A program made the translations under genes and the position numbers. This document shows, piece after piece, positions 1 to 62,757 of a stretch of DNA of 62,757 bases (positions are counted from its first letter, which is position 1; every line of letters begins with the position of its first letter). The notes under the pieces were generated by a model. It was not told the DNA's origin. It was given only the letters and a program-made list of their open reading frames with translations, and made no database searches. The stretch is taken from positions 1-62,757 of the forward strand of contig JANRFH010000043.1 of the NCBI GenBank assembly GCA_030725745.1, read 5' to 3'. This DNA comes from Akkermansiaceae bacterium. GTDB taxonomy: Bacteria; Verrucomicrobiota; Verrucomicrobiia; Verrucomicrobiales; Akkermansiaceae.

Positions 1-148
1 GGGTCCCATCCATATCTAAGACCTGCGATATAGAGGTCGCTGTGAATAGTGCATTCACTAAAAAAACTTTAGCTAAAAGTGTTCTTTTCAAAGAATATTT
101 ATTGCTCGGTATTTGCTTTTTAAGAGAGGTGTTCCGAGAGGCTTTCAT
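1..148 (-). CDS. Exported protein of unknown function, 5' part only (runs off the left edge)
   Basis: An open reading frame starts with ATG at 148 and stays open to the window edge (49 codons). The N-terminus has a basic stretch (KASRNTSLKK, then KYSLKR) followed by a hydrophobic core (LLAKVFLVNALFTA) ending near TSISQ, which reads as a long signal peptide or a signal anchor. The mature part is outside the window, so no function can be given. No clear Shine-Dalgarno sequence is seen upstream, so the start is provisional. Confidence 0.5.
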   Translation of the reverse strand, partial: MKASRNTSLKKQIPSNKYSLKRTLLAKVFLVNALFTATSISQVLDMDGT

Positions 149-736
149 GGGGTGATAAGTGGGGTGCGGTGGAAAAGAGGGGCGTTGAATTCAGAGTGGT
201 GAATAGTGAATGACTGGCCAGATGAAGGAGGAATTGTGGGTTATTTCTTTCCTTGGTGGATGATTGAGCATGAAATCTGCTCATATTCACCAATTCACAT
301 ACATAGTCCCCTTACCCGCCGTGCCAAGGAAATTCTTCGCAGCGGGTATTTTTGAAATATTGTCAATGAAGTTTATGTGGGATCGAGAATCAGGGTGCGG
401 CCATCGCCGAGCGGGATTTCTACGGGTCTCCAATCCGGGCTCGAGAAAACTGCGTCCACGAGCCTCTAAATGGGGTCTAAATGGGGTCAGTCCCCGCTAT
501 CTAAATGGGGTCAGTCCCCGCTATCTCACATTTTCAGAGTGGACCGAGCCTACAATACAGCCTCGGATTCGCGACGAACTGCCTCCGGCCTTTCAAGGAT
601 TCAATGCTCCCGGGGCTGATTTCCCGTTTCTCGAAATTCTTGCCGGGTGTGCGATCGCGGAGCGGCTTCGCCGCCATCCTGAAATCGAACTGCACCCGAC
701 CCCATTGAGGATGTTGACAGAACAAGTGCAGGTGGT
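149..736. other. Intergenic region without a convincing gene
   Basis: Nearly 590 bases between the exported-protein start and the L,D-transpeptidase remnant. The left part is A/T-rich and holds short GTGAAT/ATTCAC inverted words near 42-58 and again near 196-215 and 286-297. The middle holds the REP-like repeats listed separately. The right part (about 540-736) is open on the plus strand and reads somewhat protein-like, but it has no credible start, no recognisable motif, and lies beside repeats and a pseudogene. I read the whole stretch as a decayed, repeat-invaded spacer. Confidence 0.5.
469..533 (+). repeat. Tandem REP-like hairpin repeats (GGGGTCAGTCCCC)
   Basis: Two adjacent near-identical copies of the unit AATGGGGTCAGTCCCCGCTA start near 479 and 503, and the second continues into CTCACATTTT. 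A truncated unit (AAATGGGGTCT) precedes them at 469-479. Each unit can fold into a GGGG/CCCC mini-hairpin with a five-base loop. A diverged copy with loop TAAGC lies at 4074-4105, a possible degenerate one near 1097-1115, and a CTCACATTTT tail near 7796. Such palindromic units are typical of REP sequences mobilised by Y1 (RAYT) transposases, but no transposase gene lies in this window. Confidence 0.6.
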
Positions 737-990
737 TCACCTGATGGTAACGGCACTGCCTTTCCCGACCAGCGTGTAAAAAGTGGCGGCATCCCAGTTC
801 GAAAGGCGGATACAGCCATGGCTTCCGGCGCGGCCTATGGTATCGGGGGCGGGGCTGCCGTGGATGCCGATGCCGGGGCGGTTCAGTCCGGCCCAGAGGA
901 TGCCGACGGGGTTGTTGGGGCCGGGGGGAAGGTTGTGGAAGTCATCGGTGCGCTCCCCGCGCGGAGGAGGTGCGTCGAGCGCGGAGTAAG
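737..990 (-). pseudogene. L,D-transpeptidase (YkuD) C-terminal remnant
   Basis: Reading the minus strand to the TGA at 737-739 gives a clear YkuD catalytic core: PPGPNNPVG, then GIGIHGSP, then GRAGSHGCIRLSNWDA. This contains the catalytic Cys in SHGCIRLS and the preceding HG motif. Intact family members cross-link peptidoglycan through 3-3 bonds or attach proteins to it, outside the inner membrane. Upstream the frame stays open to about 1113 but is low in family features, has no ATG, GTG or TTG start, and shows no signal peptide. The N-terminal half is therefore missing and I call it a 5'-truncated pseudogene. REP-like debris lies on both sides. A frameshifted but expressed gene is a less likely alternative. 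Confidence 0.6.
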
Positions 991-1129
991 TGCGTCTCGC
1001 GCCTTGAGTTCCGGGTGACGTCTCCGCCGCCTGTGGGAATCTGTGAAACGGATCGTGAGCGATACGGTTGGAGAGCTTTAAAAAACCTAATGTATCATTG
1101 GGGACAGAGGTTCAGTCCCGAATGGCAAA

Positions 1130-2554
1130 TCACTTGCCGAACTGAGCGACTACTGCGGTGACCGTAGCCTTCGCGTCGCCGTAGAGCATGCGGGTGTTTT
1201 CGCCGAAGAAGAGGGCGTTTTCGAGGCCGGAGAATCCCGCTCCTTTGCCGCGTTTGAGGCAATAGACGGTTTTCGCTTCGTGGGCATTGATGATGGGCAT
1301 GCCGTAGATGGGGCTTCCGGGATCGTTGAGGGCGGCGGGGTTCACCACGTCATTGGCTCCGATGACGATGGCGACATCAACCGTCCCGATGATGGGATTG
1401 ACCTGATCCATTTCACAAAGCTGCTCGAAGGGGACATCGGCCTCGGCGAGAAGGACGTTCATGTGGCCGGGCATGCGGCCTGCGACGGGATGGATGGCAA
1501 AACGGACTTCCGCACCGTTATTTTCGAGAATCCCCGCGAGTTCTTTCACGACATGCTGGGCTTGGGCGACAGCCATGCCGTAGCCGGGAATGAAGACGAC
1601 GCTCTGGGCGGCTTCGAGAACGTAGAAGGCGTCTTCTGCGGATGATGCTTTCATCTCCCCCTGGACTTCGCCTGCCGCCTGTGTGGTGGCACCGAATCCG
1701 CTGAACAGCACGTTGGCGATCGTGCGATTCATGGACTTGCACATGATCATGGTCAGGATGATTCCCGAAGCACCGACAAGACAGCCCGCGACCACCAGCA
1801 CGTTGTTAAGGATGATGAATCCCGCCATCGATGCGGCGACACCCGAAAGGGAATTAAGAAGGGAAATGACCACTGGCATGTCCCCGCCACCGATGGGGAG
1901 GGTCATCAAGATGCCGAGTGCGAGCGCTAGGACTACGAGGATGAGTCCGGCTACGAAGGCGGTCTGGTTGTCGGTACCGAGCGACATCAGGACGATGCCG
2001 ACGAGTGCTGCGGCGGTGACTAGAAAGCTGAGTGCTTTCTGCCCGGGAAAAAGAGTGGGCGTTCCGGAGAGTTTTCCAGAGAGCTTTCCGTAGGCGACGA
2101 GGCTTCCGGTAAAGGTGACGCCGCCGATAAGAACCGTCAGGCCGATGGCGACCATCACGAACCAACCGGGAACGACCACGCCACTCTGTGCCTGGAGTTG
2201 CACGAGGTATTCGGCGGTGCCGTTGTCACGGAGCTTCACGTATTCCGCCGCGCCAACAAAAAGGGAGGCAAGCCCCCCTACCCCGTTGAAAAGGGCGACG
2301 AGTTCCGGCATTCCGGTCATTTTCACCCGAATGGATGCCACTGCACCGATGATCGCACCGAGCGCGATGCCACCCACGACCATGCCCCAGTCCAGGCCGA
2401 GATACATGAGCGTGGCGACCACGGCCACAAGCATCCCGATAGAAGAAAGGCGGTTGCCACGACGGGCGGTATCCGCAGAGCCGAGCATCTTGATCCCGAA
2501 GATGAACAGGATGGAGGAAGCGATGTAGAGGAGGTTGATGAGGACAGCGTTCAT
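1130..2554 (-). CDS. pntB: NAD(P) transhydrogenase subunit beta
   Basis: This membrane subunit of the proton-translocating transhydrogenase carries domain II helices and the NADP(H)-binding domain III, coupling hydride transfer between NADH and NADP+ to proton flow across the inner membrane. The 474-aa product begins MNAVLINLLYIASSILFIFG and has a run of hydrophobic helices over about residues 1-265. Domain III shows the dinucleotide motif GYGMAVAQAQ near residue 322 and GANDVVNPAA near 400. I chose the ATG at 2554 rather than a longer upstream frame because it starts at the first helix and overlaps the stop of the preceding gene by 4 nt (ATGA). It is the last gene of a three-gene operon. Confidence 0.95.
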   Translation of the reverse strand: MNAVLINLLYIASSILFIFGIKMLGSADTARRGNRLSSIGMLVAVVATLMYLGLDWGMVVGGIALGAIIGAVASIRVKMTGMPELVALFNGVGGLASLFVGAAEYVKLRDNGTAEYLVQLQAQSGVVVPGWFVMVAIGLTVLIGGVTFTGSLVAYGKLSGKLSGTPTLFPGQKALSFLVTAAALVGIVLMSLGTDNQTAFVAGLILVVLALALGILMTLPIGGGDMPVVISLLNSLSGVAASMAGFIILNNVLVVAGCLVGASGIILTMIMCKSMNRTIANVLFSGFGATTQAAGEVQGEMKASSAEDAFYVLEAAQSVVFIPGYGMAVAQAQHVVKELAGILENNGAEVRFAIHPVAGRMPGHMNVLLAEADVPFEQLCEMDQVNPIIGTVDVAIVIGANDVVNPAALNDPGSPIYGMPIINAHEAKTVYCLKRGKGAGFSGLENALFFGENTRMLYGDAKATVTAVVAQFGK

Positions 2555-2865
2555 GCTTTCGGCTCCCCTTTCCCTGAAGTGTCCTTTTTCTTGAACATGG
2601 CGAGCATCCTGTCGGTGACCATGTAGCCACCTACTACGTTGATCGTAGCTAAGACCACGGCGGCGAATCCGAACCATTTCGCAGCGGGCGACTCACCCAT
2701 ATTCAGGGCAAGAAGAGCACCGACGATGGTGATGCCGGATATCGCGTTAGCACCGCTCATCAGAGGGGTGTGCAACTGCGAAGGGACTTTTGCAATCAAC
2801 TCGAAACCGAGGAAGATCGACAGAGTGAAGGCGAAGAGGAGGAGTAATAATGGGGCGAGTTCCAT
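2551..2865 (-). CDS. pntAB: NAD(P) transhydrogenase subunit alpha, membrane part (PntAB)
   Basis: A 104-aa protein made almost entirely of hydrophobic segments, with the family-typical stretch KVPSQLHTPLMSGANAISG in the middle and a short charged C-terminal tail. In E. coli this is the C-terminal membrane part of PntA; here it is a separate gene, as in Rhodospirillum and many non-enteric bacteria. It forms the proton channel together with the PntB helices. It lies 6 nt after pntAA and overlaps pntB by 4 nt, so the three products are probably translated together. Confidence 0.93.
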   Translation of the reverse strand: MELAPLLLLLFAFTLSIFLGFELIAKVPSQLHTPLMSGANAISGITIVGALLALNMGESPAAKWFGFAAVVLATINVVGGYMVTDRMLAMFKKKDTSGKGEPKA

Positions 2866-2871
2866 GGTTAG

Positions 2872-3999
2872 TTAAGAGGTAAAGCGTTCGTGGACGATGG
2901 CGCCATCGTGAGTGAGGAGGCAGCCTTTGATGATTTCATCTTCGGTTTTCAGAGGAAACTCTTTGGCTTCCCCGTCCCAGAAGTGCTCGATGAGGTTGAA
3001 CATGTTTGCGGAAAACATCTGACTGGCGTGGCGCGGGACTTTGCGTTCGAGAGCGTTCCAGCCGATGATCCTGACTCCCCCGTCGGTGACAATTTCCTCG
3101 TTGGAAACGGTTCCTTCGACATTGCCGCCACCTTCCGCCGCGAGATCCACGATGATGCTTCCAGGACGCATTCCGGAGATCATTTGGGAGGTGAGCAGAA
3201 CCGGTGCCTTGCGTCCGAATACCTTGGCGGTGGTGATGACGATATCCGAAGAGCTGCAAACTTTTGCCATTCCGGTGCGCTGGAGCTCGACCTGTTCGGG
3301 GGTGAGTTCCTTGGCGTATCCCTGTTCGGTTTGGCCGACTTCTCCGATATCGATTTTCACGAATTTCGCGCCAAGCGATTTCACCTGTTCCTCGACGACG
3401 GGACGGGTGTCGAAAGCCTCTACCCGCGCACCCAGGCGGCGGGCGGTGGCGATGGCCTGGAGGCCGGCAACCCCGACCCCGATGATAAATACTTTGGCGG
3501 GCGAGATGGTTCCAGCTGGGGTCATCATCATAGGCAGGATGGAATCCAGTTGCTCGGAGGCGGTGATAACGGACATGTAACCGGCAAGGTTCGCCTGGCT
3601 GCTGAGGACGTCCATTTTCTGCGCGAGGGTGGAACGGGGAATGAGTTCGCTGCACAGGGCACTGACTTTCGCGGCGGCGTAGGCTTCGATGCGCTCGCGG
3701 GAGCCGAATGGATCCATCAGCCCTGTGGCCATGGAGCCGGGCTTCTGGAGAGCGATCTCCGCAAGATCCGCAGGAAGGACGCGGATCACGAAATCCGCGG
3801 AACCTAACGACGAATTCCGGTCTGTCGAAATCGAGGCACCAGCGGCAGTGTAATCTGCATCAAGATGCCCGGCTGCATTTCCAGCGCCGGTCTCTATGGA
3901 TACCGACGCCCCTAGTTTCAGCAGCTTTGCGACGGAGACAGGATCAAGCGCCACACGGGTTTCAAGCGCATTTATTTCCCGGGGAACGTAGATCAACAT
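2872..3999 (-). CDS. pntAA: NAD(P) transhydrogenase subunit alpha, NAD-binding part (PntAA)
   Basis: A soluble domain I protein (375 aa) that binds NAD(H) on the cytoplasmic face. It begins MLIYVPREINALETRVALDP, the alanine-dehydrogenase/PNT N-terminal signature. The Rossmann motif GVGVAGLQAIATARRLGA lies near residue 173, followed by FDTRPVVEEQVKSLGA. It is the first gene of the pnt operon. The spacer upstream (4000-4236) holds a REP-like copy and no obvious promoter that I can call with confidence. The split alpha subunit supports an Rru-type three-subunit enzyme. Confidence 0.94.
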   Translation of the reverse strand: MLIYVPREINALETRVALDPVSVAKLLKLGASVSIETGAGNAAGHLDADYTAAGASISTDRNSSLGSADFVIRVLPADLAEIALQKPGSMATGLMDPFGSRERIEAYAAAKVSALCSELIPRSTLAQKMDVLSSQANLAGYMSVITASEQLDSILPMMMTPAGTISPAKVFIIGVGVAGLQAIATARRLGARVEAFDTRPVVEEQVKSLGAKFVKIDIGEVGQTEQGYAKELTPEQVELQRTGMAKVCSSSDIVITTAKVFGRKAPVLLTSQMISGMRPGSIIVDLAAEGGGNVEGTVSNEEIVTDGGVRIIGWNALERKVPRHASQMFSANMFNLIEHFWDGEAKEFPLKTEDEIIKGCLLTHDGAIVHERFTS

Positions 4000-4073
4000 G
4001 TCTCCAAGCCGTGAGTTTTGTGAAATTGCATTGGGTTACTTAAGCGGAAGCAGGTGAATCACGGCAAGCCCAT

Positions 4074-4240
4074 TCATGGGGTAAGCCCCCGCTATCTCAT
4101 ATTTTCGTGGATTGCGTGAGTTCATCATCCTCGGTCTCCGCTACGGCCGCCTTTCCCACACCATCAAAGTCGAAGCCGCCTCCCGCCAAATCACCTCCGT
4201 CGATATATTCAGCCAAAGGTATGAAAGAGACCGAGCCTAC
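4074..4240 (+). repeat. Diverged REP-like copy with a longer tail
   Basis: ATGGGGTAAGCCCCCGCTAT followed by CTCATATTTT matches the units at 479-530 with a changed loop (TAAGC for TCAGT). After the tail, about 125 bases lead to the 12-mer GACCGAGCCTAC near 4229-4240. The same 12-mer directly follows the tail of the copy at 505-533. The shared right-hand word suggests one element present in a short and a long form. The intervening bases can be read as an open frame (REFIILGLRYGRLSHTIKVE) but have no ATG start. Confidence 0.45.
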
Positions 4241-4692
4241 TCCTCCTCGGGTTGGTTCAGGATACCCATATCATACTTGATTTTCCAAGAGCCGTCCGCC
4301 TGCCGCTCCCAGATGTGCATGGCCTTGAAGCTGTCGGTGGTGAAGATGTCGTAAGCGATGTCACCCTCGACCCGAATCTCGATGTATTCCCGCCCACTCT
4401 TCCAATCTGCGGGAGGTTTTGAGTTGGGGTTCTTGCTGGCTTCGGCAGCCCGTTCTTCGAAGTAGCGGCTGATCTCAGCGCGATCCCAAACATCAGGTTC
4501 GGTATGTAGCCTCTTGGCGTCGTCAGTGAAAAAGCTCTCTACCTTGAGGAAATCCTCCGATGCCCAGGCTGATTCGTATTCGTTGATCGCAGACTTCAGG
4601 GAATCCAAGTCAGCTTCTTCATCCCGACAGCCGGAACCGGTGAGAACGGAGAGAATCAGCAGAGCCCGGAGAAGAATCTTTGAATCTTTCAT
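4237..4692 (-). CDS. Exported SnoaL/DUF4440-like (NTF2 fold) protein
   Basis: The 151-aa product has an N-terminal hydrophobic segment ending at GSGC, which may be an imperfect lipobox and so a lipoprotein. The rest (SAINEYESAWASEDFLKVES, then FFTDDAKRL, ending with SWKIKYDMGIL) has the helix-then-sheet pattern of NTF2-like DUF4440/SnoaL domains, which usually bind small ligands or act as accessory domains. No catalytic residues can be assigned. Its stop abuts the right end of the repeat at 4074-4240. It stands alone, with unrelated genes around it. Confidence 0.7.
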   Translation of the reverse strand: MKDSKILLRALLILSVLTGSGCRDEEADLDSLKSAINEYESAWASEDFLKVESFFTDDAKRLHTEPDVWDRAEISRYFEERAAEASKNPNSKPPADWKSGREYIEIRVEGDIAYDIFTTDSFKAMHIWERQADGSWKIKYDMGILNQPEEE

Positions 4693-4821
4693 AGCGAAGC
4701 AAAGCTATTCAATGTTCCTTCCCCAGCAAGGAGCCTTTTGGCGTCAGTCTTAGGCTAAGGCACATCCTTGCACCTACTACCTAATGAACAATGCATCCCC
4801 CTCTGGATGCTGCTGGCACGC

Positions 4822-5784
4822 TCACTTTCCGGCTCCGCGCTTTTGCTCAAAGAGCCAAATCAACGCCTCACCACTCTTATAGACCGGCTTGTGAACGACA
4901 TGCCCCTCTCCGGCAAGTTCGGTGAATTTGTATTTGGTCGATCCCGCCTTTTTCTGAGCCTCCGCCATCTCACGAGCCTTTTCCACCGGATGATCGTCGA
5001 GTTCGCCGTGAAACTGCCAGATCGGGAAGTCCTTCAGCTTCTCAATATTCCCGGGGTTTCCTGCGTTTCCTAGCACGATCGCGCCTGCGTATAGCGACTG
5101 ATATTCTGTGATCTGATGCCAAGTTCCCGCCCCACCCATGGATCCGCCAGTGATATAGATCCGGTTGACGTCGATGGGGAGATGCTTCGAAAGAGACTTC
5201 ACCAACTCGGCCACCATCTCCCCTTCGGGGCCACTCCAGCTTGAACCGACCGCGCAACGGGGTGCGACCACGAAGGCAGGATTAGCATCGGCAAATTCTC
5301 CCCCAGAATAAACGTTTGCCGCCTCGCCGGGAGACCATGGCTCATCCCCTCCTCTTCCCGAGCCGCCATGAAGCGCCACAACCAAAGGATAGCGTTCGCT
5401 GCTTCTTGCGTCCTCCGGCCCGTAGAGCTGAAAGGGCATCCCGCCCTCCGTCTTGCTCTGCACGAAGTCTCCGGTGACCAGATCTTTGTAGGGGCCGGAT
5501 TTCAGACCGTCCTCTCGGGTTTTCTCATCCTCATCAACTGCTGCGTCCTTTGCCTCTGCGGCCACCAAGCTCTTCACAAAATTTTGGTCATCCTCAGAGA
5601 GCATCTCGAGCGTCAGATCCATGCGCTTGCCGTCCGTCTTGCGCTGCACAGTGACACCTTTTTCATCGACCGAAATCAGCTCAGCTTCGAGTGTGCGCCC
5701 GTCGGCAGCTGTCCAGGTGCGCACTTCGCCTCCATTTAGACTCGTGCTAATGATAAGGCTTAGGAAAAGAAGCTTGGGTTTCAT
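4822..5784 (-). CDS. Exported SHD1 domain-alpha/beta hydrolase (PHB-depolymerase/feruloyl-esterase-like)
   Basis: A 320-aa protein with a signal peptide (MKPKLLFLSLIISTSLNGGE). Residues of about 20-75 form an SLA1-homology-like domain (RTWTAADGRTLEAELIS to LTLEMLSEDDQNFVKSL). The rest is an alpha/beta hydrolase of the LpqC/PHB-depolymerase type: YPLVVALHGGSGRGG forms the oxyanion region, GGSMGG near residue 213 holds the nucleophile Ser, GELDDHPV holds the likely acid, and GEGHVVHK near 294 holds the His. It probably cleaves esters, perhaps on polysaccharides, outside the cytoplasm. I start at ATG 5784 rather than GTG 5802 because the signal peptide begins there. A separate gene at 6492 ends in the same kind of SHD1 domain. 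Confidence 0.85.
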   Translation of the reverse strand: MKPKLLFLSLIISTSLNGGEVRTWTAADGRTLEAELISVDEKGVTVQRKTDGKRMDLTLEMLSEDDQNFVKSLVAAEAKDAAVDEDEKTREDGLKSGPYKDLVTGDFVQSKTEGGMPFQLYGPEDARSSERYPLVVALHGGSGRGGDEPWSPGEAANVYSGGEFADANPAFVVAPRCAVGSSWSGPEGEMVAELVKSLSKHLPIDVNRIYITGGSMGGAGTWHQITEYQSLYAGAIVLGNAGNPGNIEKLKDFPIWQFHGELDDHPVEKAREMAEAQKKAGSTKYKFTELAGEGHVVHKPVYKSGEALIWLFEQKRGAGK

Positions 5785-5978
5785 TGGGGTAGAAAATCCC
5801 ACGGTAGGGAAATCCGAAAAGGAATCAATGGGAAGATGAAGGGCTCAGCACCCGCCAACGCCTTCTTGTTCGACTCGTTTGCCTTCTACCCCCATTACCT
5901 TGGCGACAATTTTGGAACGTATTCGGCCAAACCCATTCGCAGTTGGCTGGGACATGCCTACTCTTCACATAGAAACAG

Positions 5979-6365
5979 TCACTTCACGATCAACTCTCCC
6001 TCCGTCTCGCTCCATATCAAGACTTCTTCGCCACTGCGGCTTGAGCCAATCTGCTGATAAAACCAGCCATATCTTGGAGTCCATGAGAAATCATAACAGC
6101 GGACACGCCTGACCATACGGCCATCCTCGAGAATCGGGTGAACCGCAGTTACCCGGCGCACCTGTCTCTCTACAAAACCGTCTTCTGAACGTTTTTCTCC
6201 TTCGATCACGGATGCCACATTTATCCCACCTGATTTGATATCCAAGACTTCCAAGATCAATCGCTTCGCAAGATCTTCACTGAGTTCACTGGTTGGTTCC
6301 GCAGCAGGCAAAATGCTCTGGAGACCGATACACAGTAATGAGATCACGAAAAGTAAGAGCTTCAT
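5979..6365 (-). CDS. Small exported protein of unknown function
   Basis: I do not recognise this 128-aa protein. A clean signal peptide (MKLLLFVISLLCIGLQSILPAAEP) is followed by a mixed domain with SEDLAKRLILEVLDIKSGGI, a basic stretch (RQVRRVTAVHPI), and CYDFSWTPRYGWFYQQIG. The aromatic-rich end suggests a beta-sandwich or a binding surface. It stands alone on its strand, convergent with nothing nearby. Its start at ATG 6365 fits the signal peptide. Confidence 0.7.
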   Translation of the reverse strand: MKLLLFVISLLCIGLQSILPAAEPTSELSEDLAKRLILEVLDIKSGGINVASVIEGEKRSEDGFVERQVRRVTAVHPILEDGRMVRRVRCYDFSWTPRYGWFYQQIGSSRSGEEVLIWSETEGELIVK

Positions 6366-6491
6366 TTGTAGCCAAAGTATCTGCGGATCGGATTAAATCA
6401 ATTATTCAGATGGCTCTCCAAAATTAACGATGAGACTTGAATAGATTCGGTCACTTTACTCGTATAGGCATTGGGAATACACAGACTCACG

Positions 6492-7148
6492 ATGAAAATC
6501 CTCTTCTTCTTGGCACTCATGGCAACCCAGTCATTCGCTCTGGACTACGAGCGGGACATCCTGCCGATCTTTGAGAAGAAGTGCTTCGACTGCCACAGCG
6601 CGGAAGCCAAAAAACTCAAAGGCGGATTGAAATTAGATGATGAAGAGCACTTCTTCAATCGCTTCGCCAAAAATGACGTCGTCATTCCAGGCGATTGGGA
6701 TGCGAGTTACCTTTTCGTGACCCTAGTGATGCCACTTAAAGAAGACGGTGCGATGCCACCAGATGGCAAAGGTGATAGATTGAATGAGGAAGAGATCATG
6801 GCAGTAGCCCAGTGGATTCATGAGGGCGCAAAGATCGGCAAGGAAAAAGGAGAGGAGGGATCGGAAGAAATGGAGCCTTCAAAGATTCTGAAGTTTCACA
6901 ACGGACTCCTTCTTAAAGACGGCGATGAAGCACCACCTGAAGAGGCAAAACCGGAGCCTGAGTGGGAAGATTGGACAAATAGCGAAGGCAAAAAGATCAC
7001 CGCGAAATACAAGAAACTGGCAAACGGGAAAGTCAGCTTCGAACTCGAGGGGGGAAAGAATGTGGACTATCCCTTCGAGCAGCTATCAGAGGAAAGTCAG
7101 TTACGGATCAAGCAGCTAGCAGATGAAGACGCTATCCCACGATCATGA
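6492..7148 (+). CDS. Exported planctomycete-type cytochrome c-SHD1 protein
   Basis: The 218-aa product has a signal peptide (MKILFFLALMATQSFA) and then a PSC1-like haem domain with one CxxCH site (CFDCHSAEAKKLKGGLKLDD) at about residues 31-35. An ADYERDILP-type start and MPPDGKGDRLNEEEI complete the family pattern, with the Met as possible distal ligand. A charged linker leads to an SLA1-homology-like domain at about 157-209 (WTNSEGKKITAKYKKLANGK). In larger relatives the cytochrome part precedes PSD1/PSCyt domains; here it stands with SHD1 alone. It could carry electrons or act as a haem-based sensor in the periplasm. I chose ATG 6492 over TTG 6471 because of the signal peptide. Confidence 0.85.
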   Translation: MKILFFLALMATQSFALDYERDILPIFEKKCFDCHSAEAKKLKGGLKLDDEEHFFNRFAKNDVVIPGDWDASYLFVTLVMPLKEDGAMPPDGKGDRLNEEEIMAVAQWIHEGAKIGKEKGEEGSEEMEPSKILKFHNGLLLKDGDEAPPEEAKPEPEWEDWTNSEGKKITAKYKKLANGKVSFELEGGKNVDYPFEQLSEESQLRIKQLADEDAIPRS

Positions 7149-7265
7149 AATCTCTAGTAATCCCATTTCTCCCATATCTTGTCATGGCACAGCTTTAGCC
7201 ATCATCTGCCCTTCTTTACTGAAAAACCACTTCAACTTGATCGCTAGCCGTGCAAGCTTCCATGC

Positions 7266-7760
7266 ATGGCAGATAATTTATCAGGATACAGCTTGTTGTG
7301 GGAGTGTATCCAAGAGAAGGAAGAATATCCCATTTTTCGGATCACCTATCTGAGCCGCCCTGCATGGCCTTTTACCGATACTGATCTTGATGACATCGAG
7401 AGTAAATCGGTCGCAGCAAATAACTCGCGCGATGTAACAGGCCTTCTGATCGTGAATGGTGATCGCATTCTCCAGATTCTTGAGGGACGTGAATCCGCTG
7501 TGCGTGAACTTTACACGAAGATCGAAGCGGACGCGCGCCACACGATTACCAAGCTAGTATCCGCGATGGAAGACGAAGAACGGTTGCTGCTCACATGGAG
7601 CATGGTAGTGCGCAGAGTAAGTGGAATCCCCCGTGACGCCCTGAAGGAATATGAAAAGCTATACGATGAGCTACTGAACTCCGAGGAGCCGCGAGAAATC
7701 ACGATCGATCATGCTGATCTACTCAGATCAATTTCCCTATTTAGTGCTCTCCCGAGCTAG
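7266..7760 (+). CDS. BLUF-domain blue-light photoreceptor
   Basis: The 164-aa protein is essentially a stand-alone BLUF (FAD-binding blue-light sensor) domain with a 23-residue N-terminal extension and a short helical tail. The flavin-site residues sit with the spacing known from AppA and Slr1694: Tyr28 in FRITYLSRP, Asn52 in NNSRDVTGLL, Gln70 in RILQILEG (42 after the Tyr), and Trp111/Met113 in LLTWSMVV (43 from Gln to Met). No GGDEF, EAL or cyclase output domain is present, so it should act through a partner protein that is not obvious nearby. The start at ATG 7266 is the only ATG; TTG codons shortly after are possible. Confidence 0.9.
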   Translation: MADNLSGYSLLWECIQEKEEYPIFRITYLSRPAWPFTDTDLDDIESKSVAANNSRDVTGLLIVNGDRILQILEGRESAVRELYTKIEADARHTITKLVSAMEDEERLLLTWSMVVRRVSGIPRDALKEYEKLYDELLNSEEPREITIDHADLLRSISLFSALPS

Positions 7761-7850
7761 ACGTAACTGGTTTCACTGAGATCTAGTCGCCGACATCTCA
7801 CATTTTATAATTCGCACGACGACAGCTACTACTCGTGGCTATCATCTATT

Positions 7851-7962
7851 CTAGAAGCCGCTCAAAGTTTTGCTTTTCCACATCTGGAGTTTTCTGGGTG
7901 ATGATTTTTTCTCCGCGTTCGAAATCTTTCGATATTTTTGCGGCTGCCTCACCGTTTGTGAG
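7851..7962 (-). other. Possible C-terminal gene remnant in a 284-base spacer
   Basis: The space between the BLUF and RDD genes holds no full gene. On the minus strand, 37 codons read like real protein (EAAAKISKDFERGEKIITQK, then a charged amphipathic tail ending at TAG 7851-7853). The frame begins right after a TAG and lacks a start codon, so it is at best a fragment. A CTCACATTTT word at about 7796-7805 matches the tail of the REP-like units. I see no terminator or promoter that I can support. Confidence 0.2.
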
Positions 7963-8044
7963 CTAACCCCTGGAATGAAGAGCCCGCCCACGCTCAAATA
8001 AACCGCTCTCGACACTTTACTTCAGAGTCATTCAACTTCCCGTG

Positions 8045-8454
8045 ATGAATGAACAGCCCATTAATTTGACCTGGTACCCGCACCTCTAGGTAAACGTTTC
8101 GCAGCCTTCGCAATCGATTGTGTCGCCTTCATCCTCATCTTTTGGGGGTTCTCACATTTCATCTACGCGTTCGGTATTCAACTCCCCGAACTTGTCTGGT
8201 TCCTGGCTTTCCCACCCTTGGTCGCATGGATCGCTTGGTGCATCGGAAACTCACCTGGAAAGAAGTTCCTCGGCCTATACATCGTCGATGCCCGCACCGG
8301 TGAAAGCCCAGGATACTTCCAGCTATTCCGCCGCAGCCTGTTATTCTCGATGATCATCTTCCTAAATATCCTTTTCATCATCCCGGTGCTCATTTCGAAG
8401 AAACGAAAGGCACTTCATGATATGCTCGCAGATACCATGGTCATCGAAGGCTGA
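8045..8454 (+). pseudogene. RDD-family membrane protein, frameshifted near the N-terminus
   Basis: RDD proteins are small inner-membrane proteins with Arg-Asp-Asp motifs; some act as Na+/H+ antiporters, most are unassigned. The frame running to TGA 8452-8454 reads APLGKRFAAFAIDCVAF, a helix ending in PPLVAWIAWC, then GNSPGKKFLGLYIVDARTGE, a second helix pair and KRKALHDMLADTMVIEG, the complete RDD pattern. That frame has no ATG before residue 40. The natural start, ATG 8045 (MNEQPINLTWYP), lies in another frame and hits TAG at once. One extra C in the CCC run at about 8076-8078 would join WYP to APLGKRF without a break. It is either a one-base deletion or a sequence error. Confidence 0.7.
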
Positions 8455-8521
8455 GGCTTTCAGCAGATACCCATCTTCTCAATGTAAGCGATCAACCCAA
8501 TTTCACATCTTCCATATCCCA

Positions 8522-9112
8522 ATGAAATTTCTAGCGCTTCCATTTCTCCCCTGTCTCCTCGCAACGCAACTTTCAGCGGACGTCAACCCATTCGTAGTGG
8601 AACACCCAAAGAAAGCGACGATCCAAGCTTTCAACGCCCCGCAAATCGAGCTGACTGCGGAAATTTCAAACTACCCGGAGATAGGTCATCCAGACTTAAT
8701 CCAGCGAAAGGAAGTCGATGCCGAAAACCCGGAGGGCTACCTCGCCTATTACTACAAGGATCGTAAGTTATCATGGATGGGCGAGCCCGGAGGCACCTAC
8801 GTCAGCCGTTTCGCACTCACATGGGACGGTCAGGAAATCACCATTCCGGATCATTGTTGGAACGATCTCGACCGACTGAGGATCAATCTCATCAAACAGG
8901 AACGTGAACCGGAAAATGAGCACGAGGAACGGGAACTCGTCGCCGCATATCGGCACCACGACGGCCCACTCGTGGAACTCTCAAGCGACGGGCAATCCGT
9001 GCTTATCACATGGATCCGCAGGGAAGACGGAGACACAAGTTCCACCTTCCGCTGGATGATCAGCAAAGACGGCAGAGTCCTACGCCACCACGAGGAAAGC
9101 CCGGGTATCTAG
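8522..9112 (+). CDS. Exported protein of unknown function
   Basis: The 196-aa product starts with a signal peptide (MKFLALPFLPCLLATQLSAD) at ATG 8522; a longer upstream frame would put this in mid-protein, so I reject it. The mature part is hydrophilic, with ERGELVAAYRHH-like stretches (EHEERELVAAYRHHDGPLVE) and a repeated strand pattern ending in TFRWMISKDGRVLRHHEE. I do not recognise the family. It lies 67 bases after the RDD gene on the same strand. Confidence 0.7.
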   Translation: MKFLALPFLPCLLATQLSADVNPFVVEHPKKATIQAFNAPQIELTAEISNYPEIGHPDLIQRKEVDAENPEGYLAYYYKDRKLSWMGEPGGTYVSRFALTWDGQEITIPDHCWNDLDRLRINLIKQEREPENEHEERELVAAYRHHDGPLVELSSDGQSVLITWIRREDGDTSSTFRWMISKDGRVLRHHEESPGI

Positions 9113-9195
9113 ATTTTTCTCCCCTAAATCTCGAGTCAGGCGAAGATAATGCGATAGCCGCGCGATCGATCAGAAAGAACAGCGGATCACGCCGA

Positions 9196-9408
9196 TCAGG
9201 CGTCCTTTGCTGCAGCACATTCCTTTGCCACTTTGGCAGGGTGCTTCAGCTTGGTGACAATCTCTTTTGGATTCATTTTGGCAACAACTGCCTCATCCAT
9301 TCCCAATTCAAGGAGACGCTTCTTTTGGGCGTTCTGGCGCTTCCTCTTATCTCCACCTGATTTAGTGGGGCGAGTCCTGTTTTTGTTGCGTTCGCTTGTC
9401 GTAGCCAT
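9196..9408 (-). CDS. Small, very basic protein of unknown function
   Basis: A 70-aa protein rich in Lys and Arg. The first 35 residues (ERNKNRTRPTKSGGDKRKRQ, then NAQKKRLL) are disordered-looking; the second half (MNPKEIVTKLKHPAKVAKEC) looks helical. Such proteins often bind nucleic acid or ribosomes, but nothing here proves it. It starts at ATG 9408, has its own upstream space, and is transcribed alone. Codon use looks like that of the neighbours. Confidence 0.6.
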   Translation of the reverse strand: MATTSERNKNRTRPTKSGGDKRKRQNAQKKRLLELGMDEAVVAKMNPKEIVTKLKHPAKVAKECAAAKDA

Positions 9409-9568
9409 ATCGGTATTTCGTTTTTTGGATGAAAGAGTGTGAGAATTCGTTTTTGACCAGCTAAGCCAATCTCATGAGACGGAGTTCAATAGGTTTGTTG
9501 GCAGCTCCGGTCAACTGGAATTCTAGGTTTGGTTTGCAGACCATTTTACACTGATTCGATTAAGCGCG

Positions 9569-10387
9569 TCAAAAGAACTTCTCCGGATAGCCATTTGGCG
9601 CGATGAAGTAAGGAAAGTCACATCCATGTGCCCGTATCATCTCACAGCGGTTCATATTTTCATCCAGCTCCCATTTCTCCAGCTCGAGCCCAGCCAGGAT
9701 ATCCAATGGCACTGGCCAGAGTGACTTCGGGATGACCTCCAGCAGCGAATCCTTCCCAAAATGCCCCGCACATTCATACGCATGCAGCCACTTCCCCCGC
9801 CGCCCATTTGGGTTTAAAAATTCAGCTTCCACCGGCCTACTAGCGTTCACATGGTCGAAGATACAGCCATGTACTAACTGCTTTACTACGATCTCCTGCT
9901 CTCTGAACCTTTCAGGTAAAAGCTCGCGATATTTCTGCACCAACATCAACTGATGCGATCGCATTTTTTCTAGCTTACGGAAATAATTGTCACGCGCATC
10001 CGGCCCCGACAGTAGAAATCCGCTCTCCGTTTCCACAGCGAGATAGAATTTCACCGCGAGTTCCAGATGGATTAACCGAGCTGAGGCGAGATCCCTCACG
10101 AGAAAATCCAATTCACCAAGCGTATGCCCCGCCTCTTTGCGGAGTTGGATCCCCCGCTCCAACAAATCGTATTGAGGCGTCGCTTCCAACATCATGGCCA
10201 AGGCATCTTCGTAAAGGTATCCCAGCTTTTGTTGGAGATTTATCGCCGCCTCACGAGGAGGCATTCCAAGAAACTCACTCGCAAATACCGCACCCTCTGG
10301 CAAATCCTCTACGAGTGCCGGTGCTTCGATGAGGCTCTGGAAAAGGACTTGGGAAACGTCTTCGGAAGACAGGCATCCTGATTTCAC
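9569..10387 (-). CDS. DUF1853 family protein (predicted PD-(D/E)XK-like fold)
   Basis: The 272-aa protein matches the DUF1853 pattern: a middle motif LGELDFLVRD followed closely by IHLELAVKFYL. The Asp and the ELAVK segment correspond to the D...E-x-K triad proposed for the PD-(D/E)XK-like fold in this family. Later GRRGKWLHAYEC and a Trp-rich end are also typical. The biochemical role is unknown. It begins with GTG at 10387 and lies 39 bases upstream of the gene ending at 10427, so the next gene downstream on this strand (9196) is separate. Confidence 0.75.
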   Translation of the reverse strand: MKSGCLSSEDVSQVLFQSLIEAPALVEDLPEGAVFASEFLGMPPREAAINLQQKLGYLYEDALAMMLEATPQYDLLERGIQLRKEAGHTLGELDFLVRDLASARLIHLELAVKFYLAVETESGFLLSGPDARDNYFRKLEKMRSHQLMLVQKYRELLPERFREQEIVVKQLVHGCIFDHVNASRPVEAEFLNPNGRRGKWLHAYECAGHFGKDSLLEVIPKSLWPVPLDILAGLELEKWELDENMNRCEMIRAHGCDFPYFIAPNGYPEKFF

Positions 10388-10426
10388 GCAGCGAAAGGAA
10401 ATCGATAACTAAACCCTGAAACTAAA

Positions 10427-11611
10427 TTAATTAGCAGGGAAAATCGGAACATCGTCCACTTCGATAGGGAAATCACCGGAGGCACCCATGATTTCGATCT
10501 TCTTCAGCTTCTTGATGTCCTCTTTGGTTAGCGCACCTGTAGTGAAGGGTGGCAGAATGTCAGCACCTTTGGCCTGTCGGTAACTCTTGCCTTTTTCACG
10601 GATGAAAAGCCCTCCACCCATCTGTCCTCCCGGAGACTCTCCAACAATGATCTTGATCCTACTTCCCTCGATCAGCCTGACCCAGGTGCCTTCGATGAGA
10701 GGCTTGCCTTTCCTCATCTCGGTTCCGCCCATGGTGGGTTGGGGCAAATCTGAATAAGATATGAAGCTAGCATCCAGCACCAAACGCTCATCAACATACA
10801 CAAGCAGGACGTCATCAAACATACCCACAAACTGATATTCGCCCGGCTTCTGTGGCCTGATGGTGCCTTCATAAACCACCACCCATGCCGAAGGCTCGAC
10901 TTCCTTTTGCACATTGAAGGACTTCGGTGCCACCACAGCATCGGTATTCGCCGCCATAATAAGGTGGCTGAATGATAGAGCGGTCTGCGCTTGGTAAAAA
11001 TCACGCAACGATGATTCAGAAAAACGGCTTTTTTCGAGATCCTTGTATTGGCGTTCCATATATTTCAATCTCGCGCCGATACTTGAGTTTGATTTGAAGT
11101 ATTTATCGTGGTGGTTTGGCTTCTTCTTACGATCCTGCTTCAGGTCATAGAACTTCCCTTCCAATCCACCTCCACCAGTCCGTCCGAAAGCGGTTTGCGC
11201 CCCTCCGGCTCCGAAGCCCGTGCCATCGCCCCACCCCGTCCCGAAATCATCTCCTGATCCGAACTCAAGAGACTCGACGGTTTCCACCGCATCGACAGTA
11301 GGAATGGAAGTAGGAGACGTAGTCGTCGCAACGATGGTCTTCACTGGAGCGTTGGAAGGAGCGGTGGGCTTGCGCTGGACGTTCGTCTTGACCTTCTCCG
11401 CCACGGGCTCTTCTTCATCCGTCGTGTTCGATTTATAAGTCACGATCTGGACGTCGTCCTTGCCCAGATTCGGAAGGAGGAAAAAGCCAAGAACTAAGGC
11501 GATAAGGACGACGGTCATGAAGGCGATGACAAACGACGAAATGGTCGAAATGCGCTTATCTCGGGCAAGCTTCTGCTTCACCTCTTCAGTGATTTGTGCG
11601 TGGATGCTCAT
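10427..11611 (-). CDS. Membrane-anchored PA14-like protein
   Basis: The 394-aa protein has a short cytoplasmic start, one transmembrane helix (SFVIAFMTVVLIALVLGFFL), a Pro/Thr/Val-rich linker (EEEPVAEKVKTNVQRK and following), a Gly-rich patch (GSGDDFGTGWGDGTGFGAGG), then a folded domain. In that domain WVVVYEGTIRPQKPGEYQFV, FDDVLLVYVD and LVLDAS recall PA14/GLEYA beta-sandwiches that bind carbohydrate. The anchor plus proline-rich linker looks like TonB-type proteins, but no TonB C-terminus is present. I start at ATG 11611 (MSIHAQITEEVKQKLARD) rather than 11644 because the soluble helix begins there. The role is unknown; a wall- or glycan-binding envelope protein is my guess. Confidence 0.75.
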   Translation of the reverse strand: MSIHAQITEEVKQKLARDKRISTISSFVIAFMTVVLIALVLGFFLLPNLGKDDVQIVTYKSNTTDEEEPVAEKVKTNVQRKPTAPSNAPVKTIVATTTSPTSIPTVDAVETVESLEFGSGDDFGTGWGDGTGFGAGGAQTAFGRTGGGGLEGKFYDLKQDRKKKPNHHDKYFKSNSSIGARLKYMERQYKDLEKSRFSESSLRDFYQAQTALSFSHLIMAANTDAVVAPKSFNVQKEVEPSAWVVVYEGTIRPQKPGEYQFVGMFDDVLLVYVDERLVLDASFISYSDLPQPTMGGTEMRKGKPLIEGTWVRLIEGSRIKIIVGESPGGQMGGGLFIREKGKSYRQAKGADILPPFTTGALTKEDIKKLKKIEIMGASGDFPIEVDDVPIFPAN

Positions 11612-11807
11612 GTGGGTATTTTTGTAGTAGGCACCTGAGGTCAAGCCTCCATTACCTGTGTGAAAGTATAGTTTTACATAGTGGATACCGCTCTCAAACC
11701 GTCAAGATGTAATCAGCGCTTGCGGGATGATGCACAGTTTTTGACGATTAAAGAGTATCTGGGATATTCTCTTGGAGTATTTAACGTATCACCCATTGGA
11801 TTTCTTT

Positions 11808-11850
11808 GGGGAAATCGCTCTCAGCCTTCTCGGCAGAAATGAATTTCCCC
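11808..11850. terminator. Inverted repeat downstream of the TIR gene, possible terminator
   Basis: GGGGAAAT (11808-11815) and ATTTCCCC (11843-11850) form a perfect 8-bp stem with a 27-base loop, about 50 bases past the end of the reconstructed TIR-propeller gene. There is no strong U-run, so it may be a terminator of weak type or simply an RNA hairpin. The rest of the 287-base spacer 11612-11898 shows nothing I can support. Confidence 0.3.
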
Positions 11851-11898
11851 GAAGACAGGAACCGCATCAAAGAAATCGTAAACTCACCATCAGATTCG

Positions 11899-14800
11899 TC
11901 ATTCGCCGGACACCGGAATCCAAGGCACGAGATCATGATCATTGATCACCCTCAACCCACCGACGAGATATGAACTTCTGCGGAGTTCTTCCATGGTCAG
12001 TCCATTATCCGATATACGTGTCGTGACCACTCCCCCCCCCACGATCCGTCGTGCTGAGCCATTTCCCCTTTGGGCTGGAGATGATGCTGGTGATGCCCTG
12101 CACGCCACGTGAGTGATCAGCCAAAAGATGGATATATTCACCTGTCGCCCGGCTAAACTCGAACAAGGCTCCGTGTTGGGTAATGAACACGGCCTCCCCT
12201 TCCGGCGGCCACCCCAAGGTTGGGTTCGAAGCGAAAGTGACCTCCCGGTCGCTGACTTTAAGGTATGTCGAACAGAGTTCTTGTTTGAGAGTATCATAGA
12301 GCAATAGACCTTCCTGACATGCTAGGAGGCAATGACCACCATCCGGAGAGGAAATGATATGCACCAATGGAGAGGGAAGGGTGACGTCCGAAGAAATCCA
12401 TTTTCCGTCCCGAAAACAATGATGACTGAGCAAGGAAGCGGAAGACGCACCTCCTGATTTTCTCGAAACGATCGAGCCATCTGGAAGAAATACCCACAAC
12501 TCCATGTTATCCGGCTGGCAGTCATCGAATTCCAGCAGCAATGAATTTTCTAGTCCGGAGTCGGTAAGGATCTGAATGATCACGCTCTTTGCGCCCTCCC
12601 CGGTCAAGGTCGAGCGGGCGAGAAATACATCATCACCTTGGATGAGCTCTACGCGGATGAGCTCGTTGATTTGCTCAATTGGGCTATCCGTGATCAGAGA
12701 TTCCTGATGGTTGGAGGCAGGAGACCAGCGGTTCAGATAAAAGGATTGGTTGAACTGCCCAGATACCGCTTTCACACCGATCCAGTAGAGATCATCACTC
12801 CCCTTAAGATTTAAAATCCTCTCGATCCCCCCCTCTGTCTTGATGATATCCATCACTTGCCCTAACACGCAATCGATGATCGCCAGACCCTCTTTTGTCG
12901 AGATCGCCGCACGCCCCGCACCATCGCCAAAGAAACGGCCATACCTACCCTTCACCTCAAATTCCAGCGCGCCATCGTCTCGGAAAATCTGCACCGCCCG
13001 ATACGAGCATCTCACCAGATTACCATTCGCCAGGATGCGGATTTCTTCCTTTGACCAGCCTAGGGGTTCGTCATCGGTAAACTTATGGCGTATCTCTGCG
13101 GGGTTCCCGTCATCATAAAATATCGTTTCATTCTCGTGATGTGCCCACGAACGTGTGTGGCCTTCATCATCGACAGTGTGCCAACCGATTTCGAACTCCG
13201 GAGCGCTTTGAAACGTCCGCTTGCCATTCTTCGGATGTGTCGATGGATCAAGTTTTAAAAACCGGGACAGGACTTTTCCCCGGTGTGTCAGAACAGAAAC
13301 GCACCAAGCGTCATCGGCCTTTTCAACGGAGGTAAATGCAAACGGTTGCGAGACGTTTCCAGTGAACACCTCGGGTTGATCTGGGCGCGTAAGATCAACC
13401 AGATTCACCGATTGTCCGCCGAGGTTGTGGGTGAAGATCCCGATAAGATTCGGCGCGATCTCAGTCATCTGACAGGCATCGCCGAGGTAGAAATAATTCC
13501 CGGAAAGGGTGGGAAGCCGGAACGTGCCTTTGAGGCCATCGGAGCCTTCAAAGAAAAATGTTTCGCTGGAACGCTCCCAACCCATGGCGATCCCTGATCT
13601 CTCTGCGAAGAAAAGTGAGCTCAGATCCTTTCCGCCCAGCAAGTCCCGGCTCGACAGATCAAAGACATTGATCGCCTCCAATCCAACTCCATCGGCTTCG
13701 CTTTTTTTACGGATGACTTCGAGTTCCTTGCCATCCCGTAGAATCCCATAGATCGTAGAGGACTCGGAGAGGTTGAGATAATATACGTTCGGGTGAAAGA
13801 GATCGATAATCGCTATATCAGGACGATTCTGCTGTGAGACAATCAGAGCAGCGGCAGCGATTTCATACCGCAATGAGAACGCCTGAAAATCCACAGGAAG
13901 ATCCGAACCAACTTTCTCCCAATCCCCCTTTTCCTTCGGATATAAATGGATAACCAACTCCTTCTTGTCTGCGGAATCCGGGCTCTCGGCGATGCTGAAG
14001 AAAAAGAATGCCTTTTCGAATTCTGCGGCAAAGCAATCTGGAGCCCAGTCGGCCAAGATCGGCCCCTCCAACTCAGCGACTTCGCCATCTTTTTGATAAA
14101 TGATGCTCGAGTGGATCGCCCGTGTGTTCGGGTCACGATAAATCCTAGTGGCTAGATTCTGATGCGCTCTGAAAGAACCCAAATCTCCGCTAAGGGGTTG
14201 CTCATAAAGAAGGCCACCATCGCTCCAGCGATAAACCCTGAACTGCCCCACACCAGCCAACGCAAACCAATCGGCATCTACCGGAGCCACCACCTGATTG
14301 ATGGTCTGGGTGAATTCAATCTCCAGAAGCCGCTCCATCTTCGCCGTATCTAACAAAGAGGCTTTTGACCTTCCAGAAATCACCACCGCCCGTTGTCGCT
14401 CGATGGAAATTCCCCAATCCTCCTGCCCTTGCATCTTGAAGAGTTCGTCGGAAATACGATGAGACGAAATGACCTGATCCGGAGCAGACCACTGACCGAT
14501 AATTTCACGGTTCCTTGCAGCGAAGCGCGGCCTATTCAGTATCTCCGGATTTATCTCAGCCGCTTTTACCGACCATGCCAGCGATTTATCTGGATCTTGG
14601 TGAAAACTCACCTCAGCGCGCTCATCATAGAAATTTGATAAAGTCCGTTTGGCATTGTCGCGCTCCTTCATCGCCTCCTCCGCGCTGATCTGTGCCTGGG
14701 TTCGCTCAGCTACAGCGATGGATGTCTGCTTGAGCGCTTCTTTTTTCTGCGACAGTGCGTAAATCGAAAGGGCGGAAAGTGTGGTGATCAGGAGTAGCGC

Positions 14801-15389
14801 AGACGCGCCGAGAACCATGCGTTTCTTTCTCTGCGCCCTCTCATGCCTCCGGTATAGCACATCGAAATCAAGCTGGGCGATTCCCGAAATTACTTTGAAG
14901 GAAACCCCGCTCCTTGCCATCGCCCTCCTTGCGCAAATCCCCTGCCAAGGGCTCGGCAGGGTAGCGTAGTGCGGGAGGAAAACACTCGGTATCACCATCT
15001 GAGTTCGGCTCACCATCAAGGATGAGGGCGAGTATCCTTTTTTCTCCACCGATCTCTTTGAAGTCCTCGATCTCCTTGTTCACCCACTCGGATTTTGCGG
15101 AGTTTGGAGAGCAGAGAACGATGAGATAGCGCGTGCTATTGAGTGCCTTGAAAATCGCCGGCCCAAGGTCAGCTGATCCGGAAAGTTCGTCACGGTCGCG
15201 GAAGCAGGGCTTGAGGTCTTTTCCGAGCACAGCTCCATCGAAGAGCTCCGTGCCCTGGAACTCCTTGGGAATAGGGAAACTTTCCAGCCGATTGTGAAGC
15301 CACTTTCCCCACTTCTTGTCCTTTGAGGAATAGGAAACGAAAGCCCAGTATTTCTTCACATGCTTATCATTTTCAGCGGTATCCTCCAT
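11899..15389 (-). pseudogene. TIR-transmembrane-beta-propeller (WD40-like) protein, broken by two +1 frameshifts
   Basis: A TIR domain (residues 1-160: YWAFVSYSSKDKKWGKWLHN, then CFRDRDELS, and LCSPNSAKSEWVNKEIEDF with a candidate catalytic Glu) is followed by PPALRYPAEPLAGDLRKEGD, typical of TIR proteins fused to sensor repeats. After a first frameshift come FDVLYRRHERAQRKKR, a transmembrane helix (VLGASALLLITTLSALSIYA), a coiled coil and about 850 residues of propeller-like repeats. The first shift lies at the GGGG run (14905-14908), the second at a G9 run (12032-12040). Removing one G at each site gives a single frame of about 1,160 residues ending at 11899 with SYLVGGLRVINDHDLV. Relatives use TIR as an NADase or as a protein-protein signal; a role in defence or stress signalling is possible. 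Start chosen at ATG 15389. Confidence 0.75.
12032..12040 (+). repeat. Nine-C (G9 on the coding strand) mononucleotide tract
   Basis: A run of nine C lies near the 3' end of the TIR-propeller gene. With G9 the gene stops at 12005 (DRGGGSGHDTYIG); with G8 it would continue (DRGGGVVTTRISDNGL) for 35 more codons to 11899. This is the longest G/C homopolymer I noticed inside a gene in the window. Such tracts can slip during replication. Confidence 0.8.
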
Positions 15390-15446
15390 ACCGCTCTTAT
15401 CTATCAACTTGGGGAGATGCTACCAATGCCTATTTCACCTGATAAG

Positions 15447-15475
15447 CCGGGAAGTCGTTTCATGGGACTTCCCGG
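15447..15475. terminator. Perfect 10-bp inverted repeat upstream of the TIR gene
   Basis: CCGGGAAGTC (15447-15456) and GACTTCCCGG (15466-15475) form a perfect stem with a 9-base loop, with AAGCC/GGCTT words extending it with a 2-base bulge. It sits between the TIR start (15389) and the small frame ending at 15519. It could end minus-strand transcription coming from 15701-16051, or act as a regulatory site before the TIR gene. No U-run follows on the minus strand, so the terminator call is tentative. Confidence 0.45.
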
Positions 15476-15518
15476 AAAGGCTTAATAAGGGAGTTTGCCG
15501 CCGCCCTTGGGTTTACGC

Positions 15519-15665
15519 TTATCCTCCAGCCACCACTCGCTCGGCTCCTCTCTCTATCTCCTCCCAGGTGGTGAACATCACCTTCTTTAGCTCCGCGACT
15601 TTCCCGGCATCTCCCGATGAGCGGGGAACGACAGCTAGCCCAACAGGCTTGCGTAGTTCACCCAT
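15519..15665 (-). CDS. Small open frame, doubtful, possibly a gene remnant
   Basis: A 48-codon frame with ATG at 15665 and TAA at 15519-15521 reads MGELRKPVGLAVVPRSSGDA, then VAELKKVMFTTWEEIERGAE. The second part looks like an amphipathic helix. It lies 36 bases after the secreted-protein gene at 15701-16051 on the same strand. I do not recognise it. It may be the C-terminal scrap of a lost gene; the overlapping frame to its left also reads somewhat protein-like (RRLDELLRQTWVNYASLLG). Confidence 0.25.
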   Translation of the reverse strand: MGELRKPVGLAVVPRSSGDAGKVAELKKVMFTTWEEIERGAERVVAGG

Positions 15666-15700
15666 GTTTGGCGTAGCAGCTCATCGAGCCGCCTCGCCCA

Positions 15701-16051
15701 CTATTCCTCTACAAAGTTGTAACTGATGAGCTTCTTGCCGATAGCAGTCTTCCCTACTCCGTGATCCATGTAGTCGCAGGAGATCTTCACCTTCTTCTTT
15801 TCCTCCAGTGCTTTCGCAAAAAACTTCTCAAGCTCCTCGGGAAGCTTCTGCCCCTTGTAGCCCAGTTGACCGGGAACCATCTTGATCATGCGCAGCTCCT
15901 TATCGTCCGGGACGAAGCGATAGACCTCGTTGCCATGGGCCACATAGCGATCAATAATGCCGACTCCCTCTTGCGATCCCGGCTTCAACTCTGCAGCAAA
16001 GGAATACACAGCTAAAAACAAAAGGATGGCGAGACTCAGTAGTGATTTCAT
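15701..16051 (-). CDS. Small exported protein of unknown function
   Basis: A 116-aa protein with a signal peptide (MKSLLSLAILLFLAVYSFAA). The mature part includes GIIDRYVAHGNEVYRFVPDD, a central helix with ELEKFFAKALEEKKKVKI, and a C-terminal strand CDYMDHGVGKTAIGKKLIS. The length of about 95 mature residues and the alternation suggest a small compact domain. I do not recognise the family. The start at ATG 16051 is fixed by the signal peptide. Confidence 0.7.
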   Translation of the reverse strand: MKSLLSLAILLFLAVYSFAAELKPGSQEGVGIIDRYVAHGNEVYRFVPDDKELRMIKMVPGQLGYKGQKLPEELEKFFAKALEEKKKVKISCDYMDHGVGKTAIGKKLISYNFVEE

Positions 16052-16287
16052 ATTCGATGGGTTGTTTTTGAGGAAATGATCACGAAGTCATTTCTACCAT
16101 CCATAAAAGCCTATTTCCGGCAGGAGAAGTCAAGGCGCATCCCCGGGCAATCTAGGGCAGGGCACCTACATTAGGATTGTCTTAACCGCAGGTAGATAAC
16201 TTGACTTCACCGGCTACGATTCTCGTTCGTAGGATTCTTTGTGATAGAAAGGCATGGTCACCGCCTGTATAAGTGAAATCCTGAATC

Positions 16288-17340
16288 ATGAAAATCACCG
16301 CAATGATCCGTAAAACTCTTCCGTGCCTCCTCGGCATCTCCCTCCTAGCCATGACCGCCGCCCAAGCAAGTCCCCTCATCTACCAACCGGAAGCCAACGC
16401 AAATGGCAAGAAGATCGTCTTCATCGCCAGCGACCACGAATACCGCGCCGAGGAGACCTGCCCCGCCCTTGCCCGCATCCTCGCGAAGCATTACGGCTTC
16501 CAGACAGTCGTCCTCTTCGGCCTCGATGAAAAAGGTGAGATCGAAGCCGGTGCCTCAAACATCGAAGGCCTCGAGCACCTCGCAGACGCCGATGCCTGCG
16601 TCATGTTCACCCGTTTCCAGGATCTCCCAGATGAGCAGATGGCACACATCGATGCCTACCTGAACCGCGGCGGCCCCATCCTCGGCCTGCGCACCTCTAC
16701 CCACGGCTTCGCCATCCCCAAGGGGAAAACTTATGTGAAATACGACTATAAATACGATGGCGATGACTACAAAGGCGGCTTCGGCCAGCAAGTCCTCGGC
16801 CAGACATGGGTCGGCCATTACGGGAAAAACCACACGCAAAGCACCCGCATCGATATCATCCCGGAAAAGAAAGACCACGTCATCCTCACCGGCGTAAAAG
16901 ACATCCACGTCCAGTGCGGCGGATACAACGCCGAGGCTCAGGAAGACTGGAATATCCTCACCATGGCTCAGCCCCTCATGACCATGCTACCCGATGGCGC
17001 ACCCGATGCCAAAAAGCCCCCCATGGCCAGCGAATGGACACGCACCTACAAAGGGAAAGACGGCGCCGAAGGCCGCGTCTTCACCTCCCTCTACGGAGCC
17101 TCCGAAGACATCCTCAACCCCGGCTACCGCAGGATGATCCTCAACGCCATCCACTGGATCGCCGGCATGGAAGACTCCATCAAGCCTGATTCAAACATCG
17201 ATTTCGTCGGCTCATACACGCCAAACACCTTCCGCACCGGCCACCACGCCAAAGGCATCAAGCCCGCCGACTACGAAGGCTTCACCTCCCCCATCCCTGC
17301 AAACGACAACACCGCCCCGGTGAAGAAGAAGGGCAAGTGA
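16288..17340 (+). CDS. Exported ThuA-like protein
   Basis: The 350-aa product has a signal peptide (MIRKTLPCLLGISLLAMTAA region) and a ThuA/glutamine-amidotransferase-like fold: KKIVFIASDHEYRAEETCPA at the start of the domain, ADACVMFTRFQDLPDEQ, GGPILGLRTSTHGFA, and YRRMILNAIHWIAGME at the end. ThuA proteins are linked to trehalose and other sugar use and often accompany sulfatases and Gfo/Idh oxidoreductases in this phylum; the reaction is not well known. No sugar-pathway gene lies directly beside it. A short charged tail ends in KKKGK. Confidence 0.88.
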   Translation: MKITAMIRKTLPCLLGISLLAMTAAQASPLIYQPEANANGKKIVFIASDHEYRAEETCPALARILAKHYGFQTVVLFGLDEKGEIEAGASNIEGLEHLADADACVMFTRFQDLPDEQMAHIDAYLNRGGPILGLRTSTHGFAIPKGKTYVKYDYKYDGDDYKGGFGQQVLGQTWVGHYGKNHTQSTRIDIIPEKKDHVILTGVKDIHVQCGGYNAEAQEDWNILTMAQPLMTMLPDGAPDAKKPPMASEWTRTYKGKDGAEGRVFTSLYGASEDILNPGYRRMILNAIHWIAGMEDSIKPDSNIDFVGSYTPNTFRTGHHAKGIKPADYEGFTSPIPANDNTAPVKKKGK

Positions 17341-17347
17341 GCCCAAG

Positions 17348-17373
17348 GAGCGGCGACTCTATAGAGCGGCGAC
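17348..17373 (+). repeat. Short direct repeat GAGCGGCGAC
   Basis: Two exact copies of GAGCGGCGAC lie 16 bases apart (17348-17357 and 17364-17373), just after the ThuA stop, in the space shared by the convergent ThuA and malate dehydrogenase genes. Further on, GGAGAGATAACTCTCC (about 17430-17445) forms a small hairpin. These look like a degenerate intergenic repeat; I cannot assign a function. Confidence 0.35.
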
Positions 17374-17475
17374 ACCTGTGCGGGAAATAGCCAAGCTAAG
17401 CACTTCCATATCCTCCGTCGGCACTCTGGAGAGATAACTCTCCTTACGGCCTTAGGCTTTATAGAGACGCAAAGA

Positions 17476-18465
17476 TCAGCCGGGGAGGAGATGTTTCACG
17501 GCATCCTTTTCCTCAAGCAGCTCGCCGATGGTCGCATCGATCTTGCTTTGGGAGAAGGCGTTGACGGGCACGCCTTGGACGACTTCCCATGATCCATCTG
17601 CATTGGTGCGAATGGGCATGGAGGCCATGATGCCCTTCTCGATGCCATACGAACCATCCGAGCAGATGGCGACTGAGTGCCAATCGCCTTCCGGGGTCGG
17701 ATTGATGAGGCTTTTCACAGTGTCCATCGCAGCGTTTGCCGCAGAGGCTGCCGAGGAGGCACCGCGTGCAGCGATGATAGCCGCGCCGCGCTGTTGGACG
17801 GTCTTGATGAACTCACCTTCCAGCCATGCCGTATCGGTGATGACCTCGGTGAGTGGCTTGCCCTTGATCTTCGCGTTGGTGAAATCCGGATACTGCGTGG
17901 CGGAGTGGTTACCCCAGATGCAGAGATTAGTGACATCCGAGCAATGCACGCCGGCCTTCTCTGCAAGCTGACTCTTCGCGCGGTTCTCATCGAGGCGAGT
18001 CATCGCGAAGAAACGATCGTTCGGCACGCCCTCGGCATTGTTCATGGCGATGAGGGCGTTCGTGTTGCAAGGGTTTCCGACAACGAGCACGCGCACATCC
18101 TTCGCCGCAGAGCGGGCGATCGCCTGGCCTTGGCCGGTGAAAATCTTGCCATTGATGCCGAGCAGATCCGCACGCTCCATCCCCGCCTTGCGTGGCACGG
18201 AGCCGATGAGTAGAGCCCAGTTCGTGCCTTTGAATCCCTCGTCGAGATCCGTGGTGGCGACGACTTCCTGCAGCAGCGGAAAAGCGCAATCCTCAAGCTC
18301 CATCACCACGCCTTTGAGTGCGGGTAAGCCCGGCTCGATCTCGATAAGGCGCAGATTGACCGGCTGATCTTCGCCAAAGACGAAGCCAGAAGCGATGCGG
18401 AAAAGGATGGCGTAGCCGATCTGGCCTGCTGCGCCCGTAATGGAAACGGTGATTGGTTCTTTCAT
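17476..18465 (-). CDS. mdh: Malate dehydrogenase (NAD-dependent)
   Basis: This TCA-cycle enzyme interconverts malate and oxaloacetate in the cytoplasm. The 329-aa protein has the LDH/MDH Rossmann motif [17 protein letters not shown] at the start, [15 protein letters not shown] with a substrate-binding Arg, [14 protein letters not shown], a further binding Arg in MTRLDENRA, and the catalytic His in [13 protein letters not shown]. The lack of an Arg-tail and the length fit the type-2 (cytosolic-like) malate dehydrogenases common in bacteria. It stands alone, convergent with the ThuA gene. Confidence 0.96.
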
Positions 18466-18663
18466 AATAGTTTTAGTGAAACTGAAATCATCATAGCTGC
18501 CCCCCCTTCCAAGTGGCTAGCCGAATCTGGCTTTTTCCTCCGCATGAGTAAGCAAGATCCCACATAAACCATGAGCGTCATGCAGCATCGCCAATAAGCC
18601 TTCCTCATGCTCCCGAACACGGAACAGAAGGCTTTGGCTCAATGCTTGCTCAATTCCCTTCAA

Positions 18664-19542
18664 ATGAAATCTTCAGCAGGACTTCCCATTCTCACCCTTT
18701 TAGTAACCTTTCTCACATCCCATGCAGAAACAGAACCCGAGACCTTCACGAACTCCTTGGGCATGAAAATCGTACCGATACCCGCAGGAACCTTCCTCAT
18801 GGGCAGCCCGAAGGAAGAAAAAGGGCGCGGTAGGGATGAGAATCAAGTATCGGTGACTCTCACCTCACCCTTCTACATGGCCGAAACAGAAACAACCCAA
18901 GGCCAATGGGTTGCCTTGACCGGGAAATCTATTCAAGAGCAGATCGAAACACAGGACGGCCCGTAAAACCGTGGAGCCAACCTCGTGGCGGAGGTTTCTG
19001 CCCTTGGGGAGAACCAGCCCATGTCTTTCGTAAGCTGGCTCGATGCAAAATCATTCTGCGAAGCTCTCACCGAAAAGGAACGTGAAGCCGGCACCCTTCC
19101 CGAAGGATACAAATACTCTCTGCCCTCCGAGGCACAGTGGGAATACGCCTGCCGCGCCGGCACCACCACCGTCTTTTCATACGGTGACACATTAACCAGT
19201 AAGCAAGCGAATTTTTACGGGAAACTCCCCTACGGAGTGGAAGAGGAAGGCGATTACCTAGAGAAAACCAGTGAAGTCAAATCCTACGAACCGAACCCAT
19301 GGGGCATCTACGACATGCATGGCAACGTCTATGAATGGTGCCTCGATTGGTACGGTGAAGCACTTCCCGGCGGGGTCGATCCCAAAGGCGTGGACACTGG
19401 CGACTCACGCATCATACGCGGCGGCACCTGGAACAGGAAAGCCCTGAGCTGCCGTGCAGCCTATCGCTACAGCACTTACGATTACGTGCGCTCCTACAAC
19501 ATCGGCTTCCGGGTGGCTCTCGTCCCGGAAAAGAGGGAATAG
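18664..19542 (+). pseudogene. Exported FGE-sulfatase (SUMF1-like) domain protein with an in-frame TAA
   Basis: The first part has a signal peptide (MKSSAGLPILTLLVTFLTSH) and NSLGMKIVPIPAGTFLMGSP, the FGE-sulfatase N-terminal signature. The same frame continues past a TAA at codon 101 (18964-18966) with FVSWLDAKSFCEAL, YSLPSEAQWEYACRAGT, GIYDMHGNVYEWCLDWY and RIIRGGTWN, all conserved. CAA (Gln) to TAA is the simplest cause. Family members oxidise the Cys of sulfatases to formylglycine, but many bacterial relatives lack that activity. The Cys pair of true FGE is not obvious here. Two separate polypeptides are a less likely reading. Confidence 0.78.
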
Positions 19543-19573
19543 AAATCCTCATGAAAACTATTTGAAACGGTTT

Positions 19574-20314
19574 TTAACAAACCCTCACCTCATCCGCCTG
19601 AAACACCCTCTCCACTGCCCCATCCATCAAAACCAGTAGCTCCCCACCCTCAGCAATACCTCTCACCAACCCCTCCCGCCGCGTCCCTGCGATGGTCAGA
19701 GCCACGCTTTTTCCAGTCAGGGCGCACCTTTCCCTTACTCCATCTAGCAGGCCGTCGAAATCCCCCTCGATTCGATCCGCATAGCCAGCGAGTCGTTTCA
19801 CCACCTCCCCCAGCACCTCCGCGCGAGGGATCTCTTCCCCGCATTCCATCTTCAGCGAAGTCGCATTCAGCCCCTCCGGGAAATCGTCGGCATTCACATT
19901 GATGCCGATGCCCACGATCACGAAATCCGCCCCCGCCTCGACGAGGATCCCGGCAAGCTTCCTTCCGCCCACGAGCACATCGTTCGGCCACTTGACCTCC
20001 GCCACCACGCCGAATTTCTCCACCGCCTCCGCCACCGCCAGCCCCGCCACCAGCGACAAACGATGCCACAGCCCTTTGTTCCCGCCCGGCCTCAGCAGCA
20101 CGGAAAACGCCAGCCCCCCGCCCTTCGGCGAAAACCAAGCCGCCCCCCGCCTGCCGCGCCCGGCCTTTTGATCCTCGCCAATCAGCACCAAGCCCTCACC
20201 CGTGCCCTGCTCCGCCAGAGCGCGGAGTTCATCATTCGTCGAGGAAACCTCAGCCCTCCACAACACTCGGAACTCGCCGGGTAAGTTTGCTGCGACTTGG
20301 TCGTATTCGCTCAT
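19574..20314 (-). CDS. birA: Biotin-[acetyl-CoA-carboxylase] ligase, no DNA-binding domain
   Basis: Activates biotin with ATP and transfers it to a Lys of carboxylase carrier proteins. The 246-aa protein shows VSSTNDELRAL, the biotinyl-AMP loop AGRGRRGAAWFSP near residues 51-63, KWPNDVLVGGRKLAGIL near 108, and VIVGIGINVN. The N-terminal winged helix of E. coli BirA is absent, so it should not repress a biotin operon. A short SH3-like C-terminal domain follows (REGLVRGIAEGGELLVL). It is the last of a minus-strand group with nadC and yjbQ. Confidence 0.95.
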   Translation of the reverse strand: MSEYDQVAANLPGEFRVLWRAEVSSTNDELRALAEQGTGEGLVLIGEDQKAGRGRRGAAWFSPKGGGLAFSVLLRPGGNKGLWHRLSLVAGLAVAEAVEKFGVVAEVKWPNDVLVGGRKLAGILVEAGADFVIVGIGINVNADDFPEGLNATSLKMECGEEIPRAEVLGEVVKRLAGYADRIEGDFDGLLDGVRERCALTGKSVALTIAGTRREGLVRGIAEGGELLVLMDGAVERVFQADEVRVC

Positions 20315-20319
20315 TATAG

Positions 20320-20736
20320 TTATGGAACGAAAAGTTTGATGCGATCCTGAATGGTAACACGAATTTCTGGAAATCTTTCGGAAATTAAATCCCTAAATTC
20401 TTCAGCATGCGGTGACTGCTGAACTTCGAACTCGATCGGCGTTTGATCATCAAAATAGAAAGCAACTGAGGTCGTAGGAGTGGTGCGGTATTCATAAAGA
20501 ACGCCTAGAATTTCGCCCTTTTCCAACCAAGGAATTTTATCAAGGAGTCGTCTGATTCCCCCCGATTGGGGAGCTGTGACATATCCTAGTTCTCTCGGCG
20601 TAAGTGGCCGTTCTGGCGTTGATAGCTGTTCCAAAAATCCAATGACTTCATCGGTGGAATGTTGTTTTCGCAGCAAGAAAAACAACGCAGCTATCAGCAA
20701 CAAAACGCCTCCAACAATGACCGCCCACTTCTTCAC
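20320..20736 (-). CDS. Single-pass membrane protein of unknown function
   Basis: A 138-aa protein with an N-terminal transmembrane segment (KKWAVIVGGVLLLIAALFFL) and a soluble part with PRELGYVTAPQSGGIRRLL, SVAFYFDDQTPIEFEVQ and a C-terminal strand. Not recognised. It starts with GTG at 20736, and its first codons overlap the nadC stop by 4 nt (GTGA), so it is translationally coupled to nadC and ends 5 bases before birA. The link to cofactor synthesis may only be transcriptional. Confidence 0.72.
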   Translation of the reverse strand: MKKWAVIVGGVLLLIAALFFLLRKQHSTDEVIGFLEQLSTPERPLTPRELGYVTAPQSGGIRRLLDKIPWLEKGEILGVLYEYRTTPTTSVAFYFDDQTPIEFEVQQSPHAEEFRDLISERFPEIRVTIQDRIKLFVP

Positions 20737-21575
20737 TCGCCTGCCGTGAAGTCCAACCCGATATCCAGACTCGGAGCCGAGTGCGTCAGCGCCCCCACGG
20801 AAATGAAATCCACCCCGGTTTCCGAAATCTCTTTGACCGTCTCAAGATTCACCCCGCCGCTTGCCTCAAGCCGCACCCGGTTTTTCTCACCACGCATTTC
20901 CACGGCTTCACGAAGCTGATCGAGGCTCATGTTATCGAGCAGGATGTAATCCACCCCATCGAGCGCGAGGAAATCCCTCACCTGCTCCAGCCGATCCGCC
21001 TCCAGCTCCACCTGCACATGCGGCTTGTCGGACTTCACCTTTCGGATCGCTTCCTGCAGCACGGCGATCCCGCCCTCGGCAGCGAGGTGGTTGTCCTTCA
21101 CCATCGCGCGATCAAACAAGCCCATGCGGTGATTCGTCCCGCCGCCATCGGCGACTGCTTTTTTCTCCAGCGCCCGGTAGCCGGGGGTCGTCTTGCGGGT
21201 ATCGAGGATCTTCGCCTGTGTGTGCTTCACCAGCGCGACGTAGCGCGAGGTCATCGTGGCAACACCGGAAAGCCGTTGCAGGAAATTCAGCGCCGTGCGC
21301 TCTGCGGTGAGAATCGAGCGGGCTTTTCCCGAGACGCGCATCAGCATCGCCCCTTCGCCAACCCTGCTGCCGTCCTCGACCATGATCTGCACGTCGAGAT
21401 TCGGATCGACCTCTAGGAAAACCGCCTTCGCAAGCTCCACGCCGGATACGACTCCATCGTTCCTCACCTTCAAAAACGCCTCCGCCATCCTCTCCTCTGG
21501 GATGAAGTAATCTGAAGTCACATCGCCCTCCCCGATATCTTCTTCCAAGGCCATCATGATCAGTTCGTGCGACAT
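20733..21575 (-). CDS. nadC: Nicotinate-nucleotide pyrophosphorylase (carboxylating)
   Basis: Forms nicotinate mononucleotide from quinolinate and PRPP in NAD synthesis. The 280-aa protein shows EEDIGEGDVTSDYF, a TAERTALNFLQRLSGVAT helix, LDTRKTTPGYRALEKKAV with the phosphate-binding Arg and Lys, GGGTNHRMGLFD, KDNHL, EADRLEQV, LLDNMS and ASGGVNLETV, in the order of this family. nadA or nadB is not in the window. It lies 41 bases after yjbQ, with a heptad repeat in the gap. Confidence 0.96.
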   Translation of the reverse strand: MSHELIMMALEEDIGEGDVTSDYFIPEERMAEAFLKVRNDGVVSGVELAKAVFLEVDPNLDVQIMVEDGSRVGEGAMLMRVSGKARSILTAERTALNFLQRLSGVATMTSRYVALVKHTQAKILDTRKTTPGYRALEKKAVADGGGTNHRMGLFDRAMVKDNHLAAEGGIAVLQEAIRKVKSDKPHVQVELEADRLEQVRDFLALDGVDYILLDNMSLDQLREAVEMRGEKNRVRLEASGGVNLETVKEISETGVDFISVGALTHSAPSLDIGLDFTAGE

Positions 21576-21588
21576 ATCAGTTACTTAG

Positions 21589-21616
21589 AGTTTAAAGTTT
21601 GAAATTTGAAGTTTAT
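21589..21616 (-). repeat. Seven-base-periodic repeat between yjbQ and nadC
   Basis: Four heptads in a row on the plus strand: AGTTTAA, AGTTTGA, AATTTGA, AGTTTAT. The spacing is exactly 7 bases. A second element with the same period lies at 22042-22069 on the other side of yjbQ. Such short heptad repeats can arise by slipped replication or be spread as a family. Confidence 0.6.
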
Positions 21617-22035
21617 TAAACGCCCATCACCGTCACCGCGATACGCCGGGAGTGCTCCTGCCGCCGATGCTCGAAGACGAAAATCCCCTGCCACGTGCCC
21701 AGCACCATTCGCCCGCCGTGCACCGGGATCACCTCGCTGGATCGCGTTAACGCCATTCGAATGTGGCTAGGCATATCGTCAGCTCCCTCGTGGGTGTGGA
21801 TGAAATCCGGATCGTCCTCCCGCACCAGCCGGTCGAACCACCGCTCAAGATCCCGCCGTGCGCTGGGGTCGGCATTTTCCATGAGGATCAGACTCGCACT
21901 CGTATGCCTCAAGAAAACCGTCACCTGCCCATCCGTCACGCCGGATGTCCGCACCATCGCCGCGATTTCATCGGAGATCTCATACGTCCCCTTGCCCCGC
22001 GTCCTCACCACCATCTCCTGCGTATGCACTTTCAT
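21616..22035 (-). CDS. yjbQ: YjbQ/UPF0047 family protein (secondary thiamine-phosphate synthase type)
   Basis: The 139-aa protein has the full UPF0047 pattern: GKGTYEISDEIAAMVRTSGV, GQVTVFLRHTSASLILMENA, HTHEGADDMPSHIRMALT, and VLGTWQGIFVFEHR near the end. The conserved His and Asp/Glu form a metal site in solved structures; E. coli YjbQ shows weak thiamine-phosphate synthase activity, its real role is unclear. Its ATG overlaps the stop of the upstream gene by 4 nt. Confidence 0.92.
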   Translation of the reverse strand: MKVHTQEMVVRTRGKGTYEISDEIAAMVRTSGVTDGQVTVFLRHTSASLILMENADPSARRDLERWFDRLVREDDPDFIHTHEGADDMPSHIRMALTRSSEVIPVHGGRMVLGTWQGIFVFEHRRQEHSRRIAVTVMGV

Positions 22036-23321
22036 TCTTCGTTGAGAGTTGAAATTTGAGGATTGAGAGTTCCAAGCGCCTTATCACTCACCACATTGAG
22101 GAACCTCACCCTTTTCTCCGAAATCCTCACCACCTCATACTTCCGCTCCGGCTCCTCCATCGCCAGCACGCTAGCTATAGATCTCGCGACTTCTTGAAAT
22201 TTCCCAGCCCCCTCTGCGGACTCCAGCTCCACATCCCAGACCAGCCCGGAGGACATCTCACCATCGCCGAAAAGCACGTAGCCATCCCTCACCCACTCAC
22301 GCGCCAGCTCCTCGCCCAGCCCGACATCGCCAGCCATTTCCACCCACAGCCGCAGCCCGAGGTAGCCCAAGTTTTCCTTAAGATAGGTCTCATCTGGCAT
22401 CTCAGGGAAATCTATCGCTCCTCCCCTCGGCTCCTCGCCCGGCAGCACCACGGCAAAGGTATTCACCGGCGGTTTCCTCATCCCTTCCGCAAATTCCTCC
22501 GTCCCTTTCACAAAATACGTATCAGAAAGCCCCTTCCCGCTCACCGCTGGAAAGACTGCCAGCCCTTGCAGGAACTCCGGCAGCACCAGCAGGAGCCGCG
22601 CCGCTGCGCTATTGTCATTCGTCGGCAGGAAACCGATCCCCCGAGCACTCGCCGCGTAGAACCTCGCCTCCGCACCAGATGCCGCACCCGCATGTAGCGC
22701 CTCTCGCGCCCACGCCGCATCATCCCCCGGATATGCCGCCGCAGGAGGGAAGTGCTGATTGAGCAAAATCCTCACCAACAGCCGCAGGGCCGCCGCCTGA
22801 TCTGGAATGTTCTCCAGATCGAACTTGTCCGTCACCCACCCATCGCCCGTCTCTTCATCGAACCACCCCACCGCGCCCACCGACCTCACGGCAGACATCA
22901 TTTCCAGTAGTTTATCACCTTTTCGCAGTAGCCCCATGCGCTGCCAAGCCTCCTGCCGATCATCCACCCCCTGCGGCCCCATCCGGCTCTCGATCGCCGC
23001 CTCCACCCGGTAGCCAAGCTCCTCGGAAGCGATCATGTGAAACACCGGGCTGGAAAGAAACGTCAGCCCGTAATCCTTCTCCACCATCGCGATCAGTTCT
23101 GGCGGCACCGCGACCTCGCCTCCGCCCTGAGCGAGCGATCTCAGCGACGCATTTTCCTTTTCCAGCAGCGCGATCTCCTCCCCAGCGATCCTTAGCTGAT
23201 TATCCAATCCTTCAGCATCCGCGCCGCCGCCAGTGGCAGCCTTGCGCGATCCCGCGAGCCATCCACCCGCACCAAGAGCCGCCCCCACGAGAACGGCCAG
23301 AAGTTGTTTCCCTGAAATCAT
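22032..23321 (-). CDS. Membrane-anchored protein of unknown function
   Basis: A 429-aa protein with an N-terminal hydrophobic anchor (LLAVLVGAALGAGGWLAGS), a short coiled coil (GEEIALLEKENASLRSLA) and a long mixed domain. Not recognised. Highly Gly/Ala/Glu-rich with GC-rich codons like its neighbours. The last residues LGTLNPQISTLNEE are encoded by a heptad repeat (22042-22069), so the C-terminus seems to have been replaced or extended by the repeat. It overlaps yjbQ by 4 nt. Confidence 0.75.
   Translation of the reverse strand: MISGKQLLAVLVGAALGAGGWLAGSRKAATGGGADAEGLDNQLRIAGEEIALLEKENASLRSLAQGGGEVAVPPELIAMVEKDYGLTFLSSPVFHMIASEELGYRVEAAIESRMGPQGVDDRQEAWQRMGLLRKGDKLLEMMSAVRSVGAVGWFDEETGDGWVTDKFDLENIPDQAAALRLLVRILLNQHFPPAAAYPGDDAAWAREALHAGAASGAEARFYAASARGIGFLPTNDNSAAARLLLVLPEFLQGLAVFPAVSGKGLSDTYFVKGTEEFAEGMRKPPVNTFAVVLPGEEPRGGAIDFPEMPDETYLKENLGYLGLRLWVEMAGDVGLGEELAREWVRDGYVLFGDGEMSSGLVWDVELESAEGAGKFQEVARSIASVLAMEEPERKYEVVRISEKRVRFLNVVSDKALGTLNPQISTLNEE
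22042..22069 (-). repeat. Seven-base-periodic repeat inside the 3' end of a gene
   Basis: Four heptads on the plus strand: TTGAGAG, TTGAAAT, TTGAGGA, TTGAGAG. They encode the C-terminal residues TLNPQISTLN of the gene on the minus strand and end just before the yjbQ start codon. It resembles the element at 21589-21616 in period and in its TTGA/TTTGA words. Confidence 0.6.
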
Positions 23322-23336
23322 CCGGGCAGCAGCAGC

Positions 23337-23867
23337 CTATGGATTGTCGGGATTGAAAGGGTTGATCTCAAGCGCACTTGGCCCGCCGTAAACTTCCTCA
23401 GCGGTTGCACCCGGAGTCAGGGTGATTGAGATCGGCGCGCTGCGGTTGCCCATGGCATCATAGGTGTAGATGAAACGCCTCACTGGCATTTCCTCGCCCG
23501 TATTCGGATCCACACGCTTCACACGGGAGTCAAACATCTGCTCCTCCACCAGCAGCCCATCGGACTTCCGGTAGCCGTAGCGCGACTTGAACATCTCGTT
23601 CTTCTGCCCGTCGTAAATTTTGCAGTTCAGAGGGTTTCCGTGGGCATCCATCCGGTAAACCGTGACCAGATACATATTCCCATCTGCCGTGTAAGTGCGC
23701 TTCGTGAGCACCTTTTCATCCGCGCTGCGCTCGAAAACCGTACGGGAGCCATCGTCGTGCCTCGTGACACGCACGTTGTCCCCGTCTACCGAGTCAAAGC
23801 CAGCTTCCTCCGCAAAAGAAAGTGCTGCACCAAAGGTCAAAATCCCGAGAATCCTTAGAATTTGCAT
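23337..23867 (-). CDS. Exported protein of unknown function
   Basis: The 176-aa product has a signal peptide (MQILRILGILTFGAALSFAE) from ATG 23867; a longer frame to 23963 puts this in the middle and I reject it. The mature part has strands with repeated Tyr/Asp/Gly pattern (TADGNMYLVTVYRMDAHGNP, FIYTYDAMGNRSAPI), which recall YD/RHS-type repeats but too few to call one. It ends 15 bases before the next gene at 23321, so the two are likely co-transcribed. Confidence 0.72.
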   Translation of the reverse strand: MQILRILGILTFGAALSFAEEAGFDSVDGDNVRVTRHDDGSRTVFERSADEKVLTKRTYTADGNMYLVTVYRMDAHGNPLNCKIYDGQKNEMFKSRYGYRKSDGLLVEEQMFDSRVKRVDPNTGEEMPVRRFIYTYDAMGNRSAPISITLTPGATAEEVYGGPSALEINPFNPDNP

Positions 23868-23981
23868 CCTTCCGTCTAGACCGTTCACGCCTACTCCGCA
23901 AGCAGGGAAATGCCCGAGCAGGAACTCATAAGCCAGTCTGACCTGAAAACTGAAAACTAGCACTCTAGCAAACTTCAGGTA

Positions 23982-25196
23982 TCAACCCCGACGGATCTTC
24001 GATCCTGCAAAGAACACCGTGATCCGGTAAACTCGTTTCTGGCGCGTGGTAATCAATCCCGTCTGCAGGTCGAACTTTTCCGGGATCTCCTGTCGGTGAA
24101 TGTCCACTGTAGCCTGGAAGCCACGCTCCGAATGCACATCGATGAGCATCGCCAGCGCTACAGGATCCTCAAACATTGCGTCCTCCGTATTGATCGTCAC
24201 CCGCCCGGTCACCGCGTATCGCTTGATCGTGGGCATCATCTTTACCTGGATAAAATCCACAACCTTTTCCAAAAGCGCAGGCCGCTCATGGATGTAGCCG
24301 TCGAGCCGGTTCACGAGATCCTGCCGCGCTCCCACTACAATCTCATCCGCCAATGGGATGTGCCGAAGCGCATCATAAGTGCGGGGATCCAGCTCCAGCG
24401 AGCTCTGATACTCCAGCTCGCGCACGATATTCTGCTGCACCACCTTGATTGGTGCCTGCGCGTTGATGAAATGGTAATGGAAAATCTGCTTCAGCGAGAC
24501 CAAAGCATCGTAAGTCTTCTCTTTGAACGTCCGATAACGCCCGCGCGCGAGATCCGGATCAAAATCAGTCGCCCGCTCCTCCCACAGCTCGCCAACACCG
24601 GATTGCCTCACCTCGGCATTGTGCACGAGCGTTTCCTGACCGCGCTTCAACTGACGCGCGATACTCTCCACCTCGTCCACGAACAGCACCATGATATGGA
24701 AAACTGGCTGGCGGAAATGCTGCGCATGAGGAGTCTCGGAAAACTCCTTTCTCAAGCGCACCATGCTATCGAAAAGCATTTTGAGACACTCCACCTGCAC
24801 AGTCGTGCGCGGGAAGCCATCCAGCACCGCACTCTCACGGAATTCCGGCTTGAGCATTTCACAGAGCAACAGGCGCAACACCTCCTCATCCCCCACCATG
24901 GAACCCTGAGCTTTGAGCTTCTGCGCCTCAGGCGAGTCAAGCAACTGGCTGATCACAATCGGCTCCGCAGCAATGCCACGCACCTCGCGTATGAAATCCG
25001 TGTTCGTCCCCTTACCCGAGCCCGGAGCACCGCCCAGCAGGATCAGCTCCTTGGGGAAACGCAGGTTCTCACAGCCCACCTCGCTCTCCAATTCTCTCCA
25101 CACACGGTTAAAAATGAGTTGTGCGTCCTTGATTTCAAGGTCGGCTAGCGGGGGTTCGGTCTTGATTTCGGTCACGGGATAGCCATGAAAAACCAA
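23982..25196 (-). CDS. Long adenylate-kinase-like nucleoside monophosphate kinase
   Basis: The 404-aa protein is about twice the length of adenylate kinase. Residues 50-63 hold the P-loop (LILLGGAPGSGKGT), and ESAVLDGFPRTTVQVECL near 120 is the NMP-binding motif of the Adk family. A LID-like insert contains RQLKRGQETLVHN. The last 170 residues (NIVRELEYQSSLELDPRTYD onward, ending TVFFAGSKIRRG) form a separate domain I do not recognise. It should phosphorylate a nucleoside monophosphate with ATP; the true substrate is open. The start is TTG 25196 or GTG 25175, the latter giving MTEIKTEPPL. Confidence 0.75.
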   Translation of the reverse strand: MVFHGYPVTEIKTEPPLADLEIKDAQLIFNRVWRELESEVGCENLRFPKELILLGGAPGSGKGTNTDFIREVRGIAAEPIVISQLLDSPEAQKLKAQGSMVGDEEVLRLLLCEMLKPEFRESAVLDGFPRTTVQVECLKMLFDSMVRLRKEFSETPHAQHFRQPVFHIMVLFVDEVESIARQLKRGQETLVHNAEVRQSGVGELWEERATDFDPDLARGRYRTFKEKTYDALVSLKQIFHYHFINAQAPIKVVQQNIVRELEYQSSLELDPRTYDALRHIPLADEIVVGARQDLVNRLDGYIHERPALLEKVVDFIQVKMMPTIKRYAVTGRVTINTEDAMFEDPVALAMLIDVHSERGFQATVDIHRQEIPEKFDLQTGLITTRQKRVYRITVFFAGSKIRRG

Positions 25197-25325
25197 GCAC
25201 CCCCACCCGTCCAGCCAATCAATGACTATTTGTTCACCACCTCGTCAGCTTGACGCAACGGGCAATGACCTTAACCTCATAACCATCGGGCACCCGAACC
25301 CGCCCGAACCCCACCTCCAATACCC

Positions 25326-26012
25326 ATGTCCGAACCTTCCATCGAATACTACAACGAGGCCATCGATGCCGTGCAGGCCGGTCGCCTCCCGGAAGCCCTC
25401 GAAGCAATCGAAACCTCTCTCACCGAAGATCCGAACGATCCCGAAACCTGGCAGCTCTACGTCGTCATCCTCAATGCGGTCGGTCGCACCGAAGATGCAA
25501 AAAAAGCCACCATCAAGCTCAAGGAGCTAGGACTCGGCGAAGCCGATGATTTCCTGCTACAGGCCTCACAGGCAGCAGGTAGCGGAGATCTAAAATCCGC
25601 CATCAGCCTCTACGAATCCGCCATCGCTTCCGATCCAGCACGACCAGAAGCCCATGCTGGCCACGCCTTTGCCCTCCTTCAGAACGGCGATGACGAACTC
25701 GCCCTAGCTTCTGCAGAAACAGCCGTTTCCCTCGCCCCTGAAGATCCGCGGGCAAACTATGTGCTCGGCCATATCCTCCGCCTCGCAGGGGAGAGCGACC
25801 GCGCACTGATAGCGCTCACCAATGCCATCAAGGCAGAACCAGAGCTCATGATCGCCCTTTACGAACAGGGCATGATCTTCACCGAGAAAGACCGGCTTGA
25901 GGAGGCGTTGAAAAACTTCGAGCGATTCCTCGAAAAACACCCGGATGACGAAAGTGCCGTCAAAGCTGTGGCAGGTGTCAAAGCCCGCCTCGGCCGCACG
26001 GAAACCTTCTGA
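25326..26012 (+). CDS. TPR-repeat protein
   Basis: A 228-aa protein with no signal peptide, made of tetratricopeptide-like helix pairs: YYNEAIDAVQAGRLPEALEA, LLQASQAAGSGDLKSAISLY, HAGHAFALLQNGDDELALAS, NYVLGHILRLAGESDRALIA and MIFTEKDRLEEALKNFERFL. The periods are near 34 residues with the usual small and aromatic positions. A scaffold for protein contacts in the cytoplasm is likely. Partners are unknown; neighbours are on the opposite strand. Confidence 0.85.
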   Translation: MSEPSIEYYNEAIDAVQAGRLPEALEAIETSLTEDPNDPETWQLYVVILNAVGRTEDAKKATIKLKELGLGEADDFLLQASQAAGSGDLKSAISLYESAIASDPARPEAHAGHAFALLQNGDDELALASAETAVSLAPEDPRANYVLGHILRLAGESDRALIALTNAIKAEPELMIALYEQGMIFTEKDRLEEALKNFERFLEKHPDDESAVKAVAGVKARLGRTETF

Positions 26013-26020
26013 ACCCTCCT

Positions 26021-26833
26021 TTAGCGAGGATTTGGTAATAGCCGTTTCCCATCCGCGCTGAGTGAACGCGTGTCCCATTCATGCGCCTTGATGTGAATCG
26101 GGCGCTCCACATTTTCCAAGAAGTGGGTCGGCCAGATGCTGCCGTCAGATGCTGTTTTAAAATCGGAGAAATCGACCGAGACATCAGCTCCTTTTGTCGT
26201 TTCCACGCCATCGATGGTGAACTGAACCCTTCTAAGCAATTTGCTCTCACTACCGATCCAGGCGATGAACGAATCGCTCTCCGACATACCGAAGCCGGGC
26301 GAAACTTTGCCCTGTATTAACAAACACTCCTCACCCGCTAGCTCCTTTTTGCCCACAATTTCCAAATCCCTTGCCTTTGCGTTGAGCCATGACGAACCGA
26401 AGGTAAATAAGGTATAGGCATCCGCCACCATCGCAGCAGCTTCTTCTTTATCCGAATCGCCATCCACCTTGCCGTTATAGCTTACTTCCGTCTGTGAATC
26501 GGAACTGCGAACCAATTTCGTTCCACCGGGGCCCGAGTGAATCTGCTCCACCAAGCCCCTGCGCGTAAAATAGGTTTCGATAGATTCTTTTCGAAAATCT
26601 CGATCCACAATCACTGGCTGAATCTTCGCCGCAGCATTAGTCCATTCACCCGCATACTCGACTTTCACCGTTTTGTAGCGCTTCCATGGATCACCGGATG
26701 CCCTTGCGGATGAAGCGAGGATCGCCGCAGCATCGCCATTTTCAGCTACCAAGCCCTTGGTGGCACCAGGTTTAGGTAGCGTGGAGCAATTGCAGATGAG
26801 AAACGGTAAAATGAGCAACAGAACGACTTTCAT
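26021..26833 (-). CDS. Probable lipoprotein of unknown function
   Basis: The 270-aa product begins MKVVLLLILPFLICNCSTLP at ATG 26833; the Cys after a hydrophobic run suggests a lipoprotein though the lipobox is not canonical. The rest has YKTVKVEYAGEWTNAAAKIQ, a beta-rich core with LVRSSDSQTEVSYNG, and VSVDFSDFKTASDGSIWPTH, a pattern seen in LolA/outer-membrane-lipoprotein-like folds that bind lipids, but I cannot confirm it. It lies 29 bases after the alpha/beta hydrolase and ends the long minus-strand gene run. Confidence 0.65.
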   Translation of the reverse strand: MKVVLLLILPFLICNCSTLPKPGATKGLVAENGDAAAILASSARASGDPWKRYKTVKVEYAGEWTNAAAKIQPVIVDRDFRKESIETYFTRRGLVEQIHSGPGGTKLVRSSDSQTEVSYNGKVDGDSDKEEAAAMVADAYTLFTFGSSWLNAKARDLEIVGKKELAGEECLLIQGKVSPGFGMSESDSFIAWIGSESKLLRRVQFTIDGVETTKGADVSVDFSDFKTASDGSIWPTHFLENVERPIHIKAHEWDTRSLSADGKRLLPNPR

Positions 26834-26862
26834 GATGCAACATGCAACGCTTCGCGCCCCTG

Positions 26863-27693
26863 TCAAAGATGGCGATCGAGGAAATTGATCGCCGCCTCGA
26901 TGGCCTCATCTTGGCCGAAGAAGGCAGAGATGTGGCCTTTACCTTGGAGCCAAAAGACCTCATGGGGCACGCCGTGCTTGCCCAGTGCGAGCGCCAGCTC
27001 GCTGGTGTGGACTGGCTGCACGAGCTTGTCTTTCGTACCGTGGTAGAGAAATGCCGGAGGACTATTTTTTGTCACATGCATGATCGGCGATGCCTCATCG
27101 ATGCGTTTTTCGTAATTCTCCTCACCTCCGAGGTGTTTCCTGATTAGCCCTCCGTTGGCATAAACGATGAGATCCGATGGAGCCGAACCTGCCACGATAG
27201 CTTTCACATCCGCATCATCTCTGCCCTCTGTCAGTGCAGTGAGTTCTGCGAGATATCCACCCGCCGAAAAACCCCAGACCGCGATGCGATCCGGATCCAC
27301 GCTCTCTTGCTCGGCGTTGTTGCGTAGCCAGCGTATCGATTCCTGCACATCACGCAGCTGGCTGGGATAATCCCAATCGCGGACATTCCGGTAGGTGATG
27401 TTCAGCACGTAATAACCACGATCTGATAGCTTGCGCCCGATCCCGTCCATCAGCCAGCGCCCGTCATCACCTATCTTCACTCCGCCGTGGATCAATACCA
27501 CTGCCGGGTGTTTGCCGTCACCTTCCGGGCGGAAAACATTTCCAGGGATGGCCTCCGCCCAATCAGCCGGTGTGAAAACCACGTCTTTTTTCGTAACTGA
27601 ACCCACCCCGCCGCCGCCGATGCAAGCGTTCAGCAGCAGAACGGAGCAGCAAACTGCAAACAAGGAGCATGCCGAAAAGTGAAAGCCCGCCAT
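26863..27693 (-). CDS. Lipoprotein alpha/beta hydrolase (BD-FAE/carboxylesterase-like)
   Basis: The 276-aa protein has a signal peptide with a good lipobox (LLLNAC). The hydrolase domain shows HPAVVLIHGGVKIGDDG, YVLNITYRNVRDWDYPSQLR, the nucleophile elbow WGFSAGGYL, GTKDKLVQP with the Asp, and GKGHISAFF with the His. The HGG and GxSxGG motifs are those of the hormone-sensitive-lipase/BD-FAE group, which deacylates small esters or polysaccharides. The start at ATG 27693 shares one base with the stop of the upstream paralog (TGATG), so it is coupled to that operon. Outer-membrane or periplasmic location is likely. Confidence 0.85.
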   Translation of the reverse strand: MAGFHFSACSLFAVCCSVLLLNACIGGGGVGSVTKKDVVFTPADWAEAIPGNVFRPEGDGKHPAVVLIHGGVKIGDDGRWLMDGIGRKLSDRGYYVLNITYRNVRDWDYPSQLRDVQESIRWLRNNAEQESVDPDRIAVWGFSAGGYLAELTALTEGRDDADVKAIVAGSAPSDLIVYANGGLIRKHLGGEENYEKRIDEASPIMHVTKNSPPAFLYHGTKDKLVQPVHTSELALALGKHGVPHEVFWLQGKGHISAFFGQDEAIEAAINFLDRHL

Positions 27694-29072
27694 CACCACT
27701 CCTTGTCCAACCGCATTTTCTCCATGTTGCGGTCGTAGATATTGAACTCGATGCGCTTGAACGCACCTTTAAGAAACTCCGCGTCACCGAAGTTCTGGCT
27801 GAAGCCTAGGATCTTCCCGTCCTCCACGCCATCCAGCCGGAAGACCAGACGCGTTCCGTCGGATAGAGTCGCGCGGACATCGCCACGGTTCCTCTTCGGC
27901 GTCTCCATATCAGCCTCTTTTAGAATGATGTTCTTGAGTCGCGAAACCGGAAACTTCACTTCGGAGAGAGGTGTCTTCAGGGTGATTTCCTCGCCCTCGA
28001 TACCAGTGACCTCGCCCTCGATCGTATCACCGTTCCGCAAGACCATCCGCCCTTCGGGAACGACGTCCTTCTTTTCCTCCACTTCCTCTTCGTCACCGAA
28101 ATCGATCCCGCCCCCAAAGCGCATGGCTCCGCGCCTCTGGTTCGGCACTTCATCATAGTTCCCGTCCCAACTCGTCACCTCAATGTTGGAAATCTTCAGC
28201 GGCGAACGATCCTGTGCGATGAAATGGAAGCCTTTGCCGATGCTTTCCTTATCAACTTCGTTGTCCTCCCAGATATCCACCATCTCACCATCCACGTAGA
28301 GCAGGATCTTGCCGGTCTTCGTGCTCGCCTTGATCTCGATGTGCGCCTTCTCATTCTCCCTGAGTTGACCCGCATTTGTGGTATGACCAAGCCACGCATT
28401 CGAGCCGCCTTTCTTCACATGCACGGAGTTTCCTTGGAAAACCATCTCATAGCCCCCCTTGGGATTGTTCCCTTCGACATCAGTAGAAAGGAACACGATC
28501 CTCGGGCGGAAAGCTCCCCGCCATGTGGCATCGAAGGCGATGCTAAATTCATCGGGAAAGCCGATTTCACGTGCCGCGCCGCCAGTCGAAAGTGATTGCA
28601 GGACGCCGGCCTTAAACGTCCAAGCGCTTTCATCCGTCAACGTCCACTCGTCTAGGCTGTTGGGGCCGCGATAGAAATAATCCGATGCCTGAGTGATCTT
28701 GACCGACTTCACATTGACCCTGCGGAAAACCATTTCCCCGGCATACCAAGTATCCAAGCGTATTTCTTCGTTCGTCAGACCTATTAGCGCACCTTGAATG
28801 GAATCCCCGTTAGTCATTTCCAGTGTCGCCTCGTGGGCTGCACCCGCCTTTTCTGGCTTCTCTACGCCAGATGGCATATTGAGATCCATGACGTAGCGGA
28901 TGTCGAATTCCGCAGGCTCCTTGAGGATCTGTGACTGCCATGTCAGCTTCTCCACTGACAGGCCTAAGACTTCTCCGGTGAGCTGATCACCATTCGAGAA
29001 ACGCACCACGGAGGCGTCTTCCTGAGCGTGACAGGAAACGGCTAGCATGAGGATGGCGATAGGTATTTTCAT
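27693..29072 (-). CDS. Exported 'NGD-module'/lectin-like protein, paralog 3
   Basis: The 459-aa protein has a signal peptide (MKIPIAILMLAVSCHAQED), two small beta modules (FSNGDQLTGEVLGL; MTNGDSIQGALIGL), a central domain of about 200 residues starting FYRGPNSLDEWTL and running to ILLYVDGEMVDIWED, which looks like a concanavalin-A/DUF1080-type jelly roll, then a Glu-rich linker and two more modules (LRNGDTIEGEVTGI; LSDGTRLVFRLDGV). Each module resembles a small SH3-like barrel. Sugar or wall binding is plausible from the jelly roll. It shares architecture with the next two genes upstream. The stop and start of neighbours overlap by 1 nt. Confidence 0.75.
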   Translation of the reverse strand: MKIPIAILMLAVSCHAQEDASVVRFSNGDQLTGEVLGLSVEKLTWQSQILKEPAEFDIRYVMDLNMPSGVEKPEKAGAAHEATLEMTNGDSIQGALIGLTNEEIRLDTWYAGEMVFRRVNVKSVKITQASDYFYRGPNSLDEWTLTDESAWTFKAGVLQSLSTGGAAREIGFPDEFSIAFDATWRGAFRPRIVFLSTDVEGNNPKGGYEMVFQGNSVHVKKGGSNAWLGHTTNAGQLRENEKAHIEIKASTKTGKILLYVDGEMVDIWEDNEVDKESIGKGFHFIAQDRSPLKISNIEVTSWDGNYDEVPNQRRGAMRFGGGIDFGDEEEVEEKKDVVPEGRMVLRNGDTIEGEVTGIEGEEITLKTPLSEVKFPVSRLKNIILKEADMETPKRNRGDVRATLSDGTRLVFRLDGVEDGKILGFSQNFGDAEFLKGAFKRIEFNIYDRNMEKMRLDKEW

Positions 29073-30415
29073 CACTCTTCTACAGGGTTGGCTTTGGGTA
29101 TATCGCGTTTTTCAAGAGCGGTGATCCCGGCTCTATTCACTTCCACTTCTCCGAGCAAAGGATGCTTAGCCTTGACCGTCTCCGACTCGAACACACAGGA
29201 CGCAAGTTTCAATTCTCCGTTTCCGCGTAGCCGTAGAATGAGCCCTTCTTTATCACTGGAGGATTCTTCACTACCCTCAAAAAATATCGTGGAAACCTCG
29301 CTCTCAGGGAGGAGGAGGGGTTCTTTTTGGAAATCGCTTTTAAACTCATAAACTGTCGTATCACCTTCCGGCCGGATCGAAAGCAACTTACCGCCCCACC
29401 TCTCGCCAGAGCGCCCGATCATCGCATCAGAAGTTCCGTCACCCCTCTCCTCACTGCGGTGCCTGTCGCTGCGTTCGTCCCATTCCACCAGCTGGATTTG
29501 GGAAATAGTCTGGGAGCTATTTTGCGATGCACGGTTCGTCAGGGTAAGCCCCGAGCCATTCGGAATATCCGACAAGGGATCAGTGAAACGCCCTTCCAAG
29601 GTGCCATCGAGATAAAGATGCAACAAACCGCGCCCGAGGTCGCCGCGTATTTCCACTTCTAGTGTGTTTCCAGAAAAACGATCCGCCGCGCGACCCAGCA
29701 TCATGATGGGCTTGCTCTTGCGCAGTTCCTTTGAGTCACGGAAAATGCTCAGGCTGGAGCCGTTAAAATCAAAATAATACCTATCATCGATCCCGCCTTT
29801 TCCCGGCGCGGTATCGGCGAACGCAAACCTGAAATTTGGCTGCTGCGTCCATTCCATACGGAAGCGCAGGATGAACTTCTCGGGCATTTCTACATCACGC
29901 GTGAGCGTTCCCGAACCTTCTGCCGTGAGTCCGCTGGAATCCGCCGTCCATACCTGAGTGCCGCCCTTTTGCTCCCATCCGGTGAGGCTATCCCCACCAG
30001 AATAAATCTCTTTTTCAGCAAATATTCCGAGCTGAACTGAAGAGATCAACTCCCTAGGAATCCATACCTCTCCAAGATCCGGTGAAGAGGCCTTCATGCC
30101 TGCGTCGTCGAGACCGTTGATTGTGACGGGCAGCACATCCCCATTGATGAGCTCCACCCGCTGACCGGGGATCTCGCTTTCGCTTGCCGTATTTTCCTCA
30201 AAGCCGACGTGCTTGACCATTTCACCCAGCAGCAGCAGCGGCTTTTTCGATAGCGAAGAGACTAGGGTGATTGTTCCTGAGTCGTCCATCGCCATCAACT
30301 CACCGGTGAGGGAACAGCCATCGCTCAGCGAAATATCCGCCGCCTGCACTGGGAGCGTAAATAGTGCGACTAAAGCGGCCGCCCGCTTCAGGTTAAAATT
30401 CCAAGTCCCAGTCAT
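29072..30415 (-). CDS. Exported 'NGD-module'/lectin-like protein, paralog 2
   Basis: The 447-aa protein has the same order of parts as its two neighbours: signal peptide (LKRAAALVALFTLPVQA), two modules (LSDGCSLTGELMAM; LINGDVLPVTINGL), a central lectin-like domain (IYSGGDSLTGWEQKGG to LLHLYLDGTLEGRF), and two weaker C-terminal modules (RWGGKLLSIRPEGD; LRGNGELKLASCVF). It overlaps the preceding gene by 23 nt. Sequence identity with the neighbours looks low, so the triplication is old. Function unknown; envelope location is inferred from the signal peptide. Confidence 0.72.
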   Translation of the reverse strand: MTGTWNFNLKRAAALVALFTLPVQAADISLSDGCSLTGELMAMDDSGTITLVSSLSKKPLLLLGEMVKHVGFEENTASESEIPGQRVELINGDVLPVTINGLDDAGMKASSPDLGEVWIPRELISSVQLGIFAEKEIYSGGDSLTGWEQKGGTQVWTADSSGLTAEGSGTLTRDVEMPEKFILRFRMEWTQQPNFRFAFADTAPGKGGIDDRYYFDFNGSSLSIFRDSKELRKSKPIMMLGRAADRFSGNTLEVEIRGDLGRGLLHLYLDGTLEGRFTDPLSDIPNGSGLTLTNRASQNSSQTISQIQLVEWDERSDRHRSEERGDGTSDAMIGRSGERWGGKLLSIRPEGDTTVYEFKSDFQKEPLLLPESEVSTIFFEGSEESSSDKEGLILRLRGNGELKLASCVFESETVKAKHPLLGEVEVNRAGITALEKRDIPKANPVEE

Positions 30416-31865
30416 CGAGAAAGCTTTCGGTTTCCTCGATTTCCAGCATTACTGCGGAATCGAGCTTGATATCAATCTCACCGGCGCAGCCGCTGAGTAT
30501 CTTGAGATTTTTGTCATCACCGCTCAGCGGCTTGCCGGTGATCCGGCCGAGCGGGTGAAGCCTAACTTTCATGCTCTCGGTCGTTTCCTCGTCTTTCTTC
30601 GCCAATCCAGATTGCGCGAAACGCACTTCCGCCACATCCGCGATGGGGAACTCAAAATTTCCGTAGCGGCTCTCCAGTTGCAACAAGCCATCATGCAGGC
30701 CTTTGATTTTTCCGGCGAAACGATCCGTCCCGTTCGCGAGTAGCACGATATCCGCATCATCAACCTGAAGGCTGCGCGCTGAGTCCGGCATACCATTCCA
30801 CTCCGCCACGATCACTTCGGAAAGGCGCGCAGGAGAATCATCTGCCTGAACTGCGAAGCCGAGGCCTCCGCCAAGCCCCGCATAGGATTCGCCGCCCTCA
30901 CCCAGTTCGCTCCATTGTGCGATGAACTCCCCGTTGATAAAAAACATGATCTCGCCGCTGTCACGGTTGCACCTCATTTCCACTGAGGCAGTGCCTGTAT
31001 CGCCTAGTCCCACGCCGCTGCTAACCATCTGCACTGGCTCCATGCGCGGGTTTCCATCTTTGTCGAAGGACGTTCGGAACAGACGTAAATAATTCGAGTA
31101 AAGGTGGAGCACATAGCTATTTCCAAAAAGTCCCGGCAGGCCTGCGGCACGCCCCCCTTTCACCTCATTGCCATCTTCGTCCAGCTTCGGCTCAGGCTGT
31201 TTAAAATCTGCATGGAAGGCGATGGCCATCTGCAGGCGATTTTTCCATGCGATATCAAATCGAATGATAGAGCGCGCAGGCATTTCCTCTTTCAAAACAA
31301 GCGCGGTGCCAGTGCCTTTATCTTTCCAATACCATGCGGAACCGGAAAAATTCCATCTTGAGATCCCGTCCTCTTCTTCAGCGTTTTCATCCGGAGCTGG
31401 AATCCCCTCCGGATGCTCGGTATCAATCATCTTCCACTCTTTTTCGTCGAATGGCCCTTGGTAAATGATCCGGCCACCCAGTGGCGTGGGTGCCAGCAGA
31501 CCTACCTTGTTGCGGGGAATTTCAATCGTCCCGCCAAACTCCGTATCAAGCAGTAGGCGGGTATCGTCCATATCGCGGATGACACCCGGGATGCGGTCTC
31601 CATTTATCGTGCCGATGTGAGAAAGACCTCCCAGCGATTTTTCAGGCCTGCCGCCACGCAGCACGATGCGGCGGAGATCGGAGGTTTTGAATTTCACCAC
31701 TTCACCTACATCATCGCGCTTCCACAGCACAGATTGACCCTCCATGCCGGAGTAGCTGCCGTGAAGTTTGTCGCCATTGGAGAAGCTCATCATATCATCC
31801 CTCAGCTCCTCCGCACCTGCGAGATGCGCGAAGAGAAGTAGAAAGATGACGGGGTTCATTCTCAT
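30393..31865 (-). CDS. Exported 'NGD-module'/lectin-like protein, paralog 1
   Basis: The 490-aa protein has a signal peptide (MNPVIFLLLFAHLAGAEE), modules FSNGDKLHGSYSGM and TINGDRIPGVIRDM, a central domain from IIYQGPFDEKEWKMID to IMFFINGEFIAQW, and C-terminal modules ANGTDRFAGKIKGL and LHPLGRITGKPLSG. The strand-rich module pattern 'NGD-x-L-x-G ... L...G ... IP...V' repeats in all three paralogs. Its ATG overlaps the toroid-protein stop by 4 nt. It probably works outside the cytoplasm with that protein. Confidence 0.74.
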   Translation of the reverse strand: MRMNPVIFLLLFAHLAGAEELRDDMMSFSNGDKLHGSYSGMEGQSVLWKRDDVGEVVKFKTSDLRRIVLRGGRPEKSLGGLSHIGTINGDRIPGVIRDMDDTRLLLDTEFGGTIEIPRNKVGLLAPTPLGGRIIYQGPFDEKEWKMIDTEHPEGIPAPDENAEEEDGISRWNFSGSAWYWKDKGTGTALVLKEEMPARSIIRFDIAWKNRLQMAIAFHADFKQPEPKLDEDGNEVKGGRAAGLPGLFGNSYVLHLYSNYLRLFRTSFDKDGNPRMEPVQMVSSGVGLGDTGTASVEMRCNRDSGEIMFFINGEFIAQWSELGEGGESYAGLGGGLGFAVQADDSPARLSEVIVAEWNGMPDSARSLQVDDADIVLLANGTDRFAGKIKGLHDGLLQLESRYGNFEFPIADVAEVRFAQSGLAKKDEETTESMKVRLHPLGRITGKPLSGDDKNLKILSGCAGEIDIKLDSAVMLEIEETESFLDDWDLEF

Positions 31866-32851
31866 TTTTCGTAGATTGGCAGATATCGGTAGTTCAATGC
31901 CAGCGACAAAAGCGCACCGGCGGTGCTAAATGCCTGACCTTGGTTCCCGGGAAAGGAGCCGTCTGGCGATTGGATCGTACCAAGATAGCGCATATTCCGC
32001 GCATTCCAATCCTCCCACAGCTCCTCATCCGCATGGAAGAGCGCCTGAGACATGTAGTATTCGAAGTAGTAGGGGTAATACCTGTCGCGGAAATCGAGGT
32101 TCTTCTTCAAGTAGGCGACGCTGGCCTGGTAGCCCTTCGAGTCAGTCTCCTTCGCAAGAGCAAGGCACAGCACACCGATGGCCGTAAGGGTGGGCTTGCC
32201 ACCTGCCGATGAAGTATAACCGTAGGAACCATCGCTTCCGCGGCAGCTAGAGAGGTAGGAAAGGCCTTTTTTGATCGCCTGATCCGGCACCTTGATACCC
32301 GCATTTCGTGCCGCGAAAAGGCTAACCATCTGGCAGCCCGTCACCGTCGTATCCGCATCCCGGCTTTCAGGGCCGTAACGCCATGCTCCGAAGCGATTTT
32401 TGCTCTGCGAGCTGAGTATGAGATCGATGGATTTCTGCAGCGTCTTCGCAAGTTCCGGGTGTTCCAGCACTCCATAGCATTCCGCCAGCGCCTTGGTGGC
32501 GAATGCATGGTTATACATGCTGTTGCCAATGTAGCCGTTGCCGGGATTCTGCTTTGAAATCATGTAATCGATGCCCTTGCTGATGAGTCCGGCGAATTCG
32601 CCGTTGTTCGGATCTTCGCCATGAGCGAGGAAGGCGGCGATGCAGAGACCCACGACACCCGGCTCGCTGCCAGAGTTATCGCTCCATGCCCCTTCCGCGT
32701 TCTGCTTTTCTGCAAGGTAGCGTAGGCCGCGCTCATAAATGAGATCCACCTGCGCAGGGATACTATCGTCCCTCCGATTCAGCAAATCCTGCGCACGCAC
32801 CGAGGCCAGCGATCCAGCACAGAGGGAGAGAAAAAAACGCCTATCCATCAT
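31862..32851 (-). CDS. Exported alpha/alpha-toroid (prenyltransferase/squalene-oxidase repeat) protein
   Basis: The 329-aa protein starts MMDRRFFLSLCAGSLASVRA, an RR-containing export signal that may use Tat. The rest has QW-like repeats (YLAEKQNAEGAW; QSKNRFGAWRYG; CRGSDGSYGY; IQSPDGSFPG) typical of the squalene-cyclase/prenyltransferase toroid fold. The place of the cyclase acid motif DXDDTA reads DADTTVTG, so cyclase chemistry is unlikely, and the length is half that of SHC. Such toroids in Planctomycetes and Verrucomicrobiota often lie in operons with large membrane proteins; the role may be binding. It overlaps both neighbours by 4 nt. Confidence 0.83.
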   Translation of the reverse strand: MMDRRFFLSLCAGSLASVRAQDLLNRRDDSIPAQVDLIYERGLRYLAEKQNAEGAWSDNSGSEPGVVGLCIAAFLAHGEDPNNGEFAGLISKGIDYMISKQNPGNGYIGNSMYNHAFATKALAECYGVLEHPELAKTLQKSIDLILSSQSKNRFGAWRYGPESRDADTTVTGCQMVSLFAARNAGIKVPDQAIKKGLSYLSSCRGSDGSYGYTSSAGGKPTLTAIGVLCLALAKETDSKGYQASVAYLKKNLDFRDRYYPYYFEYYMSQALFHADEELWEDWNARNMRYLGTIQSPDGSFPGNQGQAFSTAGALLSLALNYRYLPIYEK

Positions 32852-33468
32852 TTCGACTGCTCCTCCAGACCACGGTTGTATGCATCGAGAGCCTTCTGAA
32901 ATTCGTTGGGCAGGCTTTTCCCGGCATTGCCTGCGGCTTTAGGGACTGTGCGCTCCTCAACTTTCCCGCCAGACGCGCCGTCCTCACCGGAATTTTCCGC
33001 ATTGGAATCCCCGGTCATCCCCTGCCCTGCCTTGTCGCCAGGTTTCTTTCCGGGCTGGTCACCTTCGCCCTCCTTCTTGCCCATCATGCGCTCCATCATG
33101 TCCATCATCGCACTGCCTTCTTCTCCGGACTCGCCCTGTTGTTGCTTAGCCTTTGCAGCCGCATGGATCAACTCGATGATCTCCGTCTGCGCCGCAATCG
33201 TTTCACCGCCGGTATCTGTATCTGCTAGGTAATCGGTGGTCTCGTCCATGATGCCCTCAACCTGATCGAGCAACGCGATGACCTCAGGAATCGTCTGCTC
33301 TATCACTAACTGCTGCACATCCGCAGAAAGCTCGTCCTGCTCATCCGCAAGCTTTTCTGAGCCCTCCGCATGCTGCTCCAGCACCGAGCGCACATCCTCC
33401 GCTTCATCGGCGGCGAAGGACATTCCTCCGAGTAGAGTGATTAAGAAAATGGTGGAATGGGCTTTCAT
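32848..33468 (-). CDS. Exported acidic coiled/low-complexity protein
   Basis: A 206-aa protein with a signal peptide (MKAHSTIFLITLLGGMSFAA). The first half is helical and acidic (EDVRSVLEQHAEGSEKLADE; DELSADVQQLVIEQTIPEVI). The middle has AAKAKQQQGESGEEGSAMMD and MMERMMGKKEGEGDQ, then a Gly/Ser/Asn-rich linker and a C-terminal helix PNEFQKALDAYNRGLEEQSK. The helices may pair with the coiled coil of the large protein encoded just upstream. Overlaps of 4 nt on both sides show coupling. Confidence 0.72.
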   Translation of the reverse strand: MKAHSTIFLITLLGGMSFAADEAEDVRSVLEQHAEGSEKLADEQDELSADVQQLVIEQTIPEVIALLDQVEGIMDETTDYLADTDTGGETIAAQTEIIELIHAAAKAKQQQGESGEEGSAMMDMMERMMGKKEGEGDQPGKKPGDKAGQGMTGDSNAENSGEDGASGGKVEERTVPKAAGNAGKSLPNEFQKALDAYNRGLEEQSK

Positions 33469-36092
33469 CGTTCGGCCGAGGCTGAGGTGGATGCATCGCG
33501 CTTGAGCTGTTCTAGGGCGCGTGTGCGGGCGCGGAGATCCTGTTCCTGCTGGATGAGTTTCATCACACGCAGCATGAATTCGAAATCCTCATCCTCCGGG
33601 CTAGGGCTCCCATCCCCACCGCCTTCTCCACCGCCGCCTCCGTTGAGCTCATCGCCCAGCGTCGTCGCCCATTCTGAAAGTTTAGCCGCCCACACCTTCG
33701 CGCTCTCGGTGGCGGTGTAAGCATGGTTTTTACTGATCTTTGTCCGGATGTCCTCAAGCCCGAGATCGATGCCTGATTCCTTCATCGCATCAAGAATACC
33801 CTTGAAGGCGGCGGCGCCCGTCCTCGCATGGTAGTGGCCGAGATCCTCCTGAATCCACCTTACATCGGATGAAGTCATCATCTGCTGGCGAGCGGTATCT
33901 AAGAGCACCCGTTGAAACTTCGGATCCACATCGTCATAATGAACCCCGAGGATACCGGAAAATGCCGAGATGAGGGAGCTGGCGATACCATTCTCCTCAT
34001 CCGCTGCCTTCTTCAGGCGGCTGACGAAAGTGCTGGCTTCGAAGCGCTTGTTTGCGTCGTTTGCTTGCTCCAGCGCCTTCTTGATTTTCTCCATCACCTC
34101 CTCCTGCTTCTCTACCGCCTGCGCGATGTCTTCCTTCGCCTTCTCCGGTGTGTTGGATTTTTCCTGAGCCTCGCCGAGCTCGTCGCGCACCTCCGGGATG
34201 TCTGTATCGGAAAGCTCCTGCATCGACTTCATCGCGCCAGCCATCTTCTTGAGCGTCTCCTTGTCGATGTCGCCATTACGCGTCGCCCCCTTCATCAGCT
34301 CCTCCATTTTTCGGGTGAGCTCCTCCATGCGTTGGGCGCTCTCGCTTTCCGCGAGTTCCTGAGCGTCAAGGCGCTTGCGGTTCTCATCTTCCTGTAGCTC
34401 CTCGCCATCGAGACGCTCCAGGCGTTTGTTCTCGTCGAGATTATTGAGTTCGCGCCGTGCCAGATCCTCCAGCTCGCTGATCGTCCGGTCGAAGTTGCTT
34501 TTCAGAAGCTGCGCGTGTTCCTCGCGAGTCAGCACATAAACCACCACCGGCTCGGAATAGACGCGTCCACGCCCCGGAAAATAATCCTCGGAAAATGCTC
34601 TAAGAATCAACCTCTGCGGCCCCAATCCGAAAGCTGCCGGCGAAAACACCGCTGGCTCCATCAAGCGCCGTTCTTCTGGACCGCCCTTGCGAAGGATCAG
34701 CTCGCCCTTGGTCTCGGCTGGCATGCCCGGAATCACTCCGAGGCTTTCCCATTCGATGCCCACTTGTTTTAACCCGAAATCATCTTCGCAGAGGATATCA
34801 AAATCCATCGACTCCTCGGGCAGGATCGCCTTCTGCCGCTCCAGCCCCTGCGTGTAGGCCACTGGCGGCGAGTCTTTCACAGCATCCACCCGCAGCTTGT
34901 ATCCCTCACCACCGGTGAGGCCGAATTCATCGACCCATGCGAAAGGCATCTCAAAGGGCACCGCGCCGACTTTGATCTCACCGGTGCTCACATTTGCTCC
35001 GGAGATCGCGAGTTCTCCCGAGGTTTCTTGAAATTTCTCGCCCTGCGCCATTTCACCGGAGATCGCTGTCGGCCCATAGCTCCCGGATCGCAGCGGGCGC
35101 GTCATATCCATGGTAAAGGAGATCACGCTACCCTCCACAGCGCTCAATTCACCGATAGCAAGATCCACCTCGCGGTCGGGGATTTTCATGTAAGCCGGGG
35201 ATTTCACCAACGCCCTCGTGCCCTGCACCGATGGACGCTGCATCGGCTCCACTTTCACCAAATGCCGTAAATCGCCGACACGGAATACGATAGTCCCCGA
35301 ATCCTGCTGCCCAGGAAAGCGGAACGTGTAGGATTCCTTCTTCAGTTTCCCGTAAACCTCCGGTTGCAATGCATACTGCCCGGATGCGACAGGTGGTTTC
35401 TGCTCGCTTTCGGAGGAGAGTTTCAGCGATATCTGGAAGGACTCACCATACGGCACTGCGAGGTAGGTCACAGGCTTATCGAGCTGGGTGAAGGTGTAGC
35501 GTTCCACCTCGGAAAACGGCATTAGCCAGCGCTGTAAGGCATTCACTCCCGCCTTCGGAGTCAACATGAAAGCGGCGGTCACCGCCAGCATCAGCATCAC
35601 CGCAGCAAAAGCCCATTTCCTATGGCGTGGGGATGGCAGAGCATCTACCAAGTTTCTTTTCCCCGTCTCAGCAGCGACCACCTCCATCGCCGCCGCTCGT
35701 AGCCGTGGGGAAAGCGTATCAATATTTTCATGCTGCCCCTGAAGCTCGATGACACCCAAAAGTCTGTCCCCCAGACCGGGAAAACGTTTCGAAATCAAAC
35801 GCGCCAGCTGCCCATCTTGCCGATGCCCCCACACCCAGCGATGCATAAGGTAGGGAGCGAAGCCCGCGAAAAGCGAAATGCCAGACAGAAGGATCACAAG
35901 ACGCGCCCAGCCCGGCGTTTGCCAAACCCTGTCCAGCCCATAGATTAGTAGGAAAGAAACTAGCAGCCCGATCAATCCGGCAGCCACCGCTTCAAGCACC
36001 TTGCGACGCCACAACGTCTTCCGGAATTCCTCCAACTGCTTGCGCAAGCTCTCGGGAATCTCGGTTCGTGCATCAGGTGAAGGTTCGAACAT
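33465..36092 (-). CDS. Large membrane-anchored coiled-coil protein (DUF4175-like)
   Basis: The 875-aa protein begins with a cytoplasmic helix (EIPESLRKQLEEFRKTLWRR), two membrane segments (about 35-80), an amphipathic region, and a third membrane segment near 165 (WAFAAVMLMLAVTAAFML). A beta-rich extracytoplasmic part follows to about 530, with Ig-like strands. Residues of about 540-700 form a long charged coiled coil (ISELEDLARRELNNLDENKR; KMEELMKGATRNGDIDKETL), then helices and a Gly/Glu-rich stretch. This resembles the DUF4175-type proteins often found downstream of MoxR/BatA genes; no MoxR is beside it here. ATG 36092 is preferred over GTG 36107. It is the first gene of an eight-gene run. 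Confidence 0.75.
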   Translation of the reverse strand: MFEPSPDARTEIPESLRKQLEEFRKTLWRRKVLEAVAAGLIGLLVSFLLIYGLDRVWQTPGWARLVILLSGISLFAGFAPYLMHRWVWGHRQDGQLARLISKRFPGLGDRLLGVIELQGQHENIDTLSPRLRAAAMEVVAAETGKRNLVDALPSPRHRKWAFAAVMLMLAVTAAFMLTPKAGVNALQRWLMPFSEVERYTFTQLDKPVTYLAVPYGESFQISLKLSSESEQKPPVASGQYALQPEVYGKLKKESYTFRFPGQQDSGTIVFRVGDLRHLVKVEPMQRPSVQGTRALVKSPAYMKIPDREVDLAIGELSAVEGSVISFTMDMTRPLRSGSYGPTAISGEMAQGEKFQETSGELAISGANVSTGEIKVGAVPFEMPFAWVDEFGLTGGEGYKLRVDAVKDSPPVAYTQGLERQKAILPEESMDFDILCEDDFGLKQVGIEWESLGVIPGMPAETKGELILRKGGPEERRLMEPAVFSPAAFGLGPQRLILRAFSEDYFPGRGRVYSEPVVVYVLTREEHAQLLKSNFDRTISELEDLARRELNNLDENKRLERLDGEELQEDENRKRLDAQELAESESAQRMEELTRKMEELMKGATRNGDIDKETLKKMAGAMKSMQELSDTDIPEVRDELGEAQEKSNTPEKAKEDIAQAVEKQEEVMEKIKKALEQANDANKRFEASTFVSRLKKAADEENGIASSLISAFSGILGVHYDDVDPKFQRVLLDTARQQMMTSSDVRWIQEDLGHYHARTGAAAFKGILDAMKESGIDLGLEDIRTKISKNHAYTATESAKVWAAKLSEWATTLGDELNGGGGGEGGGDGSPSPEDEDFEFMLRVMKLIQQEQDLRARTRALEQLKRDASTSASAER

Positions 36093-36241
36093 GGTGCTGA
36101 ACAGCACTTCTCAGTGCGGTCAAGGGTTACAGGACTCTGACAGGGATACTGCCTAACTCCAGCAGTTTTCTCACCAACTGCCCGGAATTTACGATCCGTT
36201 TACTTCGGGCGATTCGTGGCATTTTCATCCCTCTGATCGGA

Positions 36242-37231
36242 TCACTCGTGCTTAAACGGCTCCGCACGCCTGCCATCGATGCAATCCGTAAGCCACTGCA
36301 TCAGCTTCTCCGCTTCCTCAGATTCGGAACGCATCGAGCCCAGTGAAGTCCAGTCAATGTGCGGGCGGGATTGCACGGCGGCGATCCGGTCGATGTTGAG
36401 CTTAGACATGATCGCCTCGGTCTCTTTAGGGTGCGCGTTGAGGATGTTCGCGGGGCGCGGGAGATCGTCGATCACCTCCGGTGTGAGGCCGAAGGATGTC
36501 ACGCCGACTCCGAAAGCGGCGCTCAGTTTCCTCATGCCATCGGCCAGCGCCTCGTCTTCGACAGGCCCCGCATAAACGAGTTCACCGCCCTGCGCCCACA
36601 TCGAGACCGAGAGGGTTTGGAAAAAATCTTCACGATAGGTTTTGAGCGAAGGCGAAAGCCTCAATCGCGCGGAATGGAGGCGGAATGGTGCTAGGCCTAG
36701 CCTTTGTTTCAGCGCGAGCATCGATTCATCCAAAGACATTTCCTCATCCGGCGAGCCGCCTGTTTCCCAATCCACCAGCACCAACTCAGGGTATTTCCAG
36801 AGATTCCCAGGAGAAGAACCCGCAGCAAATGGCTCACGGAAGGCGAATGGGAAGCGACCGTTGATTTCATAGTAACGCGTCACGACCGCACGGAACTTAC
36901 GAATGCGTAACATCGTATTGTCCACCGTGGAGTCATCCCCACCAGCATCATCCAGACGCCCTTGCGTCCATGCTAACAGCTCTTGCGCACCCGAAAGTGC
37001 CGGTAACGGCTCACTACGTCTGTAGTAGCCTTGCCCCTTCTCCACCTTCGCAATCGCCGAAGCAGGATCGCACGACATGATGGAGAAATGGTAACGCAAC
37101 GAAGCATCTGAGTAGTTGCCCTCGAGCTTCCGACGTGAAAGACGGATCAGCTCGGTTCCCTTAATCGCCTCCGATGGATTGTTAGGGAGCAATTCGGGAA
37201 GGATGTCGTTTAGCTGTTTGCGGAGACTCAT
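36242..37231 (-). CDS. COG2958/HrgA-like protein with a winged helix and a decayed nuclease-like domain
   Basis: The 329-aa protein begins with a HARE-like winged helix (LRKQLNDILPELLPNNPSEA; LSRRKLEGNYSDASLRYHFS). The C-terminal domain follows the COG2958 plan, a PD-(D/E)XK-like fold: LWKYPELVLVDWE, a strand FRLHSARLRL, then YREDFFQTLSVSMWAQGGEL and MRKLSAAFGVGVTSFGL. As I recall the family, the strand should read FELK and is the E-x-K active-site strand; here the acidic residue and Lys are missing. It may therefore bind DNA without cutting. ATG 37231 starts the winged helix. Standing alone; no methyltransferase is nearby. Confidence 0.55.
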   Translation of the reverse strand: MSLRKQLNDILPELLPNNPSEAIKGTELIRLSRRKLEGNYSDASLRYHFSIMSCDPASAIAKVEKGQGYYRRSEPLPALSGAQELLAWTQGRLDDAGGDDSTVDNTMLRIRKFRAVVTRYYEINGRFPFAFREPFAAGSSPGNLWKYPELVLVDWETGGSPDEEMSLDESMLALKQRLGLAPFRLHSARLRLSPSLKTYREDFFQTLSVSMWAQGGELVYAGPVEDEALADGMRKLSAAFGVGVTSFGLTPEVIDDLPRPANILNAHPKETEAIMSKLNIDRIAAVQSRPHIDWTSLGSMRSESEEAEKLMQWLTDCIDGRRAEPFKHE

Positions 37232-37446
37232 GGGGGAAAGATTCGGAAAGTTCCGTAATCCAACCCGCCCACCCATCTCCCATCAAGCGCATTCTTCATT
37301 TCCATGGAGACTGTGCATCCGATCTCATCCCAAACCGTCAAAAATCTCTGTAATAAGCGCACTGAAACTTACTATTGCGTAAATTCGAAATCTTGACTTA
37401 GTCTCTTCCTCCCGACTTTTGATTAGTCGGCTTTCTCAACACGCCT

Positions 37447-40400
37447 ATGAATCCGGATCGCGCCACACTCAATTTCCTCAACTCCTTCCCGGAAGATGCC
37501 CGCAAACGAGGCGACATGCTTCAGAAAGACGGTGCAGTTACTCAGATTTTCGGAAACCACCTTTTCATCCAAGGTCGTGTCGAAGACGAATCAGGCACCC
37601 ACCGCACCTCCCTCCGCCTCCAGGGCAACCGCTGGTTCGGCTCCTGCACTGCGGAGGACGAGACCATCTCCGGCGCATGCCAATACGCCACCATGATGGA
37701 GCGCATGCACCGTGGCGAAGACCTCCCGGAATCTCCCAACGAATTCGACGACACCCCGGTCATTGACATCATCGAGGACAAGCTCGGCCGTGAACTCGAC
37801 GACAAGGAAGCCGAATACGTCACAAAAATCGAGAAGCGCTACCGCCGCTACGTCATCGAAGGTGAGCTGCACGACCACGACATGGTTCGCATCAACCCGC
37901 GCTGGGATATCACCACCTACGAGCCTCTCGAACTGTGGCCTATGCCTCCCGGCGACATCCTCGAGTTCTGGAACTTCCTCGCCTACGCTTTCTATAAGAA
38001 AAAGCTCCCCTACCCTGAGTTCATGTCCGTCATCACGGATCTCGCCTCGGTGCAGAAGAAAATGGCCGAGTGGGAGCAGGAGCGTGAAGTCGCCGCATGG
38101 TATGACCGCATTGAGCAGGTCAACGAACGCCCTCCTCAAGACGCGGCTCTCGTCGTGAATTTCCGCCTCGTCGCCACCATCAACGAAGCACGCATGGAAA
38201 TCCGCGAGGACAGGCCGAACGCCCAATACCTCCAGCTCCGCGAAAAGTCAGACATCGAGAAATACATTTCCCTCCATCAGGAAGGCGCACTCCTCATGGA
38301 CGCCTCTTCCCAAACGCTCTGGGAGCACTACCTCGCCTTCTACCGCAAGCACGGCGACACCACCCTCGACTTCGACCAAGAGGAATCCTGCCGTTTCATG
38401 AACCGGGTCTTCCAGCAGCCCGCACTCGAAGGCTACCTCGTCAACCTCGACGATCGACCATTCAAAGTTTCCGATGAAGCACTTTCATGGATCTGCGAGG
38501 ACGAGCCATACGATCCGAATTCCTTCGCCATCCAGCTCATCACAGCCTCCGGTGAAAACGTCTCCCACTCCGTCCGCCTCCTGCCCGGTCGCAAGGAGTT
38601 CTACCAATCCGATGAAACCGTTTTCCCCGGCCCGCCACGCTGGCTCGAGGACACGGAAGTCATGCCGCGCTACCACATCCCGCGCAAGGTCATCGACTCA
38701 CTCGAAGGTGTTGAGTTCCTCCGCAAAATCGGTGCCACCCTCCCAGAATCGCTCAAGAAACGCGTCGTCGATCTCGAGCTGAAACCGAAGCTTGAAATGA
38801 GCCTCGTCGCTGGCCTCACCGCCGCCGAGACCGAGCACCTTGTCATCGATGTCACCGCCATCGAAAGCAAAGGCCGCCGCACCGAGCGCCTTACCAAGGA
38901 AGGCTGGGAACTCGTTGAGCAACAGCCGGTCAAAGGCAAGCAGCTCCTCCGTTTCGCACGCGAGCCGCTCCATCCCATCCCGCCGATCCTCGACGAGATG
39001 TCCCTCGCCTACGACGAAAAGCTCGTCTCCTTCAAATCACGTATCACCAAGCAGTTTCCTGAGAAATTCGCCGAGTGGGTGCGCGCTATGCCTCCGGAAA
39101 TCGAGCTCGATATCGATCTCCGCCTGAAATCCATCCTCAGCGACCCTGTCACCGCCGCCGTCCGCTTCGAAGTTGTCGGCCAAGACATCGACTGGTTCGA
39201 CCTCCGCATCGTCATTGATGTTCAAGGCGTCAATCTCTCGAAATCCCAGATCCGCCAGCTCGTCGCAGCACGCGGCGGCTACGTCCGCATGGACGATGGT
39301 TCATGGATGCGCCTCGAAATCAAACTCGATGCCGACCAGCGCGAAGCCGTTACCCGCCTCGGCCTCGATCCCTTCGACCTCTCCGGCGAGACCCACCGCA
39401 TGCACGCCCTCCAGCTTGCCGATCCGAAAGCCGCCGAGGTCTTCGATCCAAAAGCATGGGAGCGCATCAAGAACCGCGCCAACGACATCAAGCTCGAGGT
39501 CACACCTCCGCTTCCAGATGGACTCAACGCCACCCTCCGCCCCTACCAGATCGATGGCTTCCATTTCCTCGCCTACCTCGCGGAAAACAACTTCGGCGGC
39601 ATCCTCGCCGACGACATGGGACTCGGAAAAACCATCCAATCCCTCACCTACCTCCTCTGGCTCTTCAAGCGCCACAAGGACACCGGTGCGTCGCACAAAC
39701 CCGCCCTCATCGTCTGCCCGAAATCCGTGCTCGATGTCTGGTACTCCGAGGCAGAGAAATTCACCCCGGAACTCCGCGTCAAGATCCTCAAGAACCGCGA
39801 CGATATCGATGTAAAACATATTCAGAACAACATCGACATGCTTGTTCTGAACTACGCCCAGCTCCGCGTCTGCGGCGAGGAGCTCTCTGGCATCAAGTGG
39901 CTCACCACCATCCTCGACGAAGGTCAGCAGATCAAAAACCCCGACTCCAAAGCAGCCAAGTGCGCCCGCGAACTCGACTCTCAAAACCGTCTCGTTCTAA
40001 CCGGCACACCTATTGAGAACCGCCTACTAGACATGTGGTCGCTCATGGCCTTCGCAATGCCCGGCGTCCTCGGCAATCGCGCCTACTTCAAGAAACGCTT
40101 CGATAAACGGAAAGATCCCCTTTCCCAAAACCGACTCGCTTCACGACTCCGCCCATTCCTACTCCGCCGGACAAAACTCCAGGTTGCTCAGGATCTCCCG
40201 CCGAGAACCGAGGAAGAGGTCTACTCGAAAATGGAAGGCGTGCAGCTCGAACTCTACAAAAACGAACTCAAGCGCATCCAGAAAGCCCTCCTCGGGCTCG
40301 ACTCCGACGAAGCGGTTAAAAAGAACTCCTTCGCGATTCTACAAGGCCTCATGCGCCTCCGCCAGATCTGCTGCCACCCGGGTCTCATCGATCCGAAATA

Positions 40401-41031
40401 CCTCAAGGAGGAATCCGCCAAAATGGAATCCCTCTTCTACCTCTTGGATCAGCTCCACGAGGAAGGTCACAAGGTGCTCGTCTTCTCCCAGTTCGTTTCC
40501 ATGCTCGACCTCATCAAGGCGCGCCTCGAACTCGAAGCACGCCCCTTCCATTACCTCACCGGCCAGACCAAAGACCGCAAAGGCGAGATCGAGCGTTTTC
40601 AGACCACGAAAGACCCATCCGTCTTCATGCTCTCGCTCAAAGCCGGTGGAGCAGGACTCAACCTCACCTCCGCCTCCTACGTCATCCTCTATGATCCATG
40701 GTGGAACCCCGCCGTGGAAAATCAGGCGATCGACCGGACGCACCGCATTGGCCAGAAAAACAAGGTCATCGCCTACCGCCTCCTTACTAGAGACACCGTA
40801 GAAGAGAAAATCCGCATCCTCCAGCACCAGAAGACACAACTTGTCACCAACGTGCTCGGCGATGAAGGCTTCGCCTCGAACCTCGGTATCGACGACCTCC
40901 AGTTCATCCTCACCCACACCATCGACGACGATGAAATGGACGAGGAAAAGGAGAAGGAAAAAGCTGCCAAGGCGAAACCTGCTAAAAAAGCAGCCAAGAA
41001 AGCACGGAAAAACACACAGGACAACCTGTAG
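37447..41031 (+). CDS. SNF2-family helicase-like ATPase
   Basis: The 1,194-aa protein has a C-terminal SNF2 motor from about residue 695: LRPYQIDGFHFLAYL, Walker A ADDMGLGKTIQSL (about 723-735), ALIVCPKSVLDVWYSEAEKF, motif II ILDEGQQIKN, LTGTPIENRLLDMWSLM, FLLRRTKLQVAQDLPPRTEE, KVLVFSQFVSMLDLI and motif VI NQAIDRTHRIGQ. The long N-terminal region holds SWIM-like and mixed domains without clear motifs. A Lys/Ala-rich tail ends it (AAKAKPAKKAAKKARK), typical of DNA-bound proteins. It remodels protein-DNA complexes using ATP. Followed by a strong inverted repeat at 41104-41129. Confidence 0.93.
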   Translation: MNPDRATLNFLNSFPEDARKRGDMLQKDGAVTQIFGNHLFIQGRVEDESGTHRTSLRLQGNRWFGSCTAEDETISGACQYATMMERMHRGEDLPESPNEFDDTPVIDIIEDKLGRELDDKEAEYVTKIEKRYRRYVIEGELHDHDMVRINPRWDITTYEPLELWPMPPGDILEFWNFLAYAFYKKKLPYPEFMSVITDLASVQKKMAEWEQEREVAAWYDRIEQVNERPPQDAALVVNFRLVATINEARMEIREDRPNAQYLQLREKSDIEKYISLHQEGALLMDASSQTLWEHYLAFYRKHGDTTLDFDQEESCRFMNRVFQQPALEGYLVNLDDRPFKVSDEALSWICEDEPYDPNSFAIQLITASGENVSHSVRLLPGRKEFYQSDETVFPGPPRWLEDTEVMPRYHIPRKVIDSLEGVEFLRKIGATLPESLKKRVVDLELKPKLEMSLVAGLTAAETEHLVIDVTAIESKGRRTERLTKEGWELVEQQPVKGKQLLRFAREPLHPIPPILDEMSLAYDEKLVSFKSRITKQFPEKFAEWVRAMPPEIELDIDLRLKSILSDPVTAAVRFEVVGQDIDWFDLRIVIDVQGVNLSKSQIRQLVAARGGYVRMDDGSWMRLEIKLDADQREAVTRLGLDPFDLSGETHRMHALQLADPKAAEVFDPKAWERIKNRANDIKLEVTPPLPDGLNATLRPYQIDGFHFLAYLAENNFGGILADDMGLGKTIQSLTYLLWLFKRHKDTGASHKPALIVCPKSVLDVWYSEAEKFTPELRVKILKNRDDIDVKHIQNNIDMLVLNYAQLRVCGEELSGIKWLTTILDEGQQIKNPDSKAAKCARELDSQNRLVLTGTPIENRLLDMWSLMAFAMPGVLGNRAYFKKRFDKRKDPLSQNRLASRLRPFLLRRTKLQVAQDLPPRTEEEVYSKMEGVQLELYKNELKRIQKALLGLDSDEAVKKNSFAILQGLMRLRQICCHPGLIDPKYLKEESAKMESLFYLLDQLHEEGHKVLVFSQFVSMLDLIKARLELEARPFHYLTGQTKDRKGEIERFQTTKDPSVFMLSLKAGGAGLNLTSASYVILYDPWWNPAVENQAIDRTHRIGQKNKVIAYRLLTRDTVEEKIRILQHQKTQLVTNVLGDEGFASNLGIDDLQFILTHTIDDDEMDEEKEKEKAAKAKPAKKAAKKARKNTQDNL

Positions 41032-41103
41032 CTGCCGCGTCTCGCGGCAGGCCGTGTTAGCGACGTCCCGCCGCAAGTTCATACTCGCATTTCATAACGA
41101 AAC

Positions 41104-41129
41104 CACTTCATCTAGACCTAGATGAAGTG
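41104..41129 (+). terminator. Perfect 11-bp inverted repeat after the SNF2 gene
   Basis: CACTTCATCTA (41104-41114) and TAGATGAAGTG (41119-41129) form a perfect stem with loop GACC, 72 bases after the SNF2 stop. ATTTCCCTATATTTTATT follows, which is T-rich but not a pure run. It is a likely rho-independent terminator or a bidirectional one. The right arm contains an ATGAAG followed by TGA in the frame of the next gene, which I take as chance. Confidence 0.6.
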
Positions 41130-41277
41130 ATTTCCCTATATTTTATTCCCCCTCGGAATCCTGATCGGATACATCCTTCCGAATCCTCAGCCAGCGGAAA
41201 CAGCAGTATCCGAATCCCCGCCGGCTCGTAGCAATCGCCCGAGGCCTACTCCAGAGCAGGATCAGCACGGCTCGCGA

Positions 41278-42333
41278 GTGAGAGCCTTCGCAGATTCCCT
41301 TGCGAACACCAAGAGTAATGAAAGACCCGAGTCTGTCGAAGAAGTGGCCATCGGCGATATCCCAGGCATCATCGAACTACTGCTCCAGCAATCCGGGCCC
41401 AGCGGTTTGTCGTGGAAACTTCGCAGTTCCATCGATGAAATGCTGACGAAGTGGGCGAAGGAGGATTTCCATGGCGCACTCGCATGGGCCACCGCTCATC
41501 CGAACCGGAACGCGGCCACGGATTTCCTCGAAACCATTCTCAAAGAGCATGCTGCCGAAAATTTCGATGAAACCTTGGCAATCATCGCGTCACTTCAGAA
41601 CGAACCAGGACTCAACCTCGAACTTGGCAGTGAACTTCTCGAAACCGCTGCGAAACGTGGTGCCAAGGAAGCCTTCGAAGTCCTCGCCCTCTTTCCTAGT
41701 AATGACGGAAGCTATGGTGGAAGCCCCACCGACTTCCCAACAGATTTTGATTTCCAGACTTTTGCCGAACTCGTCTCTGCCCACATGAAGGAGCACGAGG
41801 GTTCGTCTTCCCCATTCGAGCATTTCCCGACAAATGTCTATGAAGAGTGGGCAAAGGTCGATCTGCAGTCGGCTTTGCAATTCTATCTACGCGAGGGCGA
41901 ACTGACCTACGGCGATCTCGGTGACATCACCAAGAGCTTTCTCGACATCTCGGAGCCCTCCTCCACATACCCATGGCTTTCCGAACAATACAGCACCCTC
42001 GATGACGAATCGCGAAAGAGATTCGCCTCGGGCTTGGACAGCGTTTTCCCCCATGAAATGGGTGCCAAACCGCTCATCGGACTGCTCGAATCCATTCCCA
42101 ACACAGCCCTAAGAGAGGAAATGCTCGGTCACATGCTAGAGGGATTCGGAGGAACAACGAGGGGTGATGATATGACTTATGCTGATCTCCTGACGGTTCT
42201 CCCGACCCCGGAAAAACGCATGGAAGCCATAAAAATCGGAACTTTGCGCTACTCCATACTGCGGCAGAGCGACGAAAAGCTTTCGTCACTCGGCATCACC
42301 AGAGAACAGGTCGAAGCGTTGGGAAGAGACTAG
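41278..42333 (+). CDS. Alpha-helical protein of unknown function, probably with a longer N-terminus
   Basis: The 351 residues from GTG 41278 contain helix pairs such as KWAKEDFHGALAWATAHPNR, EHAAENFDETLAIIASLQNE and NTALREEMLGHMLEGFGGTT, as in a family of helical-repeat proteins common in Verrucomicrobiota. The frame stays open upstream to 41131 and reads FPYILFPLGILIGYIL, a likely membrane anchor, then a Pro/Ser-rich linker. No ATG precedes it except one followed by TGA inside the terminator stem. The true start may be ATT 41140 or CTG 41161. Function unknown. Confidence 0.6.
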   Translation: MRAFADSLANTKSNERPESVEEVAIGDIPGIIELLLQQSGPSGLSWKLRSSIDEMLTKWAKEDFHGALAWATAHPNRNAATDFLETILKEHAAENFDETLAIIASLQNEPGLNLELGSELLETAAKRGAKEAFEVLALFPSNDGSYGGSPTDFPTDFDFQTFAELVSAHMKEHEGSSSPFEHFPTNVYEEWAKVDLQSALQFYLREGELTYGDLGDITKSFLDISEPSSTYPWLSEQYSTLDDESRKRFASGLDSVFPHEMGAKPLIGLLESIPNTALREEMLGHMLEGFGGTTRGDDMTYADLLTVLPTPEKRMEAIKIGTLRYSILRQSDEKLSSLGITREQVEALGRD

Positions 42334-42455
42334 TTTTTCTTCGAGGATTCTCCCGCTGTCTTCTGCACGCCAGTGAATCATCGGTTTTTACCGCAAACCG
42401 AAGGAAATACCGAAATCCCTTCATCATTTCTGTTTCTGGTATATATTCGAGTGTT

Positions 42456-43094
42456 ATGAAATTCTTAAGATTTTTATTCCTCGGCATCATCTTCGGCAGC
42501 CCGCAGCTACTCGCGGAAAACTCCGAAGAGCGCCGCGCTGCCGCCATCGGAGCAGAAATGGAAAATTTCACAGGTGCTGATGGCAGGATCTACAAGGACG
42601 TCCGCATCACTCGCATCGATGACGGAGGCATCTCCATCCGTCACTCCACCGGCACCGCCCGCCTCCGCTACGGAGATCTCACTCCTTCGCAGCGCCTCCA
42701 ATACGGACTTGATCACGAGGACGCACTCGAAACCTACCGCCGCGAAGTCATTCTCAGGGAAAAATACGAGGAGGCCGTCGCTGAAAAGGAAATGCAGCGC
42801 GCATCCGCTGCTGCCGAAAGATATCGGGAAAAGCTCGAAGCAGAAGCCAAACTAGCCGCAGCCATGAAGACCGCACTTTCTAAGCGCGAACGACAAGAAC
42901 TCAGCACCCCCATTCCGAACAATCCTCCCGTGCAATTTTCCAATGCCGTGTTTCCGACAAGATCAGTGACATACCGGGGATATTCGGGATACGGGTATTA
43001 CCCGAGCTACCGCCCCTACTGCTCGCCCCGCGGCTACCGCTATGGAGCTAGCTTCTCATACCGCTCGCCTAATTTCAGCATCATCATCCGCTAA
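42456..43094 (+). CDS. Exported protein with an SHD1-like domain and a Tyr/Pro/Gly-rich tail
   Basis: The 212-aa protein has a signal peptide (FLRFLFLGIIFGSPQLLA). Residues of about 35-85 resemble the SLA1-homology-like domain (ENFTGADGRIYKDVRITRI, then RLRYGDLTPSQRLQYGLD). A charged helix of about 50 residues follows (EKEMQRASAAAERYREKLEA). The tail is rich in Tyr, Pro, Arg and Ser (SGYGYYPSYRPYCSPRGYRY), as in structural or surface-bound proteins. Function unknown. Faces the mtfA gene, whose stop is 8 bases away. Confidence 0.72.
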   Translation: MKFLRFLFLGIIFGSPQLLAENSEERRAAAIGAEMENFTGADGRIYKDVRITRIDDGGISIRHSTGTARLRYGDLTPSQRLQYGLDHEDALETYRREVILREKYEEAVAEKEMQRASAAAERYREKLEAEAKLAAAMKTALSKRERQELSTPIPNNPPVQFSNAVFPTRSVTYRGYSGYGYYPSYRPYCSPRGYRYGASFSYRSPNFSIIIR

Positions 43095-43102
43095 AATTAA
43101 GC

Positions 43103-43879
43103 TCAGGCCAACCAATCCGCTGGATCCACTCCGTAAAAGCCCTTCATTTCCTCGTAAAGCTCAGGCCGCTTTTTCTTCAACTGCCGGGGCTTCTCGAAAA
43201 AAGTCTCTGTGGCAACCGCAAAAAACTCAGCGGGATTCGTCGCCCCATATTCGTCGATCAAAGTCCGCCTTCCGGCTTCCACCTCTTTGAGGAAATCCGA
43301 ATAGTTCTCCCGAAAAACCCTACCCCATGAGCGGTAGGCCTCGCGGCTGGGCAAGCCGGGTGCACCGTCGGTATCGCCATCCTCATGATCCAGCTGGTGG
43401 GCGAATTCATGGAAGGTAACATTGCGCGCGTCATGAATATTTCTCGCCCCCTGCTCGACCGAATCCCATGCGAGTATCACCGTCCCAGTCTCCCAAGATT
43501 CCCCCAACCGATGAACTTCGCCCTCGGTGACAATCCCCAGAGCATCCCTGCTTTTCTGCACAGAGCTAAAGGTCGTGGGATAGAGATACACATTCCTCAG
43601 CTCAGGATACGGCTCACCATCGCGGTGCAGCACCAGCATGCACGCCTGGGCGGCAACAGTCAGCACCATGCCTTCGGTGAGTTCCAGACCATTGCAGCCC
43701 TCGAAGCGCGTCGAGCCGATGAAATGAGCAATCCGTTCATGCAAACATAATTTCACCTCATCCGGAAGTCGTGAATACAGGGGCACATTGGCGACGAGCA
43801 GATCTCGCCACTCATCTTTGAAGACCTCTTCTACCTGATCCGCCTCGGAAAAAATTTTCGTAATTAGATCCCAGATCAT
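43103..43879 (-). CDS. mtfA: MtfA-family zinc peptidase
   Basis: The 258-aa protein carries the metallopeptidase site HEFAHQLDHEDGDTDGAPGL (His157, Glu158, His161) and a downstream Glu in EFFAVATETFFE as third zinc ligand. The whole length follows MtfA (formerly YeeI) of E. coli, which binds the Mlc repressor and so affects the glucose PTS, and has aminopeptidase activity. No Mlc or PTS gene is in view, so the regulatory role is not implied. ATG 43879 gives the family-typical N-terminus. Confidence 0.9.
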   Translation of the reverse strand: MIWDLITKIFSEADQVEEVFKDEWRDLLVANVPLYSRLPDEVKLCLHERIAHFIGSTRFEGCNGLELTEGMVLTVAAQACMLVLHRDGEPYPELRNVYLYPTTFSSVQKSRDALGIVTEGEVHRLGESWETGTVILAWDSVEQGARNIHDARNVTFHEFAHQLDHEDGDTDGAPGLPSREAYRSWGRVFRENYSDFLKEVEAGRRTLIDEYGATNPAEFFAVATETFFEKPRQLKKKRPELYEEMKGFYGVDPADWLA

Positions 43880-44016
43880 CTCCCTGAGCTTGCTGTATAA
43901 GCCTCTGACACAAAGAAAAAAACCACACTCATTGAACAGAAGGCACCTCCGACAAAAACGAAAAAGTTTCCTATTTCCCTCCGAAGGTTCCGGGCACTAG
44001 AATCATCGCAGAAATC

Positions 44017-45804
44017 ATGAAACCCATACATCTCCTTTTCCTCTCACTGGCATCTTGCATGTCGCTTCTCTCCGCCGCCGAGCGCCCAAACATCGTCTTC
44101 GTCATCACCGATGACCAAGGCTACGGTGACCTCGCCTGCAACGGCCACCCATACGTCAAGACACCCGCCATAGATAAACTCCACTCCGAGTCCGTCGTCC
44201 TCGATGACTATCACGTCGCCCCGACCTGCTCGCCCACCCGCTGCGGCCTGCTCACCGGTCATTGGACAAACCGCACCGGCGTCTGGCACACCGTAAACGG
44301 TCGCTCCATGCTCCGTGAAAACGAGATCACCATCGCCACTCTCCTCAAAGACAATGGCTACACCACCGGCATGTTCGGAAAATGGCACCTTGGGGATAAC
44401 TACCCCTACCGCCCCGAAGACCGCGGCTTCGATGAGGTTTACAAACACGGCGGCGGCGGAGTCGGCCAGACACCAGACCTGTGGAACAACAACTACTTTG
44501 ACGGCCGCTACTTCCACAACGGTGAGATCGTGGATGCGAAAGTCTTCTGCACCGATGTCTTCTTCGATTACGGAATCAAATTCATCAAGGATAGCGCTGC
44601 TGCGAAGAAGCCCTTCTTCGCCTATATCGCTACCAACGCCCCGCACGGCCCGCTTCACTGCCCACAGGAATACATGGACATGTATCCGGGCAAAACCGCC
44701 AAGGAACAGGCCTTCTACGGCATGGTCACAAATGTCGATGACAACGTCGCCCGAACCCGCAAAATCCTCGATGAGCTCGGCATCGCTGACAACACCATCT
44801 TCATTTTCACCACAGACAACGGCACTGCCTTCGGCAAGGACATCTACAACGCCGGCATGCGCGATGGAAAAGGTAGCCCATACGATGGCGGACACCGCGT
44901 GCCATTCATGATGTATTGGCCAAATGGAGAACTGACCGTTCAGAAATCCGTGAAAACCCTCACCGCTTTCGTAGATATCGTCCCCACCCTACTCGACCTC
45001 ACCGGATCGGAAAAAATCCCCGCAGATCTCAAGTTCGACGGGAAATCCATCAAGGAACTCATCTACAAAGGCGACTCCACCGACTGGCCTGCCCGCTACC
45101 TCATCACCGACTCCCAGCGCGTCCGCGACCCTATCAAATGGAAGGATTCATCCGTGATGTCGGAGCAATGGCGCCTTATTAATGGCGAGGAGCTCTATGA
45201 TATCGATAAAGATCCCGGACAGAAAAACGATGTCGCCGCCGCCCACCCTGAGCAAGTTCAGGCGATGCGTAAGTTCTACGACGACTGGTGGGCAGAGCTC
45301 GAGCCGACCTTTTCGCAGACCACCGAGATCTATCTTGGGCATCCAGACGCACCAATCGTTTCCATGACCGGACACGATTGGATCCAAGAGCAACTCCCAC
45401 CCTGGAACCAAGGCCACATCCGCCGTGATGCCGAAACAGATGACGGAGTACACGAAGGCCACTGGGCGGTGAAAGCCGTTGAGGCAGGCAACTACACCTT
45501 CGAGATGCGCCGCTGGCCCGCGGAAGCAGATGAACCCATCACAGCTGGACTCCCGGGGCTTCCGAACGTCCCCGGTGGCGATAAGGCCTTTAGCACGACC
45601 CCAGGAACAGCCTTCCCCTTCACCAAAGCCACCCTCCGCATCGATGGAAAAGACATCGCGACCCAACCCATTCCAGATGGAGCGACCCATGTCACATTCA
45701 CTGCGGAACTCAGCAAAGGCTCCCACGAACTCTCCCCAGTTTTCATAACCGAAGACGGCAAGGAAGTCGGAGCCTACTACCTCATTGTAGCACCTGCTGA
45801 GTAG
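44017..45804 (+). CDS. Exported sulfatase (S1 family, Cys type)
   Basis: Hydrolyses sulfate esters, here probably on algal or host polysaccharide. A signal peptide (IHLLFLSLASCMSLLSAAE) precedes FVITDDQGYGDLACNG (metal-binding Asp pair), CSPTR with Cys71 that needs conversion to formylglycine, GKWHLGDNYPYRPEDRGFDE, NAPHGPLHCPQEY and TDNGTAFGKD. The C-terminal 130 residues after the catalytic domain hold a beta-rich part (YTFEMRRWPAEADEPITAGL). An FGE-like gene at 18664 is broken, so activation must rely on a maturase elsewhere. Length 595 aa fits arylsulfatase A-like proteins. Confidence 0.93.
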   Translation: MKPIHLLFLSLASCMSLLSAAERPNIVFVITDDQGYGDLACNGHPYVKTPAIDKLHSESVVLDDYHVAPTCSPTRCGLLTGHWTNRTGVWHTVNGRSMLRENEITIATLLKDNGYTTGMFGKWHLGDNYPYRPEDRGFDEVYKHGGGGVGQTPDLWNNNYFDGRYFHNGEIVDAKVFCTDVFFDYGIKFIKDSAAAKKPFFAYIATNAPHGPLHCPQEYMDMYPGKTAKEQAFYGMVTNVDDNVARTRKILDELGIADNTIFIFTTDNGTAFGKDIYNAGMRDGKGSPYDGGHRVPFMMYWPNGELTVQKSVKTLTAFVDIVPTLLDLTGSEKIPADLKFDGKSIKELIYKGDSTDWPARYLITDSQRVRDPIKWKDSSVMSEQWRLINGEELYDIDKDPGQKNDVAAAHPEQVQAMRKFYDDWWAELEPTFSQTTEIYLGHPDAPIVSMTGHDWIQEQLPPWNQGHIRRDAETDDGVHEGHWAVKAVEAGNYTFEMRRWPAEADEPITAGLPGLPNVPGGDKAFSTTPGTAFPFTKATLRIDGKDIATQPIPDGATHVTFTAELSKGSHELSPVFITEDGKEVGAYYLIVAPAE

Positions 45805-45827
45805 TCTTTGGAAATACTAGCCACCTA

Positions 45828-46763
45828 CTACGGTGTCACAGGGCTGACATTCTCTACCAAGAAAACACAATCTTGGTAGTCCCCATTCTGCGCCTCCTCA
45901 AATCCTAAGAGAAATGCGTCGGTCAGAGGTCTTCCTTGAAATTCCTTCACTTCGTAAACCCTCGCCTTGTGCTTGATCTTAGCCTTCGAGGGAAATGCCG
46001 GATCCGTGCTTGAGACAAACTTGTGCCCTTCCGAGTAAAAGGAAAACATGCCGTCCGGCGCGGCTTTCTCGATGTAACCTTTTCCTGACTTCATTTCAGG
46101 AAAAAGGCACTGGTGGTTATCGGGAAATTCATTCGAATCCGCTAGATCGAGCCACTTCTCCGTCTTACCGCCCTCCGAAATGATTCCAAAGGGCAAATCT
46201 CCGGTCGGAGAAAACCTAGCCACCGGAGTGACCCGTATCATCTTCCCTGCTATCCCACGGAAGTGTGAAAGCGCGAGGCTATCGCCAAGCCGATCCTCCT
46301 CCGTTGACATGTGGAGCTCAGTGCCTCCTACATCGATTTTCAACCCTAGCGCATCAGCTATCTCCGCTAGCGGCGGCTCGTTCTTCCCTTCAAAGGCTTC
46401 CAGAGCAATCCCTTCGAGCGGCACCGATTGCCCCCCGATCTCCAGAACCGCCGAGTATCTCCCTTTCCCTTTTTCGGGGTTCAGGGAAACCTTCATCACC
46501 GCATTCTCACCAGATCCGATCAACATAGCCTCTGGCACGATCTCAAACCACCGGGCATCCTTTCCTGTAACCACCGCATCCAATTCCAGTTCTTTACCGG
46601 AAACGTTTTTCAACATCAGAGAAAAACCCTGTGACTCCTGACCCTTCACAGCGCTAACGGATAACATTTCACCGGAAAAAACCGGATTCGACAGCAGCAG
46701 ATCCTCAGCGTGGCAAAATAGAGGAAACCCGAAGAGCAAGAGGACTCGGCAGTGGTTCAACAT
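45828..46763 (-). CDS. Exported protein with an Ig-like N-terminal domain, function unknown
   Basis: The 311-aa product has a signal peptide (MLNHCRVLLLFGFPLFCHAE) from ATG 46763. Residues of about 30-120 form a beta-sandwich (GFSLMLKNVSGKELELDAVV; VMKVSLNPEKGKGRYSAVLE) like DUF1573/Ig-type domains. The C-terminal part contains CLFPEMKSGKGYIEKAA and HKARVYEVKEFQGRPLTDAF, which reads like a PA14- or 3-keto-hydrolase-type module. Not recognised as a known family. Convergent with the sulfatase gene, 23 bases apart. Confidence 0.68.
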   Translation of the reverse strand: MLNHCRVLLLFGFPLFCHAEDLLLSNPVFSGEMLSVSAVKGQESQGFSLMLKNVSGKELELDAVVTGKDARWFEIVPEAMLIGSGENAVMKVSLNPEKGKGRYSAVLEIGGQSVPLEGIALEAFEGKNEPPLAEIADALGLKIDVGGTELHMSTEEDRLGDSLALSHFRGIAGKMIRVTPVARFSPTGDLPFGIISEGGKTEKWLDLADSNEFPDNHQCLFPEMKSGKGYIEKAAPDGMFSFYSEGHKFVSSTDPAFPSKAKIKHKARVYEVKEFQGRPLTDAFLLGFEEAQNGDYQDCVFLVENVSPVTP

Positions 46764-46932
46764 GTGTTCGAAATATTCCCCCGGCAGCCTACCCGCAAAT
46801 AAATAACGGAAATCCTTCGCTCCCACGCGATCACGTAATAGCGAATTTTGCAGAATATCCTATAAACAGTAATTCTAACGCCCATTGGAATTCAATTTTT
46901 GCTTACAAAATACCCAAAACCCACAGCCAGCC

Positions 46933-48030
46933 ATGTCACCCAGCCAATTCGAAGTCCCCGAAATTGCTACCGTAGCAGCATTACTACCTGCTTTCGAAAT
47001 AGAGCATCTCATTGCCCAAGGCGAGGTGGCTGCGATTTACAAGGCTCGTCAGATCTCACTCGATCGTGACGTCGCAATCAAAATTCTTCCTCGTGAGCGC
47101 GGAAACGATCCCCTCTACCGCAGTTCTTTCGAGGCTGAGGCCAAAGCCATGGCAAGCCTCAGCCATGCAAATCTCATCCGGGTGTTCGATTCCGGTGAAG
47201 TAGACGGACTCCTCTACATGGTCATGGAATATGTGCCGGGCAAATCTCTCCACCATTCCGCACACGGAAAGGCTATCGACCCCAAGCAAGCCGTCGGAAT
47301 CATCCTCACTGCTTGCGAGGGTCTTGCACATGCCCACGAAAACGGAATCATCCATCGCGACATTAGGCAAAACAACATTCTCCTTACCCCGGATGCTCAG
47401 CCCAAAATCGGCGATTTCGGCCTTGTGCTGCGCAGCGCACCCACTGCCACTTCACCTTACCTAGCACCAGAAATCGCCAGCTACCCGGAACATGTAAACG
47501 CGCAAACCGACATTTACGCAATCGGCATGGTGCTCAGTGAATTGCTCACTGGAACAACAGCTGGAACTGAAGAATTCGAAACAGCCATCATTCCCGACAC
47601 GAAACTGGCTACCATCTGCCGCAAGGCCACCCATGAAGAGCCTACCGAGCGCTATCAAGACACTGCTTCTTTTTCCCAAGAGCTCAATCTCTGGAATACC
47701 GCAAAACCCGTCAGAACCCTGACCACCTCATTGCCTCCGAGGTCGCACCACCCTTCACTCGCCAAAAAGCCGACTAAGTATGTAGCGAAAGCTCCTTCCG
47801 AGAGCTGGGCTCTTCTGAGAAACTGTGCACTTATCGCCGCTCTTTTTTGCGCCATTCACCTCATGTGGGGATTGTATCAGAACAAACAGGAAAACCTTGC
47901 ACACCTCCAGCAGGAACAGGACTCAAAGCACCCGACCATAAGAATCAGCTATCTTGATACAGAGTCCGACGCAGATCGCACCTCATCCCAAGGCCTCGGC
48001 TCAGCCCTTGCCTCCACGAACATCGATTGA
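46933..48030 (+). CDS. Membrane-anchored Ser/Thr protein kinase
   Basis: The 365-aa protein has a Hanks-type kinase domain (about 20-285): a degenerate glycine loop (IAQGEVAAIY), VAIKILP with Lys50, a helix-C Glu near 68-70, catalytic loop HRDIRQNN (Asp143; Arg145 in the place of the usual Lys), DFG 161-163 and APE 178-180. The substrate-side loop is short (GLVLRSAPTATSPYLAPE). One transmembrane helix near 310 (LIAALFCAIHLMWGLY) places a short tail outside. Target unknown. I start at ATG 46933, as a longer frame adds no kinase sequence. Activity may be reduced by the loop changes. Confidence 0.88.
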   Translation: MSPSQFEVPEIATVAALLPAFEIEHLIAQGEVAAIYKARQISLDRDVAIKILPRERGNDPLYRSSFEAEAKAMASLSHANLIRVFDSGEVDGLLYMVMEYVPGKSLHHSAHGKAIDPKQAVGIILTACEGLAHAHENGIIHRDIRQNNILLTPDAQPKIGDFGLVLRSAPTATSPYLAPEIASYPEHVNAQTDIYAIGMVLSELLTGTTAGTEEFETAIIPDTKLATICRKATHEEPTERYQDTASFSQELNLWNTAKPVRTLTTSLPPRSHHPSLAKKPTKYVAKAPSESWALLRNCALIAALFCAIHLMWGLYQNKQENLAHLQQEQDSKHPTIRISYLDTESDADRTSSQGLGSALASTNID

Positions 48031-48042
48031 AACAAAAAGCGT

Positions 48043-48897
48043 TTAGGCTGTATTCGCCTGAAGACGGCACTCCAGCTCAGTAAGATTATCCTCAATAGCG
48101 ATCAGATAGGGGTTTGGCATCCCTTCGGGTGAAAGATAATGATAAACACCCTCGGTCTCACCTTCTAACAAAGGCTGGACGAAATTTTCCCAAAAACCAG
48201 CGGTCATTCCTAGTAGCTGTTCGAGGCTCTGATAAGGGCGCTGCTCTGGGGGAACATTTTCGTGCTCAAAGGCCTCCACAAACTCCATATACAGTCTCGG
48301 CAGTTTCTCTAGGTAATCGGCAGCACTCATTTGTGCGAGGTAGTCTGCCGTAACAAGAAGCAGCGCGATTTGCCGTGCCTCTTCTCGCTGGAAAGTAACG
48401 TCTGCTATTCTGTTCCGCGGCCCAGTGCATGAGATCGCACAACAGATGTCTTCGATCTTAGAAGCTGACATACCAGTGGCACTCAGATACTTGCTGGCAA
48501 AATTACAGCTGCGCTTCTCGTGGACGAAGGTGTATTTCGCCCCAGTCCCGGTATTGTCCCCAGTTTCCTTCAGGAAGCCAGTGTCGTGCAACAACGCCGA
48601 AAGGATCGCCAGTTCCCAGTCATCCACCCCGAGCTCCGGTTGAATGAATCTTTCACTGCGCCCTTTTAAAAGATACACCATGCACATGGTGACTTGGAGC
48701 GTGTGATCCAAGTCATGATACTCCATGTCAATCGGCTGATAGCCCGTCCAGCCTTGCTCGAACATCTTCCCTACATCTGCAACAGCTTTTTGAATCCGTG
48801 GGATAATATCATCAGCTCCAGCCACGACAAAAATCGCCGTCAAGGCCTCAGCCACAGCGCTTGGGTTTTCAGTATTGATCGCATGCGGTGCTACCAT
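48043..48897 (-). CDS. HD-domain phosphohydrolase
   Basis: The 284-aa protein has EYHDLDHTLQVTMCMVYLL with His61 and His65, and SALLHDTGFLKE with His104/Asp105, the metal-binding pairs of the HD superfamily. ISCTGPRNRI follows. The rest is helical. These proteins cleave phosphoester bonds of nucleotides or cyclic nucleotides; without a GYP motif it is not a c-di-GMP phosphodiesterase of the HD-GYP type. It converges on the kinase gene, 12 bases apart. Confidence 0.85.
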   Translation of the reverse strand: MVAPHAINTENPSAVAEALTAIFVVAGADDIIPRIQKAVADVGKMFEQGWTGYQPIDMEYHDLDHTLQVTMCMVYLLKGRSERFIQPELGVDDWELAILSALLHDTGFLKETGDNTGTGAKYTFVHEKRSCNFASKYLSATGMSASKIEDICCAISCTGPRNRIADVTFQREEARQIALLLVTADYLAQMSAADYLEKLPRLYMEFVEAFEHENVPPEQRPYQSLEQLLGMTAGFWENFVQPLLEGETEGVYHYLSPEGMPNPYLIAIEDNLTELECRLQANTA

Positions 48898-49003
48898 GCA
48901 AGCGCCATTCTAGGAGCGAATCGCCTCACAGCAAGCTCATACATGTATTTGTTAGGATCGAAAAAAGCGTGAATTTGTCCCCAACTCTGTTTGAGTCGAT
49001 CCG

Positions 49004-49393
49004 ATGAATTCGAGAAATGAAAACAACGCCGCTAACGGAACCAATAACCCGTTCGATGCCCTTTCCGGACTCGGCGATCTACCGGTTGGGGAGCAAGACG
49101 CCCCGCTCCCCCCAATAAAAACTACCAAGCGTGGCCAGAAAAACACCGACAGAGGGCGCGTCGACATCATCCGCCAAACAGCTCATCGTGGCGGTAAGGG
49201 TGTTACGGTAGCCAAGAATTTCAAAGGCATCTCCATGGTGGAAAAACAAGAATTGATGAAGAAGATGCAAAAAGCATGTGGCTCAGGCGGAACGCTCAAA
49301 GACGGCTGCATCGAAATCCAAGGAGACAAACGTGAGGAAATGAAACGCATACTCACCGAGGCCGGCTTCAAGCCCGTCTTTGCGGGCGGATGA
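49004..49393 (+). CDS. yciH: SUI1/eIF1-like translation factor (YciH)
   Basis: The 129-aa protein has a disordered N-terminus (NENNAANGTNNPFDALSGLG), a linker and a C-terminal SUI1 domain: GGKGVTVAKNFKGIS, ACGSGGTLKDGCIEIQGDKR, and ILTEAGFKPVFAGG. eIF1-like YciH in E. coli can discriminate at the start codon and acts in stress. The domain is about 75 residues, as usual. It lies 51 bases before the oxidoreductase gene and may be in its transcript. Confidence 0.92.
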   Translation: MNSRNENNAANGTNNPFDALSGLGDLPVGEQDAPLPPIKTTKRGQKNTDRGRVDIIRQTAHRGGKGVTVAKNFKGISMVEKQELMKKMQKACGSGGTLKDGCIEIQGDKREEMKRILTEAGFKPVFAGG

Positions 49394-49444
49394 GCAAAGA
49401 GGCTTTTCTTTGCACCCAAGCCCCCTCTTGAATATATATATAAC

Positions 49445-51670
49445 GTGAGCGAATCATTCGATCCCCCGAAAACCCAGGCTGCCGGCACACCAGCCGTGCT
49501 GTCTTCGCTCAAGCAAGTCTTCGGCAAGGCCGGAGTCGTGCGTGGGACAAAAGCGCTGTTAGAACTCAATCAGATCGGTGGCTTCGACTGCCCGAGCTGT
49601 GCATGGCCGGATCCAGATGATGATCGAGCACCTGCGGAGTTTTGTGAAAATGGAGCAAAAGCGATCGCCTCAGAGGCGATGCGCCACACAATAGGCCGGG
49701 AGTTTTTCGCCGCACATTCGGTCACCGATCTGTTGTCGCAGAGCGATGCCTGGCACGACCTGCAAGGCCGTCTTACCGAGCCGGTGTTGCTTCGCGAGGG
49801 CGCGACTCATTACGAACCGGTTTCATGGCAGGAGGCATTTGCCATCATCGCCGAAGAACTGAGTGCCCTTGCCTCTCCGGACGAAGCGGTGTTTTACACT
49901 TCCGGCCGTGCCAGCAACGAGGCGGCGTTTCTCTACCAACTCTTCGTCCGCGCCTACGGCACCAATAACCTACCGGATTGCTCGAACATGTGCCATGAGT
50001 CCAGTGGTCTAGCGATGAATGAAGCTATCGGCGTCGGCAAAGGCACGGTCACACTCGATGATTTTCTCGAAGCGGATGTCATTCTCTGCATCGGCCAGAA
50101 CCCCGGTACCAACCACCCGCGCATGCTCTCCACTCTGGAAGCGGCAGTCAAAAAGGGTGCTAAAATCGTCGCAGTCAATCCGCTCAAAGAAGCTGGGTTA
50201 ATAGGCTTCGCCCACCCACAGCATGTCAGCGGATTGTTAGGAAAATCCACGCCTCTCGCCTCCACCTATCTCCAAGTAAAAGTCAATGGAGACATGGCTC
50301 TCATACGTGGCCTAGCCAAGGTCTTGGTGGAAAAAGATGCAGTCGATCACGACTTCATCCGCACACATAGCCACGGCTTTCAGGAATACCTCGCTGTGCT
50401 CGATACCGCCTCATGGCCGGAGATCGAAGCGATGTCTGGAATTCCCCAAGAAGAAATCCGCTCTCTCGCAGAAACGGTCGCCGCACGAGATAAACGCCTG
50501 ATCACCTGCTGGGCGATGGGGCTCACTCAGCACCGCAATGCTGTCGCCACTATCCGCGAGGTGGTGAACCTTCATGTCTTGTTAGGTGCCATCGGTCGCC
50601 CCGGCGCGGGGCTCTGCCCGGTGCGCGGACACAGCAACGTGCAAGGTGACCGTACCATGGGCATCTTCGAAAAAATGCCGGAGGCATTCCTCGCTACCCT
50701 CGAGCAACAGGCAGGCATCCCAATCCCGCGCGAGCATGGCTTTGACACCGTGGAGTCCATACTCGCCATGCACAATGGTCGTGCGAAGTTCTTCTTCGGT
50801 CTCGGTGGAAATTTCGCACAAGCCACTCCGGACAGTGCCTTCACCGCCGAGGCACTGCGCAAGTGCAGCCTCACTTGCCATGTCTCCACCAAGCTCAACC
50901 GCAGCCACCTGATCACCGGGAAACGCGCACTCATCCTCCCCTGCCTCGGCCGCAGCGAATCCGACTCCGGACGTTTCATCACCACAGAGAACTCGATGGG
51001 CGTCGTCCAGTCATCCGAAGGAAAACTTAAGCCAGCATCAGAGCACTTACTCTCCGAAACCGATATCATCGCCCGCATCGCGGAGGCAACCCTTGGCGAC
51101 TGCGGAAATATCCGCTGGCGCTGGCTTGCCGAAGACTACAACCGCCTCCGCACATGGATCGAAGCCGTAGTGCCCGGCTTTGAAAACTTCAACGACCGCG
51201 CTACCCTACCCGGCGGATTCTACCTGCCGAATTCCGCTAAGGAACGCATTTGGAAAACACCGACCGCAAAGGCGAACTTCAGCAGCGCACCACTGGATTC
51301 CTACAAACCCTCCAATGGGCGTTTCCTCCTCCAAACCTTGCGCAGCCACGACCAGTTCAACACCACCATCTATGGCATGGACGATCGCTACCGAGGAATC
51401 TCCGGCATGCGAGACATCGTATTCCTAAACCCGAAAGACATGGCAGCACTAGGCGTCAATCCCGGCCAAAGGATCGATCTCACAAGCCACTGGAACGATG
51501 GCGAACGCCACCTCAAGGGCTTCCGCGCCATCCCCTACGACATGCCACGCACCATGGCAGCCGCTTATTTCCCGGAGGCGAACGTGCTGGTTCCCGTCGG
51601 CCATGTCGCGGAAGGCAGCAACACCCCGGCGAGCAAGAGCATCGAGGTCAGCATCAAGCCGTCCACCTGA
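49445..51670 (+). CDS. FdhF/YdeP-type molybdopterin oxidoreductase
   Basis: The 741-aa protein begins with IGGFDCPSCAWPDP (only two of the four Cys of a 4Fe-4S site, as in the YdeP group), then EPVSWQEAFAIIAEELSALA, NMCHESSGLAMNEAIGVGKG (with the likely Mo-ligand Cys), and IGQNPGTNHPRMLSTLE. Molybdopterin-binding segments GRPGAGLCPVRGHSNVQGDR and QTLRSHDQFNTTIYGMDDRY follow. E. coli YdeP is linked to acid resistance; other relatives act on formate. It starts with GTG at 49445. It overlaps fdhD tail to tail by 17 nt. The bis-MGD cofactor would come from FdhD. Confidence 0.9.
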   Translation: MSESFDPPKTQAAGTPAVLSSLKQVFGKAGVVRGTKALLELNQIGGFDCPSCAWPDPDDDRAPAEFCENGAKAIASEAMRHTIGREFFAAHSVTDLLSQSDAWHDLQGRLTEPVLLREGATHYEPVSWQEAFAIIAEELSALASPDEAVFYTSGRASNEAAFLYQLFVRAYGTNNLPDCSNMCHESSGLAMNEAIGVGKGTVTLDDFLEADVILCIGQNPGTNHPRMLSTLEAAVKKGAKIVAVNPLKEAGLIGFAHPQHVSGLLGKSTPLASTYLQVKVNGDMALIRGLAKVLVEKDAVDHDFIRTHSHGFQEYLAVLDTASWPEIEAMSGIPQEEIRSLAETVAARDKRLITCWAMGLTQHRNAVATIREVVNLHVLLGAIGRPGAGLCPVRGHSNVQGDRTMGIFEKMPEAFLATLEQQAGIPIPREHGFDTVESILAMHNGRAKFFFGLGGNFAQATPDSAFTAEALRKCSLTCHVSTKLNRSHLITGKRALILPCLGRSESDSGRFITTENSMGVVQSSEGKLKPASEHLLSETDIIARIAEATLGDCGNIRWRWLAEDYNRLRTWIEAVVPGFENFNDRATLPGGFYLPNSAKERIWKTPTAKANFSSAPLDSYKPSNGRFLLQTLRSHDQFNTTIYGMDDRYRGISGMRDIVFLNPKDMAALGVNPGQRIDLTSHWNDGERHLKGFRAIPYDMPRTMAAAYFPEANVLVPVGHVAEGSNTPASKSIEVSIKPST

Positions 51671-52496
51671 TCCTTGCCGCACCTGCATAGACGCGGAACT
51701 TCGGCGGGCGAAGAAATGCGACGAGACCTTGGTTCGATTCTTTCGCAAACTCCACCGCCAGCGACGATGGCGCGGAAATCGCAGCGACCAACGGAATCCC
51801 ACCTGCCAGTGCCTTTTGCATGATCTCAAATGAAACCCGACCCGAGACGAGCAGAAAACACTGTGAAAGGTCGAGCCCAGTCCGCAGCGAGTACCCTAAC
51901 ACCTTATCAACCGCGTTATGGCGTCCAATGTCTTCACACACGATCATCCGGCTGCCGTCAGATCCAAAAACCCCCACCCCATGCAGTCCTCCCGTGCGGG
52001 CGAAGGTCGTCTGGACTTCCGCCAGTAACCCAGGCGCTTCTAACAACGACTCACAGGAAAATACCGCACCATCTTGCAAAGGCGGGCGGGATGAAGTCAC
52101 CGCATCAATAGTCGCCTTCCCACAAAGCCCACAGGAAGACGCGCTGAAGACATGTCTTGTGAGCCTTGCAAAATCTACCTCAACACCGTCCTCCAGAAAC
52201 ACCAAAGCATGATTGGGACGTGATCCGATGTCGACCTTCCGAACCTGCGAGGCGGAGTCAATCACTCCTTCTGTAAGTAGAAAACCGAGCGCGAGCTCTT
52301 CGTCGCGACCGGGCGTGCGCATCGTCACAGCTACCGGATGCCCGTCTACTATGATTTGTAGAGGTTCCTCGATCACCACTTGGTCATACACCTCACTACC
52401 ATCGGCTTCGGTCGCGACCACAGTTCGATCCATGACGGTCTGTTCTTCAGGAAATTCCCTGCCATGGCTTGCTTCGATCATCCTCCCAGCATCCAT
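51654..52496 (-). CDS. fdhD: Formate dehydrogenase accessory sulfurtransferase FdhD
   Basis: FdhD passes sulfur from IscS to the molybdenum cofactor of FdhF-type enzymes. The 280-aa protein holds the redox Cys pair SSCGLCGK (Cys122, Cys125), GRDEELALGFLLTEGVI, TGGLHGVGVF, CEDIGRHNAVDKVLGY and VSGRVSFEIMQKAL, as in the family. Its 3' end overlaps that of the oxidoreductase by 17 nt, so the two are convergent and their mRNAs are complementary at the end. Start at ATG 52496. Confidence 0.95.
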   Translation of the reverse strand: MDAGRMIEASHGREFPEEQTVMDRTVVATEADGSEVYDQVVIEEPLQIIVDGHPVAVTMRTPGRDEELALGFLLTEGVIDSASQVRKVDIGSRPNHALVFLEDGVEVDFARLTRHVFSASSCGLCGKATIDAVTSSRPPLQDGAVFSCESLLEAPGLLAEVQTTFARTGGLHGVGVFGSDGSRMIVCEDIGRHNAVDKVLGYSLRTGLDLSQCFLLVSGRVSFEIMQKALAGGIPLVAAISAPSSLAVEFAKESNQGLVAFLRPPKFRVYAGAARIRWTA

Positions 52497-52612
52497 CAAA
52501 TGGAGCCGTGGGCAAATGTGTTATCCCACAAATCTGGAGAGACTCAAAAAACCCGATGCGTCCCATGAACGGGTTTGACAGCCTGCATTCTAGCACCATG
52601 TATGGGCTGCGT

Positions 52613-53437
52613 ATGAAAACACTCTTTTTCCTCGGCTTAACCGCCTTCGCCTCGGCCAAACCTTCACTAATCAACGATGCCGCCGCTATCTCGTCCTTCG
52701 AAAAAGGAATCGGCGCATATTCCGATGAGGAAAAATCCTACACAGCGGAAAAATTTGTCAAAGAACTCAAAGCCGCACCCGAATCCATCGCAGATCTCAA
52801 GCTTGCCACCGAAGCCCCGGAGAAAGCAGACTCTGCCGTTTATCTCGTCGGTGCGGTTTACAATTGCGGTAAGTGCGAACACTGGCACGCCGCCGGCATT
52901 GCCTCTGCCTGGGCGCTGACTTCAGACGGTGTGATGGTCACCAACTACCACGTCTTTGAAAAGGCCAAGGGCGACGTCATGGGCGTGAGCGACCTGAAAG
53001 GAAGAGCCTACCCTGTCACCAAAGTCCTCGCAGCAAGCAAGGTAAACGACATCGTCATTTTCCAAACCACCGCCACGGACATCGCCGCGTTCCCCCTCGG
53101 CGCCGCCGCCGAAGTAGGCTCCGAACTCCATGTCATCAGCCACCCGAAAAAGCGTTTCTACACCCACACCACTGGCATCGTTTCCCGCTACCACCTGCGC
53201 CCGAACAAGGACGAAAAAAAGCCTACCATCTGGATGTCCATCACTGCGGACTACGCCGTCGGATCATCAGGAGGCCCGGTGCTTAATTCCGAGGATCACA
53301 TTGTGGGCATGGTCTCCAACACCCAATCGATCTACTACGGTTCCAACCCCGGCGAGGAACCCAAGGGCCCCCTACAAATGGTCATCAAGAACTGCGTCCC
53401 AGTATCCGCCATCAAGGCAATCACCGGGAAGAAGTAA
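52613..53437 (+). CDS. Exported trypsin-like serine peptidase
   Basis: The 274-aa protein has a signal peptide (MKTLFFLGLTAFASAKP). The S1-type triad is visible: His113 in TNYHVFEK, Asp146 in VNDIVIFQ, Ser219 in GSSGGPVL. A CGKC pair at 85-88 may form a disulfide or bind metal. It lacks the PDZ domains of DegP. The first 70 residues are helical (YSDEEKSYTAEKFVKELKAA) and may be a propeptide or protein-binding part. I start at ATG 52613 because of the signal peptide. Confidence 0.9.
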   Translation: MKTLFFLGLTAFASAKPSLINDAAAISSFEKGIGAYSDEEKSYTAEKFVKELKAAPESIADLKLATEAPEKADSAVYLVGAVYNCGKCEHWHAAGIASAWALTSDGVMVTNYHVFEKAKGDVMGVSDLKGRAYPVTKVLAASKVNDIVIFQTTATDIAAFPLGAAAEVGSELHVISHPKKRFYTHTTGIVSRYHLRPNKDEKKPTIWMSITADYAVGSSGGPVLNSEDHIVGMVSNTQSIYYGSNPGEEPKGPLQMVIKNCVPVSAIKAITGKK

Positions 53438-53459
53438 TAGATCCAGCTTCAGGGCACAA

Positions 53460-56240
53460 TCAACGACGGCGGCGGAACAGTGCCAGCACTCCAAGAGCAC
53501 TGAGGAGTGCTACCGAAGGTTCGGGGATGATCACTAGCTGCAAGCTGCCATTTTGGAAGTAAGCTTTGTTGCCATTTCCGAGGGTGACTGCATTGGCAAG
53601 TCCCACGTTGTCCAAGTTGGTAAAGTCGATGTTACTACCGCTTATCAGCGTGTAGGTATCAGCGGCAGTGCTTTCTAAATCCCATCCAGTGAGATTATTG
53701 ATACCGAATCCGCTGCCGAAGGTCACATTGCCGGTGACCGCAAGTGCGGTGCCAATATCGACAATGTTGAGGAATGATGCACCGTCAAAGTCGAGGGTTC
53801 CAGCGATAGAGCCAGTGCCGCCCAGAATTGCACCGGACGCGACTGACACGTCTGTTGCACCAAGCGAGCCGTTCACAAATAGCGTGCCTGAACTCACGGT
53901 AGTGGCACCTGTATAACTATTGCTGCCGGAGAGCGTCAAATCGCCACTGCCATCCTGTATGATACCGCCAGATCCACTGATGATTCCGGCCAGCTCCTGA
54001 ACTGCGCTGCTGCTGTGTTTGAATGTCCCGTCATTAACGATATCACTACTTACTACTCCTAGTCCTGCGCCGGCGGTCCTCAATCGCGCAGCACCACCGA
54101 TATCAAACGTTCCTGCAGTGATGGTCAGTAGCCCTGGATTAGAGCCTCCCCCAAGAGTGCTGTTGCTTGTCATGGACATAGTACCTGCCCCGCCCTTTAA
54201 AATATTTCCGCTTACAGTAGTTACGGATACCAGTAGGTCGATGTCATCTGTGCCGTCTGCAACATCAAACTCCACTGTGTTGTTATTCTGAGGGTTGATG
54301 AAACCACCATTGTTGCTGCTAACGGTGTTTTGGGCTCCTCCGGTAGTGACAAATTTACCATTGCTGTTTTGCCAGAGGTGGGTCCCACCGTCATAAACGA
54401 TGGAGCCTCCCCCGGTGCTGCCAAAAGTAAAGGTCGTCCCGTTGTTAACTGTGGTTCGATTTGCGCCTCCAACGGCTGATGAAATCACCAAGGACGATCC
54501 ATTATTGATGTTGAAGTTGGAGCTGCCGAATCCACCAAGATCCGCTGTATTCGTGAGTTTCAAAGTACCGCCGTTGATGGTTGTGGTGCCGGTGTAGGAA
54601 TTTCCCATCCTGATATCGAGCTGCCCTGCGCCTGTTTTCGTCAGACCGCCAGTGTTGGTATTGGCGAGTGCTGTGCCGAACGTGACGTTTTCGCCGTTGG
54701 TGTCGATTGAGATGGCGCTGCCGCTGCCCGCGATACGAGCACTGTAGTCGGTGCTCGCGCTGTTGGCTGTGTAATTCAGCGTGCCGCCAGAGAAGGTGAT
54801 ATCCCCGCCATTGCCTAGTGCGCCGGAGGTGGCGGCTACGTCTGCCTGATCAGCCGTCAAAGTGCCATTCGAAAGGATGGTCGCACCGGTGAAGGTGTTG
54901 GCACCGCTCAAGGTGGTGGTGCCTGTGCCTACTTTGGTAAGGGCAAAAGCGCCGCCTATCGCACCGCCCACATTCAAGTTACCCGCGCCGCCGACGCTGC
55001 TGTCTGCTGTCATGGTGACACTACCACCGACCGTGCCGGTGCCTGTGCTGGTAATCAAGGCACCAATGCCACCTTGCCCTACACCGGCGATACTGAGGGC
55101 TTCCGTGCCAATGTCTGCCCGAACATCAAGAAGGCTCCCGCTATTAACGGTCGTGCCGCCATCTGTCGCGCCCAGTGCAGTGGCACTCGATGCAATCAAG
55201 GTGGAGTTACCGGTGACTAAGGTGATGCCTGTGTAAGTATTATTGCCGGAGAATTCCCATGTGCCTGCTTCAGCCGAGCCGCCGACCGGAGTGGTGTTTA
55301 CTACTGCGACCCTGATCGTGGATGAGGTTCCATCCTGGATCGTGCCAGATACGGTATTCATGCCTGTGTCGGCAGTGCCGGCAAAATTAAAGTTATAGGT
55401 CGCTGTACCCGTGCCGCCTTGCAAAATACCCGTAAAATCAGCAGCACCGTCTTGGGCGACGATGCGGTTATCACTAGTGGATCTGGACTGGAACGTCCGG
55501 TCTGTCGAGGCTGCGGTGGCGCCTGTATACCAGAGTAAGGGCGTTTGTCCGGCTCCTCCGCCCATTGTGACGACGCTGCCCTGCCCTAATGAGGAAGCCA
55601 CATTCGAATTGGCGAGAGTATTTACATTCAATTGCCCCGTCACTAGACCAACATTTCCAGAGAAGGTATTCACACCGTTCAAAGCAAGATAGGCACTATT
55701 GTTTGCCATGCGAATATCCAAGGACGAGGTGCCGCTGACGATCCCGTTAACGATGTAATTCTCACCGCTCGTGGATTGAGTGCCGAAACGAATGTTCCCA
55801 CCGGTTTTGGTGATATCACTGTTGATCGTGTGGGTGGATGAGGCTGAGCCGACGCCCGTCGGAGCTTGGAAACCTGATCCCACATTGATGGTGCCGCCGC
55901 TCAAGGTGATAGACCCCGATGCTTTACCGAAATAGACAAAGTTTGCGTCCACCGTGCCAGAAAGGGTGATATTGCCCGAGGCTAAGCTAAGCGTATCCGA
56001 GCCGAAAAAGACATTGTCGCTGGTCGTGGTGGTGACATCACCGGGAAGCGTTGCACCAGTGCTATCGGTGCTCCAGCCCTGCGTTGAGTCCCCAGTGGTG
56101 GGAGCTGCCCATGTGCCGCTGGCCGTGCCGAATCCGGCGGTTGTGCCGTCATTGTCCCAGTAGTAGTCGACCGCGAGAGCTTGGTTACCACCCATCAAAA
56201 CAAGGGAGGCAGGGAAAATTAGTACGTTAGAATATTTCAT
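53460..56240 (-). CDS. Autotransporter-type beta-strand-repeat protein with PEP-CTERM signal
   Basis: The 926-aa protein has a signal peptide (VLIFPASLVLMGGNQALA), then many repeats of the type SGANTFTGATILSNGTL, SYTGTTTINGGTLKLTN, and SGSNSYTGATTVSSGTLF, which form a beta-solenoid. The C-terminus is a PEP-CTERM sorting signal: IPEPSVALLSALGVLALFRR with a final RRRR. Such proteins are cut by an exosortase (EpsH/XrtA type) and placed at the surface or in the matrix. No exosortase lies in the window. A weak hairpin (56265-56286) lies in the leader. Confidence 0.92.
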   Translation of the reverse strand: MKYSNVLIFPASLVLMGGNQALAVDYYWDNDGTTAGFGTASGTWAAPTTGDSTQGWSTDSTGATLPGDVTTTTSDNVFFGSDTLSLASGNITLSGTVDANFVYFGKASGSITLSGGTINVGSGFQAPTGVGSASSTHTINSDITKTGGNIRFGTQSTSGENYIVNGIVSGTSSLDIRMANNSAYLALNGVNTFSGNVGLVTGQLNVNTLANSNVASSLGQGSVVTMGGGAGQTPLLWYTGATAASTDRTFQSRSTSDNRIVAQDGAADFTGILQGGTGTATYNFNFAGTADTGMNTVSGTIQDGTSSTIRVAVVNTTPVGGSAEAGTWEFSGNNTYTGITLVTGNSTLIASSATALGATDGGTTVNSGSLLDVRADIGTEALSIAGVGQGGIGALITSTGTGTVGGSVTMTADSSVGGAGNLNVGGAIGGAFALTKVGTGTTTLSGANTFTGATILSNGTLTADQADVAATSGALGNGGDITFSGGTLNYTANSASTDYSARIAGSGSAISIDTNGENVTFGTALANTNTGGLTKTGAGQLDIRMGNSYTGTTTINGGTLKLTNTADLGGFGSSNFNINNGSSLVISSAVGGANRTTVNNGTTFTFGSTGGGSIVYDGGTHLWQNSNGKFVTTGGAQNTVSSNNGGFINPQNNNTVEFDVADGTDDIDLLVSVTTVSGNILKGGAGTMSMTSNSTLGGGSNPGLLTITAGTFDIGGAARLRTAGAGLGVVSSDIVNDGTFKHSSSAVQELAGIISGSGGIIQDGSGDLTLSGSNSYTGATTVSSGTLFVNGSLGATDVSVASGAILGGTGSIAGTLDFDGASFLNIVDIGTALAVTGNVTFGSGFGINNLTGWDLESTAADTYTLISGSNIDFTNLDNVGLANAVTLGNGNKAYFQNGSLQLVIIPEPSVALLSALGVLALFRRRR

Positions 56241-56389
56241 ATGGTGGGTTTTTGGGAGTATCAGCCATCATGTATTTACATGGTGGTTCTTGCGCTTGAA
56301 TCGCATTTGAATTCACCAATATAAGCGATGCTCAAATTCTGGCTATCCCCATTTTTTAGGATGCGCTCGGGCGTTCCTCAGAGAGTCCG

Positions 56390-57469
56390 CTACTCCGCGA
56401 GATCCTCGTTGAAGTAGATTTTGATGAACTTCATCTTCCTCTCTTCATCAAAACCGTGTTCCAACACCTTCTCTGGATTGGCCGCTAGGGCTGGCTTGAG
56501 CTTAATTTCCACGCCCGTATCGAGCTTCATCGCAGAGCGGATTTTCTTTTTCGCCTTGGTGACGTCCTTCTTTGAAATCTCAAAAGAATCCTCCAGTTTC
56601 TGCCCCTGCTCTTCCTCGATCTGGCTGCGGTGCTCCGCGAACTTGGCCTTGGCCTCTGGGGTTTTCAGCACCTCCTCCTCGAACTCCTTGATGTTAAATT
56701 GCTCCTTCTCCTCGAAGTAAGTGATCGCGTCCCTCGCGGCATTGGTGGCATCCCATGGCGGTGCGTCGTCAGAGGCAGGAGGCGTTTCCTTCTTCTCCTT
56801 TTCCATGAAAGCGACCGCCATGTTCGCGAATTTGTTCGTCAGGAACGGGCTGTCGGTGATGGGCACCACGCCGAGGAAATCCCGCACCCAGAAACGCGAG
56901 TCCGTTCCGCTGCGGTCAAAGGTCATCACATAGTAACCCTTGGTGGCGTGGTGGTTGAGGATCAGGCAGCCTTTGTCGATCTTCTCCGGATTGATCCCCT
57001 GCTCGGTGTGAAGCTCCAAATCGCCGTCGCGGGTGGAAATGCTGAGGAACGGCACCACGCTTTCCGACTTTAGGATGCACAGCCCCTGGATGAACTCGCC
57101 GTCGAGCTCGATGTCCTTGACCAGAGAAATGCAGAGATCACCGGACTTAATGTTAGGGTGGTTCGACTTTGAGTAGAGCCGTTTCGCGATGTCACAGCCC
57201 TTTTCTAACAAACCATCTTCAGAAGCGAAAATCGCGGCGGCACAGGCATTCATCTCATGCTGATCGAGCGACGAATGATGGCTGAAACGATGCGCCGTGA
57301 GATTTTTGAACGGCTTGAGAAAAATGGCAGCGAGCGACATCTGGTCATCCTCGTTGATCTTGAAAACGTCTTTGGAAGTCTGGAGTGGTTCATCGCGCTG
57401 AGGATGACCAACTTTGGCAAGAACCAGCCCCTCGGCTGCGGCGGAATTGAAACGAATTTTAACAGGCAT
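56390..57469 (-). CDS. 37-kDa nucleoid-associated protein family (NdpA/YejK)
   Basis: The 359-aa protein has the family's opening (MPVKIRFNSAAAEGLVLAKV), HHSSLDQHEMNACAAAIFAS, NPEKIDKGCLILNHHATKGY, and a Lys/Glu-rich C-terminus with YFEEKEQFNIKEFEEEVLKT. Nucleoid-associated 37K proteins bind double-stranded DNA; their cellular role is not settled. I start at ATG 57469, since a longer frame is not family-like. It stands alone. Confidence 0.82.
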   Translation of the reverse strand: MPVKIRFNSAAAEGLVLAKVGHPQRDEPLQTSKDVFKINEDDQMSLAAIFLKPFKNLTAHRFSHHSSLDQHEMNACAAAIFASEDGLLEKGCDIAKRLYSKSNHPNIKSGDLCISLVKDIELDGEFIQGLCILKSESVVPFLSISTRDGDLELHTEQGINPEKIDKGCLILNHHATKGYYVMTFDRSGTDSRFWVRDFLGVVPITDSPFLTNKFANMAVAFMEKEKKETPPASDDAPPWDATNAARDAITYFEEKEQFNIKEFEEEVLKTPEAKAKFAEHRSQIEEEQGQKLEDSFEISKKDVTKAKKKIRSAMKLDTGVEIKLKPALAANPEKVLEHGFDEERKMKFIKIYFNEDLAE

Positions 57470-57582
57470 ACAGGGCGAGCAACCTAGAACCTCGGAGCCA
57501 TTTGAACACCCTGAAATCGGAAAATCTTCACTATCGACTATTCCAATGGTGAAACAGGTCGTTTTACGCTTCATTTCATTTC

Positions 57583-58410
57583 ATGAAACACTTTCACAGA
57601 ACCCTCATCCTCGGTTTTGGATTGTCTCTCAGCGGTATCCTCCCTTCCGCTGCTGATCTGCCCTATCTCGAAAAATCACCATGGGAGGACTGCTTTATCG
57701 GCATCGAGGAACGCGCCTTCCGCTTCAAGTATATGGCGAACGGCACCGCCTTGCTTGATCCCATCGATCGCCGGGGAGAAACGATTAGCACCAACAATTC
57801 CATCGAGATCGAATTTGAAATCCTTGAAACCGAAGCCGACGGCAAGGTCGTCAGCAAACAGATCAATCCCTTTTCCCTCACCAGCAAAGCCGAAGCCGTA
57901 AAAAGCCCCTCCGAGCCCATCCTTATCTCCGGCACGGTCACCGGTGACGCCGCCTTTGAAATCCTGATCACCCCCGGTGAAAAAAGCGTCTCCCTCAGCG
58001 GACGCATCACGGAGAATGGCACGTTGACTAACCCCCTCAGCTTCGCGATTAGCGCGAAATTCACTCCATACAAATACCAGAGCTCTAGCGACCCTGATGA
58101 ACTGGAACGGTTCGAGAAAAAGATCAAACGCGAGGAAATGGAACTCATCACCCTCGCCGGAAAAGAAGAATCCATAGCTTTCACAGAATCCCTCAATCCC
58201 TCTGAAAAATTCCCCGGAGGCCTCCGCTCTCTCTCATTCGAGACCGCTGCCTACGGAGAGACCGAATTCTCCTTTGCTGCCACGGGAAAATCGAAAATCA
58301 CTTTTGAGGACAAAGGAAAGAACTACCTCTGGAAATCCTTCACACTCCAGTGGATCCCCGATCCCGCTGAGGAAATCAGTTCGCAAGCTCTCACCATTTC
58401 CGGGAAATAG
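57583..58410 (+). CDS. Exported protein of unknown function
   Basis: The 275-aa product has a signal peptide (LILGFGLSLSGILPSAAD). The mature part is beta-rich with GIEERAFRFKYMANGTALLD, SIEIEFEILETEADGKVVSK, FEILITPGEKSVSLSGRITE and a charged helix (DELERFEKKIKREEMELITL). Not recognised; the strand pattern could be a carbohydrate-binding or Ig-like fold. Starts at ATG 57583. Confidence 0.7.
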   Translation: MKHFHRTLILGFGLSLSGILPSAADLPYLEKSPWEDCFIGIEERAFRFKYMANGTALLDPIDRRGETISTNNSIEIEFEILETEADGKVVSKQINPFSLTSKAEAVKSPSEPILISGTVTGDAAFEILITPGEKSVSLSGRITENGTLTNPLSFAISAKFTPYKYQSSSDPDELERFEKKIKREEMELITLAGKEESIAFTESLNPSEKFPGGLRSLSFETAAYGETEFSFAATGKSKITFEDKGKNYLWKSFTLQWIPDPAEEISSQALTISGK

Positions 58411-58559
58411 CGGTAGCAAGGGAACCTTTCCTTCGATGACTCCGCCATGCGAAGAAGATTCGCTTGGTTTTCACGGCGATAAAGCACATTGCGATTGGTT
58501 CCGTCGTAGCATCGACCAAAGCATCGACATTCCTGTGTCTAAGCTGATGCTCTCCACCG

Positions 58560-59792
58560 ATGACTACACCCGTTCCCGGTCAAGAGGACTTCGACCAGCA
58601 GGGACGTACGTTCCGGCTCGAAATCCTTCGCGCCCTGCCTGCTGGATTCATTGATACCGCCGCGACCACCTTTGCCCTCTTCATCGCGATCCGGGTCTTC
58701 GACCTTCCGCCGGCCATGAAGGCCGCGATGCTTTCCGCAGGTAGTGTGGGTTTGCTTTTCAGCCTATTCATCGTACAAATCGCACGTCGCCTTGGTCGCC
58801 CGGTCAATGCGCTAGCGGCTCTAATCTGGGTTCTTTCTTTCATCGGCTTCGGTATTGCCGCCCTCTCTGAAGGAAAGGCTGCGCAGTACTTTACTGGCTG
58901 TTTTCTAGCCTTCACGGCCTTGGGGATGAGCGCACCGCTCACTTCCCAGATCTATCGAAAACACTACTCCAATCACTCACGCGGGCGACTCTTCTCATTC
59001 ACCGCCATGATCAGAGCCAGTACTGCTGGACTCGTTGCATGGCTTGCCGGAGTGTGGATTGGCTCTCGTGGGAATGAATTCTCTCCCCTTTTCTGGAGCT
59101 ATGGCATCGCCTGTCTGATTATGGCCGGTTGCGTGCTCGCCGTAGCTCCCGTGGTCTTGCGCCGCACGATCCGCCTGCAGTGGTTTGAAGCCTTCCGTCA
59201 CGTCGGCAATGATCCACCCTTTCGCAAGCTACTGAAAGTGTGGATGATCTTCGGCTTGGGCAACCTGCTCAGCTTCGCGCTCTTCGTGGAATACATCAGC
59301 AATCCTGCCTACGGTTTCGCCTACGATGCAAAAACGGTCGGCATCATCACCAGCACTGTGCCAATGATTGCCTTTATCGCCTGTGTGGTGCCATGGGGTA
59401 TAGTCTTCGACCGCCTGCCATTTTACTCCGTCCGCGCGCTGGTGAATGTCTTCTTCATCCTGAGCATCCTGATGTATTTCCTAGGCAATGGCTTCTTCAC
59501 CCTCTGTCTAGGAATTGCCCTGCATGGTGTTGCACGATCCGGCGGCAACATCTTGTGGACTCTCTGGGTCACACGCTTCGCCGACAGCGAGCGCGTGGTG
59601 GAATACATGAGCGTTCACAGTTTTCTCACGGGTGCTCGTGGGGTTTTGGCTCCTTTTATCGCCTACGCTATCGCCTCCTATGCCTCCCCCATTTGGGTAG
59701 CCGGAATCTCTGCCTCCTTAATCTTTGTGAGCACTTTGGCCATCACGCCTGAAATCTGCCGAGAATTTCGAGAACGCCGCGCAAACAACTAG
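58560..59792 (+). CDS. MFS-family transporter
   Basis: The 410-aa protein has 12 probable membrane helices in two sets of six, with the first starting near ALPAGFIDTAATTFALFIAI. QIYRKHYSNHSRGRLFSFTA lies in a cytoplasmic loop after helix 4 in the manner of the MFS. Charged loops (RRTIRLQWFEAFRHVGNDPP) sit in the middle. The substrate cannot be read from the sequence. It begins 149 bases after the gene at 57583 and is followed by a glycosyltransferase. Confidence 0.88.
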   Translation: MTTPVPGQEDFDQQGRTFRLEILRALPAGFIDTAATTFALFIAIRVFDLPPAMKAAMLSAGSVGLLFSLFIVQIARRLGRPVNALAALIWVLSFIGFGIAALSEGKAAQYFTGCFLAFTALGMSAPLTSQIYRKHYSNHSRGRLFSFTAMIRASTAGLVAWLAGVWIGSRGNEFSPLFWSYGIACLIMAGCVLAVAPVVLRRTIRLQWFEAFRHVGNDPPFRKLLKVWMIFGLGNLLSFALFVEYISNPAYGFAYDAKTVGIITSTVPMIAFIACVVPWGIVFDRLPFYSVRALVNVFFILSILMYFLGNGFFTLCLGIALHGVARSGGNILWTLWVTRFADSERVVEYMSVHSFLTGARGVLAPFIAYAIASYASPIWVAGISASLIFVSTLAITPEICREFRERRANN

Positions 59793-59878
59793 GCCTTATG
59801 CAATATTAGTTCGATGACTCATCGAGACTTATCAGGTCGTTTGGTTGCAATACTGAGCTGCTTGTCTGAGAGTCGGGC

Positions 59879-60871
59879 ATGCCGCTTGTCTCAGTAGTCC
59901 TTCCGTTTCGTAATGCGGAAGCGACGCTCCTAGATGCAGTTCAGAGCATACTGTTGCAGGAGTTTCAAGACTTGGAGCTCATAGCGGTAAATGACGGATC
60001 AAGCGACGGATCCGTCGCCTCTTTAGCTGAAATAAAAGACCCCCGTTTCAGGCAAATTCAAAACAAATCGGATCCCGGAGTAGTTGGAGCTACGGCTACG
60101 GGTTTCGCGCAGGCAAGTGGCGAGTGGTTTGCGCGCATGGATGCCGATGACATTGCCATGCCCCGCCGTATCGGCGAGCAACTCAAGGCCGCGAAAAACG
60201 ATACCGGAGTCATCACCTGCGGAGTGGAGTCGGTAAATTCCCAAGGCAATGGCATGCGCCGCTACGTTGAATGGGCAAACAGTCTCGTAGATCATGAGGC
60301 GATGTCCTGTTCACGCTTCATCGAGTGCCCAGTGATAAATCCCACAGCGATGATCCGGATGGATTGGATGGAGCGCGTTGGCGGCTATCACGATACCCCG
60401 TGGGCGGAGGATCATGATCTGTGGCTCAGACTTTTCGCCGCCGGCTGCCGCTTCGTGCGGGTCCCGGAAGTCCTCCTCCAATGGCGGGATTCACCGGATA
60501 GATTGACCCGGCAAGATCCGCGCTACGGCACCGAGGCAAGAAGCCGGATGCGCGCCCACCATTTAAAGAATCTGCCAGATGTCGGAGAACATGGTGTAGT
60601 AATTGCCGGAGCCGGCCCCATCGGAAAGCGGCTGGCACGAGATCTTCAGAACGAAGGAGTCACGGTGAAAGGTTTCTTTGACGTTAATCCCGCACGGGTC
60701 GGTCAACACATCCACGGAGCAGAAGTCGCCGCACCCGAAAATATGAAAACAATGTGGCGCTCCAGCATCATGCTGGGTGCAGTGGGGCTCAAGGGTGCGA
60801 GATCCATCGTTAGAGAAATGGCACTCACCGCAGGCCGCCGCGAAGGTGAGGACTTCTGGGCAGTTTGCTGA
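59879..60871 (+). CDS. GT2-family glycosyltransferase with a C-terminal Rossmann-like domain
   Basis: Residues 1-230 are a GT-A fold: VSVVLPFRNAEATLLDAVQS, LIAVNDGSSDGSVAS, the DXD-like ARMDADDIAMPRR and AEDHDLWLRLFAAGCRF. The last 90 residues begin GVVIAGAGPIGKRLARDLQN and contain GFFDVNPARVGQHIHGAEV, a Rossmann fold resembling PglD/CoA-binding sugar-modifying domains. The acceptor is unknown. Starts at ATG 59879, 86 bases after the MFS gene. A fusion of transfer and nucleotide binding is suggested. Confidence 0.88.
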   Translation: MPLVSVVLPFRNAEATLLDAVQSILLQEFQDLELIAVNDGSSDGSVASLAEIKDPRFRQIQNKSDPGVVGATATGFAQASGEWFARMDADDIAMPRRIGEQLKAAKNDTGVITCGVESVNSQGNGMRRYVEWANSLVDHEAMSCSRFIECPVINPTAMIRMDWMERVGGYHDTPWAEDHDLWLRLFAAGCRFVRVPEVLLQWRDSPDRLTRQDPRYGTEARSRMRAHHLKNLPDVGEHGVVIAGAGPIGKRLARDLQNEGVTVKGFFDVNPARVGQHIHGAEVAAPENMKTMWRSSIMLGAVGLKGARSIVREMALTAGRREGEDFWAVC

Positions 60872-60886
60872 TGAGAAGCGGCCCCC

Positions 60887-61162
60887 TCAATCCGCCAGCA
60901 CGAACCCTCTCCGCGTATGCTTGCAGCGAAGTGGCGTGCCTGCATCATTGGGATTCCAGTCGTTGTCGTTTCCGAAATCGACTGCATCCTCAACCATCGA
61001 TATACTGACAATTCTTGGTAGCTCGGCAATCAACTCACGCCCTCCCACTGCAGCTTGGGTATAGATCGACACCTCATTGACTCCAATGCGGTTCTTCATC
61101 ATCCAGCGATACTGGATGTCACGATGATTCATCGTCTTGTAGCCTTTTTGAGAGAGGGACAT
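60887..61162 (-). CDS. Small protein of unknown function
   Basis: A 91-aa product from ATG 61162 reads NHRDIQYRWMMKNRIGVNEV, ELIAELPRIVSISMVEDAVD and ends KHTRRGFVLAD. It has no signal peptide and is of mixed charge. I do not recognise it. It lies 13 bases after the triple-FKBP gene, on the same strand, and so may be co-transcribed with it. Confidence 0.5.
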   Translation of the reverse strand: MSLSQKGYKTMNHRDIQYRWMMKNRIGVNEVSIYTQAAVGGRELIAELPRIVSISMVEDAVDFGNDNDWNPNDAGTPLRCKHTRRGFVLAD

Positions 61163-61175
61163 GAGTAAAATAAGA

Positions 61176-62402
61176 TTAGCGGACGATCTCGAGCAGCTCG
61201 ATGTCGAACACCAGCATACCACCAGGGCGACCGCTGCCTGGGACAGCTGGGCCGTAGGCGAGTCCTTCAGGGATCCAGAAGCGGCGTTTTTCGCCGGGAA
61301 CCATTAGCTGCACACCTTCTGTCCAGCCTTTGATCACGCCGCTAAGCGGGAATTCTGCGGCTTCTCCACGGGTCACTGAGCTATCAAACATTTCACCATC
61401 GGTCGTCCAACCGGAATAGTGGACCTTTACGGTATCGGTGGCCTTAGGCTTTTCTTCGCCCTTGCCTGCTGTGAGCACCTTGTGGGCGATTCCGCTTTCG
61501 GTCTTCTCAGCATCAGCAGGAGCGGCAGCGACATCTTCGGGAACTGCTGGAGCCGGAGGCGCATCCTTGAAGGAGATTAGCTCGATATCCGCTACGACGT
61601 GCCCGCCCGGTGCCTGTGGCTCAGGCAACCAGCATTTGCGAAGTTCGCCGGCCTTCATATCGGCAAAAATTTCGCCGAGTGCCGGTGGCAACTTGTCGAG
61701 TGGAGCGCTCGGAGGAGTTGGCTCCTGACGGCTGTCTTGCAGTATTTCATCTTCCATGGTCTTGGCGGTGAAATGGAATGTGACGACTTGATTGGAGCCA
61801 GGTTTTTCACCCGTACCTTCCTTAGTGATTTTGTAAGCGACTCCGCCTGCCGTTTTTTCGGTATCTTCCGGCACTTTGGGAACTTCCTTAATTTCGAGGA
61901 GTTCCACATCGAAGCAAAGCATGCCGCCGGGGCGATCACTGCCTTCGACAACCGGCCCGTAGGCGAGATCCTCTGGAATCCAGAAACGACGTTTCTCACC
62001 GACTACCATCAGCTGAACGCCTTCTGTCCAGCCTTTGATCACGCCGTTGAGCGGGAAGCTAGCAGGCTCACCACGGCTCACTGAGCTATCAAACATTTTT
62101 CCATCCGTCGTCCAGCCGGAGTAGTGAACCGTCACCGTATCAGTAGCCGTCGGCTTTTTTTCGCCGGTTCCGGCTTGGAGGACTTTCGAGGCCAGACCAC
62201 TCTCGGTCTTTTCGGCATCGGCGGGGGCGGCGGCTACATCGGCAGGTGTTTCAGGCATGTTATTTTCAGGTTGGGCAGCATCCGATTCGGCGGCGGCTGG
62301 AGTATTGGCGTCCGGAGTCTCCTCGGAACGCACAAGGGCGGGCACAGCCACTAACGCAGCAGCAACAATCATCAGAGGTGTCGTAAAAATTCGGACTTTC
62401 AT
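61176..62402 (-). CDS. Exported triple FKBP-type peptidyl-prolyl isomerase
   Basis: The 408-aa product starts MKVRIFTTPLMIVAAALVAV (signal peptide), then an Ala/Pro/Glu linker. FKBP domain 1 (about 58-162) and domain 3 (about 277-408) are nearly the same: DTVTVHYSGWTTDGKMFDSS, GVIKGWTEGVQLMV, GEKRRFWIPEDLAYGP. The middle one (about 168-268) keeps VTFHFTAKTMEDEILQDS and ELRKCWLP but lacks most of the pocket. Catalysis probably rests in the outer two; the middle may bind substrate. The outer copies share long stretches of DNA, so the duplication looks recent or kept alike by conversion. Confidence 0.9.
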   Translation of the reverse strand: MKVRIFTTPLMIVAAALVAVPALVRSEETPDANTPAAAESDAAQPENNMPETPADVAAAPADAEKTESGLASKVLQAGTGEKKPTATDTVTVHYSGWTTDGKMFDSSVSRGEPASFPLNGVIKGWTEGVQLMVVGEKRRFWIPEDLAYGPVVEGSDRPGGMLCFDVELLEIKEVPKVPEDTEKTAGGVAYKITKEGTGEKPGSNQVVTFHFTAKTMEDEILQDSRQEPTPPSAPLDKLPPALGEIFADMKAGELRKCWLPEPQAPGGHVVADIELISFKDAPPAPAVPEDVAAAPADAEKTESGIAHKVLTAGKGEEKPKATDTVKVHYSGWTTDGEMFDSSVTRGEAAEFPLSGVIKGWTEGVQLMVPGEKRRFWIPEGLAYGPAVPGSGRPGGMLVFDIELLEIVR

Positions 62403-62569
62403 GGGTGAGGGAGCATCCACGCTGCAACCCATCTGTCAACCATCTGGCCGATTTTTGCATGAAGGAATCCGCAAGCGCAGCCCGACAGTTGGAAAATTTG
62501 ATTTATTGAAGCCTTTCTTCCTAGAGTGTAATTCACCATCATTCTAAAACCCACTCCGCAACCCAATTA

Positions 62570-62757
62570 ATGATAAAAGCCCATTTATCGACCCTACTTT
62601 TTTCTCTATTACTTTTGCCTCTTCAATCCGCTGATGCCCTTTCGGCGGGAGACTGCATGGTGGTGGGATACAATTCGGATGGAACCGACGCCATCAGCTT
62701 CGTCACTTGGGTGGAGTTGGCAAACGGCGCATCGATCACGATCACAGATGCGGATTA
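62570..62757 (+). CDS. Exported protein, 5' part only (runs off the right edge)
   Basis: ATG 62570 opens a frame that continues to the edge of the window (62 codons). The start is a signal peptide (LSTLLFSLLLLPLQSADA) followed by AGDCMVVGYNSDGTDAISFV, then ELANGASITITDA. The mature part resembles the first strands of secreted Verrucomicrobiota proteins with lamin-tail-like domains; the 3' part is not available, so the family is unknown. Confidence 0.7.
   Translation, partial: MIKAHLSTLLFSLLLLPLQSADALSAGDCMVVGYNSDGTDAISFVTWVELANGASITITDAD

Follow-up and report, generated by a model that had tools for sequence, protein, structure and literature searches.

The six genes g1-g6 of a minus-strand stretch in an Akkermansiaceae bacterium form a conserved operon, which probably encodes that half of a Bat/Cmd-type MoxR-VWA envelope machine which sits in the membrane and outside the cytoplasm, now separated from the energising half. 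The stretch lies in a 62,757-nucleotide piece of DNA, hereafter the window, and comprises eight genes:

g1, 33465..36092, minus strand: 875-aa inner-membrane protein with 3 N-terminal hydrophobic segments, Ig-like domains at ~199-523 and a long helical C-terminal part
g2, 32848..33468, minus strand: 206-aa protein, predicted to be exported, equivalent to the C-terminal ~160 aa of longer g1 proteins of other families
g3, 31862..32851, minus strand: 329-aa alpha/alpha-toroid protein with D-A-D-T in place of the cyclase DxDD
g4, 30393..31865, minus strand: 490 aa, first of three paralogs with the arrangement NGD-NGD-lectin-NGD-NGD
g5, 29072..30415, minus strand: 447 aa, second paralog, overlapping g4 by 23 nt
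g6, 27693..29072, minus strand: 459 aa, third paralog, with a lectin-type core (~128-305) between four small beta modules; alternative GTG start at 29075
g7, 26863..27693, minus strand: BD-FAE-type esterase, probable lipoprotein, outside the conserved operon
g8, 26021..26833, minus strand: 270-aa protein with a hydrophobic start and no assigned family, outside the conserved operon

A conserved operon and its local neighbours

All eight reading frames are open and follow each other in the order given by a sequence-only reading of the window, whose junctions we re-derived: overlaps of 4 nt at g1/g2, g2/g3 and g3/g4, of 23 nt at g4/g5 and of 1 nt at both g5/g6 (4 nt if g6 starts at the GTG at 29075) and g6/g7 (4 or 7 nt from alternative starts), and a 29-nt gap between g7 and a g8 that begins at the ATG at 26833. 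The order of g1-g6 (27693-36092) is kept in relatives. In the top 80 loci from 291 relatives, a set that overlaps with the genome set used below because some contigs are shared, all six genes occur in the same order in 54, including L095 with split ORFs, and 13 of the remaining 26 are merely cut by contig ends. The overlaps are conserved too. Judged by start codons close to the expected position, with starts predicted, 44 of 68 loci allow a 4-nt overlap at g1/g2, 31 of 73 at g2/g3, 52 of 74 at g3/g4 and 53 of 68 at g5/g6; for g4/g5, 35 of 65 allow the 23-nt overlap and 58 of 65 some overlap.

The departures from this arrangement are of several kinds. At L117, L151, L152, L155, L157 and L163 the pair g1-g2 lies elsewhere than g3-g6; g1 is still in the genome in 6/6 of these cases, and g2 adjoins the relocated g1 in all five testable genomes. 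Matches for g4 were not found at L113, L121, L122, L143 and L100, nor for g5 and g6 at L097 despite 4.5 kb of sequence beyond, and L120 shows matches for g1, g3 and g6 only. None of the 56 loci with enough sequence (up to 4 kb past g6) has g7 or g8 after g6; these two genes are therefore recent neighbours, added locally. Hence the proposal of one complex or pathway for the whole stretch is supported for g1-g6, in view of their order, overlaps, full-length paralogs, the kinship of g2 with the C-terminal part of g1 and the retention of g1 after relocation, but not for g7 and g8. The earlier label of g7 as a lipoprotein esterase is probably right, as the protein exceeds the Pfam cut-offs of BD-FAE and several hydrolase families and its hydrophobic start ends in the lipobox LNAC; in g8, earlier taken for a second probable lipoprotein, no canonical lipobox was found.

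The MoxR-DUF58-BatA-GATase-like genes and their inheritance

The sequence-only reading had taken MoxR and BatA to be absent and the operon to be a distinct branch. In fact both are encoded in the window's genome (contig C52), and in other families they share an operon with g1 and the toroid gene. Contig C52 carries a MoxR gene (AAA_3 PF07726, 3.3e-62; lid PF17863, 8.1e-14), an adjoining DUF58 gene (PF01882, 4.2e-47) and a gene for a membrane protein with the BatA N-terminal domain (PF07584, 2.4e-19); C6 carries a GATase-like membrane protein gene, and g1-g6 lie on C43. The GATase-like protein scores 17.6 bits with PF07090, below the cut-off of 27, and aligns with the Rhizobium GATase1_like protein, which itself just passes that cut-off, over 400 columns at E 6e-15.

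Several families of the phylum have a MoxR-DUF58-BatA-GATase-like-g1(g2)-toroid operon, in most cases accompanied by lectin-type genes. Of 20 stretches in 18 genomes from families other than the window's, 13 contain it, 11 of them together with lectin-type genes; it also occurs in three of the 10 relatives from the same order with a g3-type toroid (G026, G027, G037); in G028 MoxR and g1 are adjacent and divergent. The window's genome does not have MoxR through g6 in one operon, and its lineage keeps the parts in separate places, yet they are retained or lost together. With strong-match cut-offs chosen after viewing the match lists, all 34 genomes with the toroid have BatA and 33 of the 34 the GATase-like gene, whereas the five genomes without the toroid have neither. 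In 22 genomes of a sister genus, g1, the toroid, a lectin-type protein and BatA occur together in the same 13 and are missing from the same 9; DUF58 is clear in 12 of the 13, ambiguous in one, and found in 0/9 of those without g1 and toroid. These gene losses represent few independent events, and the counts therefore overstate independence. G156 holds g1, toroid, lectin-type protein, BatA, GATase-like and DUF58 genes; G014 has no strong GATase-like match and a partial BatA match.

Some observations count against a split machine: g1 stands alone in 4 of the 20 stretches outside the family, and no match for MoxR or DUF58 was obtained upstream of BatA in G004, G077, G156 and G271, nor within 4 kb in G224, so that even the front half does not form a single block in every genome. 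A different reading is that g1-g6 are an independent envelope system, neighbouring the MoxR-BatA genes and co-inherited with them through the same lifestyle, the two working separately after the split. The halves lie apart in the window's genome and in many relatives, and g1-g2 are separated from g3-g6 in six genomes; both facts agree with this reading and imply that physical coupling is not needed. However, the matching pattern of presence and absence in a single genus (13/13 versus 0/9) and the single operon in distant families make this reading unlikely.

Architecture of the predicted products

Hydrophobicity alone predicts the placement of g1-g6 products at or outside the inner membrane, in line with the initial annotation: three hydrophobic segments are present in 58 of 60 g1 orthologues, and an N-terminal hydrophobic stretch in those of g2 (54/57), g3 (70/80), g4 (53/64), g5 (56/66) and g6 (51/61). 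None of the eight proteins g1-g8 reaches an NCBIfam cut-off. The structural matches of g1 are generic tandem Ig-type domains (Z 7.9-9.6), and a profile-profile comparison aligns g2 with the C-terminal region of the longer g1 proteins (E 6.8e-17). DUF4175 (PF13779), earlier suggested for g1, was rejected as a family label, being below cut-off wherever tested: g1 has no match to DUF4175, nor has any other protein in the whole genome of the window, and a distant g1 homologue (L223:5237-8701) reaches 20.7 bits against a cut-off of 27.3. Likewise rejected was an alpha2-macroglobulin-like reading of the Ig-like g1 and toroid g3, since the g1 matches are generic and the TED match of g3 is below cut-off. 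A search of plasmids with g1 gave no match.

Pfam matches above cut-off to SQHop_cyclase_C (PF13243, 33.1 bits versus 26.1) and Prenyltrans identify g3, at the level of sequence, as an alpha/alpha-toroid domain protein, and g3-type toroids form one clade (99/99). Class II terpene cyclases are known for a DxDD motif and for the part that its Asp plays. As had been noticed at the outset, this motif is not intact in g3: its D-x-D (D165 and D167) is present in all 98 aligned rows, the window included, and the fourth position (168) is never D, being T in 94 of 98 and giving D-A-D-T in the window. The likeness to the squalene-hopene cyclase family, seen by Pfam and PDB sequence search, concerns the toroid only, g3 differing in its motif, in being about half as long as a 631-aa cyclase and in its probable export. 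A Tat signal was discounted, an Arg-Arg start occurring only in the window and L071 among 19 aligned proteins. The SQHop_cyclase_C match and the invariant D-x-D could be taken to mean that g3 is a periplasmic enzyme acting on polyprenyl or hopanoid-like lipids, with the lectin-type proteins presenting substrate or product; the absent fourth Asp, the half-length toroid and its apparent export render this very unlikely.

The proteins g4, g5 and g6 are homologous along their full length, and the core of the g6 model (pLDDT 86) is predicted to be a ConA-like lectin-type beta-sandwich, matching ConA-like and L-type lectins and CBM66 with Z 14.8-17.3 and rmsd 2.5-3.6 over ~150-175 residues among the 50 matches listed. 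The description of three paralogs with a lectin-like core was thus accurate. Unlike these lectins, to which it is 7-18% identical, the g6 core is flanked by four NGD beta modules. Botulinum-complex chains in the Foldseek list of g6 were read as the same ConA-like fold and not as kinship. In a comparison of the NGD-module profile with PDB, 11 of 20 rows are named Sm/Hfq; together with MJ1435, presumably Hfq-like, all are at E 0.12-0.76, and the best row is another protein, bS1m, at E 0.02. Pfam LSM matches three of 62 g6 proteins (best E 0.066), other families matching as many or more. In other families the outer scaffold proposed below is fused to a thioredoxin domain. The fusion is more likely derived than ancestral because separate lectin-type paralogs are found in more distant families.

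Proposed machine and comparison with known systems

We favour the view of g1-g6 as the outer half of a split MoxR-VWA machine, and their biochemical role may be pictured as follows. In the cytoplasm, the AAA+ ATPase MoxR would spend ATP on assembling or remodelling a complex that spans the inner membrane, DUF58 and BatA serving as its VWA-type adaptors. The protein g1, with its three TM segments, Ig-like domains and long helices, would relay this action to the periplasm together with g2. There the toroid g3 and the three putatively exported lectin-type proteins g4-g6 would constitute an outer scaffold, which probably contacts glycans of the wall or outer surface through putative glycan binding, the outcome being envelope integrity under stress. 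That the system should instead be a MoxR-vWA 'ternary' conflict (immune-type) system is scarcely credible: the C52 MoxR matches Pfam bpMoxR (E 5.1e-11), a family named after such systems, but scores far better as AAA_3 (3.3e-62), the bpMoxR match is not specific because the Rhizobium MoxR also has it, PADLOC gave two weak matches only for ten proteins (the coiled-coil part of g1, and MoxR), and Pfam and NCBIfam reveal no effector-like domain in g1-g8.

This proposal ties genes without an assigned function to a known but poorly understood machinery. Literature on these operons, as far as its accessible parts go, does not name the client of Bat/Cmd-type MoxR operons. Candidate outer partners of the motor can now be named, namely g1, g2, the toroid and the lectin-type paralogs, which accompany it across the phylum and disappear when it does; the client question thus becomes testable. 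A joining of MoxR/BatA with toroid or lectin-type genes in these phyla was not found in the titles and abstract openings surveyed. A wider proposition is possible but doubtful: Verrucomicrobiota, and probably Planctomycetota, would possess a trans-envelope machine of 8-10 parts whose MoxR-VWA motor drives an outer scaffold built from the cyclase-derived toroid and from tandem Sm-like/lectin proteins. In the window's family it would have been broken into 2-4 chromosomal, still co-inherited pieces, and the scaffold-thioredoxin fusion of other families would connect envelope assembly to thiol redox control.

Bat/Cmd-type MoxR operons are widespread. CmdA-D of Rhizobium leguminosarum (RL3499-RL3502, to which the plasmid copy compared here presumably corresponds, judging by its layout) has MoxR-DUF58-DUF4159-GATase1_like, an arrangement that matches the first four genes of the phylum's full operon in kind and order. 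Identity to the Rhizobium counterparts is 47% for MoxR, 27% for DUF58 and 26% for the GATase-like protein. The operons differ in that the third Rhizobium protein carries DUF4159 along with a BatA N-terminus, and in that the window's genome has the four counterpart genes away from g1-g6. Against the split machine, BatA and its Rhizobium counterpart are not significantly similar by BLAST (E 0.011; PF07584 is the only common domain), and the 25-kb Rhizobium stretch contains no match for g1, g3 or g6. In favour of it, mutants of RL3499-RL3502 have impaired envelope integrity, a finding cited in both PMC5700661 and PMC3893208. The Bacteroides aerotolerance (Bat) operon shares the MoxR-DUF58-BatA core and its membrane-located VWA domains; toroid and lectin-type genes are absent from the portion of its description available in PMC5700661. 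A further argument against the split machine is that Leptospira biflexa with all bat genes deleted has no growth, shape or oxidative phenotype, according to PMC3557215.

The cluster on plasmid pPL62-3 of Planctomyces sp. SH-PL62 (MoxR, DUF58, BatA, VWA, hypothetical) yields MoxR, DUF58, BatA and GATase-like matches in order. In 17.7 kb of this plasmid g3 and g6 have no match; the hypothetical protein that comes next, of 744 aa, is recognised by the g1 profile (E 2.2e-10, probability 96.8).

The conserved gene set

The eight open reading frames of this operon and their junctions were confirmed in the window as the sequence-only reading had described them. The genes concerned are:

26021-36092, minus strand: g1, membrane protein with Ig-like domains; g2, small exported protein; g3, toroid; g4-g6, lectin-type paralogs; then, 3' of g6, g7, BD-FAE-type esterase, and g8, 270-aa protein with a hydrophobic start
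36242-37276: 344-aa protein without a Pfam match, divergent to the next gene
37447-41031: SNF2-type helicase (PF00176)
23982-25196: 404-aa adenylate-kinase-like protein (ADK 7.2e-9), downstream of the operon

Two of the eight proteins passed Pfam cut-offs, g3 as a squalene-cyclase-type toroid and g7 with BD-FAE and related hydrolase families; NCBIfam cut-offs were reached by none of the eight. The toroid and g4 served as queries against the window's own genome, 24 genomes listed under the same genus and 14 from the same order, and the regions were extracted and scored. We then scanned named GTDB genomes and used the best 80 of 291 relatives, which are titled Akkermansiaceae, Akkermansia, Luteolibacter, Haloferula, Roseibacillus or Prosthecobacter or bear broader Verrucomicrobia names. 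In 54 of these best 80 loci all of g1-g6 are present and in order; 13 of the other 26 merely end at contig edges, and the rest are true exceptions. The overlaps within g1-g6 are kept in relatives, and 35 of 65 loci allow the unusual 23-nt g4/g5 overlap. The stretch upstream of g3 lacks g1-g2 in six genomes; g1 lies elsewhere in all six, adjoined by g2 in all five where this is visible. Conversely, tblastn found no match to g7 or g8 within up to 4 kb 3' of g6 in the 56 loci with at least 1.5 kb there, and a single weak g7 match among 243 loci (L093) lies away from g6. The proposal of one system is thus supported for g1-g6 and not for g7 and g8: the conserved system comprises six genes. The window's lineage may have undergone a rearrangement at the operon's tail, since the orthologue of the adenylate-kinase-like protein comes directly after g6 in L027 and L090. 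At the other end, the 344-aa protein and the helicase also lie upstream of g1 in some relatives (e.g. L086, L088, L090, L098).

Architecture of the encoded proteins

The predicted structure of g1 (pLDDT 85, from 60 sequences) has N-terminal helices, Ig-like domains at ~199-523 and long helices, with generic structural matches; 58 of 60 orthologues have three hydrophobic segments. A single reading frame covers both g1 and g2 in five genomes from other families of the order (L037, L039, L040, L041, L043), in the cut L038, and in two sister-genus genomes (L215, L217), and a profile alignment places g2 at the C-terminal end of the long g1 form (E 6.8e-17). Such fusions are a good indication of joint action by g1 and g2. 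An additional protein of 677-853 aa, helical by eye and assigned to no family, lies between g1/g2 and the toroid in L037 (4753-6855), L043 (8787-11348) and L042 (7928-9961), a position at which the window has nothing.

In a toroid tree of 20 rows, all 15 toroids of the operon type fall in one 99/99 clade, outside which are four paralogous type-A toroids and the copy on contig C22, the latter with a long-branch warning. The D-x-D of the cyclase motif is present in 98 of 98 aligned rows and the last Asp in none; as D-x-D is retained despite this loss, a residual enzymatic role is conceivable, if unlikely. L218 (8441-10475, genome G260) holds two toroid genes in tandem, 52% and 53% identical to g3. 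On contig C22 of the window's genome (L064) an N run lies inside a small lipoprotein-like ORF at ~13142-13450.

Profile comparison joins g4, g5 and g6 along their full length (E 7.7e-39, 1.9e-49, 3.5e-43). In the g6 model (pLDDT 86, from 62 sequences) a lectin-type sandwich at ~128-305 is flanked by two small beta modules on either side; this core resembles L-type lectin and CBM66 folds (Z 14.8-17.3), and the modelled strand order of the small modules is that of small barrels. Against PDB, the module profile retrieved Sm/Hfq chains in 11 of 20 rows, and MJ1435, none significant alone, and the top row was a different protein, bS1m (E 0.02); an Sm-like nature is therefore only a lead. Seven genomes from other families of the order have, in the slot after the toroid, a single protein of 1024-1300 aa that combines modules of this kind with a thioredoxin-like domain at its C-terminus:

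Protein after the toroid in L037 and L043: thioredoxin-like fusion, confirmed by Pfam AhpC-TSA/Redoxin in these two, the ones run
Protein after the toroid in L038, L039, L040, L041, L042: thioredoxin-like fusion by eye, one Cys of the motif missing by eye in L041

The N-terminal region of this fusion protein can be aligned to g6 (E 7.8e-31).

The MoxR-BatA half and its inheritance

G026, G027 and G037 carry DUF58 genes at 11-13 kb upstream of the toroid, and the annotated order is MoxR-DUF58-BatA-GATase-like-[g1g2]-x-toroid-fusion protein; of the 10 relatives in the order that possess this toroid and lie outside the window's family, these 3 show the full arrangement. At phylum scale the g1 profile (E 1e-20) matches 50 of 288 genomes, two weakly, and we drew 20 stretches from 18 of the 50, all outside the family. 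These fall as follows: 1) 13 contain MoxR, DUF58, BatA, GATase-like, g1 and toroid together; 2) those of G251 and G222 are cut, yet consistent with the arrangement; 3) that of G224 has BatA through the lectin-type genes, with no MoxR or DUF58 match in 4 kb upstream; 4) four (G274, G207, second copies in G067 and G230) have g1 alone. Of the 13 full stretches, ten carry lectin-type genes beside the toroid as separate units, one to three in number, and one carries the fused form; G067 and G230 show none. Because such stretches, mostly with lectin-type genes, exist outside the family, the rear half found in the window (g1-g6) looks old.

In the window's genome the front half lies on two other contigs:

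C52, ~94.8-99.2 kb: MoxR-DUF58-BatA, confirmed by Pfam
C6, 87486-89165: GATase-like gene

The absence of MoxR/BatA beside g1-g6, earlier read as perhaps a distinct branch, thus reflects a split operon. GATase-like and BatA are on different contigs also in G005, G022, G008, G015 and G017, and the four front genes remain together in others (e.g. G001, G018). In the one-contig genome G004, DUF58 (~3.48 Mb), BatA (~2.18 Mb), GATase-like (~2.58 Mb) and g1-g6 (~4.04 Mb) occupy four distant places.

Strong matches (toroid E <1e-70, BatA <1e-40, GATase-like <1e-60, cut-offs chosen after the lists were seen) place the toroid in 34 of 39 genomes. BatA occurs in all 34 and GATase-like in 33, and neither in the five toroid-less genomes (G003, G030, G031, G035, G038), which perhaps represent three independent losses; the exception, G014, lacks a strong GATase-like match, and its BatA match is partial. 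The sister genus g13 was covered with 22 genomes, each at least 97% complete. Thirteen of them contain g1 (E 1e-20) together with toroid and lectin-type protein (E 0.001); the other nine contain none of the three. These 13 also carry BatA, at E 3.4e-102 or better; among the nine there is only a weak 5.1e-10 match, in G236. Twelve of the 13 have a clear C52-like DUF58 (48-59% identity); G139 is ambiguous (41%, weaker than a paralog in G014), and the nine reach at most 33%. Mere linkage does not account for this joint pattern, since the parts lie apart in the finished genome G077 (DUF58 2.94 Mb, BatA and GATase-like 0.19 Mb, g1-g3 2.52 Mb).

Known relatives and a possible mechanism

The Rhizobium record NZ_CP022567 has MoxR-DUF58-DUF4159-hypothetical in the same order as the phylum's front half. 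Identities to the window's genome are 47% for MoxR (C52 protein), 27% for DUF58 and 26% for GATase-like; the third Rhizobium protein shares a BatA domain with C52 BatA, the BLAST match not being significant, and g1, g3 and g6 have no match in the stretch examined. This layout is that of RL3499-RL3502 (cmdA-D), to which the copy in this record presumably corresponds. Mutation of cmdA-D causes envelope and shape defects, as cited in PMC5700661 and PMC3893208, and MoxR proteins are thought, according to the latter, to be chaperones in complex maturation. PMC11834572 has moxR and bat genes affecting survival of heat and oxidative stress in Riemerella; the bat deletion of Leptospira biflexa, without phenotype in PMC3557215, counts against an envelope/stress role.

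Building on the joint presence and loss, fusions, gene order and gene content established here, we propose that MoxR, via DUF58/BatA, would use ATP to assemble or remodel an outer complex, and that g1-g2 might pass this action on to the toroid and lectin-type scaffold. Several of the genomes surveyed carry a second, paralogous MoxR-DUF58-GATase-like-toroid operon (L060, L061, L062, L063), whose toroid is ~29-33% identical to g3.
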